From NCBI GenBank assembly GCA_003152075.1, contig PLZG01000030.1, positions 1-55,305 on the forward strand: 55,305 nucleotides of DNA, in the 5' to 3' direction. Below, one piece after another: positions 1 to 55,305 of the stretch. A program made the position numbers and the translations under genes. The notes beneath the pieces were generated by a model that was given only the letters and a program-made list of their open reading frames with translations, was not told where the DNA came from and did not search any database. Numbering within the stretch: the first letter of the stretch is position 1; each line of letters starts with the position of its first letter. The DNA comes from a candidate division FCPU426 bacterium. Its GTDB lineage: Bacteria; Oederibacteriota; Muellerivitia; Muellerivitales; Muellerivitaceae.

Positions 1-510
1 CCCCTCACGGGCCTGGGCAACCACCGGTTCCTGCACGAAAGATTTAAAATAGAATTTCGAAAACACCGGACCAGTCGGCAGCCGATCTCCTGCCTTATGA
101 TGGACCTGGATCATTTCAAAAGGATCAATGACCTGTGCGGACACCCCTACGGGGATTTCGTCCTGGAGCGTTTCGCCTCGGTGTTGAAAAAATGCGTCCG
201 CCGGGGGGACCTGGCGACCCGTTATGGGGGCGAGGAGTTCCTGGTGATCCTTCCCAATTGCGGCCAGGAGGAAGTAAAGGCCGTGGGGGAGCGGATCCGC
301 AAGGAGACCGAAAAGCAGGTCTTTACCCACCTCCAGAAACGGGTCCCTCTGACGGTCAGCCTGGGCGCGGTGACCAGTTACGAGAGTTCGGGTGTTAATT
401 ACCGCAAACTGATCGCCCTGTCTGACCGGGCCCTTTATAACGCCAAGGACAAAGGCCGCAACCGGCTGATCCAAACCACCCTTCGAATGTCGAAGAAGTT
501 TTTACGGTGA
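1..510 (+). CDS. GGDEF-domain diguanylate cyclase, C-terminal part (5' end outside window)
   Basis: The reading frame is open from base 1 and begins inside a GGDEF domain (PLTGLGNHRFL, then MMDLDHFKRIND). It carries the active-site signature RYGGEEF and, five residues before it, RRGD, which fits the RxxD inhibitory site. Both suggest an active, product-inhibited cyclase making c-di-GMP from two GTP. About 169 residues are visible and the protein ends just after the domain. Any N-terminal sensor lies outside the window. It converges on the next gene, with stop codons 2 bp apart. The first in-frame ATG (97) is inside the domain and is not the true start. Confidence 0.93.
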   Translation, partial: PLTGLGNHRFLHERFKIEFRKHRTSRQPISCLMMDLDHFKRINDLCGHPYGDFVLERFASVLKKCVRRGDLATRYGGEEFLVILPNCGQEEVKAVGERIRKETEKQVFTHLQKRVPLTVSLGAVTSYESSGVNYRKLIALSDRALYNAKDKGRNRLIQTTLRMSKKFLR

Positions 511-512
511 AG

Positions 513-1607
513 CTATAACTTTAATAGCTGCAAAACATCCGTCACGTCATAGTTGATCATGGTCAAAAATTGGAATTTGGAAAGTGTCAGGTTGTAAGTC
601 AGGACCTCGGTGACCGATAGGGTCGACAAGGGAATAAAGTGGCTCGTTTTCGGAAAACCCATCCCCAGCCCGATCAATCCAATGGCCGTCGTGGGATTGG
701 TGGTATTCACATCCAGTAAATTCACGATGAGGAACCTGGCCATTGGGTCAAAAATATCATTGGGCGTCCAATTGATACCCAGGTAAAGTCCAGTAGGATT
801 TCCCCCAAAATCGTTCGTGTCCGGATTAAAGGCGACGAGGGGACTTCCCGCCGTGAGAAACCAGTTGTCAGAGGGGCCCGTGGTAACCGTCATCACGTTT
901 TCTTGATTCCCGCTTTGGTCCTCAAAGGACAGGCCGACAAAGCTGTTTTCGAATTTCAACTTGTACCTTTGCCGATAATAGTAATAAATCTTTTGGGATT
1001 GGGGGGGAACCACCGTTATCGATTTTGGCCCGACCGGAACTTTAAAGGTGACCCCGAACACGGCGGACGCCTTCGCGTCGCGGCCCGACTCCAGGGAGGT
1101 GGGCCTTTGTTGTTCCCTCAAAAGGAACCGCGCCGTTTTCATGATGGAAAGGGTAATGGGCCGACTTTCCGTCGTCACAGGCCCGGAGTGCCGGGAGGAG
1201 TTTGATGCCACGAAAGTAATGGGATCGGACACCCATTCGAGTGGCGGGGCGGCGGGGGCCGAGGCTTGCTCGAAAGTCTCCATCTTGACTGAGGTCACGA
1301 TATAAACGTCAATCTGGTCGTTTTTCTTAATTTTAAAACGAATGGTGCCTTTGGGGGTTTTGAGACCGGTCTGGGTGAGGGCGCCAAAATCGACTTGGGA
1401 TATTTCACCGCTTTGGGAAAATTTCGAGGCCTCAAATTCCGGGTTGGACAGGTAAACCACCGGGAATTTGCTGGTGAGATCCGAGGCCACGGTGGAACTG
1501 GTGCAATCCAGGACAATCACGTTCCAATCGCCGGCTAAACTGGAGTTGGGGCTTCCGGCGAAAAGAACAATGCCGATCAGGACAAATACCAACTTGGGTA
1601 ATCTCAT
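513..1607 (-). CDS. secreted hypothetical protein (364 aa)
   Basis: I do not recognise this protein. An N-terminal signal peptide (MRLPKLVFVLIGIVLFAG, cleavage near SSLAG) indicates export. The rest is beta-rich and ends in a stretch resembling an outer-membrane or periplasmic beta fold (ATAIGLIGLGMGF, then FIPLSTLSVTEVLTYNLTLS). The ATG at 1607 is preceded by AGGAGA at good distance; a longer in-frame ATG at 1637 lacks this. It lies downstream of a DUF3494 lipoprotein gene with a terminator-like hairpin between, and no sigma-54 promoter is visible directly upstream, so it may depend on read-through. It could be an outer-membrane component handling its exported neighbour; that is inference from position only. 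Confidence 0.75.
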   Translation of the reverse strand: MRLPKLVFVLIGIVLFAGSPNSSLAGDWNVIVLDCTSSTVASDLTSKFPVVYLSNPEFEASKFSQSGEISQVDFGALTQTGLKTPKGTIRFKIKKNDQIDVYIVTSVKMETFEQASAPAAPPLEWVSDPITFVASNSSRHSGPVTTESRPITLSIMKTARFLLREQQRPTSLESGRDAKASAVFGVTFKVPVGPKSITVVPPQSQKIYYYYRQRYKLKFENSFVGLSFEDQSGNQENVMTVTTGPSDNWFLTAGSPLVAFNPDTNDFGGNPTGLYLGINWTPNDIFDPMARFLIVNLLDVNTTNPTTAIGLIGLGMGFPKTSHFIPLSTLSVTEVLTYNLTLSKFQFLTMINYDVTDVLQLLKL

Positions 1608-1673
1608 CTGGTTTTCTCCTTTTTCTGTGTCTTTCAAACGGGTAAAGGTTGATATTAATCGGGTCTAATAAGT

Positions 1674-1714
1674 AAAAGGCTTACGGACGAATAATCTCGC
1701 GCGCAAGCCTTTTT
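1674..1714 (-). terminator. putative terminator hairpin after the DUF3494 gene at 1756
   Basis: Complementary arms AAAAGGCTT (1674-1682) and AAGCCTTTT (1705-1713) flank a 22-nt loop. On the minus strand the second arm runs into TTTTAC. The loop is long, so termination may be partial. Confidence 0.5.
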
Positions 1715-1755
1715 AAATCCTATCCGGCCTACCGGACAGTTTTAATATTCAAACC

Positions 1756-2463
1756 TCACGGCTTGGTAATGGTGTTCGTCAACATCGTGACCTGGTCGAT
1801 TTGCGACAAAGCCCTGCCGGCCAGGACGGCGCCGGTATTAAACGTGATTTGGTTATGGGCCATGATGGTTCCCACCATTGACGCGGTCGTGTCAACGGAG
1901 CAGTAACTGCCGACCTGCCAATAAACGTTCGCGGCTTTAGCGCCCCCAGCCAGGATGACCTGGCGTGCGGACGACACGATAAGGGTGGAAGCGATCTGAA
2001 AGATAAAGACCCCGTTCGCGTTTCCCTGGGCGTCCAGGGTAAGGTCGCCCGACGAAATCGCGAGCCCGCTCGTCGATTTATAAAGGCCGGGATAATAAGT
2101 CTTTCCCCCTAAATTTCCGGCGACTAAGGCGGGTGAGGTTCGTCCCGCGGCGTCGTTATAAGCGATGGTCAAATCCGCTTGGGCTTGGGCCGCGGCGGTA
2201 TCAGTAACATGCGAAACACCTCCGCAACTCAACACCGGCCCTCCGCTCACCAGGGTTCCCGGGGATAATCCTAGGTCCCCGCAAATGGTGGTAGGTCCGC
2301 TGTTGGTGATCTGGGTATGGGCTAGAACCGCGAAACTCGCGGCTGACGCAAGATTGATGGGATCACGCACCGTCGCGGCAGGTCCCGTAGTGTTATTGGC
2401 GCATCCAACCATCCAAACGGCTGGAATCAATGCCATCACGAATAAACCTATAAGTTTTTTCAC
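1756..2463 (-). CDS. DUF3494 (ice-binding-like) lipoprotein, 235 aa
   Basis: A short lipoprotein signal (VKKLIGLFVMALIPAVWMVGC) is followed within about 20 residues by one DUF3494 domain reaching the C-terminus. Hallmarks are NLASAASFAVLAHTQITN, CGDLGLSPGT, SGDLTLDAQGN, FIFQI and NVYWQVG. The family is a beta-helix known from ice-binding proteins and cold-active adhesins; other members have no proven ligand. Cysteines in CGDLGL and LSCGG are shared by the paralogues here and may pair. I chose the GTG at 2463: AAGGAG sits 8 nt upstream, whereas the longer ATG at 2541 lies upstream of the predicted sigma-54 transcription start. It has no Thr-Pro stalk, unlike most of its paralogues. Confidence 0.9.
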   Translation of the reverse strand: MKKLIGLFVMALIPAVWMVGCANNTTGPAATVRDPINLASAASFAVLAHTQITNSGPTTICGDLGLSPGTLVSGGPVLSCGGVSHVTDTAAAQAQADLTIAYNDAAGRTSPALVAGNLGGKTYYPGLYKSTSGLAISSGDLTLDAQGNANGVFIFQIASTLIVSSARQVILAGGAKAANVYWQVGSYCSVDTTASMVGTIMAHNQITFNTGAVLAGRALSQIDQVTMLTNTITKP

Positions 2464-2530
2464 TTTCACTTCTCCTTTGAATCTTTTTGGAACGCCACAT
2501 CGGCTCATGGAATCCATGAGTGTTGTTAGA

Positions 2531-2544
2531 GCAAGTTCCATACC
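2531..2544 (-). promoter_or_regulatory. sigma-54 promoter P1
   Basis: The minus strand reads GGTATGGAACTTGCT: GG and GC are separated by exactly 10 nt, matching the -24/-12 consensus. The predicted start (about 2519) gives a leader of about 55 nt before the GTG at 2463. Confidence 0.85.
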
Positions 2545-2647
2545 CTGAGTTTGGGATATTGCCTGGCTAGAACCCTCCGCTGGGATTGATTAAAAACGCT
2601 TTCAGGTAATGGTTGAAATTTTCAAAGAGCCTCTATCGCGAAAAGCC

Positions 2648-2682
2648 GATCAATGTGATATTCCAAATCATCATTTTGATTC
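2648..2682. promoter_or_regulatory. enhancer-like inverted repeat for P1
   Basis: Half-sites GATCAATGTGA (2648-2658) and TCATTTTGATTC (2671-2682) form a 35-bp imperfect palindrome centred about 121 bp upstream of the -24 GG of P1. The same arrangement recurs at the other sigma-54 promoters. The rest of gap 2464-2916 holds P1, a palindromic repeat and nothing else I can name. Confidence 0.75.
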
Positions 2683-2790
2683 CAATTGCAGCCGCAAAAA
2701 AAGGCCCTTAAACGGCCCCTTTAAAATATGAGTTTCCGCCCTCACAAATCTTAGAATCTCTAACAAAACCCAAAAAGGAAGAAAATTTGA

Positions 2791-2893
2791 ACCACCAAGG
2801 ACACCAAGTTCACCAAGAAAGACAAAAACAAAGATTGGATTTACAACATTTTTGCCTTTCGTTGTTTTTAGTGTCCTTGATGAACTTGGTGGT
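2791..2893. repeat. palindromic intergenic repeat (ACCACCAAGG family), copy 1
   Basis: The left arm ACCACCAAGGACACCAAG and the right arm, which ends CTTGGTGGT, are near reverse complements around an A/T-rich centre. Related elements lie at 47326-47412 and, as an outer shell, at 46439-46616. Confidence 0.7.
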
Positions 2894-2916
2894 AAAAAAG
2901 GTTTTGTTATAGTCTT

Positions 2917-5205
2917 TTAGTTCTGAATCAACAACTTCGTGATCTGTCGTTGCATAGCACCCGCCGAATCATAAATCTCGATAACCGCCAAATACATCCC
3001 ACTCGCCAAGCTTAAGCCCGAGAGGTCCCAAGTGAGTTGACTGGTCCCGGCTTGGCCTTCTTTTCGTTGGACTAATTCCCCCGCGAGCGTGTAGATGTTT
3101 ACTTTTAGCGTAACCGGCGGGTTGGCATTGGCCATGAAATTAACCTGGGTACCGTTTGCCCTCACGTGGAAAGGGTTGGGATATACCAATACCTGGCCAT
3201 TCGGCAGGGTCAGCTCTGGCTGCGTGACATTGATTGTCTTCGTCACGGTCGAATTTCCCCCCTGCTGGTCCTCCGTCATGATTTCGATGAAATACTGGCC
3301 ATTGAGGACGATCTTCCCGCTATCGTTGCGTCCATCCCAAGTGACCCCTGACCCATCGGCCAAGGTGATGGAGGTCGTCGAAGTGGCGCCGCCCTGGTAA
3401 TTGGGGGCTATGGTGGGGTTGGAAACAGTCACGTTGTCGTTTAAAGTCACCGCGTCGGAAACGACCTGGTCCAAATGCCGGATTATTTCCCCGGCTTCGT
3501 TGTAAATACTCAGTGTGATACGGATCAATTTCCTGTCGACCACGACATCCTGGATTATTGAATCGATGGATCCTGAATAATCGATGTTTTCGATCTTAAT
3601 GTGGTAATTGCCGTTGGAAACCTCTTCCCCGTATTTGTTGGTCCCATCCCATGTGCCAATGGTCATATTCGAATTGACAAGGTTGATCTTATCCTTAATG
3701 GACACGAGAGTGCTGCTTTCAATGGTCACGGTGCGAATAGGCCGGGGAAAATATTGCATCGCGAGGATCGTCTTCACAATCTCCTTGGATTTTTTATAGA
3801 CGTTGATTTGGACCATGAAATTGCCTTTTACCGTGACCGGGGCCTGGACAACCTGGGGTATGGGATTTCCAAGAAAATTCATCGCCGCCTGGTTATTGAT
3901 AACCGTTCCATCCGGAGTGAGCCCGTTCACGTTGGCCGTATAGGTGACGCCGTAATTACCCGGGGCCACCGGGGGGAAACTCCAAACCAGGAGCGTCCCG
4001 TTGCCCGGGGCGGAGAGGAGGCCCGGGGTTGGCCCAAGAATGGTTGATAATGTGGTTCCCGGCGGGCTGGGTGAACCGATCGAGGCGATGTATTTCAAAC
4101 CCGCTGGAACCGTATCCGTGACGATGATATTGGAAGCCGTGCTGGAAAACACATTGAGGCCGATGATATAGGTCAAGGTCTCGTTGGATTCGGGCGCCGT
4201 ATCCGAAACGGTCTTATGGATATTCACAAAAACGACGGTCGTGGGAGTAGGGGTCGGCGTGACAGTTGGCGTGGATGTCGGCGAATTGGTCGGGCTGTTC
4301 GTGGGGGTAGGGGTCTTCGTGGGCGTATAAGTCGGCGTATTGCATTTGACTGGGATGATCTCGAGGGCTTCCATGGCCGCCGTGTGGGCGGTCCCCGCCG
4401 TATAGCTCATCGTGTATGGCCCGGCCACCGTGGTGGCCAATTCATCGCCCTCGCTCCAACCCATGCGCCCGTGAATGAGGTTTCCGATGCCTTTACTCCA
4501 ATTCCGGCGGATGCCTTTTCCTGCGGTCGCGCCGTTGTCCCCTTCCAACCATCTTGGGGTTTGCCCCTCCCCCGAAGTGACCCCTTCCGTGTTGTTGGCG
4601 GCGAACATTTCCGCTATGAGGCTATTGGCTTGGGTCGTGGTCAACGTGATACTGTGGAAAATATTTGCGGCTTGATGGTTAACTGTGGTCATCGCCCCTA
4701 TAGGCGTGGTCTGGTCCACTCCCTGGTAACTAACGGCCCCCACGTGCAAAAACCTCGCTTTTGTGTCGTTAATAGTGACAATGACGTCATTCGTGCCGGG
4801 GGTTGGATTTACCAGGTACCAGGTCTCCAGGGAACCGAGGCCGCCCCGGGCGTCCTGAATGGCCATAGCCATGACCATCGTCTCCCCGGCGTAAGTCGCC
4901 GTCTTGACCGTATCGGTGGCTCCGTTCGCCTGGATGTACACCTGGACTAACAGGAAGGTTTTTGTCCCGCTGACCGTATGGGAAAAGGTTACGCCCGTGG
5001 CTTTGACTGGTTTGGTGGAGATGGCTGAGGCGGAGTCAAAAGCAATGGCGCAGGCGGCATCCGCCTGAACCGGAAGGGTTCCCCAAAAAAGCAGGCTCAA
5101 AATCCCGGTAAGACTTCGGATTCCCAAGGAAGGGTTAATCAGTTGGAAACATCGACGTGGTTTCACTTGAACGGCTACCCCGGAGCGTAAAAAGGTCTGT
5201 CTCAT
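2917..5205 (-). CDS. large secreted multidomain protein with DUF11, FlgD-like repeats and type-A-like C-terminal domain
   Basis: This 762-residue exported protein has, in order: a signal segment (to about residue 50, LLFWGTLPVQADA); an unrecognised beta domain (about 52-285); a Thr-Pro linker (about 290-325); a DUF11-type repeat (about 328-440, VNIHKTVSDTAPESNETLTY); two FlgD Ig-like modules (about 460-655, each with WDGTN or WDGRN); and a C-terminal domain from about residue 672 (VYPNPFHV, then LASGMYLAVIEI) like type IX secretion or FlgD sorting modules. Such modules usually mark cell-surface proteins. The ATG at 5205 has no clear ribosome-binding site but lies about 30 nt after the predicted P2 start. 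The ligand is unknown. Confidence 0.85.
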   Translation of the reverse strand: MRQTFLRSGVAVQVKPRRCFQLINPSLGIRSLTGILSLLFWGTLPVQADAACAIAFDSASAISTKPVKATGVTFSHTVSGTKTFLLVQVYIQANGATDTVKTATYAGETMVMAMAIQDARGGLGSLETWYLVNPTPGTNDVIVTINDTKARFLHVGAVSYQGVDQTTPIGAMTTVNHQAANIFHSITLTTTQANSLIAEMFAANNTEGVTSGEGQTPRWLEGDNGATAGKGIRRNWSKGIGNLIHGRMGWSEGDELATTVAGPYTMSYTAGTAHTAAMEALEIIPVKCNTPTYTPTKTPTPTNSPTNSPTSTPTVTPTPTPTTVVFVNIHKTVSDTAPESNETLTYIIGLNVFSSTASNIIVTDTVPAGLKYIASIGSPSPPGTTLSTILGPTPGLLSAPGNGTLLVWSFPPVAPGNYGVTYTANVNGLTPDGTVINNQAAMNFLGNPIPQVVQAPVTVKGNFMVQINVYKKSKEIVKTILAMQYFPRPIRTVTIESSTLVSIKDKINLVNSNMTIGTWDGTNKYGEEVSNGNYHIKIENIDYSGSIDSIIQDVVVDRKLIRITLSIYNEAGEIIRHLDQVVSDAVTLNDNVTVSNPTIAPNYQGGATSTTSITLADGSGVTWDGRNDSGKIVLNGQYFIEIMTEDQQGGNSTVTKTINVTQPELTLPNGQVLVYPNPFHVRANGTQVNFMANANPPVTLKVNIYTLAGELVQRKEGQAGTSQLTWDLSGLSLASGMYLAVIEIYDSAGAMQRQITKLLIQN

Positions 5206-5247
5206 GAGGAATTCATTTTGGCTGGTAAATAACCCCTTTCATTTATG

Positions 5248-5261
5248 GCAAGTTTCATACC
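5248..5261 (-). promoter_or_regulatory. sigma-54 promoter P2
   Basis: The minus strand reads GGTATGAAACTTGCC, with GG-N10-GC spacing. Transcription would begin near 5236, just before the ATG at 5205. Unlike most other sites here, I find no clear copy of the enhancer palindrome upstream. Confidence 0.75.
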
Positions 5262-5342
5262 GAACGAAGTTTTGAGGGGAGACTGCTTCGAACGACTTTT
5301 CAGCCTCTTTCACATTTTTTCCTTCTGAATTTGAGTCGAAAT

Positions 5343-5376
5343 AAAAACACAGGCTAGGAGCTTTCCCTAGCCTGTG
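5343..5376 (-). terminator. rho-independent terminator of the DUF3494 gene at 5402
   Basis: An 11-bp stem (CACAGGCTAGG 5348-5358 with CCTAGCCTGTG 5366-5376) is followed on the minus strand by TTTTTAT. Confidence 0.9.
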
Positions 5377-5401
5377 CCTCTCAAACATTCGGACCCAATC
5401 C

Positions 5402-6286
5402 TTACGGTTTGGTGATGGTATTGGACAACATCGTCACATTAGCATTCTCCGCCAAGGCCCTGCCTTCCAGCACGGCGCCCGTATTGATGGTGACCGCGGT
5501 GAAAGCCATGATGTTACCCTTGAACGAAACTCCCGTGCCCAGGGAGCAATAACCGGTCACTTGCCAAAAAATATTGGCGGCTTTCGCCCCATTGGCCAGG
5601 ATGACCTTGCGGTTGGTCGTTGCGTCAAGAACGCCGTTGACCTGGAAGATAAAGACGGCGTTCTGGTTTCCCTTGGCATCCAAGGTGAGGTCACCCGATG
5701 ACACCGAAAGATTGCCCATGTCCGTATAGAGACCGGGATAAAGGGTTTGGCCCCCGATATCCGCGTTGGCGGGCAAAAGGGTGCCCCCGGTGCGACTGGC
5801 GGCGTCGGTATAAGCCGTACCCAAATCCAGTTCAGCGGTATTCGCGGCGGCATTGGCTAAATCCGTGGTCCCTCCACAGGCTACCACGGGCGCTCCAGTG
5901 ACCGAAGTTCCCGGAAACAACCCAAGGCTTCCGCAAAGCGTGGTAAGTCCGGAGTTGGTGATCGCGGAATAAGCCAGGACCACGTAATTCGCGGCGGATC
6001 CAAGGTTAACCATGGCTTGAGTGCCTGGGGGCGCCGGGATGACTGTCGCGTTCGGCGTGGGCGTATTGGAATGATGCTTCCAATCACTATCGTTATCATG
6101 CTTCCAATCATTACCGTTTTTGTCCTTCCCTTTTGCATCGGCGTTTTTGTTGAAGCCGTCCTGGCCCCCGCCGTCATCTTCATTCACTTCGGTATTCCCA
6201 AATGAGGAATCGGCCCTTTCGGCCATGACCATCCCCGTGGCTGACAAAAACAATAAACCCATCACTACCGCTAATAAACTCTTCAT
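5402..6286 (-). CDS. secreted DUF3494 (ice-binding-like) protein with charged Asp/Lys/His linker, 294 aa
   Basis: A cleavable signal peptide (MKSLLAVVMGLLFLSATGMVMA) is followed by a hydrophilic segment of about 65 residues rich in Asp, Gly, Lys and Asn with a repeated DWKH motif. A short Pro-rich piece and a C-terminal DUF3494 domain follow (NLGSAANYVVLAYSAITN, CGSLGLFPGT, GDLTLDAKGNQNAVFIFQV, NIFWQVTGYC). The charged linker replaces the Thr-Pro stalk of the paralogues and could bind cations; that is inference. The ATG at 6286 has AAGGAGA at good spacing. Its own terminator follows, so it is monocistronic. DUF3494 domains are beta-helices known to bind ice or act in adhesion; no ligand can be assigned here. 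Confidence 0.9.
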   Translation of the reverse strand: MKSLLAVVMGLLFLSATGMVMAERADSSFGNTEVNEDDGGGQDGFNKNADAKGKDKNGNDWKHDNDSDWKHHSNTPTPNATVIPAPPGTQAMVNLGSAANYVVLAYSAITNSGLTTLCGSLGLFPGTSVTGAPVVACGGTTDLANAAANTAELDLGTAYTDAASRTGGTLLPANADIGGQTLYPGLYTDMGNLSVSSGDLTLDAKGNQNAVFIFQVNGVLDATTNRKVILANGAKAANIFWQVTGYCSLGTGVSFKGNIMAFTAVTINTGAVLEGRALAENANVTMLSNTITKP

Positions 6287-6552
6287 GGTACTTCTCCTTG
6301 CTTCATTTCAAATGAAGTGCGATTTCAAAACTGGTGTATTGAATTAATTTATGCGCTTGAACCCGAGCATAAATCTTCTTGAATCCCTGCCGACCGCCCG
6401 GCAATCCAGGCGGATCCTGAAAAAATCCAACCCCTTAGAGGCGCGTTGGGTGGCGGCGTTGGATGACAACACCGTCAAATCCTAATAAGTTTTTTTATTT
6501 TTTTGTCTCTTGAGGTTACTTTGAAATCACACGGCTACTTTCGGAACCAAGG
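6287..6552. other. long leader between sigma-54 promoter P3 and its gene
   Basis: P3 would start transcription near 6553, leaving about 265 nt before the ATG at 6286; most sigma-54 leaders here are 30-75 nt. The stretch holds a T-rich run at 6490-6512 and a short plus-strand ORF (6351-6485) with no ribosome-binding site. I recognise no riboswitch. Beyond P3, to 6958, I see only the enhancer-like sites. Confidence 0.4.
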
Positions 6553-6564
6553 AGGATAGTTAAA

Positions 6565-6578
6565 GCAAGGACCATGCC
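6565..6578 (-). promoter_or_regulatory. sigma-54 promoter P3
   Basis: The minus strand reads GGCATGGTCCTTGCT, with exact GG-N10-GC spacing and a TTGCT -12 box. It points at the DUF3494 gene ending at 5402. Confidence 0.8.
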
Positions 6579-6671
6579 CGAGTCTTACTGTTTCCAGCCC
6601 CATCAAATGAAAGGAAACGCACGCTGGCGGGCCGTCAAAAAAAATTGGATTCACTCCGGTTCCTGTTTTTC

Positions 6672-6804
6672 GATCAAAATGTAAGGGGTAAATTTAACTC
6701 AACCGGCAAAACCCAGCGGAAATCCAACCCTGAAGGGGAAATAACCTTTTCAAGGGATTGGTTGGGGAAGATCAAAATGAGGCTCTTTATTCCCACTTTG
6801 ATTC
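6672..6804. promoter_or_regulatory. enhancer-like sites for P3: half-site plus full palindrome
   Basis: A lone half-site GATCAAAATGT lies at 6672-6682, about 100 bp upstream of P3. A full 35-bp palindrome lies at 6770-6804 (GATCAAAATGA, then CACTTTGATTC), centred about 209 bp upstream. This is the only promoter with the complete repeat so far away. Confidence 0.65.
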
Positions 6805-6958
6805 TTTTTCACCCATGGATCAACGGTTAACTGGTTCGATTAGCGAAGGTTCCTCTGCATGACTTAAATGAATCGGATGGATTCTCCCGCCATCGGCTTA
6901 TTTCACTCGAAAGGGCCGAGTCGTCAGGTACTACGCGTATGCCTGGTAATTCCCCGGT

Positions 6959-7819
6959 TTAAAAGATATTGCTCCACCAATGGGATTTGAATTGGGTTTG
7001 AGCGGCGGACAGGCATGCCCCAAAAACAATGATGCATCCGGAAAGGTAGATCCACATGAGAAGCGCCATCATGCCCCCAAAGGCGCCATACACCACGTTG
7101 AACTTGGCGAAGTTCCGGAGGTAAATCCCGAAAAAACTTTCGAGCACGCAAAGCAAGGCCGCCGCGGCCAGCGCCGCGGTCCACACTTCGGAAAACCGAG
7201 TCGGACGGCAGGGCGCTAGCCGGTAAAGAAGGCTCAGGCCAAAGAATAGGACAATCAACGGACCGATCAGGATCACGGCCCCATACATCCATGAGACAAA
7301 GTCGTATGTCGAAAGCAGCCAGTTCTTCGCCGCCCTGGCCATTACCGGCACCGCCAGGCCCAGAAGGATGGTTAATCCCGTGATTCCGAGCAAAAAAAGG
7401 TTTTTCAAGGGAAGGTGCCACCAGCCTTTGGCCTTCGTACCCCATGCCCGGTTGATCGCCCGAATCAACACACTAAAAAAATTGAATGCTCCCCAAAAAA
7501 ATACCAGCGGGGCGATGAAGGTAATTCCACCGCGCATCATGACCAGGTCGTTAATGGTGGCATATAGGTTCTGGTTCGTTCCGGCTTTGAAAGGCCCGTA
7601 ATTCTCGAAATATCCAATGACCTCGCGCGTCGCGCGGTCCCGGTCAAGGAAAAACGAGGCGATCGTCACGGCTAGGAGTACCAAGGGGAATAAGGAAAAG
7701 AACGCGTAATAGGCGAAGGAGGCCGCCCTTTGGGACCCGCCGATCCTAAAATAATTTTTCACCGCGAGGCCGAGGGCGCCCGGGGAGGTGGAGATTATCT
7801 TTGAGAGTTTTCCCGTCAT
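6959..7819 (-). CDS. YihY/BrkB-family inner-membrane protein
   Basis: This 286-residue protein has about six hydrophobic segments and the family pattern: N-terminal ASFAYYAFFSLFPLVLLAVTIASF, then GAFNFFSVLIRAINRAW, and near the C-terminus VYGAFGGMMALLMWIYLSGCIIVFGA. YihY/BrkB proteins (once misnamed ribonuclease BN) are polytopic inner-membrane proteins of uncertain transport role. It starts 3 nt after the stop of the oxidoreductase gene upstream, so the two are probably translationally coupled and it is the last gene of the P4 operon. Confidence 0.93.
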   Translation of the reverse strand: MTGKLSKIISTSPGALGLAVKNYFRIGGSQRAASFAYYAFFSLFPLVLLAVTIASFFLDRDRATREVIGYFENYGPFKAGTNQNLYATINDLVMMRGGITFIAPLVFFWGAFNFFSVLIRAINRAWGTKAKGWWHLPLKNLFLLGITGLTILLGLAVPVMARAAKNWLLSTYDFVSWMYGAVILIGPLIVLFFGLSLLYRLAPCRPTRFSEVWTAALAAAALLCVLESFFGIYLRNFAKFNVVYGAFGGMMALLMWIYLSGCIIVFGACLSAAQTQFKSHWWSNIF

Positions 7820-7822
7820 AAT

Positions 7823-9034
7823 TCAAACGGACAAAGGCAGGGGGATTAATTGTTTCAGGGCCTCGGCGTTATCAGGGGTGGCTTGTTCCGTGATTAATTT
7901 CCGGGCCCAATCTAATATTTTGGGCTGGTTCCAAAGAAGGACTCCCTTGACCTTCTGGTCCTCCAGGTAAGCCACCACGCCCTTACGGAAAGGGATTTCC
8001 CAAGCGGAAAGGGCCTTCATTTTAGAGTCCAGTTTGCCGACAGCCTCAAATCCCAGGTCGAACAAGTCCGAATAGAAATAAGGAAGGTAGACATAGGCCT
8101 GGGAACCGCCCGCCATGTTGATCCCGGCGCATTTCCCCTGGGCGCTCGCGTTATCCCAATGCTCCAAGCGGATGTCCTCGCCCAGTGCCTCGCAGGGAAA
8201 AAGCGCCAGGTCGCCTGCCGCGAAAATTTCATGCCGGGAAGTCCTTAAATACCTGTCAACAATCACGCCCTTGTCGATTTGGAGTCCCGCCGATTGCGCA
8301 AGCGCGGTTTCCGGATCGATCCCGATCCCGGCGATTACCCACCCCGCCTCCAATTCCTTGCGGCCTTTGGTGGTGACCTTCACTCGGTTTTCCAGGGAGG
8401 TGAAATGAGCCGGTTCATCTTCCGTGATAAAAGAGACGCCCTTATGCTTGTAGAAATCCGTAACAAAGGCCGAAAGGTCGGAAGGAAATATTTTCTCCAA
8501 CAATTTTTTTCCCTTAAAACACATCGTCACCTTTTTGCCCAAATGGGAAAGGCCGGCCGCCAATTCAGCCCCGATGAATCCCCCGCCTATAATGAGGAAA
8601 TCTTTCACGTTGGGGATCGCCTCCGTCAGTTCGAGATAATCCTTGGCGTTTCGGAAATAGTGGACCGACTTGCCCGCGCGAGGGAACTCGCGGGGACTAC
8701 CGCCCGTGGCGATTAATAATTTGGAATAACCAAAATGGTGCCCGGCCGCGTCGATAACTAAACGCTCTTCCGCGTTAATTTTTTTCGCGGTAGTTTTAAA
8801 ATGCAACTCCACCTTTTGATGGTGGTAATAGTTATCGTCAAAAATAAAGATATCATCGAAAACCTTTTTATCCCATAACAAATCCTTCGAAAGAGGCGGC
8901 CGGTTATAGGGCAAGATATCCTCGGCGCTCAACAGGCCGATACTTCCGGTCTTATCAATCTGCCGGATTCCCTCGATGGCCGAGGCTCCCGCTAGGCCCC
9001 CGCCGATGATTAGGTACTGATATTGGTGTTTCAT
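7823..9034 (-). CDS. FAD-dependent pyridine nucleotide-disulfide oxidoreductase
   Basis: This 403-residue flavoprotein has an N-terminal FAD Rossmann motif (LIIGGGLAGASA), a second dinucleotide fold for NAD(P)H near residue 150 (FLIIGGGFIGAELAAGL), an ATGGSPR segment, and the C-terminal FAD motif IFAAGDLALFP. There is no CxxC or CxxxxC redox pair, so it resembles ferredoxin/rubredoxin reductase or AIF-type NADH oxidoreductases rather than a disulfide reductase. The ATG at 9034 has GGGAAAG upstream. It lies 31 bp after the PorV-OmpA gene, in the P4 operon. It could reduce the rubredoxin-like protein near 22.6 kb; that link is speculative. Confidence 0.93.
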   Translation of the reverse strand: MKHQYQYLIIGGGLAGASAIEGIRQIDKTGSIGLLSAEDILPYNRPPLSKDLLWDKKVFDDIFIFDDNYYHHQKVELHFKTTAKKINAEERLVIDAAGHHFGYSKLLIATGGSPREFPRAGKSVHYFRNAKDYLELTEAIPNVKDFLIIGGGFIGAELAAGLSHLGKKVTMCFKGKKLLEKIFPSDLSAFVTDFYKHKGVSFITEDEPAHFTSLENRVKVTTKGRKELEAGWVIAGIGIDPETALAQSAGLQIDKGVIVDRYLRTSRHEIFAAGDLALFPCEALGEDIRLEHWDNASAQGKCAGINMAGGSQAYVYLPYFYSDLFDLGFEAVGKLDSKMKALSAWEIPFRKGVVAYLEDQKVKGVLLWNQPKILDWARKLITEQATPDNAEALKQLIPLPLSV

Positions 9035-9065
9035 AGCGGCTTTCCCTTTTACCCTTTTCCACGCT

Positions 9066-10421
9066 TTAGTCCCGACCGGGCCTCGGTTGGATGATCTTGA
9101 TTTCCACCCGGCGGTTGGGGGCCAATTGGGCCTCCGTCATACCGAGGACAATAGGGTCGTCATCGCCTCTTCCTAATGTAAGGACTTGCCAACCGGGTAC
9201 GCCGCGGGAAAGGAGATGAGTCCTCGTGGCCTCAGCCCGGGCCTCGGATAATCCTTGGTTGTGCGCTTCCGTCCCCTCTTCCGAGGCAAAACCCGACAAA
9301 ACAACGTGGTCCTGGGGACGGCTCAGCAGGTCGTCTCCCAATTCGTCCAACTCCTGGGTGAATTCCGGAGTCAGGTCGGCCTTGTCAAACGCGAATTGGA
9401 TATTCTTGTTAATTTTTTCCAATAACTTCACGACCGGACTCGGGAGTGGCGGCGGGGGAGCCGGTTTGTCCAATTTTATTAGGAGCGAAATCAGGTTGCT
9501 ATTTCCCACATATCCATTACTCATGAAGGCGTAATTCAGTTGGAACGCTCCAATATTGACCCCCGCGCCGAAGGTCAAGCCATTAACATCCGATCCCAAT
9601 TTATTTTCCGAAATCTGGTCTCCCGCTCGCAAGGCGAAGGTCCCCCGGTACCAATACTCGAAGCCCACCGAGCCGGCAATCGCCTTGGCTTGGCCCAGGG
9701 GGAAATCGGCGTCCACGGCCACGTTGAAGGCGTGCAGCCGGTTGACGATGGTGTCTGTTTTAAAAGCCAGGGCCGCTTTCAGGACCGTCGGCAGGTTCAT
9801 CCCTTGAAGCTGGGCCCCGACATTTTCAACAGCCACGCCTAAGGACAAATGCGGGATGATCCCATGCGCCATCAGCCCAGCGTCAACGCCCACTCCGCTT
9901 CCTATGGTACCCCCGATATTTTGTTGGAAATATTTGGCCGCCAACCCCACGTCTATTTTACGGCCCAAGGCTATGCCATAACCCAAACCCATATTGAATC
10001 CATTCGGGTTGAAGGTTCCGTTGGGAACCGGGGCGCCGTTTACAATCGTGTAAGAGTCAACGGTCCCCAAGCTCAAATAATCGAAACTCAAACCCAGCCC
10101 GCTGATCTCACCTAGCGGAATCCCGGCGGATAGATGCTCGACCGCCACGCCTTGAAACCAATTGTTATGGGTCAGCAAAAGCTGGGGACTGTCGATTTGG
10201 ACCAATCCGGCGGGGTTCAATTTAAAGGTGCTGATGTCTTCCCCCATGGCGCCGAAGGCGCCGCCCATACCCGCGGCACGGGCGCTATCGGGAAACTTGA
10301 GCCAGGGCGCGGCTTCCTGGGACGCGCTTTGGTTGGTTTGGTCGGCCCGAAGGGTCAGGGGTCCTAAGGCCATCAGGAAAAAGAAAGTGAGGCTGATTTT
10401 TCGAAAGGAGAAATTTTTCAT
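9066..10421 (-). CDS. PorV/PorQ-like outer-membrane barrel fused to an OmpA peptidoglycan-binding domain
   Basis: A signal peptide (MKNFSFRKISLTFFFLMALGPLTLRA) is followed by a PorV/PorQ (UPF0164-like) barrel opening (SARAAGMGGAFGAMGEDIS, then NPAGL). After a Pro-rich hinge (PAPPPPLPSP) comes an OmpA-like domain (IQFAFDKADLTPEF, HVVLSGFASEEGTEAHNQGLSEARAEA, ending NRRVEIKI). PorV-type barrels in Bacteroidota carry type IX secretion substrates; OmpA domains bind peptidoglycan. The ATG at 10421 overlaps the stop of the upstream DUF3494/C-terminal-domain gene (ATGA), so the two are translationally coupled. This start is more plausible than one 35 codons upstream, because the signal peptide begins here. 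The protein is 451 residues. Confidence 0.9.
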   Translation of the reverse strand: MKNFSFRKISLTFFFLMALGPLTLRADQTNQSASQEAAPWLKFPDSARAAGMGGAFGAMGEDISTFKLNPAGLVQIDSPQLLLTHNNWFQGVAVEHLSAGIPLGEISGLGLSFDYLSLGTVDSYTIVNGAPVPNGTFNPNGFNMGLGYGIALGRKIDVGLAAKYFQQNIGGTIGSGVGVDAGLMAHGIIPHLSLGVAVENVGAQLQGMNLPTVLKAALAFKTDTIVNRLHAFNVAVDADFPLGQAKAIAGSVGFEYWYRGTFALRAGDQISENKLGSDVNGLTFGAGVNIGAFQLNYAFMSNGYVGNSNLISLLIKLDKPAPPPPLPSPVVKLLEKINKNIQFAFDKADLTPEFTQELDELGDDLLSRPQDHVVLSGFASEEGTEAHNQGLSEARAEATRTHLLSRGVPGWQVLTLGRGDDDPIVLGMTEAQLAPNRRVEIKIIQPRPGRD

Positions 10422-11581
10422 GGTATCACCACCGCCTTGCGCGTAATTTGAATATTGGTCCCGTCCAAATAATTGATTTTGATTCGGACGAAATAAATTC
10501 CTGGGGCGACTCCTGTGGAGTCCCAATAGTGGTTACTGGTCCCGGTGAAAGAAAGGGTAGCGACACTTTCCCCGGCCACGTTGACGATTTCCCATTGGGT
10601 CGCCTTAGGCGGCTTATCAAAAAATAGGATGACTCGGTCACCCCGGTGGGCGGGGACAGGCGCCAACACCAATTGACCCGCTAATGAGCCCGATCCCGTG
10701 GAAGTGAAGACGGGCGCCCCCAGACCGCCGGATTGGCCTTGCAAAACAACCTGGCCGTTCCGGGCCAAAGCCTGTCCCGAGAAGCTCGCTCCAGTGAAAA
10801 AGTTGATGTCGGTGAGGGCCAGGATCGTTCCCTTGAAATCAGCGCCGGCGTTGATCGTGGCTGAACTGCCGATCTGCCAAAATACATTGGAAGCTTGGGC
10901 CCCGCCGATCAATATCACCTTCCGGCTGGTTGCGACGGTAAGGCCGGTTCCCGCCTGGAAAATGAAAACGGCGTTGGGACTGCCTTGGCCGTCCAGGGTC
11001 AGATCGCCCGTTGAGATAAGAAAGCCCGTGGCTGAGTTATAAACCCCCGGATAGAGGGTGATTCCCCCCAACTGGGGAAGTTGGGTGACGCCTAACCGAC
11101 CCGCCGCGTTGTTGTAAGCTGCGATCAAATCCACTTGGGCGGCCGCGGCGGCGCTATCGGCGATATGAAATATCCCTCCACAGCTCAACACGGGTCCTCC
11201 CGTCACGGCTGTTCCCGGGGATAAACCCAGGTCCCCGCAAAGTGTGGTGGAACCTGTGTTGGTGACCGTGGTACCGGCCAAAACCGCATAAGAAGCCGCC
11301 GATCCAAGCGGAACCGGCCCTTGCGCGGGTTGGGGCGTTGGGGTTTGGGTGATGGTAGGCGTTATCGTCACAGTGGGGCTATTGCTGGGAGTATTAGTGG
11401 GTGAATTAGTTGGAGTGTCGGTTGGGGTATTTGTCTGTGCCAACCCTTGCGACGGAAATATCCAAAGGGAACCCAACAGAAGCCCCAAAACAATAAAAGT
11501 CGAGCGAGAACAATTAGGCCAAGATGGCTTTATGACGCGGTATCGCGGGACGGAATTTATAAAAAATTTCTTTTTTTTCAT
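10418..11581 (-). CDS. secreted DUF3494 protein with Thr-Pro linker and type-A-like C-terminal domain, 387 aa
   Basis: The order is: signal segment (STFIVLGLLLGSLWIFPSQGLAQ), short Thr-Pro linker ([20 protein letters not shown]), DUF3494 domain (LGSAASYAVLAGTTVTN, CGDLGLSPGTAV, GDLTLDGQGSPNAVFIFQ, NVFWQIG), and a C-terminal FlgD/type-IX-like module (LVLAPVPAHRGDRVILFF, then GVAPGIYFVRIKI). The last module suggests surface delivery, and the gene is translationally coupled to the PorV-OmpA gene that follows. The ATG at 11581 has AAGGAG at good distance; an in-frame ATG 34 codons upstream overlaps the previous gene and is unlikely. The DUF3494 ligand is unknown. Confidence 0.9.
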   Translation of the reverse strand: MKKKKFFINSVPRYRVIKPSWPNCSRSTFIVLGLLLGSLWIFPSQGLAQTNTPTDTPTNSPTNTPSNSPTVTITPTITQTPTPQPAQGPVPLGSAASYAVLAGTTVTNTGSTTLCGDLGLSPGTAVTGGPVLSCGGIFHIADSAAAAAQVDLIAAYNNAAGRLGVTQLPQLGGITLYPGVYNSATGFLISTGDLTLDGQGSPNAVFIFQAGTGLTVATSRKVILIGGAQASNVFWQIGSSATINAGADFKGTILALTDINFFTGASFSGQALARNGQVVLQGQSGGLGAPVFTSTGSGSLAGQLVLAPVPAHRGDRVILFFDKPPKATQWEIVNVAGESVATLSFTGTSNHYWDSTGVAPGIYFVRIKINYLDGTNIQITRKAVVIP

Positions 11582-11613
11582 CGAAAACTCTCCTTTTGTT
11601 TTTACTACAGAAA

Positions 11614-12102
11614 TCATAAGTAGATATGCGCTCCCAATTCGCCATAGACGTTGAAAGTCGTGAGGCTTGCGGTGAAAAACCAAAGGGTCGGCACGGCTTG
11701 CAAATAAATATCCACCGGGAAATTTTTCTTATCAAAGATATAGCTAACCCCCACCGGAACCCGCCCCCCGAAAGCCGTGGGATTTTGGAGCAGCATGTTC
11801 CCGCCCAAGCCGATATAGATCGGCATCTGGTCGCCCATGTTGAAATTGTGCAAAAGGTAATCCAACTGCAGGATGACACTGCTGTTCCCGAACTTCACCG
11901 CGGGCTGAAAAGCCATTGTCCGGCCCACCCAAAACTTGCCCGAAACACCCCAGCTTCCGGGATCTCCCACCTCAAAGCCCAAGCCAAAATTTCCCCCGTC
12001 ATTGGTGGGGTGAGATTCCTCCGCCTTAGCGATAACCGTCTGCAAAAACAACCCGCCCGCCAAAATCGTCATTCCCAGAATCTTTTTAAATTTCAATGAC
12101 AT
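11614..12102 (-). CDS. small outer-membrane beta-barrel protein, 162 aa (paralogue of 24223-24726)
   Basis: A signal peptide (MSLKFKKILGMTILAGGLFLQTVIAKA) precedes alternating beta strands and a terminal aromatic/hydrophobic strand (VYGELGAHIYL), typical of small barrels. It shares GNFGLG, SGKxW, FQPAVKF, VILQLDYL, GVSYIFDKKNFPVD and VPTLWF with the protein at 24223-24726, so the two are paralogues. It is the first gene after promoter P4. The operon continues with a DUF3494 protein, PorV-OmpA, the oxidoreductase and the YihY protein, with gaps of 32, -4, 31 and 3 nt. I cannot assign a substrate. Confidence 0.85.
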   Translation of the reverse strand: MSLKFKKILGMTILAGGLFLQTVIAKAEESHPTNDGGNFGLGFEVGDPGSWGVSGKFWVGRTMAFQPAVKFGNSSVILQLDYLLHNFNMGDQMPIYIGLGGNMLLQNPTAFGGRVPVGVSYIFDKKNFPVDIYLQAVPTLWFFTASLTTFNVYGELGAHIYL

Positions 12103-12182
12103 ATTTGTCCTCTTTCATTACTGGCTGCGTTTTTTCAAACTCGTTTACCCGGGAATAATCATTTTTTTAAGAAGGGTTCAAA

Positions 12183-12223
12183 ATAAAGGGGCCCGCACCC
12201 AAGGAGAGACCTAGGTGCGGGCC
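12183..12223 (-). terminator. terminator-like hairpin inside the P4 leader
   Basis: Arms GGCCCGCACC and GGTGCGGGCC (12190-12222) form a strong GC-rich stem followed on the minus strand by CCTTTATTTTG. It lies between promoter P4 and the first gene of its operon, so it could be a transcription attenuator; it may instead end read-through from 12494. Confidence 0.6.
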
Positions 12224-12304
12224 ACAACGCCGAGGGCTTTTGGGACCCTGGCGCCACTTTGTTTTGACTGCAATCCACAGCTATTGATTGTGGTTCTTGG
12301 TAAA

Positions 12305-12318
12305 GCAAGTTACATACC
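12305..12318 (-). promoter_or_regulatory. sigma-54 promoter P4 (five-gene operon)
   Basis: The minus strand reads GGTATGTAACTTGCT with GG-N10-GC spacing. It would drive the genes from 12102 down to 6959. The leader is about 190 nt and contains the hairpin at 12190-12222. Confidence 0.83.
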
Positions 12319-12412
12319 ACGCGTTGGTTCCGCGGGACGCTCTCGGCATCTTTCGAAAATACCGCTTTAAAGTGATAAGGAAATTTTTTAGGGGATTTTC
12401 ATTCAACGGAAT

Positions 12413-12449
12413 TATCAAATTGATTGATGCCAAAATCTCATTTTGATTC
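12413..12449. promoter_or_regulatory. enhancer-like inverted repeat for P4
   Basis: Half-sites TATCAAATTGA (12413-12423) and TCATTTTGATTC (12438-12449) form a palindrome centred about 113 bp upstream of the P4 -24 element. Confidence 0.72.
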
Positions 12450-12493
12450 GCTTTAAGAGAGAGAGTTACCGCCGAGGTTTCAAAACAAGTTTG

Positions 12494-15019
12494 TTAGGGA
12501 TTGGTGATGTTATTGGTATCGAGCGTCACAGCGGCGACATGCGCCAAGGCTCGGCCCAGTAACGTGGCGCCAAGGTCAAAAGTGATTGACTGGTCGGCCA
12601 TGATTATTCCCACCATTGATGCGTCCGGCCCAATGGTGCAGCTGGTGCCCACCTGCCAAAAAACGTTGATGGCTTTCGCCGTCCCCGCCAAAATTACAGT
12701 TCCGGAGTTGATATTAAGAGCGCTTCCGACCTGGAAAATGAAGGCGGGATTTGGGTCTGTTCCGCCATCCAAGGTGACATTACCGTTTAACGCAAGCGTT
12801 CCGCCTGGCGAGGTTTGATAAAGGCCTGGGGAAAGTGTTAGGCCTGTCAAATCGCTTTCAACCGTTGTGGGGCCTGACCGGCTTAGGGCGTCATTATAAG
12901 CGGTGGTCAAATCCAATTGAGCTTGTGTGGCAGCGGAATTATTTACGTCCGAAACCCCACCACAACTCACAATTGGCGATCCTGTTACTGCGGTTCCCGG
13001 AGCCAACCCAAGACCTCCACAAAGTATGCTAGTTCCCGTGTTGGTAATGGTAGAGCCGGCCAAGACTACGTAATTCCCCGCTGTCCCGAGATTAATAATG
13101 GGGGTGTTGGTTGGAGTGTCTGTAGGGGTGTTAGTAGGCGTGTCGGTCGTTGTAACCGTTGGAGTATCCGTAGGTGAATCTGTCGGTGTATTAGAAGGTG
13201 TGCCGGTCGGGCTATCCGTCGGAGTACTAGTGGATGTATCAGTAGTTGTATTCGTTGGGGTACCAGTTGGCGTATCGGTTGGAGTAGTAGTTGGAGTATC
13301 CGTAAGTGTGTCAGTGGGCGAGTCAGCGGGTGTTTGAGTGGGTGTGTCCGTCAGCGTATTGGTTAAAGTGGCTGTAGGTGTGTTCGTCTGGGTGGCTGTT
13401 GGTGTATCTGTAGGCGTATTCGTCGGAGTTTCAGAAGCTGTGTTAGTTGGTTTGTCAGTGGGAGTATCGGTAAGTGTTCTCGTCGGGGTATTGGTTGGTG
13501 TCGCGGTGGGTGTATTGGTTAGTGTATCAGATGGAGTGTTCGTTAGGGTGTCAGAAGCTGTATTCGTCGGAGTTTCAGAAGATGTGTTAGTTGGTGTGTC
13601 GGTGGGAGTATCGGTCAGTGTGCTCGTCGGGGTATTGGTTGGTGTCGCGGTAGGTGTATTGGTTAGCGTATCAGATGGAGTGCTCGTTAAGGTATCAGAA
13701 GCTGTATTCGTCGGAGTATTAGAAGCTGTGTTAGTTGGTGTATCAGTGGGAGTATCGGTCAGTGTCCTCGTCGGGGTATTGGTTGGTGTCGCGGTGGGTG
13801 TATTGGTTAGCGTATCAGATGGAGTGTTCGTTAAGGTGTCAGAAGCTGTATTTGTCGGAGTTTCAGAAGAAGTGTTAGTTGGTGTTTCGGTTGGCGTATC
13901 GGTCAGTGTTCTCGTCGGGGTATTGGTTAGTGTCGCGGTAGGTGTATTAGTTGGCGTATTCGTCGGCGTGGTTGTTGGTGTATCGGTGGGCGTATTCATT
14001 GGTGTCGCAGTAGATGTATCAGTCAGGGTGTTAGTGGGTGTATCGGCTGGTGTATCCGTGGATGTGTCGGTCGGCGTATTCGTGGACGTTGCCGTTGGAG
14101 AATCGGTCGGAGTGTTTGTAAGCGAATCTGTTGGCGTGTTAGTCGGAGTATTTGTGGGTGTATTGGTTGGTGTTGGGGTAGGTGAGTCAGTGGGAGTGTT
14201 TGTTGGGGTATTGGAAGGTGTCTGAGTTGGCGTATTCGTAGAAGTAGCCGTTGATGTCGCGGTAGGTGTATCAGTCGGCGAATTTGTGCGCGAAGCAGTT
14301 GGAGTTTCGGTCGGAGTTTTGGTTAATGTATGAGTGGGAGTGTCAGTAAGCGTATTCGTTAGGGTGTTGGTAGGGGTTAGAGTGGGCGAATCCGTCGAAG
14401 TAGCGGTTGGTGTATTAGTAGGCGTTTTGGTAAGGGTAGGCGACGAAGTGTTCGTAGGAGTATCGGTCAGTGTATTCGTCGGTGTACTGGTGAGCGTGTT
14501 GGTTGGCGTTTGGGTGGAAGTGTTTGTTGATGTGTCCGTAGGGCTATTGGTCGACGTTGGCGTAGACGTGTTAGTCGGAGTTTCCGTGGACGTATTGGTT
14601 ATTGTGTTCATCGGCGAATTCGTGGCAGTGCTGGTGGGCGTGTTGGTAGGAGTTTTTGCGGGTGTATTAGTGGTCGTGTTAGTCCCCGTGGTCGTCACGG
14701 TCGAAGTTGGGGTCAAAGTTAGCGAAGGAGTTGGACTATTCGTAGGTGAGTTGGTAGGCGTGATCGTCGGGCTGTTCGTTGGAGCGTTTGTCGCTGTGAG
14801 GGTGGAGGTATAAGTCTGCATTGACAAGTGGGAACATGGTGTTAGGGTTGGATAAAATTTCAGTGAGTTTTTGATGGCGGAAATAATGCCGAAATTGAAA
14901 TCCGCGCGCAAATTTCCCGCGGACACAAAAAAGAATAAAATCGCCAAGGCGATAGAGCTTTGTTTTAACTTTTTCAGGATAAATTCTTTCTTAGAAGGGG
15001 TAAAAATACAGCCCCCCAT
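12494..15019 (-). CDS. secreted DUF3494 protein on a very long Thr-Pro repeat stalk, 841 aa
   Basis: A signal segment ([22 protein letters not shown]) is followed by about 570 residues of (T/S)xTP repeats (PTNTP, PTDTP, PTATP, SDTLT) and then a C-terminal DUF3494 domain ([58 protein letters not shown]). The likely design is a rigid, perhaps O-glycosylated stalk holding a beta-helix head off the cell. The stalk includes four copies of a 48-residue higher-order unit. The start is uncertain: the ATG at 15019 overlaps the upstream gene by 29 bp with a weak ribosome-binding site, and an alternative CTG lies at 14977. It shares promoter P5 with the barrel gene upstream. No membrane anchor or C-terminal sorting module is visible. 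Confidence 0.88.
13092..14820 (-). repeat. Thr-Pro coding repeat array with 144-bp higher-order units
   Basis: The DNA is a degenerate repeat whose basic coding unit is 4 residues (12 bp), often organised as 24 bp. Within it the marker CGTCGGGGTA recurs at 13481, 13625, 13769 and 13913, exactly 144 bp apart, so a 48-residue block was duplicated in tandem three times. Copies differ mostly by point changes. Confidence 0.9.
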
Positions 15020-15515
15020 TGAGAACCCATTGCAGATCGCCCAGGCTCACATTCCGGGAGTTGAGGCCGACAATTGGCATGGAAAAATCAAGCGATAGCG
15101 AAAACTCCCTGCTGAAAAAATATTCCGACCCGAATAAGGGCGCGAACTCATAACCGCTGCCGGAGACTCTAAAAGAGTCATCGGCGTTCAGGGCTGTATC
15201 AAAGGTGACATAACCTGCTTCCAATCCGGTAAACACGTTGAAATTACTTATCTTGGCGAAGCTCCAATAACCCCTCGCGGCGAAAACATTAATCCCTCCC
15301 CCGGTCGCGTACCTGAGTTCAGTGCCGATGTCCCTGTTGAAGTAATATTTCAAGCCAGCATATGGCCAACCTACTCCCACGCTTAATCCCGTGCGGATGT
15401 TGGAATAGTCTTCAGCTTCGGGAATGGGGGTTGGGACCACTTGGACTTTTTTGGCCCAAACAACGCAGGAATTAAGCAGAAGGAAAAAAACGATTAAACT
15501 AGCGAGTTTTCTCAC
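14991..15515 (-). CDS. outer-membrane beta-barrel protein, 174 aa
   Basis: A signal peptide ([21 protein letters not shown]) is followed by amphipathic strands ([46 protein letters not shown]) and an aromatic C-terminal strand ([10 protein letters not shown]). Together they indicate a small outer-membrane barrel. The start is the GTG at 15515, with GGGAGG upstream; the ATG at 15542 lacks such a site. It is the first gene after sigma-54 promoter P5 and overlaps or abuts the long-stalk DUF3494 gene, so the two are probably co-expressed. A role in anchoring or exporting the stalk protein is only positional inference. Confidence 0.8.
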
Positions 15516-15582
15516 CCTTATTCCTCCCTGATCCATTTTCAAACAACTTCAATTGCGCATGGATTTCAGACAATGGAATAAA

Positions 15583-15596
15583 GCAATGATCATGCC
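15583..15596 (-). promoter_or_regulatory. sigma-54 promoter P5
   Basis: The minus strand reads GGCATGATCATTGCT with GG-N10-GC spacing. The -12 box is ATTGCT rather than CTTGCT. It drives the barrel gene at 15515 and probably the long-stalk DUF3494 gene. Confidence 0.78.
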
Positions 15597-15702
15597 CCGA
15601 AACTTCGAGCGCTTTGAAAAATAAAACACTTCTAAAGTGAGGAAATAAGGGCTGAAAGAACTATCAAATAATTTTCGGTTTAATCCGGATTCCGATTTTT
15701 AC

Positions 15703-15735
15703 GATCAAAATGATGTTTTTTTCTCGTTTTGATCC
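15703..15735. promoter_or_regulatory. enhancer-like inverted repeat for P5
   Basis: Half-sites GATCAAAATGA (15703-15713) and TCGTTTTGATCC (15724-15735) form a palindrome centred about 123 bp upstream of the P5 -24 element. Confidence 0.75.
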
Positions 15736-15760
15736 TCTTGAATCAGCAAAACCCACTCCT

Positions 15761-18001
15761 TTATCGAAGAATCATCAGCTTAGCCGTTGCCTTTAATGTG
15801 GGCGTGGTAACGACGATGTAATAAACCCCATTGGATAACTGGCTTCCCCAGTCATCCATTAAGTCCATTTGGAAATCCGACGAGCTATTAAAGACCTGTA
15901 GGACTTTTACATGCTTCACGACTCGAAATGCTGTGGTGAACATCGTTATCTCAATCCTGCCTGCCGAAACATCAAAACCTAGATGAATCCGCACTGATCC
16001 ACAATTTGCCGGATTTGGATAGAGGACAACCAAGTGGCATGCCATCGGCATCGAGGTACTAGTGGGGGTGGGAGACAGCGTAGCTGTGCCGGTTGAAGTT
16101 GGGGATATTGTAGAAGTCGGCAAGGCTGTCGGGGTATGGCTTAGAGTGGACGTATAGGTAGGTGTATTCGTGTCTGTATTGGTTAATGTGTTCGTTGATG
16201 TATTTTGAGGCGTGTTAGAGGGTGTGTTAGTGGGTGAAGAGGTGGGTGTCCGAGTAGGCGTGGTAGTCGGTGAATTAGTGGGTGTTTGAGTGGGAGTTTT
16301 TGTCGGTGTAGCTGTTGTGGTATTGGTCTTAGTGCTAGTAGGTGTATCCGTTGGCGTGTTAGTTGGAGTATTGGTTGAACTCTTCGTGAGTGTTGCTGAA
16401 GGTGTGTCGGTAGGTGAATCAGAGGGTGTTTGAGTCGGCGTCTTCGTAGGCGAATCGGTGGGTGTGTTGGATGGTGTTTTCGTCGGCGTGTCCGTGAGAG
16501 TGTTAGTGGAAGTGTCCGTGGGGGTATTCGTCGGAGTTTCAGTAGGGGTATTGGTTGAAGTATTGGTGATTGTCGCTGAGGGTGTGTCAGTAGGTGAATC
16601 AGAAGGTGTCTGGGTAGGTGTGTCGGTAGGCGTGTTCGTCGGCGAATCAGTCGGGGTATTGCTGGAAGTATCGGTTGGACTATTCGTCGAAGTTTGTGTC
16701 GGAGTATTGGTTGAACTGCTGGTAGGTGTTGCTGAAGAGGTATCCGTAGGCGAGTCAGAGGGTGTCTGAGTTGGTGTATTGGTAGAAGTGTCAGTTGGAG
16801 AATTCGTCGGGGTTTGAGTCGGAGTATTGCTTGAAGTGTTTGTTGTTGTCGCTGAAAGTGTGTCCGTGGGCGAGTCAGAGGGTGTCTGAGTTGGCGTCTT
16901 GGTAGGCGTGTCTGTCGGTGTATTGGTGGAAGTGTCAGTTGGAGAATCCGTCGGGGTTTGAGTCGGAGTATTGCTTGAAGTGTTTGTTGTTGTCGCTGAA
17001 AGTGTGTCCGTGGGCGAGTCAGAGGGTGTCTGAGTTGGTGTCTTGGTAGGCGTGTCTGTCGGTGTGTCGGTGAAGGTGTTCGTAGGCGTATTCGTTGATG
17101 TCACCGTTTGTGTATCGGTTGGAGTATTAGTAGGCGTTTGAGTTGATGTGTCAGTCGGTGAATTAGTTGGTGTATCCGTTGGCGTGTCTGTCGGGGTATT
17201 CGTAGGCGTATTAGTGGGCGTATTCGCTGAGCTGACGGAATTGGTGATGATATTGGTATCAAGCGTCACCGCGCCAACCCGCGCCAAAGCGCGGCCTTCC
17301 AATAGGGCGCTGGTATCAAAGGTGATGGAGCCCTGGGCCATAATGATTCCCTTGAAGGCCGAAGAAACGCCAAGGGTGCAATCGCTGCCCACCTGCCAAA
17401 AAACGTTAGAGGCTTGGGCCCCGTTGATCAGGATGACCTGGCTGCTGGTCGACGTGGTAATGGCGGTCCCGACTTGGAAGATAAAGACCGCGGTCGAGTC
17501 TCCCTGAGCGTCCAGGGTAAGGGTGGTTGATATCCCAAGCGCGCTGGATATTTGATAGAGACCGGGAATAAGGGTTACGCCTCCCAAATCAGCGGGTTCC
17601 AAGATGGGGCTTAGCCTTCCCGCGGCGTCGTTATAGGCTAGGGTTAAGTCTCCTTGAGCGGTTGCCGCGGGGGCATTGCCGACGTTGGAAACAGCGCTGC
17701 AGAGGGAACTAAACATGATAGGGTTGGGTCCGCCCACAGAGGTCCCTGTCCATAACCCAAGATCACCGCAAATGGTGGTAGCTCCGGTGTTGGTGATTGT
17801 GGAACCGGCAAGGACCGCGTAAGTTCCGGCGGAACCAAGATTAACCGTCGGGGGACTTGCAGCCAAGGCTCGCGATGGGAAAATACAAAGGGAAATGAAA
17901 AGAAGTCCCAAAATGGATAAGTCGTGGCGCCGGCCGGCGCCAGCCAAGCTCCCGCTAGTCATCAAGTATCCGTACTGGTGTTTCAAAGTGGTTTTCCTCA
18001 T
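15761..18001 (-). CDS. secreted DUF3494 protein with long Thr-Pro stalk and type-A-like C-terminal domain, 746 aa
   Basis: The order is: hydrophobic export segment ([21 protein letters not shown]), DUF3494 domain ([48 protein letters not shown]), about 380 residues of Thr/Pro/Ser repeats, and a C-terminal FlgD/type-IX-like module ([17 protein letters not shown], then [13 protein letters not shown]). Here the DUF3494 head is N-terminal and the stalk leads to the C-terminal module, the reverse of the 12494-15019 protein. Before the export segment the frame encodes [16 protein letters not shown], which resembles the start of the oxidoreductase at 9034. The start is unsure: the ATG at 18001 has AAAGG directly adjacent. 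It follows the lipoprotein gene at 18114 by 112 bp and probably shares promoter P6. Confidence 0.86.
16050..17235 (-). repeat. Thr-Pro coding repeat array with 144- and 120-bp spacings
   Basis: The marker CGAGTCAGAG recurs at 16751, 16871 and 17015, spaced 120 and 144 bp, multiples of 24 bp (8 residues). The longer block, of 48 residues, has the same length as the higher-order unit in the stalk at 13481-13913. Confidence 0.85.
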
Positions 18002-18113
18002 CCTTTGACTGGAGCGAAGCCTTGCTCGACTGTTGGATTCCATAAGATTAAGCGGACCAAATCAGGAACCATTCCAAACCTGGTCCTCTTAAATAACTTA
18101 AAACCTAAATCCC

Positions 18114-19076
18114 TTAGGGTGTGGGCTTGGTGATGGTATTGGTTAATAAAGTGACGTCACCGTTCGACGCTAAAGCCCGGCCTAACAGGACCGCGCCCGT
18201 ATTAAAGGTGACCGAGGTATAAGCCATAATGTTTCCAACCATTGACACGGTCGTATCAAGGGAGCAGTAACCCGACACCGCCCAAAAAACATTACCGGAT
18301 TGCGCTCCCCCCGCCAGAATGATCTGCCGGCCGGGCCCGACGATAAGATTGCCACCCGTCTTAACCTGAAAAATAAAGACGGCATTAGGGTTTCCCAGGG
18401 CGTCAAGGGTAAGATCGGCCATGGAAATATTGAGATCACTGTTGATGGTATAGACACCTGGATAAAGGGTTTGGCCTCCAATATCACCGCCGGGCGCTAA
18501 AGTGGCGCCTGTTGGCCGTCCCATGGCGTCCGTATAGGCCGTGCCCAAGTCTTGTTTGGCGGTATTCGCCGTGCCGTCACCCACGTCAATTGCCCCTCCG
18601 CAACTCTCCACGATCGCCGGTGATCCGGTAATGGAAGTCTGTCCATCCGGGTATACCCCGTAACCGCCACAAGTCGTACTGGGTCCGCTGTTGGATATCC
18701 CGGTATAAGACAAGATCACGTAATTCGCGGCTGACCCAAGGTTAACCGGCAGTTGCGCCGTTTGAGGCGTCGCGGTTGCGGTGGGCGTCGCCGTTTGGGT
18801 GGGAGTTCCAGTGTCCGTCGGGGTTGCCGATGGGGTTAGGGTCCCGGTGGGCGTCAAGGTGGCCGTAAAGGTGGGCGTTGGCGACAGGGTTGCTGTTCGC
18901 GTCATGGTTAATGTCTTGGTCAAGGTAACTGTCAAGGTTGCCGTTCGCGTCACGGTTGATGTTGAAGTGGGGCGGCTCCCTGGAAAGGTTGGCACCGCTA
19001 TCTCCCTGCTACACCCCGCCATTAGGGCGGCCGAAAGCAACGTCATCACGGTTAATCGGCTGTTTATCTTTTTCAT
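18114..19076 (-). CDS. DUF3494 lipoprotein with Thr-Pro linker, 320 aa
   Basis: A lipoprotein signal with lipobox (MKKINSRLTVMTLLSAALMAGC) is followed by about 85 residues of Thr-rich linker (TSTSTVTRTATLTVTLTKT) and a C-terminal DUF3494 domain (NLGSAANYVILSYTGISN, CGGYGVYPDGQ, ADLTLDALGNPNAVFIFQV, NVFWAVSGYC). Lipidation would anchor it in the outer membrane, with the linker holding the beta-helix away. The ATG at 19076 has AGGAGA at good spacing and lies about 50 nt after the predicted P6 start. DUF3494 is best known from ice-binding proteins; in an eight-member family like this, adhesion or matrix binding is equally possible. The stalked protein at 15761 follows in the same direction. Confidence 0.9.
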   Translation of the reverse strand: MKKINSRLTVMTLLSAALMAGCSREIAVPTFPGSRPTSTSTVTRTATLTVTLTKTLTMTRTATLSPTPTFTATLTPTGTLTPSATPTDTGTPTQTATPTATATPQTAQLPVNLGSAANYVILSYTGISNSGPSTTCGGYGVYPDGQTSITGSPAIVESCGGAIDVGDGTANTAKQDLGTAYTDAMGRPTGATLAPGGDIGGQTLYPGVYTINSDLNISMADLTLDALGNPNAVFIFQVKTGGNLIVGPGRQIILAGGAQSGNVFWAVSGYCSLDTTVSMVGNIMAYTSVTFNTGAVLLGRALASNGDVTLLTNTITKPTP

Positions 19077-19140
19077 TTTTGCGTCTCCTAAACTTTTTTG
19101 GGAATTCGCGATTGCTTATGTACTTAGGAGAATAGTTAGA

Positions 19141-19154
19141 GCAAGGAACATGCC
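19141..19154 (-). promoter_or_regulatory. sigma-54 promoter P6
   Basis: The minus strand reads GGCATGTTCCTTGCT, with GG-N10-GC spacing and a near-consensus -24 box. The start would be near 19129, upstream of the ATG at 19076. Confidence 0.88.
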
Positions 19155-19258
19155 CCGAAGCTTGAAGGGTCCGGGGGCACTCGACCCCTAGCAAACGAGG
19201 AAATGCGCGCCCATGTGCCGCTCAAAATTTTCCGAATCACCTCGGCTCCCGGTCTTAC

Positions 19259-19293
19259 GATCAAAATGAGGCTCTAAATCCTCGTTTTGATTC
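19259..19293. promoter_or_regulatory. enhancer-like inverted repeat for P6
   Basis: GATCAAAATGA (19259-19269) and TCGTTTTGATTC (19282-19293) form a 35-bp palindrome centred about 122 bp upstream of the P6 -24 element. Gap 19077-19430 otherwise holds only P6 and a terminator. Confidence 0.8.
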
Positions 19294-19355
19294 TTTTGGG
19301 GTGAATCAATCCTTTAAAGAGAACTGAGGAAAGTTGTCGGAAAGGCCCTTTGGAC

Positions 19356-19386
19356 AAAAAAAAGCCCTCCCGGATCGGGAGGGCTT
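19356..19386 (-). terminator. rho-independent terminator of the DUF3494 gene at 19431
   Basis: A perfect 11-bp stem (AAGCCCTCCCG 19362-19372 with CGGGAGGGCTT 19376-19386) runs on the minus strand into a T tract (19356-19363). An almost identical terminator is at 20702-20732. Confidence 0.93.
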
Positions 19387-19430
19387 CAAAACTCGAACTT
19401 TTTTTCTACTCAACTATTAAAACCTAATCT

Positions 19431-20417
19431 TTACGGAAGGGTGATCGTATTGTTATCCATCGCGACGTAAGAGGAACTCGACATAGCCCGTCCATTCATT
19501 ACGGCGAGGTTACCCAACGCGACATAGCCATAGCACATGATGGTTCCATTGAAGGTCGAAGTCGCGCCAAGAGAGGCATAGGCGCCACCCACCTGCCAAA
19601 ACACGTTTTTGGCTTGCGCGCCCCCTATGAGAAGGACGTTGCTGGAAACCGCGGTGGTAAGGAGACCCGCGGTCTGGAAGATAAAGACGCCACCGTTTGT
19701 GAATCCCGTGCCGTCAAGGGTGACCGTACCCGTTATGTCAAGTCCGCTAGTTGAACTCCAGACACCGGGTGTAACCGTTGTGGCACCCAAACCCGCGCCG
19801 ATTACGCTGAATGGCCTTGAAGAAGCGTCGAGATAAGCAGCACTCAAAGCTCCTTGAGCGGTTTGCGCGGTACTGTCGGTTATATGCTGGATTCCTCCGC
19901 AATTCATCACATACCCACCACCCGCGGAAGTCCCTGACCATAACCCAAGATCCCCACAAAGCGTACTAGAAGGAACATTGGTGAGAGCGGAGAAGCCCAA
20001 GACCACAAAATTAGCGGCGCCGCCCATATCAACTGTCGTCACACCGGGCGTGCCCGCTGCGGTCACTGTCGGAGTTGCCGACGGGGTGTTTGTAGGCGTT
20101 CCCGTGGGTGTTGAAGTCGCGGTGTTCGTGATGGAAGGCGTCGGAGTAGAAGTCGCTGTATCCGTTCTAGTGTTGGCTGGCGAATTCGTGGGCGTTGCCG
20201 TTGACGTTTTAGTTGGAGAATTGCTGGGCGTTGCCGTGGGTGACAAGGTCGCGGTTCGCGTCGCGGTGGTTGTTCCCGTCGCCGTTAAAGTTGGTGTGAT
20301 GGTGGATGTGGCCGTTGCCATCATGGGACATGATGGGGTCTTGGTGCTCGAGCATCCAGCCATAAATGCGGCCGAAAGCAAGGTCATCGCTATTAAACTA
20401 CCCATAAGCTTTTTCAC
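19431..20417 (-). CDS. DUF3494 lipoprotein with Thr-Pro linker, divergent domain, 328 aa
   Basis: A lipobox signal ([21 protein letters not shown]) precedes a Thr/Ser/Pro linker of about 90 residues and a DUF3494 domain ([64 protein letters not shown]). The domain departs from its neighbours: no cysteine in the late strand (AYASLG in place of GYCSLD) and the turn [20 protein letters not shown]. The start is the GTG at 20417, with AAGGAG upstream. It has its own promoter (P7) and terminator and is therefore monocistronic. Outer-membrane anchoring is expected; the ligand is unknown. Confidence 0.9.
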
Positions 20418-20484
20418 TTTTACAGCTCCTTAGAAAAAATTTTGAATCCCATAACTACTCATGAAACTCAGGTGAGGGGTTAAA

Positions 20485-20498
20485 GCAAGTAACATGCC
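20485..20498 (-). promoter_or_regulatory. sigma-54 promoter P7
   Basis: The minus strand reads GGCATGTTACTTGCT with GG-N10-GC spacing, about 70 nt upstream of the GTG at 20417. Confidence 0.87.
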
Positions 20499-20602
20499 GC
20501 AGCAAGACAAGATGAGTCCGTTCTGTCTTTTCCGCCAGCCTGGAAAAATATCGTTATCTTACCGTTTAAAAAATTTTGATTCGGACCTTATCACGAAACG
20601 TC

Positions 20603-20637
20603 GATCAAAATGAGTGTCCGACCCCTCGATTTGATTC
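20603..20637. promoter_or_regulatory. enhancer-like inverted repeat for P7
   Basis: GATCAAAATGA (20603-20613) and TCGATTTGATTC (20626-20637) form a 35-bp palindrome centred about 122 bp upstream of the P7 -24 element. Gap 20418-20778 holds P7, this site and a terminator. Confidence 0.8.
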
Positions 20638-20701
20638 CTTTGGATGGAATGAATCATTAAAGCAAACTAAAAAATTGAGGAAAAAATTTTTTGTCCCATA
20701 A

Positions 20702-20732
20702 AGAAAAAGCCCTCCCGGAATCGGGAGGGCTT
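20702..20732 (-). terminator. rho-independent terminator of the DUF3494 gene at 20779
   Basis: The stem AAGCCCTCCCG (20707-20717) with CGGGAGGGCTT (20722-20732) is followed on the minus strand by TTTTTCTT. Confidence 0.92.
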
Positions 20733-20778
20733 CAAGATTCAAGCTTTTTAAATTGATCAACCCTGGAGACTCAATCCC

Positions 20779-21681
20779 TTAGGGAGCGGGGATGGTGATG
20801 CTATTGCCTAATAAAGTAACGTCGCCATTTTCCGCCAAGGCCCGGCCAAGCAATACGGCGCCTGTATTCAGGGTTACTGAGGTATAGGCCATGATGTTGC
20901 CCGCGAATGAGACCGTGGTATCAAGAGCGCCATAACCGGTCACTTGCCAAAAAACGTGGGAAGCTTTTGTTCCGCCGGCCAGGATGATCTGGCGGCCGGG
21001 GCCTACGACAAGGTTGCCGTTCACTTGAAAAATAAAAACCGCGTTCACGTTACCTTGGGCGTCCAGGGTAACATCGCTGGAGGATATTAAAAGATCGCTA
21101 CTTTCCGTGTAAAGACCGGGATAAAAGGTCAGTCCTCCAATATCACCACCGGGAGCTAAAATGGCTCCGCCTGGCCGTCCCGCGGCGTCCGTATAGGCCG
21201 TACCCAAGTCCAATTTAGCCGTGTTCGCTGCGCCATCAGCGACGTCTGTAACACCCCCGCAAGTAATCACAATTCCTCCATCCACCGAGGTCAGTGGATA
21301 TAACCCAAGACTTCCGCAAAGCGTGGAAGCTCCCGAGTTGGTGATCGCGGAGTAAGCAAGGGCCGCGTAATTGGAAGCAGTTCCAAGATTAACCATGGCT
21401 TGACCCGTTTGGGGGGTCGGGGTCATTGATGGCGTTGGGGAGAGTGTGGGACTTAAGGTTCCCGTTGGTGTTATGGTTGGCGTCGAGGTAATGGTCCGCG
21501 TCGGGGTAGCCGTTCGCGTCGGGGTGGATGACCGTGTCGTGGTGGGTGTTCGGGTAATGGTCTTCGTCGCCGTTGGAGTCAAGTTCGCCGCCGGGCTCGA
21601 GGGATTTGGACTGCTACATCCGCCCAAATAGGCGCCTAAAAGCAATGTCATCCCGATTAAACTTCCAATTATTTTTTTCAC
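20779..21681 (-). CDS. DUF3494 lipoprotein with Thr-Pro linker, 300 aa
   Basis: A lipobox signal (KKIIGSLIGMTLLLGAYLGGC) is followed by a Thr/Arg/Pro linker (about residues 30-95) and a DUF3494 domain (NLGTASNYAALAYSAITN, CGSLGLYPLTSVDGG, SDVTLDAQGNVNAVFIFQV, HVFWQVTGYGALD). It is closest in layout to the 18114 and 5402 proteins (TAKLDLGTAYTDAAGRPGG, LAPGGDIGG). The start is the GTG at 21681, with AGGAGA upstream. It has its own promoter (P8) and terminator. An outer-membrane-anchored beta-helix adhesin or ice-binding-like protein is the best description; no ligand is known. Confidence 0.9.
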   Translation of the reverse strand: MKKIIGSLIGMTLLLGAYLGGCSSPNPSSPAANLTPTATKTITRTPTTTRSSTPTRTATPTRTITSTPTITPTGTLSPTLSPTPSMTPTPQTGQAMVNLGTASNYAALAYSAITNSGASTLCGSLGLYPLTSVDGGIVITCGGVTDVADGAANTAKLDLGTAYTDAAGRPGGAILAPGGDIGGLTFYPGLYTESSDLLISSSDVTLDAQGNVNAVFIFQVNGNLVVGPGRQIILAGGTKASHVFWQVTGYGALDTTVSFAGNIMAYTSVTLNTGAVLLGRALAENGDVTLLGNSITIPAP

Positions 21682-21746
21682 CTTGCTTCTCCTAAAAATA
21701 TTTTCAAATCCCAGCTTTATTCATGAAAACCAGGAGAGGGATTAGA

Positions 21747-21760
21747 GCAAGTTCCATACC
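21747..21760 (-). promoter_or_regulatory. sigma-54 promoter P8
   Basis: The minus strand reads GGTATGGAACTTGCT, identical over these 15 nt to P1, about 65 nt upstream of the GTG at 21681. Confidence 0.87.
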
Positions 21761-21854
21761 GAATGAAGCCGGTCCCAAATCTTCCCCCCGCCTCGAAAAA
21801 TGACGGCTCTTTTTCACAAGTGAAATCTTCATCGGGCCCCGATCAAAAAAATTC

Positions 21855-21889
21855 GATCAAAGTGATCGACTCCTGCCTCAATTTGATTC
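21855..21889. promoter_or_regulatory. enhancer-like inverted repeat for P8
   Basis: GATCAAAGTGA (21855-21865) and TCAATTTGATTC (21878-21889) form a 35-bp palindrome centred about 112 bp upstream of the P8 -24 element. Confidence 0.77.
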
Positions 21890-21935
21890 TCTTTGATGTA
21901 ATGAACCATCTTGTGAATCCAAGGAATCGAGCCAT

Positions 21936-22505
21936 TCAATTCGATGAAGTTTTTCCTTTGGGAAGGCTGGGATTCATTTTTTCCAGCAAAGTCGCCATGT
22001 CATTGGCATGCTCTTCTTCCGACGCGAGAATGCTTTCCAGCATTCTTCGGGTGGTAACATCGTCCTCACCCACATAGCGGATCATCTCGGTATAAGAATC
22101 AATAGCGATTCGTTCCGCTATCAGGTCTTCCTGGATCATTTCAATCAAGCCGTTGCCTTCCACGTATTCGGAATGGCTCCGGTCAGCGAGTCCCACCGGG
22201 CTGTAATTGGGTTCGCCTCCCAACTGGGTGATGCGGAGGGATATTTCATCCGCGTGAGCCTGTTCTTCCGTCGCGTGTTGAAGAAATTCCTGCGTAGCGT
22301 TCGCGGCATCGATGCCCTGAGCCATGTAAAAATGCCTTTTGTAGCGCAAGACACACACAATTTCGGTAGCGAGGGCCTCGTTCAAGATTTTAATGACGAC
22401 TTCCCGGTTGGCCCGGTAGCCTTCCGTGACGGCGCCTTCTTGTATATGCTTACGGGCCCGCTTGCGGATTTCCTGCAGATTATTAACGAATGCGCCTTTA
22501 GCCAT
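21936..22505 (-). CDS. ferritin-like (bacterioferritin-type) di-iron protein, 189 aa
   Basis: This four-helix-bundle protein has two ExxH-type di-iron motifs: EALATEIVCVLRY with EEQAHADE in the first helix pair, and EDLIAERIAIDSY with SEEEHANDM in the second. The family includes bacterioferritins and Dps-like proteins that store iron or detoxify peroxide in the cytoplasm. No haem-ligand methionine can be assigned with confidence. The ATG at 22505 has GGAGG at good distance, so the longer frame to 22553 is not needed. It follows the rubredoxin-like ORF and superoxide dismutase gene, which together look like an oxidative-stress and iron block. Confidence 0.92.
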   Translation of the reverse strand: MAKGAFVNNLQEIRKRARKHIQEGAVTEGYRANREVVIKILNEALATEIVCVLRYKRHFYMAQGIDAANATQEFLQHATEEQAHADEISLRITQLGGEPNYSPVGLADRSHSEYVEGNGLIEMIQEDLIAERIAIDSYTEMIRYVGEDDVTTRRMLESILASEEEHANDMATLLEKMNPSLPKGKTSSN

Positions 22506-22570
22506 AAATCCTCCATTTTTTCTGCCCCCGGACAAACCCGGTGGCGCAACCAAACCACAAGCTTCACTTA

Positions 22571-22644
22571 CCCTGCCTGTGGAATCTTAAAATCAATCCT
22601 CGTCCACCAATACAAATTGGGATTTGGGGGCTCCACAGGCAGGG
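22571..22644. repeat. 13-bp perfect inverted repeat around the end of the rubredoxin-like ORF
   Basis: CCCTGCCTGTGGA (22571-22583) and TCCACAGGCAGGG (22632-22644) are exact reverse complements 48 bp apart. One arm encodes the CPACGA zinc-ribbon segment and the other lies past the stop codon. Confidence 0.8.
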
Positions 22645-22754
22645 CAAGAACTTAGGACCCAATTATTTCGCTGTTTCAGTTCCCCGCACCTAAGGCATTT
22701 CCACAAAATTTCAGTCTCGTCGGAGGGGGCGTCATAGCGGTAAAGTCCCTCAAT
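22593..22754 (-). CDS. small rubredoxin-like zinc-ribbon protein, start uncertain
   Basis: An in-frame stretch encodes WKCLRCG, then CPACGAPKSQF near the C-terminus: two CxxC knuckles with the CPxCGAPKxxF ending of rubredoxin and rubrerythrin C-terminal domains. Rubredoxins carry electrons to rubrerythrin, superoxide reductase or peroxide-reducing di-iron proteins, which suits its place between superoxide dismutase and the ferritin-like gene. No ATG or GTG is in frame. Candidates are ATT at 22754 (53 residues, just after the SOD stop) or TTG at 22706 (37 residues), neither with a clear ribosome-binding site. It may be a rare-start gene translated by coupling, or the remnant of a rubrerythrin. 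Confidence 0.6.
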   Translation of the reverse strand: MEGLYRYDAPSDETEILWKCLRCGELKQRNNWVLSSCPACGAPKSQFVLVDED

Positions 22755-22761
22755 TGCTCGA

Positions 22762-23364
22762 TTAATAAGTGTGACTTATGGAAAGTTGTAAAACATTGGA
22801 AAATCTTTTTTGCGCTTCCACCCAGTCGACCACCTTCAAGAAAGCCTCAATATAATCTTTTCGCTCAGCGCCATAATCCGTTAGGTAGGCATGCTCAAAT
22901 ACGTCGTTGACCAGGATCGGAACGGAATAAAAAAGATGCCCCGAATCGTGCTCATTGATCCAAATGTTGAACAGGTTACTTCCTTCAGAGTCCCAGGCCA
23001 AAACCGCCCACCCCACGCCCCTCATGGCGGAAACCGCCCTGAAATCCTTCTCCCAGGCCTCCCGGGATCCGAATGACTTGGCGATCTGGCCCGCTAAATC
23101 CGATTCCGTATCCAATTTCTCGGACTGCTTGGTCATATTCCCGAAATAAGCCTCATGAAGCCTCATTCCGTTGAATTCCCAGGCAAACCTTCTTTTGACT
23201 TCGTCATACTCGGGAGCTTCTCGATTGGCCCCGTTTAAAAAATCAATCATTTTATTAATATGGGCGACATATCCCTCATAAAGCTTGAAGTGAGCCTTCA
23301 GCGATTTATCGCTGAAGCCCCGGGTTCCCAGCAAGTGCTCGTAGTTTTTCGCGGCATAAGCCAT
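22762..23364 (-). CDS. Fe/Mn-family superoxide dismutase, 200 aa
   Basis: This cytoplasmic enzyme converts superoxide to oxygen and hydrogen peroxide. The C-terminal signature VNDVFEHAYLTDYG corresponds to DxWEHAYxxDY and carries the Asp and His metal ligands. Probable further His ligands are in KAHFKLYEGY and MRLHEAYFGN. It belongs to the subgroup beginning MAYAAKNYEHLLGTRGFSD rather than the classical E. coli type, and I cannot tell iron from manganese. The ATG at 23364 has AAGGAAG upstream. The rubredoxin-like ORF and ferritin-like gene follow. A hairpin separates it from the porin gene upstream, so its own promoter is possible, but I see no sigma-54 site. Confidence 0.93.
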   Translation of the reverse strand: MAYAAKNYEHLLGTRGFSDKSLKAHFKLYEGYVAHINKMIDFLNGANREAPEYDEVKRRFAWEFNGMRLHEAYFGNMTKQSEKLDTESDLAGQIAKSFGSREAWEKDFRAVSAMRGVGWAVLAWDSEGSNLFNIWINEHDSGHLFYSVPILVNDVFEHAYLTDYGAERKDYIEAFLKVVDWVEAQKRFSNVLQLSISHTY

Positions 23365-23383
23365 TTTCGCTTCCTTTTTTAAC

Positions 23384-23413
23384 AAAAGATCGGCTCGTGG
23401 AACCCACGAGCCG
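23384..23413 (-). terminator. hairpin between the beta-barrel gene and SOD
   Basis: A perfect 10-bp stem (CGGCTCGTGG 23391-23400 with CCACGAGCCG 23404-23413) has a 3-nt loop and a short TTTT run on the minus strand. It ends only about 25 nt before the SOD start. Confidence 0.75.
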
Positions 23414-23439
23414 GAGAATTTAATTCAATGACACGTCAT

Positions 23440-24000
23440 TTAAATAAATGAAAGTCCCACCATAAAGGTGAATGTGCCGGTTTGGATTTTTGCGTCGGTG
23501 CTCACGTCCGTTAGCCCAATTTCATAGCGGCCGCTGACGAGGAACTTTGAGACGAGCACTTGAGCTCCCAGGATCAGTCCCACGTCCGTGCTACTGACGT
23601 TGTTTACGTTTTGATTTGCTACATTAGCGTCGAAGGAAGGGCCCAAAAGAATGCCCAACGGCCCCAGAATGATGACATCCAAGAGAATTGGAACTTCCAC
23701 GTAATCCAATGAATACGCATTTCCATTGAACTTTCCCCCCTTCTGCGCGTAGAGAATCTCAGGCTGAAACGCTAGGCTCGATCCCAACGGCAAATTCAGG
23801 AAACCGCCCCCCACAAACCCCAAACGGGAAGCGAATACATCGTTCACATTCGGTCCGCTCAGGCTGGCAAGGTTTATTCCGCCCTCCACCCCGATACGCG
23901 GCCCAGGCCCTTCCGGCGCCTTATCCTCATCAGCCCTCGCGAATGAACTTCCCAACAGGACTAGGAGCAAACCACCGACCAATAAAGTAATTTTTTTCAT
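23440..24000 (-). CDS. outer-membrane beta-barrel (PorT-like) protein, 186 aa
   Basis: A signal peptide (MKKITLLVGGLLLVLLGSSFARA) precedes a barrel of the outer-membrane-protein beta-barrel type: GPRIGVEGGINLASLSGPN, LGFVGGGFLNLPLGSSLAFQPEILYAQKGGKF, YVEVPILLDV, and a final strand TFTFMVGLSFI ending in Phe-Ile. The FQPEILY-QKG and YVEVPILL motifs match PorT-like barrels of Bacteroidota, where the role is structural or secretion-related. The ATG at 24000 has AAGGG upstream. It sits in the minus-strand run from promoter P9 (25403 to about 23440) among small stress and membrane genes. Confidence 0.88.
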   Translation of the reverse strand: MKKITLLVGGLLLVLLGSSFARADEDKAPEGPGPRIGVEGGINLASLSGPNVNDVFASRLGFVGGGFLNLPLGSSLAFQPEILYAQKGGKFNGNAYSLDYVEVPILLDVIILGPLGILLGPSFDANVANQNVNNVSSTDVGLILGAQVLVSKFLVSGRYEIGLTDVSTDAKIQTGTFTFMVGLSFI

Positions 24001-24066
24001 TATCAACCCTTTCTTTCTGCTTTTATTTTGAGACACTGCCAGCCTTTTGAAACAAACAACTTTTGA

Positions 24067-24198
24067 TCAAACATATCGGACGAGGAACAGAACTAGGGCG
24101 ATCACTAAAAGCACGTGAAGTGCCCCTCCCGCCGTTTTGGAGGCGACAAGCCCCAACACCCACAAAACCAGCAGGATTACGGCGATGGTAACAAGCAT
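24067..24198 (-). CDS. Lmo0937-type small membrane protein, 43 aa
   Basis: This very small protein (MLVTIAVILLVLWVLGLVAS, then GGALHVLLVIALVLFLVRYV) has two hydrophobic helices joined by a short turn with SKTAGG. That is the pattern of the Lmo0937/DUF5670 family, which is of unknown function and often found next to GlsB/YeaQ and general-stress genes. The ATG at 24198 has AAAGG about 9 nt upstream. It lies 24 bp after the barrel gene at 24223 and 66 bp before the next gene, in the same direction. Confidence 0.8.
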   Translation of the reverse strand: MLVTIAVILLVLWVLGLVASKTAGGALHVLLVIALVLFLVRYV

Positions 24199-24222
24199 TT
24201 CACGAGGCCTTTCTTTTGGTCA

Positions 24223-24726
24223 TCACAGGTAAATATGAGCCCCGGCTTCAGGATAAAAATCAAAGGTGGTGGTTCCTCCGGTGTTAAACCAAAGGGTGGG
24301 CACGACCTGGAAATAAAGATCAACCGGGAAGTTTTTCTTATCGAAAATATAGGAAACCCCTATTGGGAGCCGGCCCGCGATTTGCACCGTGCTTAACAGC
24401 ACCAAATTCCCCCCCAAACCGATGTAAAAAGGCATCCCTCCTTCCGAAAGGCGGATGATGTCGAAGTTGTGCCATAAGTAATCCAACTGGAGAATGACCG
24501 TACCGTCGGTATCGAATTTCACGGCGGGCTGGAAAGCGTTGACACTGTCGGCCCAAAGCTTGCCCGAAATACCCCAGGTGCCCGGGTTGCCCACTTCCAC
24601 TCCCAAACCAAAATTACCCCCTGAGGTGGGGCGATAATCCGAATCCGCCCGAGAACAAGCGGGCATTCCAAGGGTTCCCACCGTCATCAAGCCAACCAGT
24701 ATGATCTTTTTCCATTTCATTGACAT
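24223..24726 (-). CDS. small outer-membrane beta-barrel protein, 167 aa (paralogue of 11614-12102)
   Basis: A signal segment (MKWKKIILVGLMTVGTLGMPACSRA) contains a cysteine that could be a weak lipobox (GMPAC). The mature part repeats the motifs of the P4 barrel: GNFGLGVEVGNPGTWGISGKLW, AFQPAVKFD, VILQLDYLWHNF, GVSYIFDKKNFPVD, VPTLWF and a final strand AGAHIYL. This is clear paralogy in a second sigma-54 operon. The ATG at 24726 has AGGAGA 7 nt upstream. The function is unknown; conservation of the lipid-facing strands fits a small porin or structural barrel. Confidence 0.85.
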   Translation of the reverse strand: MSMKWKKIILVGLMTVGTLGMPACSRADSDYRPTSGGNFGLGVEVGNPGTWGISGKLWADSVNAFQPAVKFDTDGTVILQLDYLWHNFDIIRLSEGGMPFYIGLGGNLVLLSTVQIAGRLPIGVSYIFDKKNFPVDLYFQVVPTLWFNTGGTTTFDFYPEAGAHIYL

Positions 24727-24812
24727 ATGTCGTCTCCTTTTGGGTTTGGGACTCGCGTCCCAGTACATGAGAATAATTTTTAAAAACTTTTAACCGAAGA
24801 ATCCTTCCCTAG

Positions 24813-25088
24813 CTAAGCCAGTCTTCTTCGTGGCGTGAAAAGCCGGGCGATGAGAAGCAGGACAACCGATCCCAAAACCGCCATTCCCAACACTTCCCAA
24901 AAACCGTAAACAGTAATGTCAAATTGGTAGGCGAAAAAAGCTCCCACAAAAGCCCCGATGACACCGACCACGATGTCCCCGATTACTCCCAATCCCGAAC
25001 CTTCAACTAAAACACTGGCTATCCATCCCGCCAGCCCACCGACGATTAAGAACCAAACGAAATTGTGAATCTCGATCGAATGATGCAT
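24813..25088 (-). CDS. GlsB/YeaQ/YmgE-family stress membrane protein, 91 aa
   Basis: Three hydrophobic segments carry the Gly-rich family signature: FLIVGGLAGWIASVLVEGSG, then GVIGDIVVGVIGAFVGAFFAYQF, then AVLGSVVLLLIARLF. The family (transglycosylase-associated, general-stress membrane proteins) is widespread and induced by envelope or acid stress in several bacteria; no biochemical activity is established. The ATG at 25088 has AGGAGA upstream. It lies 99 bp after the His/Asp-rich lipoprotein gene, within the run probably served by promoter P9. Confidence 0.92.
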   Translation of the reverse strand: MHHSIEIHNFVWFLIVGGLAGWIASVLVEGSGLGVIGDIVVGVIGAFVGAFFAYQFDITVYGFWEVLGMAVLGSVVLLLIARLFTPRRRLA

Positions 25089-25187
25089 GTGTTTCTCCTT
25101 TTATTTTTTATCTTTCCATCAAAACTACTCTTTGGTTCCACTGCCGGTACCGGCCCGGTTATTCAAGTTTTGGCGAAGTAAGGCTTC

Positions 25188-25403
25188 TTATTGATTGTCG
25201 TCGTGGTGGTCATCCTTGTCGTGATGATCGTCATGGTGATCCCCTTCGTCTTTTGGATGGTCGCGGTTATCCTTGTGGTAATCTTTGCTGTGAATATCAA
25301 GCTCGATCCCCACCCCATGGCGATGATTGGGTTCACAGGCCAGGCTGAAGACGGCCATCGTCAAGGAAAGTACTGAATAAAAACCTAAAGTTCGAAGTCT
25401 CAT
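25188..25403 (-). CDS. His/Asp-rich small lipoprotein, 71 aa
   Basis: A lipoprotein-type signal (MRLRTLGFYSVLSLTMAVFSLAC) leaves a mature part of about 48 residues almost entirely made of His, Asp, Lys and Glu (HSKDYHKDNRDH, then GDHHDDHHDKDDHHDD). Such tails bind divalent metals (Zn, Ni, Cu) or act as flexible polyelectrolytes; I recognise no family. The ATG at 25403 has AAGGAG at good distance. It is the first gene after promoter P9, whose -24/-12 boxes are the closest to consensus in the window, and it heads the stress and membrane-protein run. Confidence 0.78.
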   Translation of the reverse strand: MRLRTLGFYSVLSLTMAVFSLACEPNHRHGVGIELDIHSKDYHKDNRDHPKDEGDHHDDHHDKDDHHDDNQ

Positions 25404-25483
25404 TTCAACACTCCTTATAAAAATTATGCGCCGGCTCTTGACCGGGTCAGCTTATTTCCACGCGTCCGCAAGGCAGGGATAAA

Positions 25484-25497
25484 GCAAGGAACGTGCC
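25484..25497 (-). promoter_or_regulatory. sigma-54 promoter P9
   Basis: The minus strand reads GGCACGTTCCTTGCT, an essentially perfect match to the sigma-54 consensus GGCACG-N4-TTGC. The leader to the ATG at 25403 is about 70 nt. Confidence 0.92.
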
Positions 25498-25603
25498 TCG
25501 AAGATAAATAGTCCCAAAGCCCTGAACCCTTTCCGATTAAAAGGAAAAAATCATTTTCGGGTTTCCTAAAAAATTTTGGCCGAATCCAAAGCCTGGTTTT
25601 TTC

Positions 25604-25639
25604 GATCAAAATGATTGTTCCTAAACCTCATTTTGATTC
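25604..25639. promoter_or_regulatory. shared enhancer-like palindrome between divergent P9 and P10
   Basis: GATCAAAATGA (25604-25614) and TCATTTTGATTC (25628-25639) form the best palindrome in the set. It lies about 124 bp upstream of P9 (minus) and about 81 bp upstream of P10 (plus), so one site could serve both. Gap 25404-25786 holds only these elements. Confidence 0.82.
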
Positions 25640-25701
25640 TCCTGATTGACCTGAAATCTCTGAAGACCCAAAAAATATATTGAAGGTTCATCAAGGTCCG
25701 C

Positions 25702-25715
25702 GGCTCGTTTCTTGC
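25702..25715 (+). promoter_or_regulatory. sigma-54 promoter P10 (hybrid histidine kinase)
   Basis: The plus strand reads GGCTCGTTTCTTGCT with GG-N10-GC spacing. It sets the kinase start at the ATG at 25787, because an upstream in-frame start at 25712 would precede transcription. Confidence 0.75.
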
Positions 25716-25786
25716 TCTATCAGTCAATAGTTCATTTTGAGAATCTGCCCAAAAAGGCCTTCAAAACCACCTACAAAAGGATTGTC

Positions 25787-28126
25787 ATGACCGTACAAAA
25801 CCCCATCGAGGAAAAAAATGCTGAAAAGGCCGCGGACCGGCTCGCCTCCATCGTGGAATTCGCCAATGACGCGATTTATTCCGTCTCGCTGGACGGCGAG
25901 ATTTTAAGCTGGAATCCCGGCGCCCAAAGGATTTACGGGTTTACCACCGAGGAAATGATCGGCCAAAATCTTTCCCGCATCATCTCTCCCAACCGCCGAA
26001 ACGAGGTTCCACAGCTTTTGGCCACGGTCACCAGTGGAAAAGTCGTGGCCAATTTCGTTACCGTTCATAAAACCAAGCCGGGGAACGAGGCCCTCCTTTC
26101 CTTGACCCTTTCTCCCATCAAGGATGGTTCGGGCAAGGTGATACAGGCCGCGGTCATCGCCCGTGACGTTACCGAGAGCGAGAGGGCGAATGCCGTGAAG
26201 GCCATCCTCGAATCCGAAAGGGACCAGCTTTTGGAGAGGTTCCAGATACAGATGGATTGTATGCCCATTGCCTGCGTCCTTGCCGACCAGGACAACCACT
26301 TTACCTATTGGAATCCTGCGGCCGAGCGGACATTCGGTTACTTCTTCAAGGAAGTGGAGGGAAAAAGCCTGGAAGACACACTCAATACACCCACCGATTT
26401 ATCCCGGGCGGAAGCCAGCTATAAACGCCTCCAAAAAGGCGACATGGCGGTCCAGGGGGAAGTTTCGGAACATCGCCGGAAGGATGGAAAAACCATCATG
26501 TGCGAATGGTACATCACCCCCATGCGGGATCCGAAGGGGAACCTGCTGGGCATCATGGGCATGGCCTTGGACATCACTGAGCGCCGCAAGGCCGAGGAAG
26601 TTCATTCCCAACTGGCGGCCATTCTGCAGCAAACCACGGACGCCGTCATCGGCAGTGATTTGGACGGTCGGATATTCAGCTGGAACCGGGGCGCCGAATC
26701 CATGCTGGGATACCATTCGGAGGAAATCATGGGAAGATCCACCGCCCTCCTCGTTCCCCCCGACCGCAAGGAAGAGATGGAAAAATTGAGGAATCTGGCC
26801 ACGAAAGAGGAAAACGTCTCGAATTATGAGACGGTGATGTTGAAAAGAAACGGGGACCTTATCGAAGTGGCCGTCACCGTGTCGCCGATCAAGGACCACG
26901 AGGGAAAAATCGTCGGGGTTTCGGCCATCTCAAGGGATATCACGGAAAAGAAACAAGCACTGGAATCCTTGAAAAGGCACGAGGAGCAATTGCGTTTTTC
27001 CCAAAAAATGGACGCCATCGGGCGCCTGGCGGGTGGAGTGGCCCACGACTTCAACAATCTTTTGAACGTGATCGAGGGAAACAGCGACTTTCTCAAGGAT
27101 GCCCTTCCCCCCGGCGATCCCCACCAGGAAGAAGTGGAAGAGATCAAAAAAGCCGTCCAGCAGGGGGCCGGGTTAACCAAACAACTGTTGGCTTTCGGGA
27201 AAAAACAGGTTTCCCAGCCCCAGTTGGTTAACCTTAACGAACTAAGCTCAGAAATGAGCAAGATGTTCAAGCGGCTGATCGACGCTTCCATTGAATTCTC
27301 AATCATCCAGGACAAGGGCTTAAAATGTATCCAAACCGACCCGGGTCAAATGCAGCAGGTGATCCTGAACCTGGTTTTAAACGCCCGGGATGCCATGCCC
27401 AAGGGCGGAAAGCTGATCGTAACCACCAAAAACATTGAAACCTCCGAGACCCTGGAAGTGAAGGGACTCATCATCCCCCCTGGTTCCTACGTGGGCCTTA
27501 CGGTGACCGACACGGGGACGGGCATGGACGAGGAAACTCAAAAAAATGTTTTCGAGCCTTTTTTCACGACAAAGGGGGAAAAAGGAACGGGGTTGGGTTT
27601 GGCCACGGTTTACGGCATCGTTCATCAATGGGGGGGATACCTGTGGCTCTACAGCAGCATCGGTATGGGAACCACCTTTTCGATTTATTTCCCCGCTGTA
27701 AACGCCGCGGGCGCGTCGGTTCCTAAACCTAAGGGCCTGTCCCTGGCGGCCAAGGGCACCGAAACTATCCTGGTGGCGGAGGACGAGGATTCATTAAGAA
27801 AAGTCATGGTACGAACCATGGAAAATTATGGTTATCACGTCCTGCAAGCAAGCAATGGTGTTGAGGCTATCCAAAGGGCTATGAATTATAAGGAACCCAT
27901 CCACCTTTTATTAACCGATACGGTCATGCCTAAGATGAACGGTAAGGAGCTGGCGGAAGAGTTGAGGAAAGCCCGGCCGGAGATACGGGTTCTCTTCATG
28001 TCCGGCTACCCTTTGGAAGTCCTGTCCCTTCAGGGAAAGATCGATCCTTCCATCCATTTGATCCAAAAACCATTTTCGAACAGTGTCATCGCGGAACGGG
28101 TTCGGATGGTGCTGGACCAGGAATAA
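25787..28126 (+). CDS. PAS-rich hybrid histidine kinase (PAS x3, HisKA, HATPase, REC), 779 aa
   Basis: This soluble sensor kinase has three PAS domains (about residues 15-140, 150-275 and 280-395; for example SIVEFANDAIYSVSLDGEILSWN). A HisKA helix with phospho-accepting His (LAGGVAHDFNNLL) follows, then a HATPase with NARDAMP, DTGTGM and GTGLGLATV boxes, and a C-terminal receiver (about 660-779, acceptor Asp in LLLTDTVMPKMNG). No membrane segment is seen, so it senses a cytoplasmic cue. AAAGGA precedes the ATG at 25787. It is transcribed from P10, divergent to the stress operon, with a single-domain receiver gene 46 bp downstream as a likely phosphotransfer partner. The signal sensed is unknown. 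Confidence 0.94.
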   Translation: MTVQNPIEEKNAEKAADRLASIVEFANDAIYSVSLDGEILSWNPGAQRIYGFTTEEMIGQNLSRIISPNRRNEVPQLLATVTSGKVVANFVTVHKTKPGNEALLSLTLSPIKDGSGKVIQAAVIARDVTESERANAVKAILESERDQLLERFQIQMDCMPIACVLADQDNHFTYWNPAAERTFGYFFKEVEGKSLEDTLNTPTDLSRAEASYKRLQKGDMAVQGEVSEHRRKDGKTIMCEWYITPMRDPKGNLLGIMGMALDITERRKAEEVHSQLAAILQQTTDAVIGSDLDGRIFSWNRGAESMLGYHSEEIMGRSTALLVPPDRKEEMEKLRNLATKEENVSNYETVMLKRNGDLIEVAVTVSPIKDHEGKIVGVSAISRDITEKKQALESLKRHEEQLRFSQKMDAIGRLAGGVAHDFNNLLNVIEGNSDFLKDALPPGDPHQEEVEEIKKAVQQGAGLTKQLLAFGKKQVSQPQLVNLNELSSEMSKMFKRLIDASIEFSIIQDKGLKCIQTDPGQMQQVILNLVLNARDAMPKGGKLIVTTKNIETSETLEVKGLIIPPGSYVGLTVTDTGTGMDEETQKNVFEPFFTTKGEKGTGLGLATVYGIVHQWGGYLWLYSSIGMGTTFSIYFPAVNAAGASVPKPKGLSLAAKGTETILVAEDEDSLRKVMVRTMENYGYHVLQASNGVEAIQRAMNYKEPIHLLLTDTVMPKMNGKELAEELRKARPEIRVLFMSGYPLEVLSLQGKIDPSIHLIQKPFSNSVIAERVRMVLDQE

Positions 28127-28172
28127 ATAGAAGGCGCGGAATTGAATGGCTAAAAAAAATTTGGAGGTCTTT

Positions 28173-28571
28173 ATGAAATGTTCTGATTACACGATTCTGG
28201 TGGCTGAAGATGAGCCGGGATTACGAAAAGTTTACGAGAAATCTTTGTCGGCGGAGGGATATAAGTTGATCCTGGCGGAAAGCGGCGCCCGGGCCCTGGC
28301 GGAGTTGCATGAAACACCGGTGGACCTGCTCATAACCGACGTTAAGATGGAAACCATGAGCGCTTTGGAATTATTGCCTATCATCAAAAAGGATTTTCCC
28401 ATACTGCCGGTGATCGTGGTTTCCGGCCGTTACGAGGGATTCGAGGAGGATTTTCATAAAAAAGGCTTCGATAATGTGGAGACTTTTTTTCATAAACCGC
28501 TCAAAATGGATGTTCTCAAGCAAAAGATCCGCCAGATATTAAAGATCGAAGATGGGGTAGGAAAAACCTAA
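28173..28571 (+). CDS. single-domain response regulator (REC), 132 aa
   Basis: This stand-alone receiver domain has acidic pocket EDE (LVAEDEPGLRKVYEKSL), acceptor Asp in LLITDVKMETM, Ser in VVSGRY and the conserved Lys in FHKPLKMD. It has no output domain, so it acts by protein contact or phosphorelay, as CheY-like proteins do. GGAGG precedes the ATG at 28173, favouring it over one 9 codons upstream. It sits right after the hybrid kinase. Two close paralogues are at 33227-33610 and 33704-34087, all sharing SDxTILVAED and YEKSLSAEGY. Confidence 0.92.
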   Translation: MKCSDYTILVAEDEPGLRKVYEKSLSAEGYKLILAESGARALAELHETPVDLLITDVKMETMSALELLPIIKKDFPILPVIVVSGRYEGFEEDFHKKGFDNVETFFHKPLKMDVLKQKIRQILKIEDGVGKT

Positions 28572-28581
28572 CAAGGTTTTT
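28562..28581. terminator. bidirectional terminator between convergent receiver genes
   Basis: AAAAACCT (28562-28569) pairs with AGGTTTTT across a 4-nt loop. T runs on both strands could end transcription from the REC gene at 28571 and, in reverse, from 28608. Confidence 0.6.
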
Positions 28582-28607
28582 CAATGCATCAAAACCAGGA
28601 AATCAGC

Positions 28608-28997
28608 TTACGCGCTAAGATTGGTCATGATGGCGTCCAGGAGCACAGCGGCCGGAACCGGTTTGACCAGCAGGGCGTTAAACCCGCCGCTTGTATCCCA
28701 GGGCGAATCCGGCCTCTCCAGAAATCCCGATAAAGCTAAAATAGGAACCTTTGGATTTTCGGAAACGGCCCTTAACTTCTGGACCAGGTCATATCCGGTA
28801 ATATCAGGCAAAATTAAATCTTGCAGAACCAGATCAGGGTTTTCTTTCATTAAAAGAATCGCCGTTCCCCCGTTCGGCGCCTCCAAAACCTCGAACCCGG
28901 CGGTCTCCAATATCTTTCGAATCAACTTTCGAATGGCGGGATCGTCGTCAATTAAGAGAATCTTTTTGGGGCCCTTATCGATCTCGATATTTTCCAC
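28608..28997 (-). CDS. single-domain response regulator (REC), 129 aa
   Basis: This receiver domain has acidic pocket DDD (ILLIDDDPAIRKLIRKIL), acceptor Asp in LVLQDLILPDITG, the Ser switch position in LALSGF and Lys in LLVKPVP. No output domain follows. It is not closely related to the three YEKSLSAEGY receivers nearby and looks more like REC domains that accompany hybrid kinases. I prefer the GTG at 28997 (GGAGA upstream) to the ATG at 29045, which has no clear ribosome-binding site. It is divergent from the sigma-54-driven pirin gene, but I see no sigma-54 promoter facing it. Confidence 0.88.
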   Translation of the reverse strand: MENIEIDKGPKKILLIDDDPAIRKLIRKILETAGFEVLEAPNGGTAILLMKENPDLVLQDLILPDITGYDLVQKLRAVSENPKVPILALSGFLERPDSPWDTSGGFNALLVKPVPAAVLLDAIMTNLSA

Positions 28998-29150
28998 TGC
29001 GCTTCTCCCCCTGGGGCGTTTAGTCAATTTCAGTCTAAGCCTCATACCGTTTTTTTAAAAGGCCCGGGCCACAAAAGCTTTTACAACGATGGGCTTGATT
29101 CGCTATGGCGGAATCAAGCGGATAAATTTTTTTCGGAATTGAAAGAATAA

Positions 29151-29185
29151 GATCAAAACGATCTTCCGAACTCTCACTTTGATTC
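29151..29185. promoter_or_regulatory. enhancer-like inverted repeat for P11
   Basis: GATCAAAACGA (29151-29161) and TCACTTTGATTC (29174-29185) form a 35-bp palindrome centred about 71 bp upstream of the P11 -24 element. Gap 28998-29388 contains this and P11; I see nothing else. Confidence 0.75.
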
Positions 29186-29238
29186 TATTGGGCAGGTCCC
29201 ATCATCAAAGAGTCGGGCAAAGGCTCTATTGGGCAAAT

Positions 29239-29252
29239 GGCTTATTTCTTGC
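29239..29252 (+). promoter_or_regulatory. sigma-54 promoter P11 (pirin-like gene)
   Basis: The plus strand reads GGCTTATTTCTTGCT with GG-N10-GC spacing. The leader to the ATG at 29389 is about 125 nt. Confidence 0.75.
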
Positions 29253-29388
29253 TTTAAATAGGTCGTAGAATCGAGCGCTTCATTGAAAATTTTGTTTCCT
29301 AAACGGATTCGGGATAAGAAGCGGCTGTTTACCCCAACAGCGTTTTAAGTGGGTCAGCCGGCGATCGCTTATTACTAGGAGACAAAAA

Positions 29389-30183
29389 ATGATTACCGTA
29401 AGAAAGTCGGAAGAACGAAATCACACCGAGAAAAAAGAACAAAAATCTTGGATGACTTTTGATTCGGAAAATAAGGCGGACGTCCTGCAAAAGGGCTTTG
29501 GTGTGCTCAAAATATTAAACGAAGAGATACTTTCCCCGGGCAGTGGATTCATTCTTCACACCAAACAAAATTTGATCATCATTACCTATGTCCTCGATGG
29601 CGTGGTTATTTATAAGGGCCCCTTGGCAGAACCTGATTTTATGGAAGCCAAGGACTTCCACCAAGTCAACGTGTCCCCCGACACCAAACAATACGCTTTC
29701 AATGTCTCCCAATCCGAGGACGCCCATATCTTCCAATGTGGATTTGCCATCAAAGAGCCTGATTCATCCGCGCCGGCCATTCCATTGAAAGAGGTCGGGA
29801 TAAAAAAACTCTTCACCCACGCGGAACGGCAGGGAGTTTTAAGGCTGATCGCTTCCCTGGATGGCAAGGACGCTTCACTTCCTATCGATCAGGACGTTCA
29901 AATGTACTCTACCTATATTCACAAAGGGAACCACGTGATTCATGAGCTCGGCGCCGGCCGAACCAGCTGGCTTCATGTGGTCAAGGGCCAGATTCGTTTG
30001 AACAATCTTTACCTTCAGACGGGGGATGGGGCTGGTTTCTCCGATGAAAGATCCGTTTCCTTTACGGCCGAAAAACCCAGCGAAATTCTTCTTTTCGATC
30101 TTTGCGGGAAGATTCCTGAGGAATTAAAAACAATTTTAACGAGTAAATCAAAAATCGCGGATTTGGTGGAAGTTCCCGCCTAG
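29389..30183 (+). CDS. pirin-family bicupin protein, 264 aa
   Basis: Two cupin halves follow the pirin/YhhW layout: GFGVLKILNEEILSPGSGFILHTKQNLIIITYVLDG, then TYIHKGNHVIHELGAGRTSWLHVVKGQIRLNN. Pirins are iron-binding cytoplasmic proteins; some (YhhW) have quercetinase activity. The usual first-cupin metal motif (HPHxGF, then HxxxxTxxxxG) is degraded here: HTKQNLIIITYVLDG keeps few ligands, so metal binding and catalysis are doubtful. The ATG at 29389 has AGGAG upstream. It has its own sigma-54 promoter (P11) with the shared enhancer type, placing it in the same regulon as the DUF3494 genes. Confidence 0.87.
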   Translation: MITVRKSEERNHTEKKEQKSWMTFDSENKADVLQKGFGVLKILNEEILSPGSGFILHTKQNLIIITYVLDGVVIYKGPLAEPDFMEAKDFHQVNVSPDTKQYAFNVSQSEDAHIFQCGFAIKEPDSSAPAIPLKEVGIKKLFTHAERQGVLRLIASLDGKDASLPIDQDVQMYSTYIHKGNHVIHELGAGRTSWLHVVKGQIRLNNLYLQTGDGAGFSDERSVSFTAEKPSEILLFDLCGKIPEELKTILTSKSKIADLVEVPA

Positions 30184-30305
30184 AAGCCCGTGACCTTTTT
30201 CCCTCGAGCAATAAATTCGGAAGATTATTTTCCCCGGGCTCAAAGAGTGGAATTAAGCGGATTTTTCCACCGAATGCGCTAAATGATGCGGCATAGAGGT
30301 GTGTT

Positions 30306-31895
30306 TTGGGGAAAACGAAAATTAACGTTCTCATCGCGGGTTCTGATCGGGAAAGTTCTTTTTTTTGGGAAAAAATTATCGCTGAAATCCGGGATCTGGA
30401 TGTTGAGTTCATCCACATTGAGAAGCTTTCCGATGTCCTAAAACACCTTGAGATTGAAACGCCCGATGTCATCCTCCTCGATTTGTCCATTCCCGAAGGC
30501 GGGGGCTTTGAGGTTTTCTTGTTGGTTTACAACATCGCCCCCACCATCCCCATCATTGTGGTCACCGGAACCGATAATCAAAAATTGGCGATTCAAACCA
30601 CGCTGGAGGGCGCCCAGGATTCCCTGGTAAAAAGTGATATCAATGGCGATTTGCTGAGCCGCGCCATGCGTTACGCCATCGGGCGCCAAAGGCACTTGAA
30701 ACAGGAGAGGGTTTCTGCGGTCATCGATGAACTGACCGGGCTTTACAACCGCCGGGGTTTCCTGGCGCTCGCCGACGAGCAAATCAAAATATCCGACCGG
30801 ACGGGCCAATCCATGCTGATGATATTCGCCGATATGGACGGCTTGAAGACCATCAACGATACGCTGGGGCATCATCCGGGGGATATGGCGCTGATGGAAA
30901 CGGCCCATGTTCTTCGGGAAGCTTTCCGCGAAACCGATATCCTGGGGCGCCTGGGGGGGGACGAATTTGTGGCCCTCTTGACCTGCGCCACCGATATCGA
31001 CGAAGCGGTCATTATCAAACGGTTCCACCAGACGATGGACGAGCATAACGCTTACCAGGAAAGGAACTTTAAGCTTTCCGTCAGCCTCGGTATCGCCCTC
31101 TATGACCCCCGTGTACCCGGCACCGCGGCGGGGTTACTGATGAAGGCTGATGGGGCGATGTATATTCAAAAAAAAATGAAAAAAGACTCCGCCGATTTGC
31201 ATGTGGTCGCCGGGATAAGGGACCCGGTCCGTTCGGTCCTGGCCGAATCCTTGGCCGAAACCCGGAACGAGGCCATCGTGCGATTGATGATCCCGATTTT
31301 GCGCAAATGCGGTGTGGACGAGGGGCTCTCACTCCAAATTTCCTCCTGGATCGCCAAAGGCAGCCACGAGTTGAAACTGAAGCTGATTGAAATGGTCGAG
31401 GAAATGGGTGGCGTCTCGGGAGGCCCAGCCCTGCGGATGGCCCTATTTGACGATTCGGAGGAGATCGCCGCTTTTGCGGCCCGGGTCATGGGAAAAATTC
31501 ATTTTATCCCTGGTTTACCCGTATTGTTGAAGGTCGCCAAAATCCGCCAAACCCGGTTTCCCGAAAGCGAAGTGTTCTTGACGGCCGTTTGCCAGGCCCT
31601 GGGGGAACTTGCCCAACCCGAAGGTATTCCTTTCCTGCAGGGCATCGCTGGCAAGAAATCCCACTTGGAGGACAATACCATTTCCCTTTCCCTGAGGCTG
31701 AAGGCAATCCAAGCCCTGACCAAAATCAACCGACCGGAAGCCTTGCATTTCCTCAAAAGCTTAAGGGAAGAGAAGGATTCCCAACTGCAGGAAGCCCTGG
31801 AGCATGTTGTCCAGGATATGAGTACAAACCGAAAACCGGACCCAATCCCCGAAACTAAAACCGGACAAGCGCAAACCAAGGGGCACATTTCATGA
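30306..31895 (+). CDS. REC-GGDEF response regulator with C-terminal HEAT-like repeats, 529 aa
   Basis: An atypical receiver (residues 5-125, acceptor Asp in VILLDLSIPEGG; its N-terminal acidic pocket is reduced to AGSDRES) is followed by a GGDEF domain (about 140-300) with intact RLGGDEF and an RETD inhibitory site. A helical C-terminal third follows (about 315-500) with repeats resembling HEAT units (EEIAAFAARVMGKIHFIPGLPVLLKV, CQALGELAQPEGIPFLQGI). It should make c-di-GMP, with HEAT repeats for protein contact. The start is TTG at 30306 after AGAGGTG. Its stop overlaps the next ATG (ATGA), so it is translationally coupled to an HD-GYP phosphodiesterase, its enzymatic opposite. Confidence 0.92.
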   Translation: MGKTKINVLIAGSDRESSFFWEKIIAEIRDLDVEFIHIEKLSDVLKHLEIETPDVILLDLSIPEGGGFEVFLLVYNIAPTIPIIVVTGTDNQKLAIQTTLEGAQDSLVKSDINGDLLSRAMRYAIGRQRHLKQERVSAVIDELTGLYNRRGFLALADEQIKISDRTGQSMLMIFADMDGLKTINDTLGHHPGDMALMETAHVLREAFRETDILGRLGGDEFVALLTCATDIDEAVIIKRFHQTMDEHNAYQERNFKLSVSLGIALYDPRVPGTAAGLLMKADGAMYIQKKMKKDSADLHVVAGIRDPVRSVLAESLAETRNEAIVRLMIPILRKCGVDEGLSLQISSWIAKGSHELKLKLIEMVEEMGGVSGGPALRMALFDDSEEIAAFAARVMGKIHFIPGLPVLLKVAKIRQTRFPESEVFLTAVCQALGELAQPEGIPFLQGIAGKKSHLEDNTISLSLRLKAIQALTKINRPEALHFLKSLREEKDSQLQEALEHVVQDMSTNRKPDPIPETKTGQAQTKGHIS

Positions 31896-33022
31896 CAACT
31901 TTTCAAGCCACAAGCAGTGAAAAGGGGCCCATCGTGACGGATGATTTGCAAGTCGGCGATGTCCTGATCGTGGACGACAAGCCCGAAAACCTGAAGCTTT
32001 TGGCCAAGATCCTGAAAAACGACAGGCTTGAGTCTCGGCTGGCCCTCAACGGCAGCCTCGCCCAGGAAGCGGCGTTAGAGAAGCCTCCCGATCTCGTTCT
32101 ATTGGACATGAGCATGCCGGAAATGTCCGGCCTGGACCTTTGCCGGTGGTTCAAAAAGAACAAGTTCCTGCAGAACATTCCCATTATTTTTATCAGCGGG
32201 CTCCAGGACACCGAGGATAAGATCGCCGCCTTTAGCGCCGGCGGCGTGGATTACATTTCCAAGCCGTTCCAGAAGGCGGAGGTGCTGGCCCGCGTCCAGA
32301 CCCATCTGCGCCTGAGCCATTTACAGGCCAAACAGATGTCCCATACGCTTGAGCTCGAACAGAGGGTCGCAGATCAGGTCAAGTTCGTCATGGCGTCCCA
32401 TCTGGCGACCATTTTCGCCCTCGCCAAACTCGCCGAGGTCCGCGACGACGACACCGGCCAGCACATCGAAAGGGTCCAGACCTTCGCCAGGATGCTGGCC
32501 CAGCAATTGAGGATAATGGGATTACATGTGGAACTTCTAACCGACATTTTTATCGAAACCCTTTATCAAACGGCCCCACTCCACGATATCGGGAAGGTCG
32601 GCATTCCCGACGCCATTTTACTGAAACCCGGGAAGCTGACCGCGGAGGAGTTCGCGGTCATGAAGACCCACAGCGCTTTTGGCGCCGACACCCTCAAAAA
32701 GGTCCTCCTGCGGCATCCCGATAACCATTTCCTGAGCATGGGTGTCGATGTGGCGAGGTCGCACCATGAGAAGTGGGATGGCAGCGGTTATCCCGATGGC
32801 CTCAAGGGCCAGGACATACCCCTCTCCGCGCGGATCGTGGCTCTCGCCGATTTCTATGACGCCTTGAGGTCCAAGCGTTGCTACCACCTTCCCACCACCC
32901 ACGAGGATACGCGCCGGATGATCCAGGGAGGCCGCGGGACCCATTTCGACCCCGATGTCGTCGATGCCTTCAAGGTTCTGGAAGGTAAGTTCGAGAGCGT
33001 TCGGCAGGAGATGGGAGAATAG
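31892..33022 (+). CDS. REC-HD-GYP response regulator, c-di-GMP phosphodiesterase, 376 aa
   Basis: The receiver (about residues 20-140, VLIVDDKPENLKLL, acceptor in LVLLDMSMPEMSG, KPF) leads into an HD-GYP domain (about 175-365). It has the PLHDIGKVGIPDAIL metal motif, KTHSAFGAD, SHHEKWDGSGYPDGL for the GYP part, and ALADFYDAL. This family hydrolyses c-di-GMP to pGpG or GMP in the cytoplasm. The ATG overlaps the stop of the REC-GGDEF-HEAT gene by 4 bp. Phosphorylation of each receiver would set the balance of synthesis and breakdown; the cognate kinase is not evident, though the PAS hybrid kinase nearby is a candidate. Confidence 0.95.
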   Translation: MTTFQATSSEKGPIVTDDLQVGDVLIVDDKPENLKLLAKILKNDRLESRLALNGSLAQEAALEKPPDLVLLDMSMPEMSGLDLCRWFKKNKFLQNIPIIFISGLQDTEDKIAAFSAGGVDYISKPFQKAEVLARVQTHLRLSHLQAKQMSHTLELEQRVADQVKFVMASHLATIFALAKLAEVRDDDTGQHIERVQTFARMLAQQLRIMGLHVELLTDIFIETLYQTAPLHDIGKVGIPDAILLKPGKLTAEEFAVMKTHSAFGADTLKKVLLRHPDNHFLSMGVDVARSHHEKWDGSGYPDGLKGQDIPLSARIVALADFYDALRSKRCYHLPTTHEDTRRMIQGGRGTHFDPDVVDAFKVLEGKFESVRQEMGE

Positions 33023-33110
33023 GGTTTCAGCTGCGGGGAGAAAGTGCGTCAGAAGAAGCGGTTCTTTTGGAATCTTTAACTTTTGAAAAACTCTTATTAA
33101 ATGCTCCAGT

Positions 33111-33191
33111 TGTCATCCTGAGCGAAGCGAAGGATCTTTGTTCTGTTTGTAAAACATAGATTCTTCGGCAAAAAAGCGCCCCAGAATGACA
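33111..33191. repeat. 81-bp palindromic repeat (TGTCATCCTGAGCGAAG family), copy 1
   Basis: The ends TGTCATCCTG and CAGAATGACA are inverted. Internal GAAGGATC and GATTCTTCGG also pair. A second copy lies in reverse orientation at 46494-46572, sharing GAAGGATCTTTGTT and ACATAGATTCTTCG. The structure fits a MITE/REP-like element. Confidence 0.85.
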
Positions 33192-33226
33192 ATCTTTAAG
33201 CCAGTTTTTCAGAAGTTACAATCCCA

Positions 33227-33610
33227 TCAATCCTCGACTTTTAATACTTCCCGGATCTTTGGTTTGAGAATGTTCATGCTTAACGGTTTCATGAAAAAGG
33301 CCTTCACGTTCATGAACCCTTTTTTATGGAAATCCTCCACCTTTTCACCGTAAGTCCCCGAAACCACGATCACCGGCAGCTGGGGGTGATTCTTCATGAG
33401 GAGCGGAAACATCTCAAAGCCTTCCATGTCGGCCATCTTAAGGTCGGTTATGAGCAGGTTTGTCTCTTTTTCAAATAATTCAGCCAGGGCGCGTTCACAG
33501 GTTTTGACCAGAATCAAATGGTACCCCTCTGCCGATAAAGACTTTTCATAAATATTCAATAAACCCAAATCGTCTTCAGCGACGAGAATCGTAAAATCGG
33601 AACACTTCAC
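33227..33610 (-). CDS. single-domain response regulator (REC), 127 aa, tandem copy A
   Basis: This stand-alone receiver (FTILVAEDDLGLLNIYEKSL, acceptor Asp in LLITDLKMADMEG, switch position VVVSGTYG, Lys in FMKPLSMN) is nearly the same as the gene at 33704-34087 and close to 28173-28571. The start is a GTG at 33610 with GGAGG upstream; the copy B gene also uses GTG with the same leader (GGAGGTCGTT), indicating recent tandem duplication. It probably serves as a phosphorelay or protein-contact module for the kinases and the sigma-54 regulator nearby. No promoter is recognised. Confidence 0.92.
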   Translation of the reverse strand: MKCSDFTILVAEDDLGLLNIYEKSLSAEGYHLILVKTCERALAELFEKETNLLITDLKMADMEGFEMFPLLMKNHPQLPVIVVSGTYGEKVEDFHKKGFMNVKAFFMKPLSMNILKPKIREVLKVED

Positions 33611-33703
33611 AGAACGACCTCCATTTGAAACTTTTCAAACAGGGCGGAACTAGCTACTTGGCAAGCCAAATAAACCCTCATCCCTTTCTTTTCAGCGATC
33701 TTA

Positions 33704-34087
33704 TTAATCCTCGATCTTTAATACTTCCCGGATTTTTTTCTTCAGGACTTCCATTTTGACCGGTTTCCGAAAAAAAGCCTTCACATCCTTGAACCCTTTT
33801 TCATGTAAATCCTTCATCTCCCCATCGTAAGTCCCGGTAACCACGATCACCGGCAGCTTGGGGTGATTCTTCATGAGGAGCGGAAGCATCTCGAATCCAG
33901 TCATCTCGAGTAGCTTAAGATCGGCGATGAAAAGACTCGCCTCTTCTTCATATAATTCGGCCAGGGCGCGTTCGCAGCTTTTGACCAGAATCAGCCGGTA
34001 GCCCTCCGCCGACAAGGACTTTTCGTAAACATTCAATAAGCTCAAATCGTCTTCCGCGACGAGAATCGTAAAATCAGATTGCTTCAC
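33704..34087 (-). CDS. single-domain response regulator (REC), 127 aa, tandem copy B
   Basis: This close paralogue of the gene 94 bp downstream shares SDFTILVAEDDLxLLNxYEKSLSAEGY, ILVKSCERALAEL and VREVLKxED-type C-terminal blocks. The acceptor region is LFIADLKLLEMTG (Ala-Asp instead of Thr-Asp), the switch is VVVTGTYD and the Lys is in FRKPVKME. The start is the GTG at 34087 after GGAGG. The differences lie mostly on the surfaces that select partners, as expected for receivers dividing their targets. It sits between the sigma-54 activator and copy A. Confidence 0.92.
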   Translation of the reverse strand: MKQSDFTILVAEDDLSLLNVYEKSLSAEGYRLILVKSCERALAELYEEEASLFIADLKLLEMTGFEMLPLLMKNHPKLPVIVVTGTYDGEMKDLHEKGFKDVKAFFRKPVKMEVLKKKIREVLKIED

Positions 34088-34146
34088 GAAACGACCTCCA
34101 TTGGAGTGTTTCCAACAAAAATTGTAACCTCTGAAAACCTGTTTCG

Positions 34147-34222
34147 GTAGGGGCGCGATTCATTGCGCCCGCGAAGAAACCCATTTAAAACAAAGTCCGG
34201 GCGGGATAAATCCCGTCCCTAC
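34147..34222. repeat. palindromic intergenic repeat (GTAGGGGCGCGATTCATTGC family)
   Basis: The ends GTAGGG (34147) and CCCTAC (34222) and the internal GCGCGATTCATTGCGCCCG and CGGGCGGGATAAATCCCG blocks fold into a long imperfect stem. Elements of this look are common in many genomes; one copy is present here. Confidence 0.75.
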
Positions 34223-34367
34223 AACGACAAAACCAACCCCTGAAAAAGAGTTTTTTTAGGTGTTACAGAGTATAAAAAGAACGATGCACTTGGTTTTACC
34301 CAGTCCACCCTCATCCTGTCCTTGTCCGTCAAGGGAGAAGAAGAACAACAATTTCCCGAGCGTCCCT

Positions 34368-35996
34368 TTATTCTTTCACCAGGTCCAACAACTTGTAAGC
34401 CTTGAGCTTCCGGTAAAGCGTCGCCACGCCCACCCCCATCAATTCGGACGCTTTTCTCCGGTTGCCCCCTGTTTTTTCCAGGGCCGCCAGGATGCAATCC
34501 TTTTCCACATCCCTTAAGAACCGGGGCACTCCATTGTCGGAAACAATCGGCAGTACCATGAGCACCTCAGGTGGAAGGTCCTGCAGATCAACACGGTTCG
34601 TCTTGGCCACCGCGACCGCCCGTTCCATGGCATTCGCCAGTTCACGTACGTTGCCCGGCCAGCCATAACCGATCAGTTGGTCCGCGGCGGTGGCGGTCAT
34701 GCCGTCCACAGACCGCTTCATTTGAAGCGCGGCTTCGGCTAGAAGCAGCCGCGCCAGGGGAAGGATATCTTCCCGGCGCTGGCGGAGAGGCGGGACGGCC
34801 AGCTCCACGACATTCAGGCGGTAATAAAGGTCTTCCCGGAATCTTTTTTCCGCCGTCTCGATCTTTAAATTTTTGTTGGTGGCGCTGACGATGCGCACAT
34901 TGATGGGCCGGTTTTTGTTTTCTCCCACCCGCCTTATTTCCTTTTCCTGAAGCGCCCGAAGGAGCTTCACCTGCATCGGAAGGGTGATTTCACCGACTTC
35001 ATCCAGGAAAAGCGTCCCGCCATTGGCCGCCTCAAAAAGTCCGGGGCGGTCCACCGTGGCTCCTGTAAAGGATCCACGGGCGTGGCCGAAAAGCTCGCTT
35101 TCCAGGAGCGTCTCGGTGATGGCCCCGCAATTCACGGCGATAAAAGGACCCGCCGCGCGGACGGAATGATCGTGGACAAAGCGCGCCACCCGTTCCTTGC
35201 CCGTGCCGCTCTCGCCCGTGATGAGCACCGTGGAATCGATGGCGGCGATGGTCTTAGCCAACTCAATCAGCTTGCGCATCTCAGGGCTCCGTGCCATGAG
35301 CTCAGCCGGATCCTCCTCGATTTTAGCGATGATCGCCAGCTTGCGGGTCTTCTCCCGCAATTCGGTTTCGGTTCGTTTCAATGTGGTGGTAACGTCCTTC
35401 AGGGCGTCATCGAGTCCCACCCGCTTGAAGACCGCCAATTCGCCGTCAACCTCGTCGCCCCATTCCTCCTCAGACTTGATCATCACGTGGCAGGCTCCGT
35501 CGCCCTTTCCGATGCACTTATCCTCCAACGCGTACATTTCCTTATCCATGGCGAAACTCATATAGCCGCTGAGGAGCCCGCAGAGGTTCCAGCAAACTGG
35601 CTTGTCCGACCGGCCTTTCAAGAGAAGATGCTGTTCGGCTTCGTAAGAAACCCGCCAAGTTCCACCCTCGGGGCCAAAGACGTCTTTGCTGTCCGGGTCC
35701 AGCATAAAAAGGCCTTGGAGGGCCAGGATACGGGCTCCGGCCTTTTGCCAATCCTCCGGGCTTTCCCACTTGAATTTGGATTTCAGGGCCACCGCCAGGC
35801 GCCTGCCGTGGATATAACCGTAACGGCTGAGGATGCCCCTGGCGGTTCTCTCGCCATAGGTATCGATGAGTTCTTTGCGGAGAAGCCCTTGGGCCACCGC
35901 GTCCATGATCAAAGCCCTTTCGCCGGCGAAATGAACCATTCCTCCGCCGGGGTCCAACTCCAACAATTCTTTTAAATCCAGGTCTTCAGCGCGCAT
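34368..35996 (-). CDS. sigma-54-dependent activator with XylR-N/V4R sensor, 542 aa
   Basis: The N-terminal sensor (about residues 8-190) matches the XylR_N plus V4R pair: HFAGERALIMDA, ARGILSRYGYIHGR, and Cys residues in VCWNLCG, DKCIGKGDGACH. A coiled linker (about 200-230) leads to the AAA+ domain (about 240-475) with Walker A GESGTGKE, the sigma-54 contact loop as GSFTGA (usual GAFTGA) and Walker B GTLFLDEVGE. A Fis-type HTH ends the protein (NRRKASELMGVGVATLYRKL). V4R domains bind small hydrophobic ligands, sometimes through zinc. The ATG at 35996 has AAGGAG 6 nt upstream. It is the best candidate for the regulator of promoters P1-P12. Confidence 0.94.
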   Translation of the reverse strand: MRAEDLDLKELLELDPGGGMVHFAGERALIMDAVAQGLLRKELIDTYGERTARGILSRYGYIHGRRLAVALKSKFKWESPEDWQKAGARILALQGLFMLDPDSKDVFGPEGGTWRVSYEAEQHLLLKGRSDKPVCWNLCGLLSGYMSFAMDKEMYALEDKCIGKGDGACHVMIKSEEEWGDEVDGELAVFKRVGLDDALKDVTTTLKRTETELREKTRKLAIIAKIEEDPAELMARSPEMRKLIELAKTIAAIDSTVLITGESGTGKERVARFVHDHSVRAAGPFIAVNCGAITETLLESELFGHARGSFTGATVDRPGLFEAANGGTLFLDEVGEITLPMQVKLLRALQEKEIRRVGENKNRPINVRIVSATNKNLKIETAEKRFREDLYYRLNVVELAVPPLRQRREDILPLARLLLAEAALQMKRSVDGMTATAADQLIGYGWPGNVRELANAMERAVAVAKTNRVDLQDLPPEVLMVLPIVSDNGVPRFLRDVEKDCILAALEKTGGNRRKASELMGVGVATLYRKLKAYKLLDLVKE

Positions 35997-36031
35997 GTAC
36001 AGCTCCTTTAAAAATGCCAAAAAAAAACTAC

Positions 36032-36126
36032 TTAAATGATAGTGATGTCAAAAGTTAAGTTATTTAAGTGATAGTGATTTGAAAAGGCCGAGTTGGTTGA
36101 ATCAAAAGGAGATGAAAGCTTGATTC
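36032..36126. promoter_or_regulatory. leader of the sigma-54 activator: 32-bp direct repeats and a palindrome
   Basis: TTAAATGATAGTGATG (from 36032) and TTAAGTGATAGTGATT (from 36064) are direct repeats 32 bp apart, close to three helical turns. GAATCAAAAGGA (36099-36110) and CTTGATTC (36119-36126) form a variant of the enhancer palindrome. All lie downstream of P12, where a bound regulator could repress. Confidence 0.55.
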
Positions 36127-36161
36127 GGATTCCCTAAGGACATTCTCCGGGGCCGGGACCA

Positions 36162-36175
36162 GCAACAAGTAAGCC
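36162..36175 (-). promoter_or_regulatory. sigma-54-like promoter P12 of the activator gene
   Basis: The minus strand reads GGCTTACTTGTTGCT with GG-N10-GC spacing and a GTTGCT -12 box. A half-site GATCAAGATGA lies at 36180-36190 and TCAAATTGAT at 36260-36269, so the enhancer palindrome is not intact. Gap 35997-36356 has no other recognisable element. Confidence 0.6.
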
Positions 36176-36356
36176 GCTAGATCAAGATGATTGTACGCTA
36201 ATTTGCACGTCAACGGTGGATTATATGTTTAATTCTTTGTTAACTTTCTCGCCGGCAACTCAAATTGATAGGCCGGTCCTTTTGTTAAACGCACCGCCTC
36301 CAACCCCTGGTGGAAGCCAGCAAGAGCGGTCAAGGACAGTTTTTGGACGTTCCCCG

Positions 36357-36992
36357 CTATTTTTTCAATCGGTTAATTTTTTTAACGGGGGGATGCTGAA
36401 AGAAAAAAGTGTGGATGGCGTGCCGCAAAAAAAGTCCCAGGACTAGGAGAGCCGCGGCGATGATAATCACGTAAAGGGCAACGGGGCCTAGCCAACCTTT
36501 GAAAAGTTCCCACCTTTGCCCGAAGAAGTAACCTACCAGGGTGTAAATAGTGGCATAGCCCGCCGACCCGGCCAGGTTGTAAAAAAGAAATGGGCGAAGG
36601 GGGGTTTTCCACATGCCCGCCAAGATGCCGGTCACGGGGTGTAGCAAAGCCACGAACCGCGCTAAAAAAACAGCCTTAGCCCCGAACCTTCGCGAAAAAC
36701 CCTCCAATTGTTGGACCCTTTGGGGAGTGATCTGGAGCAAATGAATTTTTTTCAACAACAGCAAGCCATACCTTGACCCAAGCCAATATCCGCCATTCCC
36801 ACCTAGAAAAGCGGCCGCGGTTCCGGTCGCGATCACGGCCCACAAGGAAAGGGTCCCCTTCCCCACGAGAAAACCGGCCCCTAGCAGGGTCGTATCACCG
36901 GGAACGGGGAAACAGAGGTTGTTCAAAAACACCACCGGAAAGACAACCCAATAACCGTAATGGAAAAGTAAGGAATGCAGCCAGTGGAGCAC
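36357..36992 (-). CDS. DedA-family membrane protein, 211 aa
   Basis: The family motifs are present: PVVFLNNLCFPVPGDTTLLGAGFLVG near residue 20-45, GGNGGYWLGSRYG, FLARFVALLHPVTGILAGM and a C-terminal pair of hydrophobic helices. DedA proteins are inner-membrane proteins linked to undecaprenyl-phosphate or polyprenyl-phosphate translocation. Typical charged residues appear (D in PVPGD, R in FLARFV). The start is a GTG at 36992 with AAGGAGA upstream. It is tail-to-head with the activator gene but has its own region, and no sigma-54 site is visible upstream. Confidence 0.93.
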   Translation of the reverse strand: MLHWLHSLLFHYGYWVVFPVVFLNNLCFPVPGDTTLLGAGFLVGKGTLSLWAVIATGTAAAFLGGNGGYWLGSRYGLLLLKKIHLLQITPQRVQQLEGFSRRFGAKAVFLARFVALLHPVTGILAGMWKTPLRPFLFYNLAGSAGYATIYTLVGYFFGQRWELFKGWLGPVALYVIIIAAALLVLGLFLRHAIHTFFFQHPPVKKINRLKK

Positions 36993-37239
36993 TTTGATGA
37001 CTCTCCTTTGATGTGGTTCATATTACCCTGGGAGCTCAAAATAACCATAACGCTCTTGTAACAAATATTTTTAATTGAAATGGATTTTCAATGAGAAGCT
37101 TTTACTAATATTGGAAGTTGAAAAAAGAATATCAAATTGATAGCGGCTTTAAACAATCAGCCCACAATTTTCTCCCCATCCGGGATTAATCATTCCCTTA
37201 ACTGTTAAACTGAATCACTCTTCCACAAGCGGGTTCCCT

Positions 37240-38958
37240 TTGACTATTCCAATCCGGCGAAAAATTATGATGGGTTTCTGCGGGGCTATGGCGGTGCTTG
37301 TTGTTCTTTTCGGGATCGGAACTCTCAGCCTTCTGCGGCTGCAAAATAGTTACGAATCGGTGTCGCACACTTTCGACGTTATCGCTCATATCCGCCTGAT
37401 CGATTCCGATATTCACGAGGCCCAAGCGGGCCTCCGGGGATACCTGCTTTCCCAGCAGCCCACTTTCCTGGAATTAGCCCGTTCGCGCCTTTCTTTCGTC
37501 CAGGGAGACGTAGCGGCGACCGCCCAAATGACCGCCGACAACCCGCGCCAGCATGAAAACTTCGGGCGCCTTTCTCCCTTACTTGAGCAAACCGTCGACC
37601 GAATCCAAAAGAACATCCAGCTCTGTTCCCTGGGACGCGTCAGTGACGGCCGAAAACTATTCAAGACCGGAACCTCGGGCGACACCAACAAAGCTATGGA
37701 AAAAATCATCGGCCAAATGGTGGCGGAGGAACAAAGCCTGCTTTCGGCACGGGAAAAAATGTTATTGCAACGGACTCGTTTTGCCCTTGGGATGTTTATC
37801 TTCGGATGCGTTTTTTTCATGGTTTTTTTTATCGTTGGTTTATGGGTCATCAACCTGGAAATAAAGCAGAAAGAAAAGACGCAGGTATATCTCCAAACAG
37901 AAGAACACCGGTTGTTTCAATATCTGGAGGCGGTTCCCCTTGGAATTTTTGTCGTCGATAAGAACGGCAAGCCCTATTACGCCAACCACCAGGCAAAAGA
38001 ACTCTTAGGCCGGGGTATCGACCCGAACGCTTCCTCGGAAAGCCTCACCGAAGTCTACCAGCTTTTTCGGGTCGGAACCCAGGAACCCTATCCCACGGCC
38101 TTACTACCCATCGTCAAAAGCCTGAAAGGGGAAAAAGTTATGATTGAGGATTTGGAAATCCACCGTCCCGATGGAACCGTTGTTCCCTTACAAGTTTGGG
38201 GCACACCACTGTTCAACGCGACCGGCGAGGTTCAATCCGCCATGGTGGTTTTCAGCGACATCACCGATCGAAAACAAGTTGACGAAATGAAACACAACCT
38301 CATTTCGGTCGTCTCCCACCAGCTCAAGACCCCAGTGGGTGAGATCAACGGCTATATCGAGAACCTCCTGGAGGGGGTGGCTGGGGAATTGGGTGAGAAA
38401 CAGAGGGACTACCTGCTCGACATGCGGGAAATCGGCCTGGACAATTACCGGCTCATTTCTGACCTTTTAAACCTTTCCAAGATCGAGCGGGGGCTTTTAA
38501 GCGCTGACGCGCGGAAAATTTCCCTCACGGAAACCGTTAACTTGGCCATGCGGGATTACGAGAAAATCATCCAGCGAAAGGGCCTCACCCTGGCCCTCGA
38601 AGGGTTCGACCAAAACCCGGTAGTGATGGCCGACCAGGACAAATTGATTGAAACGTTAAGGAACCTGGTCAATAACGCCATCAAATTTACCCAAAAAGGA
38701 GGGATTACCTTAAAAGCCGAAAGGGTAGGTCCGGTTGTCCACCTGAAGATTCAAGACACGGGCGAGGGTATCAGCGACGCCTCATTGGCCCAGCTTTTTT
38801 CCCGTAAACGGGTTTTGGGAACGGAAGGGTCGCGGGCCGGCGCTGGGCTGGGGCTTTACGTCGCCAAGACCTTCATGAAGCTCCAGGGCGGGGATATCAC
38901 CGCCACCACGGAAAAAGGCAAGGGAAGCTGTTTCACCCTGATCATTCCGGGCGCCTAA
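37240..38958 (+). CDS. membrane-bound sensor histidine kinase with CHASE3-like sensor and PAS domain, 572 aa
   Basis: A first membrane helix (about residues 10-30) is followed by a periplasmic CHASE3-like helical domain to about 180 (AGLRGYLLSQQPTFLELAR), a second membrane helix (about 185-205), a PAS domain (about 225-345, YLEAVPLGIFVVDKNGKPYYAN), HisKA (SVVSHQLKTPVGE, His acceptor) and HATPase (NNAIKFTQKGG, DTGEGI, GAGLGLYVAKTFMK). It would sense an extracytoplasmic cue. The start is uncertain: TTG at 37240 or ATG at 37267, neither with a good ribosome-binding site. No cognate regulator gene is adjacent; the receivers at 33-34 kb are possible partners. Confidence 0.93.
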   Translation: MTIPIRRKIMMGFCGAMAVLVVLFGIGTLSLLRLQNSYESVSHTFDVIAHIRLIDSDIHEAQAGLRGYLLSQQPTFLELARSRLSFVQGDVAATAQMTADNPRQHENFGRLSPLLEQTVDRIQKNIQLCSLGRVSDGRKLFKTGTSGDTNKAMEKIIGQMVAEEQSLLSAREKMLLQRTRFALGMFIFGCVFFMVFFIVGLWVINLEIKQKEKTQVYLQTEEHRLFQYLEAVPLGIFVVDKNGKPYYANHQAKELLGRGIDPNASSESLTEVYQLFRVGTQEPYPTALLPIVKSLKGEKVMIEDLEIHRPDGTVVPLQVWGTPLFNATGEVQSAMVVFSDITDRKQVDEMKHNLISVVSHQLKTPVGEINGYIENLLEGVAGELGEKQRDYLLDMREIGLDNYRLISDLLNLSKIERGLLSADARKISLTETVNLAMRDYEKIIQRKGLTLALEGFDQNPVVMADQDKLIETLRNLVNNAIKFTQKGGITLKAERVGPVVHLKIQDTGEGISDASLAQLFSRKRVLGTEGSRAGAGLGLYVAKTFMKLQGGDITATTEKGKGSCFTLIIPGA

Positions 38959-39017
38959 CCGGTTGCCCCAAAGCAACCGGTAAGATTTGGCGGGGTTAAT
39001 CGCGAAGGGCGATTAAC
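38958..39017. terminator. two perfect hairpins between convergent genes
   Basis: Stem 1 is ACCGGTTGC (38958-38966) with GCAACCGGT (38973-38981). Stem 2 is GTTAATCGC (38995-39003) with GCGATTAAC (39009-39017). Neither has a T tract. They sit between convergent genes ending at 38958 and 39041. Confidence 0.55.
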
Positions 39018-39040
39018 GCGCGTAAATCGCGGTCCACCGG

Positions 39041-40129
39041 TCAAGCTTTATAGTCCCTACGATAGATGCTCCAAAAGGTCAGGAAAGCGGTGACCACCAT
39101 GGGGCCAAAAAACAATCCCATAAAACCATATAACTTCATTCCTCCCAAGGTGCTGAAAAACATTAAAAGAAAGGGCATGCGGGCCTTGGATCCCATGAGG
39201 ACTGGTTTCAAAAAATTATCCGACAGCACCGAGACCAGGATTCCCCAAACCAAAAGGAAAATTCCCCATCCCGTGTCATGATTCATCACCCAAAGGGCCG
39301 CGGGAATGGTGATTAAAACCGAAGCGCCTAACAAGGAAAAAACCGCGACTCCCAACCCGAAGAAAACCGCCAAGGGTACTCCCGCCGTGAAAAAACCCAG
39401 CATGTCCGCCAACCCCTCCACCACGGCGGTCACGAAAACCCCCGCCACCACCGCCCGGAAGGTGTCATAAACCCGTTTTAACAGATCTTGTTTGTTTTCA
39501 CGGCTCATCGGAAGGGCCCAAAGAATCGACTCGGAGGCCTTTTTTCCGTCGCGGAAAACGAAAAAAAGCGTCAGCAATAATACGATGCCGTTGAAGATCA
39601 TAACGAGTAAATGTCCGGCCAGCTGGGCCCCTTTCGAACTCATTTGCTCGCTGAGCTCCGTGGCCTTGTCCAGTAAAAGTGGTTTCAACTCGATATGAAA
39701 GCTCTCGAAAAATTTAAAAAGCGGCTCGAGGAAACTTTGGAAATAGGAAGGCGTTTGGAAATTTTCGATAAAACCAGAGAGCGTGGTCCGGAGGTTTACC
39801 GCCTCATTCAAAACCATCCATCCCATCCAAACCATGGGAAGTACGGTTAACAGGAAAATTCCGATCGTCAAGAGGAGCGAGGCCACGTTGGGGTTATGAA
39901 CCCGCCGGAGCACCCGTTGGTACAGGGGCGAGAAAAGGATTCCAAGCATCGCGGCGCCCAACACACCCGGTAGAAAAGGTTCGGCTAAACGAAAGCTCTG
40001 ATAGGCGATCCAACCAAACAAGATAAAAAAGAAAACCTCAATCCATTTACCCCGGCCCGGCACCACGGAATCTTTCAAATTTCTCCTCTTTTCTCTTGAA
40101 TGTTGAACAAACCCTTTTGTTTTGATCAA
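39041..40129 (-). CDS. AI-2E family transporter, 362 aa
   Basis: This polytopic protein of about eight membrane segments has the family pattern: early [20 protein letters not shown], a long central amphipathic stretch, then [30 protein letters not shown] and the C-terminal [25 protein letters not shown]. The family is named after the autoinducer-2 exporter TqsA, but most members are probably ion-coupled antiporters of unknown substrate. The start is a TTG at 40129 whose TG overlaps the copA stop (TTGA), so translation is coupled to the copper ATPase upstream. That pairing is unusual. Confidence 0.9.
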
Positions 40130-42330
40130 AACTTTTTCCCATAAAGCCTCAACGCGTTCAACACCACCGTGACTGAGGAAAGTGACATGGCCAGGGCCGC
40201 CAAGGCGGGCGGGACTTGGGTGAAAATGGCCAAGGGCAGGGCCACCAGGTTGTAGGCGAAGGCCCAGAAAAGATTCTGCCGGATGATACCAAAGGTAGCC
40301 CGGGAGATTTTGATGGCCTCAATCACTTTGGTCAAGTCGCCCTGGATCAAAACCATATCCCCCGCTTCCTTGGCCACGTCGGTGCCTGAACCCATGGCGA
40401 TTCCCAAATCCGCGGCCGTCAAAGCCGCCGCGTCGTTGTATCCGTCCCCCACCATGGCCACCTTCAGGCCTTGCTTCTGGAGGTCCCGAACATAGGCCAG
40501 CTTTCCGGCGGGGTCCACCCCCGACTTCACCTCGTCGACCCCCACCCTTTCCCCCACCTTTTGGGCCACCACTTCCCCATCCCCGGTCAGGAGATGAATT
40601 TTCAGCCCAAGTTTCTTTAATTCCTGGATAACCTCGCGGGAATTGGCCCGAGGCGGGTCTTCCATGACAAATACAGCCGCGATTTTGTTGTCCAAAGCCA
40701 TGAGCGAAACCGTTTGCCCGCCCTGGCGGTAGGCTTCCACATTGGCGCGGATCTTATCGGAAGCAATAATTCCTTCCATGGATTCGATAAAGGCCTTAGT
40801 GCCGATAGCCACTTGGTGCCCCTCCACGAATCCCTTTAACCCCGCGCCAGGGGTTTCCACCACCCTCTCGACTTTGGGGAGGATCAGGTCCAGCACCATG
40901 ACTTCCTTCAGGATGGCGGAAGCCAGGGGATGGTTGGTGCCCATCTCTACCGCGGCGGCGTAACGCAGGAGTTTTTCCTCCTCAAAACCTTCCAGTACCA
41001 AAATATCCACCAGCCGGGGTTTACCCTCGGTGAGGGTGCCAGTCTTGTCGAAAACCATCGCTTTTACTTGGCTGGAGAGCTCAAGGACTTCGGCCCGGCG
41101 GATCAGGATACTGCGCTTAGCGGCAACCCCGATGCCCACCATGAGGGAGATGGGCACGGCCAATCCCAGCGCGCAGGGACAGGCGATGACCAGTACCGCG
41201 ATGGAGTGCCGCAAGGCCTCGGAGAAGGAACTGCCCGCTAAAAAAAACCAACCCGCGAGCGTAGAGGCGGCGATGGTTAACACCACGGGCACGAAAACGG
41301 CTGCTACCCGGTCCGCTGTTTTTTGCACCGGGGCTTTCGACCCCTGGGCTTCCTCGACTAGACGGATGATGCGGGCCAAGGCCGTTTCTTTTCCCACAGC
41401 TTGGACGTGCATCGTGAGGGCTATTGTTCCATTCATCGTGCCGGCGAAGACCCTCTCCCCTGGCCTTTTTTCCACCGGGGCCGACTCGCCGGTCAAGAGG
41501 GACTCGTCCACCCGGCCCTTTCCTTCCAGGATATCCCCGTCCACCGGAATGGACTCGCCCGGGCGCACGTAAAGGGTATCCCCCTTCCCCACCATTTCCA
41601 CCGGCATATCCACCTGGCGGGTTTCCTTGAGAACGTGGGCCACCTTGGGGCGGAGATTCATAAGAAGTTCCAAGGCCCGGTTGGCCCGGCGTTTGGTGAA
41701 GATTTCCAGGTATCGGCCTAAGGTGACGAAGAAAAGGATGAAGGCGGCAGCGTCAAAATAAAGGTCAACCGGGTAATGGGCCAGAGCGGGCAGGGAGCTG
41801 AAAAAAGCCGCCGAGGACCCCAGGGAGATGAGCGTATCCATGGTCACATCCCCGTATCTTAATCCCTTGAGGGCTGATTCGTGGAAAGGCCATCCGACCA
41901 GGAAAAACACGGGCGTAGCCAAAAGGAACTGGACAAACGGAGAGAATGAAAAGGGCCTTAATAACATCAACAGGTGTTGGGCCAGGAAAGGAAGGATAAA
42001 GAGCCCGCCGATGACCAGCCGCCAGCCCAAGTTGTTTTGTTCCGATTGGTACATCCTGCCGGCGCGGTATTCGGGAACATAGGGTTTGGCCGAGTACCCC
42101 GCTTTTTCCACGGCCACTTGCAGGGTAGTTAAATCCTGAATGGCAGGGTCCAATTGGACATAGGCCTTCTGGGAGGCAAAATTGACCGAGGCTTCTTTCA
42201 CCCCTGGAACCGCTTTTAATTTTTTTTCAATCCGGGAAGCGCAGGAAACGCAGGTCATTCCCTCAACCGACAGGATAACCGAGCGAGAAGGGGCTTCAGG
42301 GAAAGCATCGGTCTTGATTTCGGAATCCAT
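40126..42330 (-). CDS. copA: copper-translocating P1B-type ATPase, 734 aa
   Basis: A heavy-metal domain (about residues 20-85, [15 protein letters not shown]) is followed by eight membrane segments, the TGES actuator loop, the CPC intramembrane metal site ([13 protein letters not shown]), the phosphorylation motif DKTGTLTEG, the HP motif in GTNHPLASA and the hinge [15 protein letters not shown] with one N-terminal GMTCxxC domain is typical of Cu(I)-exporting CopA in the inner membrane. A copZ-like chaperone gene lies upstream. The stop overlaps the start of the AI-2E transporter gene. GYND replaces the usual GIND, a minor change. Confidence 0.95.
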
Positions 42331-42392
42331 AAACTTCCTTAATTAACAGGGGATTAAAAAAATTTCACCCTGTCAACAGCCAGGGGCTTGGA

Positions 42393-42471
42393 GCGAATCG
42401 CAGTGAACCCCTTGTTCTTCAAGGGGTGATTCGCGGCATAGATAGGAAAAAGTCCTTTCTATGGACTTTTT
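42393..42471. terminator. two stem-loops between copZ and copA
   Basis: One stem (AAAAAGTCC 42447-42455 with GGACTTTTT 42463-42471) has T runs on both strands and would end the copZ transcript. A second, bulged stem pairs GCGAATC and ACCCCTT (42393-42413) with AAGGGGT and GATTCGC (42421-42434). The pair may set relative copA output. Confidence 0.65.
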
Positions 42472-42481
42472 CATCCTCCTG

Positions 42482-42694
42482 TTAAGAAATAACGATGGCC
42501 TTGTAACCCTCTTGCTCCACCGCGAATATGGCGTTGGACATATCAATGGGCCTATCGGAAATAATGACGGCGCTTTTTTGTTTCAAATTGACCTCAGCCT
42601 TTTCCACTCCTGGCACGGCCGAAAGGACCTTTTCGATGGTATGGACACAATGGTCGCAGGTCATTCCCTCAATTTTTAAAACGGTACGATTCAT
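42482..42694 (-). CDS. copZ: heavy-metal-associated (CopZ-like) metallochaperone, 70 aa
   Basis: A single HMA fold has the metal-binding motif GMTCDHC at residues 10-16 and the usual beta-alpha-beta sequence (VLSAVPGVEKAEVNLKQKSAVI, ending FAVEQEGYKAIVI). Such proteins deliver Cu(I) to CopA in the cytoplasm. The ATG has GGAAGG-type purines upstream. It lies 152 bp before copA on the same strand with a terminator-like stem between. I see no obvious CueR or CopY operator. Confidence 0.93.
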   Translation of the reverse strand: MNRTVLKIEGMTCDHCVHTIEKVLSAVPGVEKAEVNLKQKSAVIISDRPIDMSNAIFAVEQEGYKAIVIS

Positions 42695-42930
42695 GAATGT
42701 TTTCCTTCCCTCTTTAAAATAGACATTGGCTTCCTAAAGATAAAGACGTTTCATCAGATTTAGGCAACAAATGATTTTGGCCTCCCAAAAAGCAGGGAAA
42801 AGCAAAAACCCTTTAGCTAAAGGGGGCTCAGAAGGGGTTATTGGGGTTGAATTGAGCCTGGGAAGGGATTGATAATAGCCCCTCTTCATCACAACCGAAT
42901 AGCCTTACTTTATACATTACGGAGGAACTC

Positions 42931-44931
42931 ATGTCGGCAATCGCCAAAAGGCTGAATTTAGTCCAAAAGATCATTACTTCCCACCTGGTAACCGGTAATC
43001 CGGTGGCGGGGGAGGAAGTGGGCATCCGAATCGACCAAACCCTCACCCAGGACGCCACCGGTACCATGGCTTACCTTCAATTCGAGGCCATCGGGGTTCC
43101 TCAGGTCCATACCAAGCTATCTGTCTCCTATGTCGACCACAACATGCTCCAGACCGGCTTCGAGAACGCCGATGACCACCGTTATTTACAGTCAGTGGCG
43201 GCCAAACACGGCATTTACTTCTCCCGTCCCGGCAACGGCATTTGCCACCAGGTCCACCTAGAACGCTTCGCCATTCCCGGCCAAACCCTCTTAGGGTCGG
43301 ATTCCCACACTCCCACCTGCGGCGGCTTGGGAGAACTGTCCATTGGCGCTGGCGGCTTGGACGTGGCAGTCGCCATGGGGGGCGGTCCCTTCTATATGTC
43401 CATGCCTAAAGTCTTAAGGGTGGAACTAAAGGGCAAACTCCAGCCATGGGTGACGGCGAAGGACATCATTTTGGAAGTCCTACGGAAGCTAACCGTTAAA
43501 GGCGGCGTGGGTAAGATATTAGAATACACGGGCCAGGGCGTGAAAAGCCTCTCGGCCACTGCCCGGGCCACTATCACTAATATGGGGGCTGAGCTGGGGG
43601 CTACCACCTCCATTTTCCCTTCCGATGAGAACACTCGTGAATACATGAAGGCCCAAGGACGCGGCAAAGATTGGATGCCCCTGGCGGCCGATCCCGGCGC
43701 CACTTACGACGAGGAACTCGTTATCGACCTGAACAAACTGCCAGCCCTGATTGCCCAACCCCACAGCCCGGACAACGTGACGGAGGTTTCCAAGCTTAAA
43801 GGTATCGAAGTGCAACAGGTTTGCGTGGGTTCCTGCACCAACAGCTCCTACAGCGACCTGATGATGGTGGCCAAGATGCTCAAGGGAAAACATATCCATC
43901 CGAACGTTTCCATGACCGTGACTCCCGGTTCCAAGCAGGTGTTCGAGATGATCGCTCAAAATGGGGCCTTGGCCGATATCATCTCCTCGGGCGCCCGAAT
44001 TATCGAGTCAGCCTGCGGGCCCTGTATCGGAATGGGCCAAGCGCCCTCGTCCGGCGCCGTTTCCATCCGCAGCTTCAACCGCAATTTCGAGGGCCGTTCG
44101 GGAACCCGGGACGCCAAGGTCTACTTGGCTTCCCCTGAAACCTGCGTGGCCTGCGCTCTAACAGGCAAGATTACCGATCCTACCACTTTAGGCAAGGCTC
44201 CCAAAATCGAGATCCCGGACAAGTTTGTCTGGGACGACAACGGAATCATCCCGCCAGCCAAGGACCCTAAAAAGGTCGAGGTTCTCCGGGGCCCGAATAT
44301 CAAACCCCTGCCGATTAATGATCCCTTAGCCGAAACCCTGGAAGGGCCTGTCGTTTTGAAGGTCATTGATAACATCACCACCGACCACATCATGCCAGCG
44401 GGGTCAAAGGTTCTTCCCTTGCGCTCCAACATACCAGCCATCTCGGAATTCGTGTTTAATATCATCGACCCGACTTATCCCAAGAGGGCTAAGGAAGCAG
44501 GCAGAAGCTTTGTCGTGGGCGGCGAAAACTATGGGCAAGGATCCTCACGGGAACATGCGGCTTTGGCACCAATGTACTTAGGTCTCAAGGCGGTTATCGT
44601 GAAGAGTTTCGCCCGTATTCACCGGGCCAACTTGATCAATTTCGGCATCCTTCCCTTGACTTTCGTTCAAGCCGCCGAGTACGACTCCATTACTCAAGGG
44701 GACAAGCTGGAGATTCCTGACTTGAAGCAGGTCATCAAGGTGGACCATCCCTTCCCGGTTAAGAATCTCACCACCGGCAAGTCCATTCAGGTAGTGCATG
44801 GGCTGACCAGCCGCCAGCAGGAAATCATCCTGGCGGGGGGATTGCTCAATTGGACCAAGCAAAAGGCCACTGAGGCACCAGCCGGAAAACCAAAAACCCT
44901 CAAACCCCCGAAAAAAGAAAAGGTTAAGTAA
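42931..44931 (+). CDS. aconitate hydratase (Aquifex-type, single chain), 666 aa
   Basis: This is an Fe-S isomerase for citrate and isocitrate in the citric acid cycle. Cluster ligands are in GSCTNSSYSD and CGPCIGMG, with catalytic SDSHTPTCGG early and GGENYGQGSSREHAAL in the swivel domain. The length (666) and order, with the swivel domain at the C-terminus, fit the shorter Aquifex-like aconitases rather than the roughly 900-residue AcnA or AcnB. GGAGG precedes the ATG at 42931. Its C-terminus has a Lys/Pro tail (PAGKPKTLKPPKK). A terminator follows, so it is monocistronic. Confidence 0.95.
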   Translation: MSAIAKRLNLVQKIITSHLVTGNPVAGEEVGIRIDQTLTQDATGTMAYLQFEAIGVPQVHTKLSVSYVDHNMLQTGFENADDHRYLQSVAAKHGIYFSRPGNGICHQVHLERFAIPGQTLLGSDSHTPTCGGLGELSIGAGGLDVAVAMGGGPFYMSMPKVLRVELKGKLQPWVTAKDIILEVLRKLTVKGGVGKILEYTGQGVKSLSATARATITNMGAELGATTSIFPSDENTREYMKAQGRGKDWMPLAADPGATYDEELVIDLNKLPALIAQPHSPDNVTEVSKLKGIEVQQVCVGSCTNSSYSDLMMVAKMLKGKHIHPNVSMTVTPGSKQVFEMIAQNGALADIISSGARIIESACGPCIGMGQAPSSGAVSIRSFNRNFEGRSGTRDAKVYLASPETCVACALTGKITDPTTLGKAPKIEIPDKFVWDDNGIIPPAKDPKKVEVLRGPNIKPLPINDPLAETLEGPVVLKVIDNITTDHIMPAGSKVLPLRSNIPAISEFVFNIIDPTYPKRAKEAGRSFVVGGENYGQGSSREHAALAPMYLGLKAVIVKSFARIHRANLINFGILPLTFVQAAEYDSITQGDKLEIPDLKQVIKVDHPFPVKNLTTGKSIQVVHGLTSRQQEIILAGGLLNWTKQKATEAPAGKPKTLKPPKKEKVK

Positions 44932-44952
44932 TAAAAGAAAGCTGTTTAAATT

Positions 44953-44984
44953 AAAAGCCCTGTCCGAAAAGACAGGGCTTTTTT
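44953..44984 (+). terminator. rho-independent terminator of the aconitase gene
   Basis: A perfect stem (AAAAGCCCTGTC 44953-44964 with GACAGGGCTTTT 44971-44982) is followed by further T residues. Confidence 0.95.
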
Positions 44985-45004
44985 ATTCAATAAAGTTTTT
45001 ATCG

Positions 45005-45155
45005 GTCATTGCGAGGAATGCCCGCCGGATAGGCGGGCGGTTATGACAAGGCAACCCCAGTTTTAAATAAATAGTTTTGCCTTAGGCAAAACACACTTTT
45101 AAAACCACCCATGAACTTGGGTTGCTTCGTCGCATAATTCGCTTCACGCAATGAC
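45005..45155. repeat. 151-bp palindromic element with GTCATTGCG ends
   Basis: Terminal inverted repeats GTCATTGCG (45005-45013) and CGCAATGAC (45147-45155) enclose a second pair (GCAACCC and GGGTTGC) and a central hairpin TTTGCCTTAGGCAAA. It has no coding capacity and looks like a MITE-type intergenic element. Confidence 0.85.
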
Positions 45156-45179
45156 ATCTTTTTAATCCAGGAGATAGAA

Positions 45180-45401
45180 TTGGAAACCCTTCCATCCGGC
45201 ACACCGTTGGACCCCAACAACAAAAATAAAATGAACATCGACATCTCGGCACGTAAGCCGGGGGAGAAAATTCTTTACACCGGCCCGCACCTTTGCGTGA
45301 CCTGCGCCAACGAAAACCGCATCATGAATATCTACTTGAAAGCGGGCGTAACCGCTCCCGAATGCCAAAACTGCGGTCCGCGCGCCCTCTGGGAGCCATG
45401 A
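45180..45401 (+). CDS. small zinc-ribbon-like hypothetical protein, 73 aa
   Basis: This short protein has CVTCANENR near the middle and CQNCGPRALWEP near the C-terminus, two CxxC pairs that could bind one zinc. It has no transmembrane segment and I recognise no family. The start is the TTG at 45180, with AGGAGA at good distance; the internal ATG at 45231 lacks such a site. It lies between a palindromic repeat and a metallo-hydrolase gene on the same strand, with which it may be co-transcribed. A nucleic-acid or protein-binding role is possible but not shown. Confidence 0.65.
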   Translation: METLPSGTPLDPNNKNKMNIDISARKPGEKILYTGPHLCVTCANENRIMNIYLKAGVTAPECQNCGPRALWEP

Positions 45402-45495
45402 AAGCCCTTAAACGAGGGTTAATTCGTTGCAAAAAGCCCTTTTATTGGAAATAATGATGCAGTTTCACTCATCTTACTGATGTTAAAGAGGCTGA

Positions 45496-46428
45496 ATGGC
45501 TCACGATTTCACGATTACGTTCCGGGGAGTTCGCGGAAGCATCCCGGTACCCGGCCCAACCACACTTAAAATCGGCGGCAATTCCTCCTGCGTTCAAGTG
45601 AATGTCCTGGACCATAATATCTTTTTGGACGCCGGCACCGGAATGGTAGCCGCGGGCCAGCAAATGGTGCGGAATTTCTTCGCCAACCGCGACAAGATCA
45701 AGCGGCTCACGGCCACTATCCTTATTTCGCATACCCATCACGACCATATCATGGGCCTTCCCTTTTTCCCGCCCCTCTACATTGGCGACTCTTCCCTTTC
45801 CATTTTTGGGCCTTCGGTCTATGGGCCCATCGGTTCCAAGACGGACATGAACTATGTGTTGGATATGTTGATGGACCAGATGTTCTTCCCCATTGATTTG
45901 AAGGAAACCAATTCCATCAAGAAGATCGCCACCCTGAAGGCTTTCGACCAGATTCTCCTGGCCGAGGGCGGGGAGCCCGAATTGGTGAATCTACAAACCG
46001 ACTATAAAGCCACCTTTAAAGATAAAGTTATCGTCAGCCAATACCGTGCCTACAACCACCCGAAGAACGGGACGCTGGTTTATAAACTACAATACGCCGG
46101 GAAATCCATCGTTTACGCAACGGACATCGAGGGTTACGTGGATGGGGACCGCCGATTGATCCAATTTGCCAAGGGGGCGGACGTCTTGATCCATGACGCC
46201 CAATACACGCAGGAACAATATACGGGGCCTGTTTCCACCCAGGGATTCGGGCACTCGACCCCTGAAATGGCCTGCTTTGTGGCCAAGGAAGCGGGAGTAA
46301 AGCAGCTGGTGCTTTACCACCATGATCCCAACCACGACGACGCGGCCGTCGCCAAGAAGGAAGAAAGCGCAAAAAAGCTCTTCACCAACACCATCGCCGC
46401 TTACGAGGGATTGACCATACCCGTTTAA
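45496..46428 (+). CDS. MBL-fold metallo-hydrolase, 310 aa
   Basis: The fold begins GVRGSIPVPGPTTLKIGGNSSC and carries the metal signature SHTHHDHIMGLPFF (residues about 77-90). Later ligands are probable His residues in AYNHPKNG, IHDAQY and GFGHSTPEMA, LYHHDP. The opening and insert are typical of a beta-lactamase-superfamily group annotated as cyclic-nucleotide or phosphodiester hydrolases (PhnP or cAMP-phosphodiesterase class). The substrate cannot be told from sequence. AGAGG precedes the ATG at 45496. No signal peptide is seen, so it is cytoplasmic. Confidence 0.92.
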   Translation: MAHDFTITFRGVRGSIPVPGPTTLKIGGNSSCVQVNVLDHNIFLDAGTGMVAAGQQMVRNFFANRDKIKRLTATILISHTHHDHIMGLPFFPPLYIGDSSLSIFGPSVYGPIGSKTDMNYVLDMLMDQMFFPIDLKETNSIKKIATLKAFDQILLAEGGEPELVNLQTDYKATFKDKVIVSQYRAYNHPKNGTLVYKLQYAGKSIVYATDIEGYVDGDRRLIQFAKGADVLIHDAQYTQEQYTGPVSTQGFGHSTPEMACFVAKEAGVKQLVLYHHDPNHDDAAVAKKEESAKKLFTNTIAAYEGLTIPV

Positions 46429-46438
46429 AGCCTGATTC

Positions 46439-46616
46439 TCACCGCCAAGACGCCAAGTCCGCCAAGAAAACATAAACTTCAAGATTAAAATTCTGTCATT
46501 CCGAGCCTAATATTCAGGCGAAGAATCTATGTTTAAACCCAACAAAGATCCTTCGTTGCGCTCAGGATGACACATTTGTACATTGATTATTTTTGAAGTT
46601 CTTGGCATCTTGGCGA
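46439..46616. repeat. nested palindromic repeats: CACCGCCAAGACGCC shell around a TGTCATTCCGAG element
   Basis: Outer arms at 46439-46457 and about 46601-46616 (TCACCGCCAAGACGCC; TTGGCATCTTGGCG) are reverse complements. Between them, 46494-46572 is a 79-bp palindrome (TGTCATT to GGATGACA), the second copy of the 33111 element in opposite orientation. One mobile-type element appears to have entered another. Confidence 0.8.
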
Positions 46617-46623
46617 TAAAAAT

Positions 46624-47304
46624 TTAGTTAGTTTTGTACTTCTGGATTTTGGCGTGCAGGTCGTGCAGTTCTTCCGCGGTAGGTTCCACCGAAAGCCCAT
46701 CCATCTCCGAAAACTGATTATAAACGTCGAAAAGGATGGACCAAAGTTCTTCCTGCGTGAATTTCGGCTTGGTCATGAAATACTGGAGAAAAAGCTGGAA
46801 GCGGATGCTGCTTTCGTAAAGGCTCACGCATTGGATACCCGAAAGGTCCCCGCTTACCAAGGAAAAGGACTGCAGAACAATTTCCACCTCGTCGATAACC
46901 TTTTTTAATAAAACGCGCAGTTCGATGTTCTGGATCGCGTCGTAATAAATGGTGTCGAACTGGTCCTTGGTCAGGCCCGAACGGGTTGTTGTATCGTATT
47001 TTTTGAAAAGATCCTGGTATTTTTTTCCCGATTCTTGGAGCTTCTGCACCAGTCCCACCAGGTGAGCGACCTGGGGCAAGAAATTTTTTCGGTCGATTTC
47101 CTTAACCGTGGCCAGGTCATGGATATATTGAATGTACTCGTAGGTGCTTCGGGCGCAGTGGTGAAAAGCCTCACTCAAGAAGGGAATCATTTCATCGGGG
47201 GCGTTGGCGGCGTGTAATTGCTTATTCACCTGGGCCTCGAAATCATCGGGGGGCTTCCAGGTCTTGGCGCTCTCTAAAAATTGTTCAGCCGTGATTTCTT
47301 CCAT
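46624..47304 (-). CDS. conserved-looking hypothetical helical protein, 226 aa
   Basis: I do not recognise the family. The sequence is highly helical and charged (EEITAEQFLESAKTWKPPDDFEAQVNKQLH, ELRVLLKKVIDEVEIVLQSF, EELWSILFDVYNQFSEM) with no signal peptide or membrane segment, so it is cytoplasmic. GAGGA precedes the ATG at 47304. Palindromic repeats flank it on both sides, so it is probably transcribed alone. Codon use and composition match the neighbouring genes, arguing for a real gene. No function is inferred. Confidence 0.7.
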   Translation of the reverse strand: MEEITAEQFLESAKTWKPPDDFEAQVNKQLHAANAPDEMIPFLSEAFHHCARSTYEYIQYIHDLATVKEIDRKNFLPQVAHLVGLVQKLQESGKKYQDLFKKYDTTTRSGLTKDQFDTIYYDAIQNIELRVLLKKVIDEVEIVLQSFSLVSGDLSGIQCVSLYESSIRFQLFLQYFMTKPKFTQEELWSILFDVYNQFSEMDGLSVEPTAEELHDLHAKIQKYKTN

Positions 47305-47325
47305 TTAAATCCTCAACTTCATTCT

Positions 47326-47412
47326 AACCATCAAGGCACCAAGGGCACTAAGTAAATCTTTTAAAGGCTATTTGTCTTTGCCTTTCTTGGTGAACTTGGT
47401 GCCCTTGGTGGT
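47326..47412. repeat. palindromic repeat (AACCATCAAGGCACC), third ACCACCAAGG-family copy
   Basis: The left end AACCATCAAGGCACCAAGG and the right end CCTTGGTGGTT are near reverse complements around an A/T-rich centre. The right end touches the stop codon of the PHP gene. Confidence 0.75.
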
Positions 47413-48263
47413 TAATAAGCCTTTCTTTGTCGCTTTATTCTTTCCCGTAATTTCTCCAGGAAAACGTAGGGAGGCCTTCCCTGGCCCAGTTGAATGCCGG
47501 GTTTGTGATCCCCGTGAAAATCACTGCCCCCTGTGGTCAAGAGGCCAAACTCCCCGGCCAGCCCGTTGAACAACTCTTGAACTTCCGAGTTGTGATCCGG
47601 GTGGACCACTTCCAAACCATCCAATCCTATTTCTGCGAGTTCGCTCACTTTTTTCCGAAGGTCCAATCCCTGGAGTTTCATTTGAACCGGGTGGGCGACC
47701 ACCGCCACGCCTCCCGATTCATGGATCAGGTCAATGCATTCCTGGGCCGACCAATTGGCCTTGGGCACGTAAGCCGAGGCACCCTTCGTTAAATAGCGGT
47801 TGAAAGCTTCCTCGTAGCTTTTGACGTAACCCTTGGCCGCCAGTGCCTCGGCGATATGGGGCCTTCCGATTTGACCCCGCGCCTTGGAAATTTCGCTGAC
47901 TTCCTCCAAAGTCATGGGCATTCCAAGTTCCTTCAATCTTTCCAAAATCTTGGGATTACGCTCTTCCCTAGCCTTCTGAAACTCCACCAGCTTTTCCCGG
48001 ATGGGTCCCCGCGAGTCAAAACCATAGCCTAATATATGAAGGGTTCCCGGAAAAAATTTGGCCGAAAGTTCCACTCCAGGAATGGCCTCCAGCCCCAAGC
48101 GGTTGGTTTCTTCTACCAGTTCCTCGATTCCGGTCACCGTGTCATGGTCGGTCAGGGCCACCGCGTCCACGCCCTGGGCCTTGGCCAGACGGGCCAGTTC
48201 GGTAGGGTTCAAGGTCCCATCCGAGTGGTTGGTATGCATGTGAAGGTCGGCTACGGTTTTCAT
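47412..48263 (-). CDS. PHP-domain phosphoesterase (RNase AM/YciV-type), 283 aa
   Basis: This is a PHP metal site of the kind found in YciV/RNase AM and related phosphoesterases: ADLHMHTNHSDGTLNP near residue 5, ALTDHDTV, then GVELSAKFFPGTLHILGYGF and VVAHPVQMKL, with GLDGLEVVHPDHNSE and TGGSDFHGDHKPG near the C-terminus. Members act as 5'-3' exonucleases on nucleotides or short RNA. I take the ATG at 48263 (MKTVADLHMHTN), just inside the end of the upstream YfhO-like gene; longer frames overlap that gene. No clear ribosome-binding site is seen, and translation may be coupled to the gene ending 7 nt upstream. Confidence 0.9.
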   Translation of the reverse strand: MKTVADLHMHTNHSDGTLNPTELARLAKAQGVDAVALTDHDTVTGIEELVEETNRLGLEAIPGVELSAKFFPGTLHILGYGFDSRGPIREKLVEFQKAREERNPKILERLKELGMPMTLEEVSEISKARGQIGRPHIAEALAAKGYVKSYEEAFNRYLTKGASAYVPKANWSAQECIDLIHESGGVAVVAHPVQMKLQGLDLRKKVSELAEIGLDGLEVVHPDHNSEVQELFNGLAGEFGLLTTGGSDFHGDHKPGIQLGQGRPPYVFLEKLRERIKRQRKAY

Positions 48264-48270
48264 TTGAATA

Positions 48271-50520
48271 TTATAGGGGTTTCTGAAAGCTTGGACGCAA
48301 AAGGCGAAAGCCGACAACCAAATAGACCAGAAGAGAAATAATCGAAATCCATTTCCCAATCGCGTAGGCGTCGGGCCTGTACTCCAGCATAAAGTGATGG
48401 ATTCCCGCCTGAAGGGGTACGGCGATTTGAAATCCATTGGTGGGTTGTACTTGATAGATCTCTTGAGGGCTGCTTGTCAGGGCCCTCGCTTTCCAACCCC
48501 TGCTGTAGTTATCCGTCATGACGAAAATTCCTGGCTGGGAGAGAATCGCCCGAACTTCAATCTGGTCCGTCGAGATATCTCCGATGGACAATTGGCTTTT
48601 GAATGTCCCTGAATTTTCCTCAAGGGGTGGTTTTGATTCCAAAAGGGCGATTCGAGTAGCGTCAAACCCCGATTCTACCGCTTGTTTAAGCGCTTCCTCG
48701 GTTGGGAGTACTTTCCAATGATTCACAAGAAAAGCCCTTGGCGCTTCTTTGAGGTGGAGTCTTTCAAATTTTAATTGATTCCCGTCTTCCTGAAAGGAAT
48801 AGCGCAATCGAAGCAAGCCTAATGCCGGGGGAAACCCATTAAATGTGAATTTTTGCAGGAAAGCGGTGTCGGGCACGCAATTTTGGGTCAAGGCCACGAA
48901 TCGGGCGTAACGTGATGGAATCACCGGGTCTTCCCCCCAGATGTCCTTGGCGGAGGAGGACAAAGCGTAAGAGTTTCCGATCAATACCCGATAATCCCCC
49001 GGGTCCTCAGTTTGGACTTTTTGAATAATGGCCATCTTGTCCTTAAATGTTTTGTAATCAAAAAAGGGCAGGTTCCCTTTGGCGAAGAAAAAAAGTTCCA
49101 AGCAGGCGACGACAACGAAACCATAACGAAGGGCGGTCCGCCCTTGGGCGAAAACCCCGACCAAAGCTAACAATCCAAATAATACCCCCGAAAGAGAAAG
49201 ACTATCCCTCACCTGCCCCAAGTGGCTCGCGAATTTATGAAATAACCGTCCCCCGCTCAACCCAGGCCCCACCTGTACCACCAGGACCAGAAAAAAAGTA
49301 ACCCCACATCCCCACCCCACCGCCTTCGCCAACCCCTTCAATATCTTCGGATTTTTGAGGACCTCATCCATCCCCATGGCCGCTAGGGCGGCCAAGTAAA
49401 GGGTGATAAAGATATCGAGCTTGCTCACGCCCCGAAACTGGCCAAACAGGGGGAAATATTTATAAAACAAAACGAAAAGCGGGGTTCTCGTGCCGACTGC
49501 CAAGAGAATTAAAAATAAAATGATTCCACCTAAAATTTTCTTCTGCGGGTGGGAGGATACCTTGAACGCGAACAAAGCCAAAATAAAAGCGGTCAGGCTG
49601 ACAAAACAGTCCCCTTCCGAATAAAACCCCCCTCCCCAATAATTATCCCAACCCCCAAAAAAATTCGGCACCAACAGGCACCAAAGGCGTTCCGGCGTCA
49701 TGTCCGCGATATCCACGATACCCAAGGGTAGGCGTTGCCCGCGGAGGCTCTCCCCCGCGGCGTCAAACCCGGCGAAAAGCTGGACCGAGGTTAATAGTCC
49801 CGAACCCACACCCATCAGTAAAAGTCCCATAAGGAACTGGATTTTCTTTTCGGTTTTGGGGAGTGTTAACAGGACATAAAGTCCCTCAACCATAACCGTG
49901 TAATAGACAAATTGGACATGGCCCGAGAGGATTTGCATTGAGAAAGCGAGCATGCCCAGAAGAATCCAAGATGGCTTTCGGTTTTCCCGATAACCATCCA
50001 CCGCGAGAAAAATCAAGGGGATCCAAACGATGCTACAAAGATTCGGCAAATGACCCGGAACGATTTGTAAAAAATAGGACCCCCCGAACATAGTCATAAA
50101 AGCCGTCATCAGGGCGGAAACCGGTTGGGAACCCCTTTGAACAATCCAAAGATAGGTAAAACAACCCATGAGAAACACATGAAGGGCGATCCCCAAGTTG
50201 ATGGCGAAAGGGAGCGAGAAAACCATATAGAGCCAATTGGGGGGGTAGAGGAGAGCCGATTGAAAATCCCCAAAAAAAGGCGCTCCGCAAAGTAGTTGGG
50301 GATACCAAAGGGCTAGGTGTCCCTTTTTCAATTCCTCAAAAGCGAATTGCCGCCATCCGATGAAATCCGCGGTCATATCCTGCCCCGTTTTGGACAGGAT
50401 GAGGTTAGTTCCGGGCGAGAGAAAATCCCAAAAAAGAATGGCGGTGACCAGAAATAAAAAACTGGCGGCCATCCGGGAGGTTAAGGAAAAGGAACGGGAA
50501 GATTGTGGAAAAGACGGCAC
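48271..50520 (-). CDS. YfhO-like large membrane protein, 749 aa
   Basis: This has about twelve or more transmembrane helices and a soluble C-terminal beta domain of about 180 residues, then a final helix (WISIISLLVYLVVGFRLL). The opening (DFIGWRQFAFEELKKGHLALWYPQLLCGAPFFGDFQSALLYPPNWL) is the signature of YfhO-type proteins, thought to act in polysaccharide, lipoteichoic acid or glycolipid modification. GT-C-type transferases share this layout; the donor and acceptor are unknown. The start is the GTG at 50520, immediately after the TAA of the APS kinase gene, implying coupled translation. The PHP gene follows. Confidence 0.88.
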   Translation of the reverse strand: MPSFPQSSRSFSLTSRMAASFLFLVTAILFWDFLSPGTNLILSKTGQDMTADFIGWRQFAFEELKKGHLALWYPQLLCGAPFFGDFQSALLYPPNWLYMVFSLPFAINLGIALHVFLMGCFTYLWIVQRGSQPVSALMTAFMTMFGGSYFLQIVPGHLPNLCSIVWIPLIFLAVDGYRENRKPSWILLGMLAFSMQILSGHVQFVYYTVMVEGLYVLLTLPKTEKKIQFLMGLLLMGVGSGLLTSVQLFAGFDAAGESLRGQRLPLGIVDIADMTPERLWCLLVPNFFGGWDNYWGGGFYSEGDCFVSLTAFILALFAFKVSSHPQKKILGGIILFLILLAVGTRTPLFVLFYKYFPLFGQFRGVSKLDIFITLYLAALAAMGMDEVLKNPKILKGLAKAVGWGCGVTFFLVLVVQVGPGLSGGRLFHKFASHLGQVRDSLSLSGVLFGLLALVGVFAQGRTALRYGFVVVACLELFFFAKGNLPFFDYKTFKDKMAIIQKVQTEDPGDYRVLIGNSYALSSSAKDIWGEDPVIPSRYARFVALTQNCVPDTAFLQKFTFNGFPPALGLLRLRYSFQEDGNQLKFERLHLKEAPRAFLVNHWKVLPTEEALKQAVESGFDATRIALLESKPPLEENSGTFKSQLSIGDISTDQIEVRAILSQPGIFVMTDNYSRGWKARALTSSPQEIYQVQPTNGFQIAVPLQAGIHHFMLEYRPDAYAIGKWISIISLLVYLVVGFRLLRPSFQKPL

Positions 50521-51063
50521 TTAAGAAATAAACCCTAGCTCTTCGAGCTTTTTGATGACTAATTCAACGCTTTCCTCCACCGATTCGGTGTCGGTGTGGC
50601 AAACAACTTCGGCGTTCAAGGGCGGCTCATAAGGGTCATCCACGCCCGTAAATCCCTTGATCTCGCCCGCGGCCGCCTTTTGGTAAAGCCCTTTTATGTC
50701 CCTCTTTGCGCAAACTTCAATGGGGCAACGGGTGTAAACTTCAACGAAATTTCCGATAAGTTTGCGGTTATGATCCCGGGCTTCGCGATAGGGAGAAATA
50801 ACCGAGGCAATGGAGATCACGCCGTGACGGGTCAAAAGTTGGCAAACGAATCCCACCCGCTTGATATTCTCGTCACGGTCTTCGCGTGTGAATCCAAGTC
50901 CCTTGGAAAGGTGGGTTCGAACGATATCACCATCTAGGACTTCCACTTGCAAGCCCTTACGTTGGAGCCTCAGGGCTACCCTTTCGGAAATAGTGGATTT
51001 ACCCGAACCAGAAAGACCCGTAAACCAAAGTGTAAAACCTTTTTGTTTTTTTCCGTCGCTCAT
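50521..51063 (-). CDS. cysC: adenylylsulfate kinase (APS kinase), 180 aa
   Basis: The P-loop GLSGSGKST is at residues about 16-24, with the APS-kinase blocks [42 protein letters not shown] and [22 protein letters not shown]. It phosphorylates adenylylsulfate to PAPS in the cytoplasm, needed for sulfate assimilation or sulfation. The ATG at 51063 has GGGAGAAG upstream; a longer frame to 51117 is not needed. It directly precedes the YfhO-like gene on the same strand. No ATP sulfurylase gene lies nearby, so this copy may supply PAPS for sulfated polysaccharide; that is inference from its neighbour. Confidence 0.94.
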
Positions 51064-51221
51064 GGGCTTCTCCCGCCGTGATAGGCACAAACTACCGGGG
51101 CCATTTGGATAAGTCAACGGTTCATTTATGATGCGTCACATAGACATCTTTTGGGGCTTTGAGTAGACTACCCCCTGTTTTTCTGGCTTCCCATTCCACT
51201 TATCGTTATTCAGGAGGCGTT

Positions 51222-52157
51222 ATGTCCAGTCATCGTCCAAAAATCACCGTAGTCGGAGCAGGAAACGTTGGCGCTTCTTGCGCCTCATGGATGGCCGAAA
51301 GGGACCTGGGAGATATTGTCCTTCTGGATATCCCCGCCACCAAGGACATGCCCAAGGGAAAAGCGCTGGACATGCTCCAAGTCGGACCCATCTCGGGTTA
51401 TAACTCCCATCTGGTGGGCACAACCGATTACGCTGACACGGCCAATTCGGATGTTTGCGTCATCACCGCGGGGGTTCCCCGCAAGCCCGGCATGAGCCGG
51501 GAAGACCTGGTGGCCATCAACCAGGGTATCGTGGCCGACGTGACCAAGAAAATCGTGGCCACGTCCCCCAACGTAATCCTCATCGTCGTCACCAACCCGC
51601 TTGATACCATGTGTTACGTGGCTTACAAGTCTTCCGGATTGCCGAAACACCGCGTCATTGGCCAGGCTGGGGTGCTGGATTCGGCCCGTATGAGGGCTTT
51701 CCTGGCCCAAGCCGCCGACGTGGCGGTTCAAAACGTGACCGCCTCGGTGATCGGAGGCCACGGGGACGAGATGGTTCCCCTGGTCCGGTACTGCAATATC
51801 GCGGGTATCCCCATTACCAACATCCTGAAGGCTGAGCAGGTTACGGCCATCGTGGACCGCACCCGCAAGGGCGGCGGCGAACTGGTGAACCTTTTGGGCG
51901 TTTCAGCCTGGTTGGCCCCTGGTGCCGCGGCTGGCTCCATGGTTGAGGCTATAGTGAAGGATTCCAAGCTGGTCGTTCCTAGTTCCTGTTTCTTAGATGG
52001 CGAATATGGCTTGAAGGATATGTACTTTGGTGTTTATTCCAAGCTGAGCCGTAAGGGTTTGGAACAGATTATTGAGGTTCCCTTGAACGACGAGGAAATG
52101 GCCATGGTAAAAAAATCGGCTGACCTTATCAAAGAGACGATGAAGGCCTTGAAGTAA
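51222..52157 (+). CDS. mdh: malate dehydrogenase (LDH-like type), 311 aa
   Basis: The Rossmann motif is VVGAGNVGASCASWMAER. Catalytic residues appear in GVPRKPGMSREDL (Arg), VTNPLDTM, GQAGVLDSARMR and VIGGHGDEMVPLVR (His). It oxidises malate to oxaloacetate in the citric acid cycle; the window also has aconitase. GVPRKPGMSR marks malate rather than lactate specificity. Coenzyme use (NAD, from an acidic D after the second strand in VLLDIPATKD) is the usual reading. GGAGG precedes the ATG at 51222, so the longer frame from 51159 is not needed. A membrane protein follows 29 bp later. Confidence 0.95.
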   Translation: MSSHRPKITVVGAGNVGASCASWMAERDLGDIVLLDIPATKDMPKGKALDMLQVGPISGYNSHLVGTTDYADTANSDVCVITAGVPRKPGMSREDLVAINQGIVADVTKKIVATSPNVILIVVTNPLDTMCYVAYKSSGLPKHRVIGQAGVLDSARMRAFLAQAADVAVQNVTASVIGGHGDEMVPLVRYCNIAGIPITNILKAEQVTAIVDRTRKGGGELVNLLGVSAWLAPGAAAGSMVEAIVKDSKLVVPSSCFLDGEYGLKDMYFGVYSKLSRKGLEQIIEVPLNDEEMAMVKKSADLIKETMKALK

Positions 52158-52186
52158 TCACGACGGCACAGGCCGAGGAGACTGTT

Positions 52187-53536
52187 GTGAGCGGTTATTC
52201 ATTTGCGGAAGGCAGCCCGGCCTTCCGCCGCTTGACTTTAGCGGCCTTCCTGATTTTCTTTTTTCTTTTTCGTTTTATCTACGGACTTTATTGCCCCGCC
52301 GTGACCGCCAATGATGATTACGTCCAAACCTATACCATTGGTTTGAAGGCTTACACCACCCATACCTGGCCCTATTTCGGGCCCAATGTCCAGGGTCCGG
52401 AGACTGCGTTTCACACTCAAATTCCCGGGGCCATGGAAGGCGTGTTGATCGCCCTATCCCTGGAACTTTGGCCCACGACCCTGTCCCCCTATCTTTTCGT
52501 GAATCTCCTCACCTTTTTGGCGCTAACCCTTTTCGCCTGGTATTGCTGCAAGCGTCTTCCGGGTTATTCCCCTTGGTTTATTTTTACTTGGATTTACCTG
52601 GCCCCCTGGGACACCCATTATTCCACCCAGGTCATCAGCCTTTCTTACGCTTGCTTAGGCAGTGTTCTTTTCTTCCTGGGTTTTTTTGAGACCGTCCCCT
52701 CGTTGCGCCTGGGAGTCATTGGATTAAAGCTTGCCAACGTCATGATGGGATTCGGTTTTTTCTGGGTGATGCAGCTCCATATGTCTTGGGTGGCTTTCAC
52801 ACCCTTTCTTTTCTTTTCACTTTTTTTGCAACTTCGGGAAGGGGGGTGGAAAACCGCCCTCCCTTTCGGCTTTCTAGGGTCCTTGGCCCCCCTTTCCCTT
52901 TTAGTTCCAACTTTTTTCACTTATGGTTTTCGCACCGGTGGGGATGTGCATGGTTTCGCCTCAGGCCTTAATTGGATCAATGTTCTGGATATTGTGGGAA
53001 CCCTAGCCCGCTTTCTTTCCTTGGCCAGTTTTGAGATGCCCCGGTTCGTGGGATCAGGCACCCATGAACGCTTTGGTTATTTCCTGGAGTCTTCCTGGCT
53101 TTTCCTACCGGGTTTATTTCTGTGGGGGGCGGGTCTACTTCAACCCTTTGCCATGATTTATCTTTGGGTTAAATCCCAATCAGCGAGGGCGGACTGGAAA
53201 GCCGTGAAATTTTTGGGGGCAGGGGCCTTCCTTGTCATTTACGGCTCATTTTTCTTTACACCGAACATGGCCGCTTCCTTTCGGATATGGCTTCTTTTCC
53301 CAACCATCATGCTTTACTCGCTTTATTGCTGGGACAGCTTGAGGTCCAAGCCCATTTGGAGAATTTTGGGATGGGTCTTTATTCTTTCGACGGTATATTT
53401 CCAAGCGGGCTACACCCTTAAAAACGTTGAGAGAAATGACTCGGTCTACGCGGTCAACCGGGAAAAAATGGAAAAAGCCATCCAGGAAAAGAATTACCAT
53501 CTCCTGGCCGAAAGGCTCCCCGGAAGCCTTTACTAA
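52187..53536 (+). CDS. polytopic membrane protein, possibly GT-C glycosyltransferase-like, 449 aa
   Basis: About ten hydrophobic helices span the protein. The first periplasmic loop holds an acidic pair (CPAVTANDDYVQTYTIGLKA), a position where GT-C transferases keep their catalytic Asp or Glu; that supports, but does not prove, a glycosyltransferase. No closer family is recognised. The start is a GTG at 52187 with GAGGAG upstream, 29 bp after mdh on the same strand, so co-transcription is possible. A small C-terminal tail (NREKMEKAIQEKNYHLLAERLPG) is cytoplasmic or periplasmic. It resembles the YfhO-like protein at 48271 in size class only. Confidence 0.7.
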   Translation: MSGYSFAEGSPAFRRLTLAAFLIFFFLFRFIYGLYCPAVTANDDYVQTYTIGLKAYTTHTWPYFGPNVQGPETAFHTQIPGAMEGVLIALSLELWPTTLSPYLFVNLLTFLALTLFAWYCCKRLPGYSPWFIFTWIYLAPWDTHYSTQVISLSYACLGSVLFFLGFFETVPSLRLGVIGLKLANVMMGFGFFWVMQLHMSWVAFTPFLFFSLFLQLREGGWKTALPFGFLGSLAPLSLLVPTFFTYGFRTGGDVHGFASGLNWINVLDIVGTLARFLSLASFEMPRFVGSGTHERFGYFLESSWLFLPGLFLWGAGLLQPFAMIYLWVKSQSARADWKAVKFLGAGAFLVIYGSFFFTPNMAASFRIWLLFPTIMLYSLYCWDSLRSKPIWRILGWVFILSTVYFQAGYTLKNVERNDSVYAVNREKMEKAIQEKNYHLLAERLPGSLY

Positions 53537-53643
53537 ACCTCGGTTTTTAGTCTAACCCTTGCCAATAAAACCACAATAGTTAATCCCCTTTTTACATGGC
53601 CCCGTTAAAATAGTCCCAGTTGTAAACCTTTGAGGAGGTGGAG

Positions 53644-54078
53644 ATGGACATTCATATCAATTGGGTGGCGATTTTCGTTTCGGCCTTAGTCTGTTTTTTC
53701 CTGGGCTGGGCATGGCATTCGCCGCTTCTTTTCATGAAGACCTGGATGAAGGAGATGGGGTTCAAGGAACCCAGCAAGAAAGAGCGGAAAAACATGATGA
53801 AGGGGATGTGGAAGCCCATGTTGGGGAATTTCCTAGCCTTGCTGGTGACCGCCTGGGTTTTGAACAGCGTGATCCAGTTCGCCGCGCCTTTCATGCATCA
53901 AACCGGTTTCGTCGGGGGGGCGATTACGGGATTCTACATTTGGCTGGGCTTCATCGCGACGAGTGTCCTGAACACCGTCCTCTGGGAGAAACGGTCCTGG
54001 ACCCTCTACGCCATCAATGTGAGCCACCACCTGGTGGGCCTGGCCTTAATGGGGGGCATCCTGGCGGCTTGGCAGTAA
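53644..54078 (+). CDS. DUF1761-family small membrane protein, 144 aa
   Basis: Four hydrophobic segments follow the DUF1761 pattern: early NWVAIFVSALVCFFLGWAWHSPLLF with a WxWHSP-type motif, then FLALLVTAWVLNSVI, GAITGFYIWLGFIATSVLNTVLWEK and a His pair in NVSHHLVGLALMGGI. The family has no known function. The ATG at 53644 follows GAGGAGG at 5 nt; a GTG two codons earlier overlaps that site. A strong hairpin follows the gene. Confidence 0.88.
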   Translation: MDIHINWVAIFVSALVCFFLGWAWHSPLLFMKTWMKEMGFKEPSKKERKNMMKGMWKPMLGNFLALLVTAWVLNSVIQFAAPFMHQTGFVGGAITGFYIWLGFIATSVLNTVLWEKRSWTLYAINVSHHLVGLALMGGILAAWQ

Positions 54079-54095
54079 TTTTAACCATTTAAATC

Positions 54096-54128
54096 AAAAG
54101 GCTCCGTGAAAAATCACGGGGCCTTTTT
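54096..54128. terminator. bidirectional rho-independent terminator
   Basis: AAAAGGCTCCGTG (54096-54108) pairs with CACGGGGCCTTTT (54115-54127) across a 6-nt loop, with T runs on both strands. It can end both the DUF1761 gene and, in reverse, the PilZ gene. Confidence 0.93.
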
Positions 54129-54141
54129 TATTTAGGGAAGG

Positions 54142-54576
54142 TCAGGATTTCAGCTTTTTTAAAAAATTTTCGATCAGGTCCAGGTCTCCCTGGTGAATGG
54201 CCAGTGTTTGGACCCCCGCCCGATGGATCGTTCTCCCCATCTCGACAAAGGATTCGGTTCGAACCACTTTTGCTAAAAACTTAAGGGTTGTTTTGTATTT
54301 CGGAAGATGCAGGCCAATTTCAACCAACCCGCCCATTTCAAAAGGATTGGGACCAAGAAGGGACAAGCCACCCATGGAAATATCTTTAGTCACTGCGTGA
54401 TAGAGCGGGGATTTCTTGGAAAGTTCCGGCAGATGCTCGGCCTTGGTAAGTTTGTAATGGGTATGTTCCAATATCTTCTTGGAGTCCTTGGAATCCACTA
54501 GGCGATAATCGACTTTCAATGTGGCGACGATACGCTCAAACTGCCTTTTCTCGACCCAACCCGTTTTATCGGCCAT
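54142..54576 (-). CDS. PilZ-domain c-di-GMP-binding protein, 144 aa
   Basis: A single PilZ domain begins near residue 9 with KRQFERI, the RxxxR motif (R11, R15), and has DISMGGLSL, the DxSxxG motif, near residue 80. These residues bind c-di-GMP in known members. The C-terminal helix (QGDLDLIENFLKKLK) is typical. It could be the effector for the cyclases and HD-GYP protein in the window. The ATG at 54576 has GAGG upstream; a start 16 codons earlier lacks it. No pilus or flagellar genes are nearby, so the target is unknown. Confidence 0.93.
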   Translation of the reverse strand: MADKTGWVEKRQFERIVATLKVDYRLVDSKDSKKILEHTHYKLTKAEHLPELSKKSPLYHAVTKDISMGGLSLLGPNPFEMGGLVEIGLHLPKYKTTLKFLAKVVRTESFVEMGRTIHRAGVQTLAIHQGDLDLIENFLKKLKS

Positions 54577-54681
54577 AAATTCCTCGCTTTGAATTAACCG
54601 AGGAAAAGATACCAAAAAACGCACCCAGCTAGAGAGGAAAAATCAAACAAAGGTATTTTGCGAAGGCAATAAGGCTAAATT

Positions 54682-55305
54682 TTAGTGAAAGACAGCGATT
54701 TTCCCGATTTGTTGGGCGGTATCGGTCCGAACCACATAAATATAAATTCCGCTCGCGACCGCTGATCCACCCTGGTTTTGGAGCTGCCACAGTAAACTGT
54801 TCAGGCCCACGCTACCTTGAAAAGAGGACTGATAAACTTGCTCACCCGTCAGGGTAAAGAGAGCCAAGTTGATTTGGGCAGGTCGTTCAAGTTTGGTGAG
54901 AAATTTAATCGGTTCCCCATTCCGGGAAATATTTGGTGCCGCTTGGGCCAAACCGGAAAATCTTGGAGTAGGCGTTGGCGTAACGGTTATGGTTGACGCG
55001 GAAGTCGGTGTAAAGCTGGGTGTTGGGGTTTTAGTAGCTCCCCCTTCCAGGTTGAGGGCTGAGACTTTCAGGGGCGCCTTGGACGATCCGCCGCCCGTGC
55101 CGCAGGGGGCGATTTGGGCGATCTGGTAGGGCAACGTGGGCGACCCGGCGTAAATGTTTGCTTGCGAATCCACCGCTACTCCCTGCGGGTTAAATCCTGT
55201 CGACATGCCACAAGGATGGTCGAGTATAAACAGTGAATCTGCCGCCCCTTGGGCTTTATATTCCACCACCGAATTAGTGCCCGTCGACGCCACATAAAGA
55301 TTCAA
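54682..55305 (-). CDS. secreted NHL-type protein with Thr-Pro linker and type-A-like C-terminal domain (5' end outside window)
   Basis: The visible 207 residues begin inside beta-propeller-like repeats (LYVASTGTNSVVEYKAQG, then GVAVDSQANIYAGS), pass through a Thr-Pro linker (TKTPTPSFTPTSAS) and end in a FlgD/type-IX-like domain (LALFTLTGEQVYQSSFQG, then ASGIYIYVVRTDT). The frame is open at the window edge, so the true start is beyond 55305. It joins the proteins at 2917, 10418 and 15761, which share this C-terminal module. No sigma-54 promoter can be judged because the start is outside. Confidence 0.85.
   Translation of the reverse strand: MNLYVASTGTNSVVEYKAQGAADSLFILDHPCGMSTGFNPQGVAVDSQANIYAGSPTLPYQIAQIAPCGTGGGSSKAPLKVSALNLEGGATKTPTPSFTPTSASTITVTPTPTPRFSGLAQAAPNISRNGEPIKFLTKLERPAQINLALFTLTGEQVYQSSFQGSVGLNSLLWQLQNQGGSAVASGIYIYVVRTDTAQQIGKIAVFH

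Follow-up and report, generated by a model that had tools for sequence, protein, structure and literature searches.

The DUF3494 protein described here and the outer-membrane barrel encoded just downstream of it are probably a secreted cargo and its dedicated PorV-type shuttle and anchor, working within a system that resembles the type IX secretion system (T9SS). The two genes lie in a stretch of 55,305 nucleotides (hereafter the window), corresponding to contig C75 in a draft genome of 4.10 Mb (99.97% complete) from FCPU426, a candidate phylum far from Bacteroidota that is also named Goldbacteria. The pairing of the genes, the membership of their products in the PorV and C-terminal sorting domain (CTD) families, the identity of an SprA homologue in the same genome and the co-diversification of barrels and CTDs are all evident from the sequences compared.

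The cargo and barrel genes of the window

The preliminary description of this locus, made from the DNA alone, proposed, for 9066-11581, a PorV-like barrel fused to OmpA, a barrel start overlapping the stop of the preceding gene, and a DUF3494 protein with a sorting-type C-terminus as the product of that gene. All three proposals were borne out. The barrel scores 153.5 bits against the NCBIfam PorV_fam model (NF033709; cut-off 90) and its tail 54.8 bits against Pfam OmpA (cut-off 27.2), while the DUF3494 passenger scores 188.5 bits against the Ice_binding/DUF3494 model, above the curated cut-off, and the CTD of the same protein 29.7 bits against TIGR04183, the T9SS type A sorting domain (cut-off 23). 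The ATG of the barrel at 10421 on the reverse strand shares four base pairs (ATGA) with the TGA stop of the DUF3494 gene (Table 1). A chance overlap of two unrelated genes is ruled out, since the arrangement recurs throughout the genome and across the clade. Four DUF3494 or DUF3494-type genes fall inside 13 kb of the window (5402-6286, 10418-11581, 12494-15019 and 15761-18043); those at 5402 and 12494 have no CTD at their end, and the latter carries a very long NTPT repeat stalk.

Table 1. Features of the cargo-barrel locus and of other CTD proteins in the window
Feature	Position	Strand	Model or evidence
Protein with FlgD_ig and DUF11 repeats and a CTD; orphan (no adjacent barrel)	2917..5205	-	TIGR04183
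PorV-family barrel with C-terminal OmpA domain; signal peptide; 451 aa	9066..10421	-	NF033709 153.5 bits; Pfam OmpA 54.8 bits
OmpA-like domain (residues about 335-447), with the DAP contacts Asn and Arg retained and Ser at the Asp position	9081..9419	-	
PorV/FadL-like barrel domain, residues about 24-318	9468..10352	-	NF033709 match and barrel strands in model
ATGA stop/start overlap of cargo and barrel genes	10418..10421	-	
Secreted DUF3494 (ice-binding-like) protein; signal peptide, NTPT-rich linker, C-terminal CTD; 387 aa	10418..11581	-	Ice_binding 188.5 bits; TIGR04183 29.7 bits
Type-A-like CTD, residues about 300-387; near-invariant C-terminal Lys (TRKAVVIP)	10421..10684	-	TIGR04183
DUF3494 passenger domain, residues 100-282	10736..11284	-	Ice_binding match
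DUF3494 protein with weaker CTD; orphan (no adjacent barrel)	15761..18043	-	
CTD protein truncated at the end of the window; orphan (no adjacent barrel seen)	54682..55305	-	TIGR04183

The window barrel falls above the cut-off within the PorV/PorQ family (NF033709) and UPF0164, from which it differs in being fused to OmpA and in reaching only 76 bits against the PorV equivalog model (cut-off 250). In a fold search with a protein model of moderate quality (mean pLDDT 56), the top two PDB matches are PorV chains of the T9SS translocon (8gl6_F and 6h3i_F), and FadL structures rank next. The PorV-family barrels carry OmpA, TPR or fn3 tails, or none. Two of these modules, OmpA and TPR, recur in PorE, which binds peptidoglycan and bridges PorP to it (PMC9143113); the window fusion looks like a shuttle and a wall anchor combined in one protein. 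Its OmpA domain keeps the DAP-binding Asn and Arg, with Ser at the position of Asp 576 in PorE. Of the peptidoglycan-binding OmpA domain proposed earlier, the domain identity and two of the three contact residues are thus seen; peptidoglycan binding is plausible on these residues, and because of the Ser substitution wall anchoring is something we only infer.

The CTDs of this lineage are related to the type A sorting domain, whose model is matched by 23 of 25 CTDs, whereas the type B model (TIGR04131) is matched by only one of the 25, and weakly. A Tyr is invariant in the CTD alignment and a Lys near the C-terminus is nearly so. In type A CTDs a Lys near the C-terminus contacts PorV (PMC10994853), and 84% of 50 CTDs retain this PorV-contacting residue. 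The CTD as a single query sequence gave no match in the PDB and a profile was needed; the profile built from the CTDs matches PorU, PorZ and translocon-bound CTDs, and also FlgD Ig domains. Kinship with the FlgD fold is real, FlgD chains scoring about as well as PorU against this profile, and together with the rank of FadL in the fold search it favours a reading in which the barrels serve for FadL-like uptake or as general porins, the CTDs are ordinary FlgD Ig folds kept in the mature protein, and the pairing reflects co-regulation only. We consider this very improbable: SprA is present, CTDs are restricted to SprA-bearing genomes among the 14 outgroups described below, the domains lie at the protein C-terminus with the C-terminal Lys kept, and nearly all of those scored match the T9SS model. 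Because the domains are C-terminal and co-occur with SprA, the possibility raised in the preliminary description that they are ordinary internal FlgD Ig folds is rejected as the main reading.

Pairing and co-diversification of barrels and sorting domains

Genome-wide counts, which rest on searches and on individually retrieved stretches of the genome, give at least 20 PorV-family barrels and 54 CTD matches at E 0.01. Of the best 20 barrels, 14 lie directly downstream of a CTD gene in the same orientation and a further one comes before such a gene; the window locus is one of about 15 cargo-carrier pairs in this genome. By chance we would expect about one in thirty per barrel, an estimate based on a total of some 3,500 genes, of which perhaps 60-100 encode CTDs. 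Fifty adjacent pairs were assembled from twelve genomes (49 distinct, C54 being counted twice), and in 19 of these 50 (49 distinct) the ATG of the barrel is placed exactly at a 4-bp overlap. The barrels of the relatives were chosen by similarity to the window barrel, which makes their pairing rate that of a biased sample. Co-occurrence across relatives, which the preliminary description suggested as a check, is seen for barrels and CTDs, which pair across the clade. The window fusion itself lacks a close orthologue within its genus (matches there are 29-34% identical).

Barrels and CTDs have diversified together. For 15 pairs from the window's own genome, the distances between barrels correlate with those between the adjacent CTDs (r=0.78; Mantel p=5e-5, the lowest value that 20,000 shuffles can give), and the 50 pairs (49 distinct) give r=0.81 (p=2e-4). 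The passengers of the pairs are diverse and include DUF3494, phosphoesterase, beta-propeller and malectin domains. A correlation driven by the passengers was ruled out by masking: r over the 50 pairs is still 0.74 when comparisons between homologous passengers are left out. The barrel follows the CTD and not the passenger, since the DUF3494 passengers on C75 and C93 are joined to CTDs of different classes and paired with barrels of different classes. Judged from these distances, co-diversification fits cognate recognition between barrel and CTD, and duplication of whole pairs can partly contribute to it.

The preliminary description also noted sorting-type ends on the proteins at 2917, 15761 and 54682. 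Those at 2917 and 54682 pass TIGR04183; that at 15761 fails this model but matches the same CTD profile. These CTDs resemble classes found almost only on unpaired proteins and, since the three proteins also have no barrel of their own, they probably use a shared shuttle. Comparison of the classes suggests that orphan CTDs probably use shared, conserved shuttles and paired CTDs their own barrel. Likely shared shuttles are an unpaired plain barrel (G000:C79:30325-31257), which is 60-79% identical across the family and order, and an unpaired barrel-FlgD-OmpA protein (G000:C70:57512-59230), with 67-80% identity within the family. The conserved plain barrel could be a generic PorV, and in Bacteroidota the type A CTDs all use one PorV (PMC12618676), so that every type-A-like CTD in these organisms might use a single PorV together with SprA, with the adjacent barrels acting as surface receptors or anchors after export and having no role in the choice or extraction of cargo. 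This is improbable in our judgement, as CTD classes closely track barrel classes and orphan CTDs fall in separate classes, neither of which would be expected if a single shuttle read every CTD. The PorV-based export or attachment route first suggested for the window proteins is thus well supported by SprA, by the pairing and by co-diversification, but the system is not the complete one of Bacteroidota and the three orphans named above have no barrel.

Pairs of a barrel-TPR protein and a CTD protein (L041, L045, L047 and L048; contigs C89, C111 and C110 of the same genome as the window) adjoin a gene for an ECF-type sigma factor. A short protein encoded beside them ends in a FlgD-like domain and is perhaps an anti-sigma factor. 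These neighbours suggest that the pairs are under the control of cell-surface signalling.

SprA and the search for a motor and a sortase

A search for further T9SS components, proposed in the preliminary description, recovered SprA but did not detect GldL, GldM or the PorU protease domain. The SprA homologue of this genome (1988 aa, contig C39) scores 203.3 bits against TIGR04189, just over the cut-off of 200. A phmmer search with the SprA sequence alone gave no match and profiles were needed: a profile built from 30 SprA sequences of the lineage matches the solved SprA of F. johnsoniae (6h3i_A) with E=2.9e-64. When a modelled 1186-residue segment of SprA from a close relative (L087) was used in a fold search, the top four matches were four SprA structures (E 6e-43 to 1e-30), the next match being at 6e-8. 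Profile and model comparison together identify the homologue as a genuine SprA translocon. A second, partial SprA-like stretch (G000:C8:15800-16741), a 401-aa frame 66% identical to residues 853-1181, may be a degenerate copy or come from a contaminating contig.

SprA was matched in the genomes of 46 of 59 relatives and, by named records, is also found in Firestonebacteria and many Elusimicrobiota. Among 14 genomes from outside the phylum, SprA is present in five and CTDs in exactly the same five, a coincidence that by our own arithmetic has a chance of 1 in 2002. These five genomes have 10-81 CTD matches and 3-15 PorV barrels each, and the remaining nine lack both, save for one weak barrel match. 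The Elusimicrobiota records with an SprA homologue number some 60, and others are labelled Sumerlaeota, Aerophobetes and Clostridia (L099-L163); the last labels may belong to misassigned drafts. Across 80 sprA loci (L035, L085-L163), divergent lptF/lptG genes flank sprA in 49, from FCPU426 to Elusimicrobiota, and a ComF-like gene lies beside it in 36.

GldL and GldM had no match in the window's own genome and are reported as not detected, the control genomes including no known carrier of either. GldL was over cut-off in none of the 59 relatives, 46 of which match SprA (the controls contained no known T9SS-positive genome), and the GldN search matched no genome at all, its control set likewise holding no known carrier. 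The PorU protease domain was not detected, the PorU model being matched only by its C-terminal CTD part (positions 961-1095). It is conceivable that a complete but very divergent T9SS is present and that its motor and sortase were missed by the models, which would alter the energy source and the final attachment and would be compatible with dedicated shuttles. The nature of the Gld controls, and an SprA that itself only just exceeds its cut-off, lend this some weight. We nevertheless regard it as unlikely, given the lack of GldL even among SprA-matching relatives, the restriction of the PorU match to the CTD part, and the gene neighbourhood of sprA, where no motor gene was found and the conserved neighbours are lptF/lptG and the ComF-like gene. 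The secretion system is present in part and is not a complete Bacteroidota T9SS; that no GldL/GldM motor to power export and no PorU protease domain was detected counts against the mechanism proposed below.

Proposed mechanism and relation to known systems

The transport, binding, surface exposure and wall attachment of the pair, like its energy source, are processes that we infer. The DUF3494 protein would reach the periplasm by Sec export through its signal peptide, and inside the SprA channel its CTD would be recognised by the product of the next gene, the barrel. Taking the cargo along, the barrel would then leave SprA laterally into the outer membrane, and by remaining bound would hold the cargo at the cell surface, while the periplasmic OmpA tail would tie the barrel to peptidoglycan. 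Translational coupling may ensure matched amounts of cargo and barrel.

This arrangement has the logic of the type B CTD/PorP pairs and the parts of the type A route, and the system is not a full member of the T9SS. Type B CTD proteins depend on an SprF-like shuttle whose gene comes directly after their own, and some operons of F. johnsoniae comprise a PorE homologue, a type B cargo and an SprF-like shuttle (PMC12618676). As in the type B CTD/PorP-SprF pairs, with PorE, of F. johnsoniae and P. gingivalis (PMC12618676, PMC9143113), the gene for the FCPU426 cargo has that of its own shuttle barrel immediately after it, the sequence classes suggest cognate specificity, and the shuttle is linked to an OmpA module, which in FCPU426 is a putative peptidoglycan binder. 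In contrast to the type B pairs, the FCPU426 barrel belongs to the PorV family and the CTD is a type A match, and the OmpA/TPR module is fused to the barrel whereas PorE is a separate lipoprotein. With the type A route of Bacteroidota (SprA-PorV-CTD; PMC10994853) the system shares an SprA homologue, a barrel of PorV fold and a type-A-like CTD with a near-invariant C-terminal Lys. It differs from this route in having many PorV-family barrels per genome, paired to cargo, in the lack of a detectable GldL/GldM motor or PorU sortase, and in its position outside the FCB group.

We tentatively extend these comparisons, with less confidence than we have in the role of the window pair, to a type-IX-like system without GldLM outside the FCB group (FCPU426/Goldbacteria, Firestonebacteria and Elusimicrobiota). 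FCPU426 and its relatives might use one dedicated PorV-type shuttle per type-A-like cargo class, with the fused OmpA, TPR or fn3 tail making the shuttle the final anchor in place of motor, sortase and lipid attachment. Reviews assign the T9SS to Bacteroidota and their FCB relatives, one of them stating that other phyla do not have it (PMC11285876). The literature searched, which comprised few subscription papers and no preprints, yielded no description of T9SS components from FCPU426 or Elusimicrobiota.

The finding extends the T9SS core of SprA, PorV barrels and sorting domains across another bacterial lineage, in which the motor is undetected and cargo-specific PorV barrels are many, and it raises the question of what powers export without GldLM. 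Such a system would help to separate the requirements of the translocon from additions made by gliding and lipid attachment, and it offers about 50 natural cargo-shuttle pairs from which the code of CTD-PorV recognition may be read.

Follow-up and report, generated by a model that had tools for sequence, protein, structure and literature searches.

Two stalked Ice_binding genes and their neighbours

The window, by which we mean the whole 55,305-nucleotide stretch of DNA analysed here, carries two genes in which an Ice_binding (DUF3494) domain is joined to a long, threonine- and proline-rich TPTx stalk, together with further Ice_binding genes and a PorV/PorQ family protein:

12494..15019, minus strand: gene 1, with a signal peptide, a 573-aa TPTx stalk and a C-terminal Ice_binding (DUF3494) domain (ORF and translation)
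13097..14815, minus strand: gene 1 stalk, residues 69-641
13416..13959, minus strand: gene 1 tandem array, 144-bp (48-residue) unit, 3.8 copies, 91% matches (Tandem Repeats Finder, copy alignments, pN/pS)
12497..13105, minus strand: gene 1 Ice_binding domain (profile match and alignment)
15761..18043, minus strand: gene 2, with a signal peptide, an Ice_binding domain, a stalk and a C-terminal beta-sandwich (ORF, translation, profile)
16046..17224, minus strand: gene 2 stalk, residues 274-666, ~393 aa (detector segment 16052-17245)
16773..17079, minus strand: gene 2 144-bp duplication, 2.1 copies, 95% matches, longest exact repeat 90 bp (Tandem Repeats Finder)
16649..16912, minus strand: gene 2 120-bp duplication, 2.2 copies, 82% matches (Tandem Repeats Finder)
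16507..16813, minus strand: gene 2 156-bp duplication, a multiple of 12 and not of 24, 2.0 copies, 75% matches (Tandem Repeats Finder)
17240..17857, minus strand: gene 2 Ice_binding domain (profile; AlphaFold2 model, pLDDT 90.1)
15764..16054, minus strand: gene 2 C-terminal seven-strand beta-sandwich, Por_Secre_tail-like, with a FlgD Ig-like fold
9066..10526, minus strand: PorV/PorQ family outer-membrane protein with an OmpA-like end (NF033709, 153 bits, cut-off 90)
1756..2541, minus strand: Ice_binding lipoprotein without a stalk (profile)
5402..6286, minus strand: Ice_binding protein without a stalk (profile)
10418..11683, minus strand: Ice_binding protein with a short stalk and a C-terminal sorting domain (TIGR04183, 29.4 bits, cut-off 23)
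18114..19076, minus strand: Ice_binding lipoprotein with a short N-terminal stalk (profile)
19431..20417, minus strand: Ice_binding lipoprotein with a short N-terminal stalk (profile)
20779..21681, minus strand: Ice_binding lipoprotein with a short N-terminal stalk (profile)

Both stalked genes exceed the curated cut-off of PF11999 (154.9 and 188.5 bits vs 28.7), which in gene 1 is matched at residues 652-839 (E 2.9e-45). The ORF of gene 2 starts at 18043, and 18001 is an internal ATG. As modelled, its head matches the beta-solenoid fold of solved ice-binding proteins, the closest solved structure being 6eio (46% identity, TM 0.92, E 1.4e-17). The C-terminal domain of gene 2 was modelled with seven strands (pLDDT 76.7), with FlgD as its best PDB matches (E 2.3e-4); it scores 18.8 bits against PF18962, under the Pfam cut-off of 27, and has no TIGR04183 match in the profile search. 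It probably acts in type IX-like sorting and anchoring, and the PorV/PorQ protein is a likely partner of such C-terminal domains. The genome as a whole has 37 TIGR04183 matches, an SprA-like ORF (TIGR04189, E 3.2e-31, but under the cut-off) and a match to the C-terminal part only of the PorU model (positions 962-1095), while the SprA_N profile found no match, in a search that had no control match to show its sensitivity. A literature search on type IX secretion in candidate phyla found nothing.

The position of the stalk goes with the anchor: most of the listed proteins with an N-terminal stalk carry a lipobox-like motif, and those listed with a C-terminal stalk carry no credible lipobox, as called by simple pattern match rather than by a signal-peptide predictor. 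In the ORF counts by architecture (17 own, 25 relatives, 44 named), some genes are represented by more than one overlapping piece. Gene 1 has the domain order of the lipoproteins, but without a convincing lipobox: none follows its hydrophobic signal, and the one pattern match, MGGC, sits at the very start, before the hydrophobic stretch. We judge this match, and likewise the lipobox-like ISLC in gene 2, to be due to chance.

Block duplications and their 12-bp register

Within the window, CGTCGGGGTATTGGTT occurs only at 13481, 13625, 13769 and 13913, with spacings of 144, 144 and 144 bp, and CGAGTCAGAGGGTGTCTGAGTTGG only at 16751, 16871 and 17015, with spacings of 120 and 144 bp. All seven marker positions given in the initial annotation are thus exact, and its view that stalks in two separate proteins have grown by tandem block duplication is borne out. 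Compared with 1000 permutations of the 12-bp monomers, DNA identity at lag 144 is raised in both stalks (0.667 vs a null of 0.583 in gene 1, z 9.8; 0.635 vs 0.559 in gene 2, z 6.6), and lags 288 and 432 are also raised in the gene 1 stalk, though not in that of gene 2. The gene 1 array spans only about one third of the length of its stalk, in which ~97% of alternate residues are T or S and P is confined almost entirely to one of the four phases (89 of 93 P).

Beyond the window, we assembled a catalogue of 85 stalk segments from this genome and one congener, drawn from the window and 60 further stretches (40 of G000 and 20 of G001); it takes in part of the gene 2 matches, which number 154 in G000 and 96 in G001 and some of which are matches to the head or C-terminal domain. 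In 21 of the 85 segments we found 25 non-overlapping block duplications, vs 1.05 per shuffled set, a segment-based count in which lags of 3 or 9 mod 12 are disfavoured by the stalk detector, tied as it is to one phase of the alternation. Extending this count to whole ORFs, with all lags allowed (T+S filter of at least 0.45), gave 26 non-overlapping duplications with lags from 84 to 624 bp, every one a multiple of 3; 21 of them are multiples of 12 and the other 5 multiples of 6.

The register is therefore 12 bp, or 4 residues, and not the 24 bp that had been proposed: of the multiples of 12, 10 are also multiples of 24 and 11 are not, and within the gene 2 stalk itself the 156-bp duplication contradicts the claim. 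Nor is the 144-bp lag special, because lags span many block sizes and the multiples of 12 divide almost evenly between 0 and 12 mod 24. That two adjoining genes share a 144-bp period could indicate a functional 48-residue module, or a block passed from one gene to the other by gene conversion; both are very unlikely, since other stalks have many other block lengths and, over 144 bp, the two stalks match each other at 0.729 at best, a value inside the ranges found against other stalks (0.639-0.736 and 0.618-0.729; 0.618-0.736 for unrelated stalks overall). The common 144 bp, which the initial annotation took as a unit, thus looks like coincidence.

Divergence of the copies and stalk length between species

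The copies have diverged by 5-22%, with pN/pS values of 0.31-0.51 in 7 of 7 copy pairs; the protein pattern has therefore been kept. Over the rest of the genome, beyond the array, we found no near-identical copy of the block, only stretches of 32-80 bp with more than 75% identity, and growth was therefore local. Movement of a block between genes was considered and rejected, both for this lack of a near-identical copy and for the lack of any special likeness between the two stalks, whose arrays resemble each other no more than unrelated stalks do.

A collapse or multiplication of repeat copies by the assembler would be a concern in a genome of 114 contigs, where 9 of the stalk segments from the retrieved stretches (raw count) adjoin a contig end. 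However, the copies bear their own substitutions, exact repeats run to no more than 44 and 90 bp, lengths that common sequencing reads exceed, and similar block duplications occur in the separately assembled congener; we regard an artefact as very improbable.

Four orthologue pairs could be anchored on both sides of the stalk, with heads and C-terminal domains aligning at 49-77% identity, and in all four the stalks differ in length (451/414, 250/430, 414/220 and 282/463 aa), the lengths being those of detected segments in one genome for each of the two species. In 2 of the 4 pairs a non-stalk segment also sits between the stalk and the C-terminal domain, so that the length difference is not all stalk. 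A conserved orthologous stalk sequence was looked for and rejected, since orthologous stalks showed no greater similarity than unrelated stalks did; at this divergence, simple drift fits equally well as fast turnover.

These data bear on the possibility that the arrays are old and now fixed, having been duplicated once and remained stable, with the stalk a passive linker whose length is not a working variable. The absence of any recognisable duplication from 64 of the 85 stalk segments would fit this, as would the divergence of the copies, which leaves no brand-new pair. Against it stand the length differences in all four orthologue pairs, the many block sizes across genes and one 144-bp pair with 95% identity, unbroken over 90 bp, and we consider fixed arrays a possible reading, but not the probable one.

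Probable in-register growth of a spacer

Taken as a whole, the explanation that we consider probable is that the stalk is a disordered spacer, linking an anchor to an ice-binding-like head, and that local in-register block duplication makes it longer. Unstructured (Thr-Pro-Thr-x)n stalks, encoded by a 12-bp coding minisatellite, would hold the DUF3494 head off the cell surface, lying in gene 2 between the N-terminal head and the C-terminal beta-sandwich and, in the lipoprotein relatives, connecting a lipid anchor at the N-terminus to a head at the C-terminus. Misaligned 12-bp units may pair in register, by replication slippage or unequal recombination, two routes that these sequences do not distinguish, and so duplicate a block of several units; selection would then retain T or S at alternate positions and P at one residue in four, even as the similarity between copies decays to background. 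Given the 12-bp register, stalk lengths are therefore predicted to change in steps of 4, and seldom of 2, residues. That the stalk is disordered and extended is our judgement from its composition, as its 48-residue blocks consist of a 4-residue unit and not of folded domains of more than 50 residues.

It might instead be the stalk that is the functional part, as a mucin-like, O-glycosylated coat or matrix, with the Ice_binding domain a fold for adhesion in general that has no connection with ice. About 50 ORFs of the genome have such stalks, and most of these lack an Ice_binding domain, of which the genome has 15; DUF3494 is described in the available part of one account in ice-binding and in other substrate-binding proteins (PMC12337378). 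The gene 2 head nevertheless closely matches a solved ice-binding protein, at the identity given above, and we think this alternative rather unlikely.

As a spacer of variable length, the TPTx stalk would be Periscope-like, but without folded stalk domains. In Periscope proteins, as far as the available text of two reports goes, the repeat number alters the length of a stalk of folded domains of more than 50 residues, homologous recombination has been proposed and strain variation was shown by long reads (PMC8201768, PMC9704523). The present proteins resemble them in being surface proteins with a putative functional head and anchor and a DNA-repeat stalk of high identity (91% and 95% over 144-bp units), and differ in having a repeat motif of 4 residues, arranged in blocks whose size varies and known here from one genome per species. 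Threonine/proline literature searches returned mostly unrelated work. One parallel is DsA1/PTRP of Cutibacterium (Propionibacterium) acnes, a surface adhesin that has tandem proline-threonine repeats close to its anchor and is reported to differ in mass between strains through PT repeat number; it has another head, an LPXTG anchor and a short repeat, with no higher-order blocks described in the portion of the paper available (PMC5527093). The ice adhesin MpIBP of Marinomonas primoryensis likewise has a long repeat region that holds its ice-binding domain clear of the cell, according to the available section of its description (PMC5014055), and DUF3494 proteins with tether domains, including the Shewanella frigidimarina IBP, share the head domain, though their tethers are repeated, folded adhesion domains (Ig-like, thrombospondin type 3) and the accessible part of the source names no TPTx stalk (PMC9957290).

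More tentatively, in-register growth may act genome-wide, each of ~50 or more secreted proteins independently lengthening its unstructured TPTx stalk in 12-bp steps, so that the reach of the head would be set gene by gene, with lipid or C-terminal anchoring; we hold this extension to be possible rather than probable. If true, repeat-tuned surface reach would apply not only to folded stalk domains in well-studied bacteria but also to an unstructured TPTx stalk, borne by dozens of proteins of one lineage and combined with ice-binding-like heads in both domain orders.

Two stalked ice-binding-like proteins within a gene cluster

Two minus-strand genes combine an Ice_binding (DUF3494) head with a long (T-P-T-x)n stalk; their signal peptides were called by eye.

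12494-15019, minus strand: gene 1, 841 aa; signal peptide, 573-residue stalk, C-terminal Ice_binding domain (E 2.9e-45)
15761-18043, minus strand: gene 2, 760 aa; signal peptide, Ice_binding domain (E 1.5e-55), ~393-residue stalk, C-terminal domain

Alternate stalk positions carry T or S in 279/287 cases in gene 1 and 193/196 in gene 2, and 89/93 and 64/68 prolines, respectively, fall in one of four phases, so that the stalk unit is 4 residues, or 12 bp. On the plus strand, the long G-, V- and S-rich ORFs at 13338-14225 and 14334-14813 are mirror images of the stalk codons; annotating them as genes would be wrong.

The head of gene 2 was modelled as a β-solenoid (pLDDT 90.1) whose nearest structure is 6eio, an ice-binding protein from an Antarctic consortium (46% identity, TM 0.92), consistent with the sequence search (E 5.7e-49). 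Its C-terminal domain scores 18.8 bits against Por_Secre_tail, below the cut-off of 27, and is modelled with seven strands (pLDDT 76.7), FlgD being nearest (E 2.3e-4).

Of the 15 Ice_binding matches in the genome, eight lie in the window, all far over the Pfam cut-off, while the single congener compared has none. The eight genes lie within 20 kb (1756-21681), all on the minus strand, and enclose a secreted protein (2917-5205) that combines DUF11, an FlgD-like domain and a C-terminal sorting domain with a short TPTx stretch. An Ice_binding domain behind a T/S-rich stalk, with different repeat units, also occurs in a Dehalococcoidia and a Thaumarchaeota bin (loci L084 and L076).

Repeat arrays and block duplications

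The recurrence of one marker in each stalk, reported in the initial annotation, was borne out: that of gene 1 lies at 13481, 13625, 13769 and 13913 (three steps of 144 bp), that of gene 2 at 16751, 16871 and 17015 (120 and 144 bp), and both are absent elsewhere in the window. Tandem Repeats Finder returned four arrays:

144 bp x3.8, 91% matches
144 bp x2.1, 95% matches
120 bp x2.2, 82% matches
156 bp x2.0, 75% matches

Because any TPTx stalk already has 12-bp periodicity, lag identity was set against 1000 stalks with permuted 12-bp monomers. At lag 144 it exceeds the maximum permuted value in both stalks (0.667 vs 0.583 permuted, z 9.8, in gene 1; 0.635 vs 0.559, z 6.6, in gene 2), and lags 288 and 432 are elevated in gene 1 only. 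Exact repeats reach a length of 44 bp in gene 1 and 90 bp in gene 2. The 144-bp copies diverge by 5-22% in DNA, and pN/pS is 0.31-0.51 in all seven copy pairs, which suggests retention of the protein pattern after duplication.

Used as a query, gene 2 matches its own genome 154 times and the congener 96 times, chiefly via the stalk. From the window and 60 fetched stretches we catalogued 85 stalk segments (4 from the window, 52 from the stretches of this genome and 29 from the congener) spread over 74 ORFs, of which this genome contributes 50. Block duplications, copies of several units, number 25 non-overlapping events in 21 of the 85 segments, against 1.05 per shuffled set. Over whole ORFs and every lag there are 26 events, with lags of 84-624 bp: all 26 are multiples of 3, 21 of 12 and five of 6. 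Stalks thus grow in 12-bp register with any number of units. The multiples of 12 divide 10 to 11 modulo 24, so the earlier proposal of 24-bp multiples does not hold, and the lag spectrum rules out 24 or 144 bp as the unit.

The 144-bp step common to both stalks is probably a coincidence: their likeness is 0.729, within the range against other stalks (0.618-0.736), and the genome holds no near-identical copy of the block outside the array itself.

Two other stalk proteins (L143 and L098) share a 93.9% identical stretch (ORF residues 131-357 and 218-445) beside parts at ~56%, a hint that genes may have exchanged sequence recently. Nine stalk segments (L095, L109, L140, L111, L113, L115, L124, L125 and L127) lie at a contig end, and stalk arrays may break assemblies.

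Stalk length between congeners and in known systems

Length was compared between two congeneric species in four orthologue pairs chosen from 13 reciprocal best pairs for high identity at both ends (heads 68-77%, C-terminal domains 49-68%); the other nine match weakly or at a single end. The four pairs differ in residues from head to C-terminal domain (453/417, 263/629, 417/233 and 481/468) and in stalk segment length (451/414, 250/430, 414/220 and 282/463), an extra non-stalk segment accounting for part of the difference in L096/L122 and L139/L112. In DNA, a stalk resembles its orthologue no more than it resembles an unrelated stalk; at such divergence, equal dissimilarity would also be expected from drift under a constraint on composition.

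The nearest concept is that of Periscope proteins, whose stalks are folded domains and whose strain variation was demonstrated by long reads (PMC8201768, PMC9704523). Nearest in composition are the proline-threonine repeats of P. acnes DsA1, which are reported to differ in number among strains (PMC5527093). Ice-binding heads on long tethers are already known from MpIBP (PMC5014055) and tethered DUF3494 proteins (PMC9957290), and a literature search on TPTx stalks of DUF3494 proteins found no description in the text available.

Anchoring, export and reach

Three Ice_binding proteins with N-terminal stalks in the window (18114-19076, 19431-20417 and 20779-21681) carry a lipobox-like motif, and a fourth Ice_binding lipoprotein (1756-2541) has no stalk. 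In gene 2 the stalk is C-terminal to the head and is followed by a β-sandwich; no clear anchor was seen in gene 1. Phylum relatives show both arrangements: a T/S-alternating stalk occurs in 13/25 of their ORFs examined (9 N-terminal, 4 C-terminal) and in 2/44 at named loci of other taxa, counts in which overlapping pieces figure more than once. The simplest account would place the stalk between anchor and head. Export by a type IX-like route is plausible, though unproven, given a PorV family gene (9066-10526; 153 bits, cut-off 90), 37 C-terminal sorting-domain matches across the genome and a SprA-like ORF below its cut-off.

Taking ~0.3 nm per residue, the 573- and 393-residue stalks could reach at most ~170 and ~120 nm, respectively, and each 48-residue block would add about 15 nm to the predicted reach.
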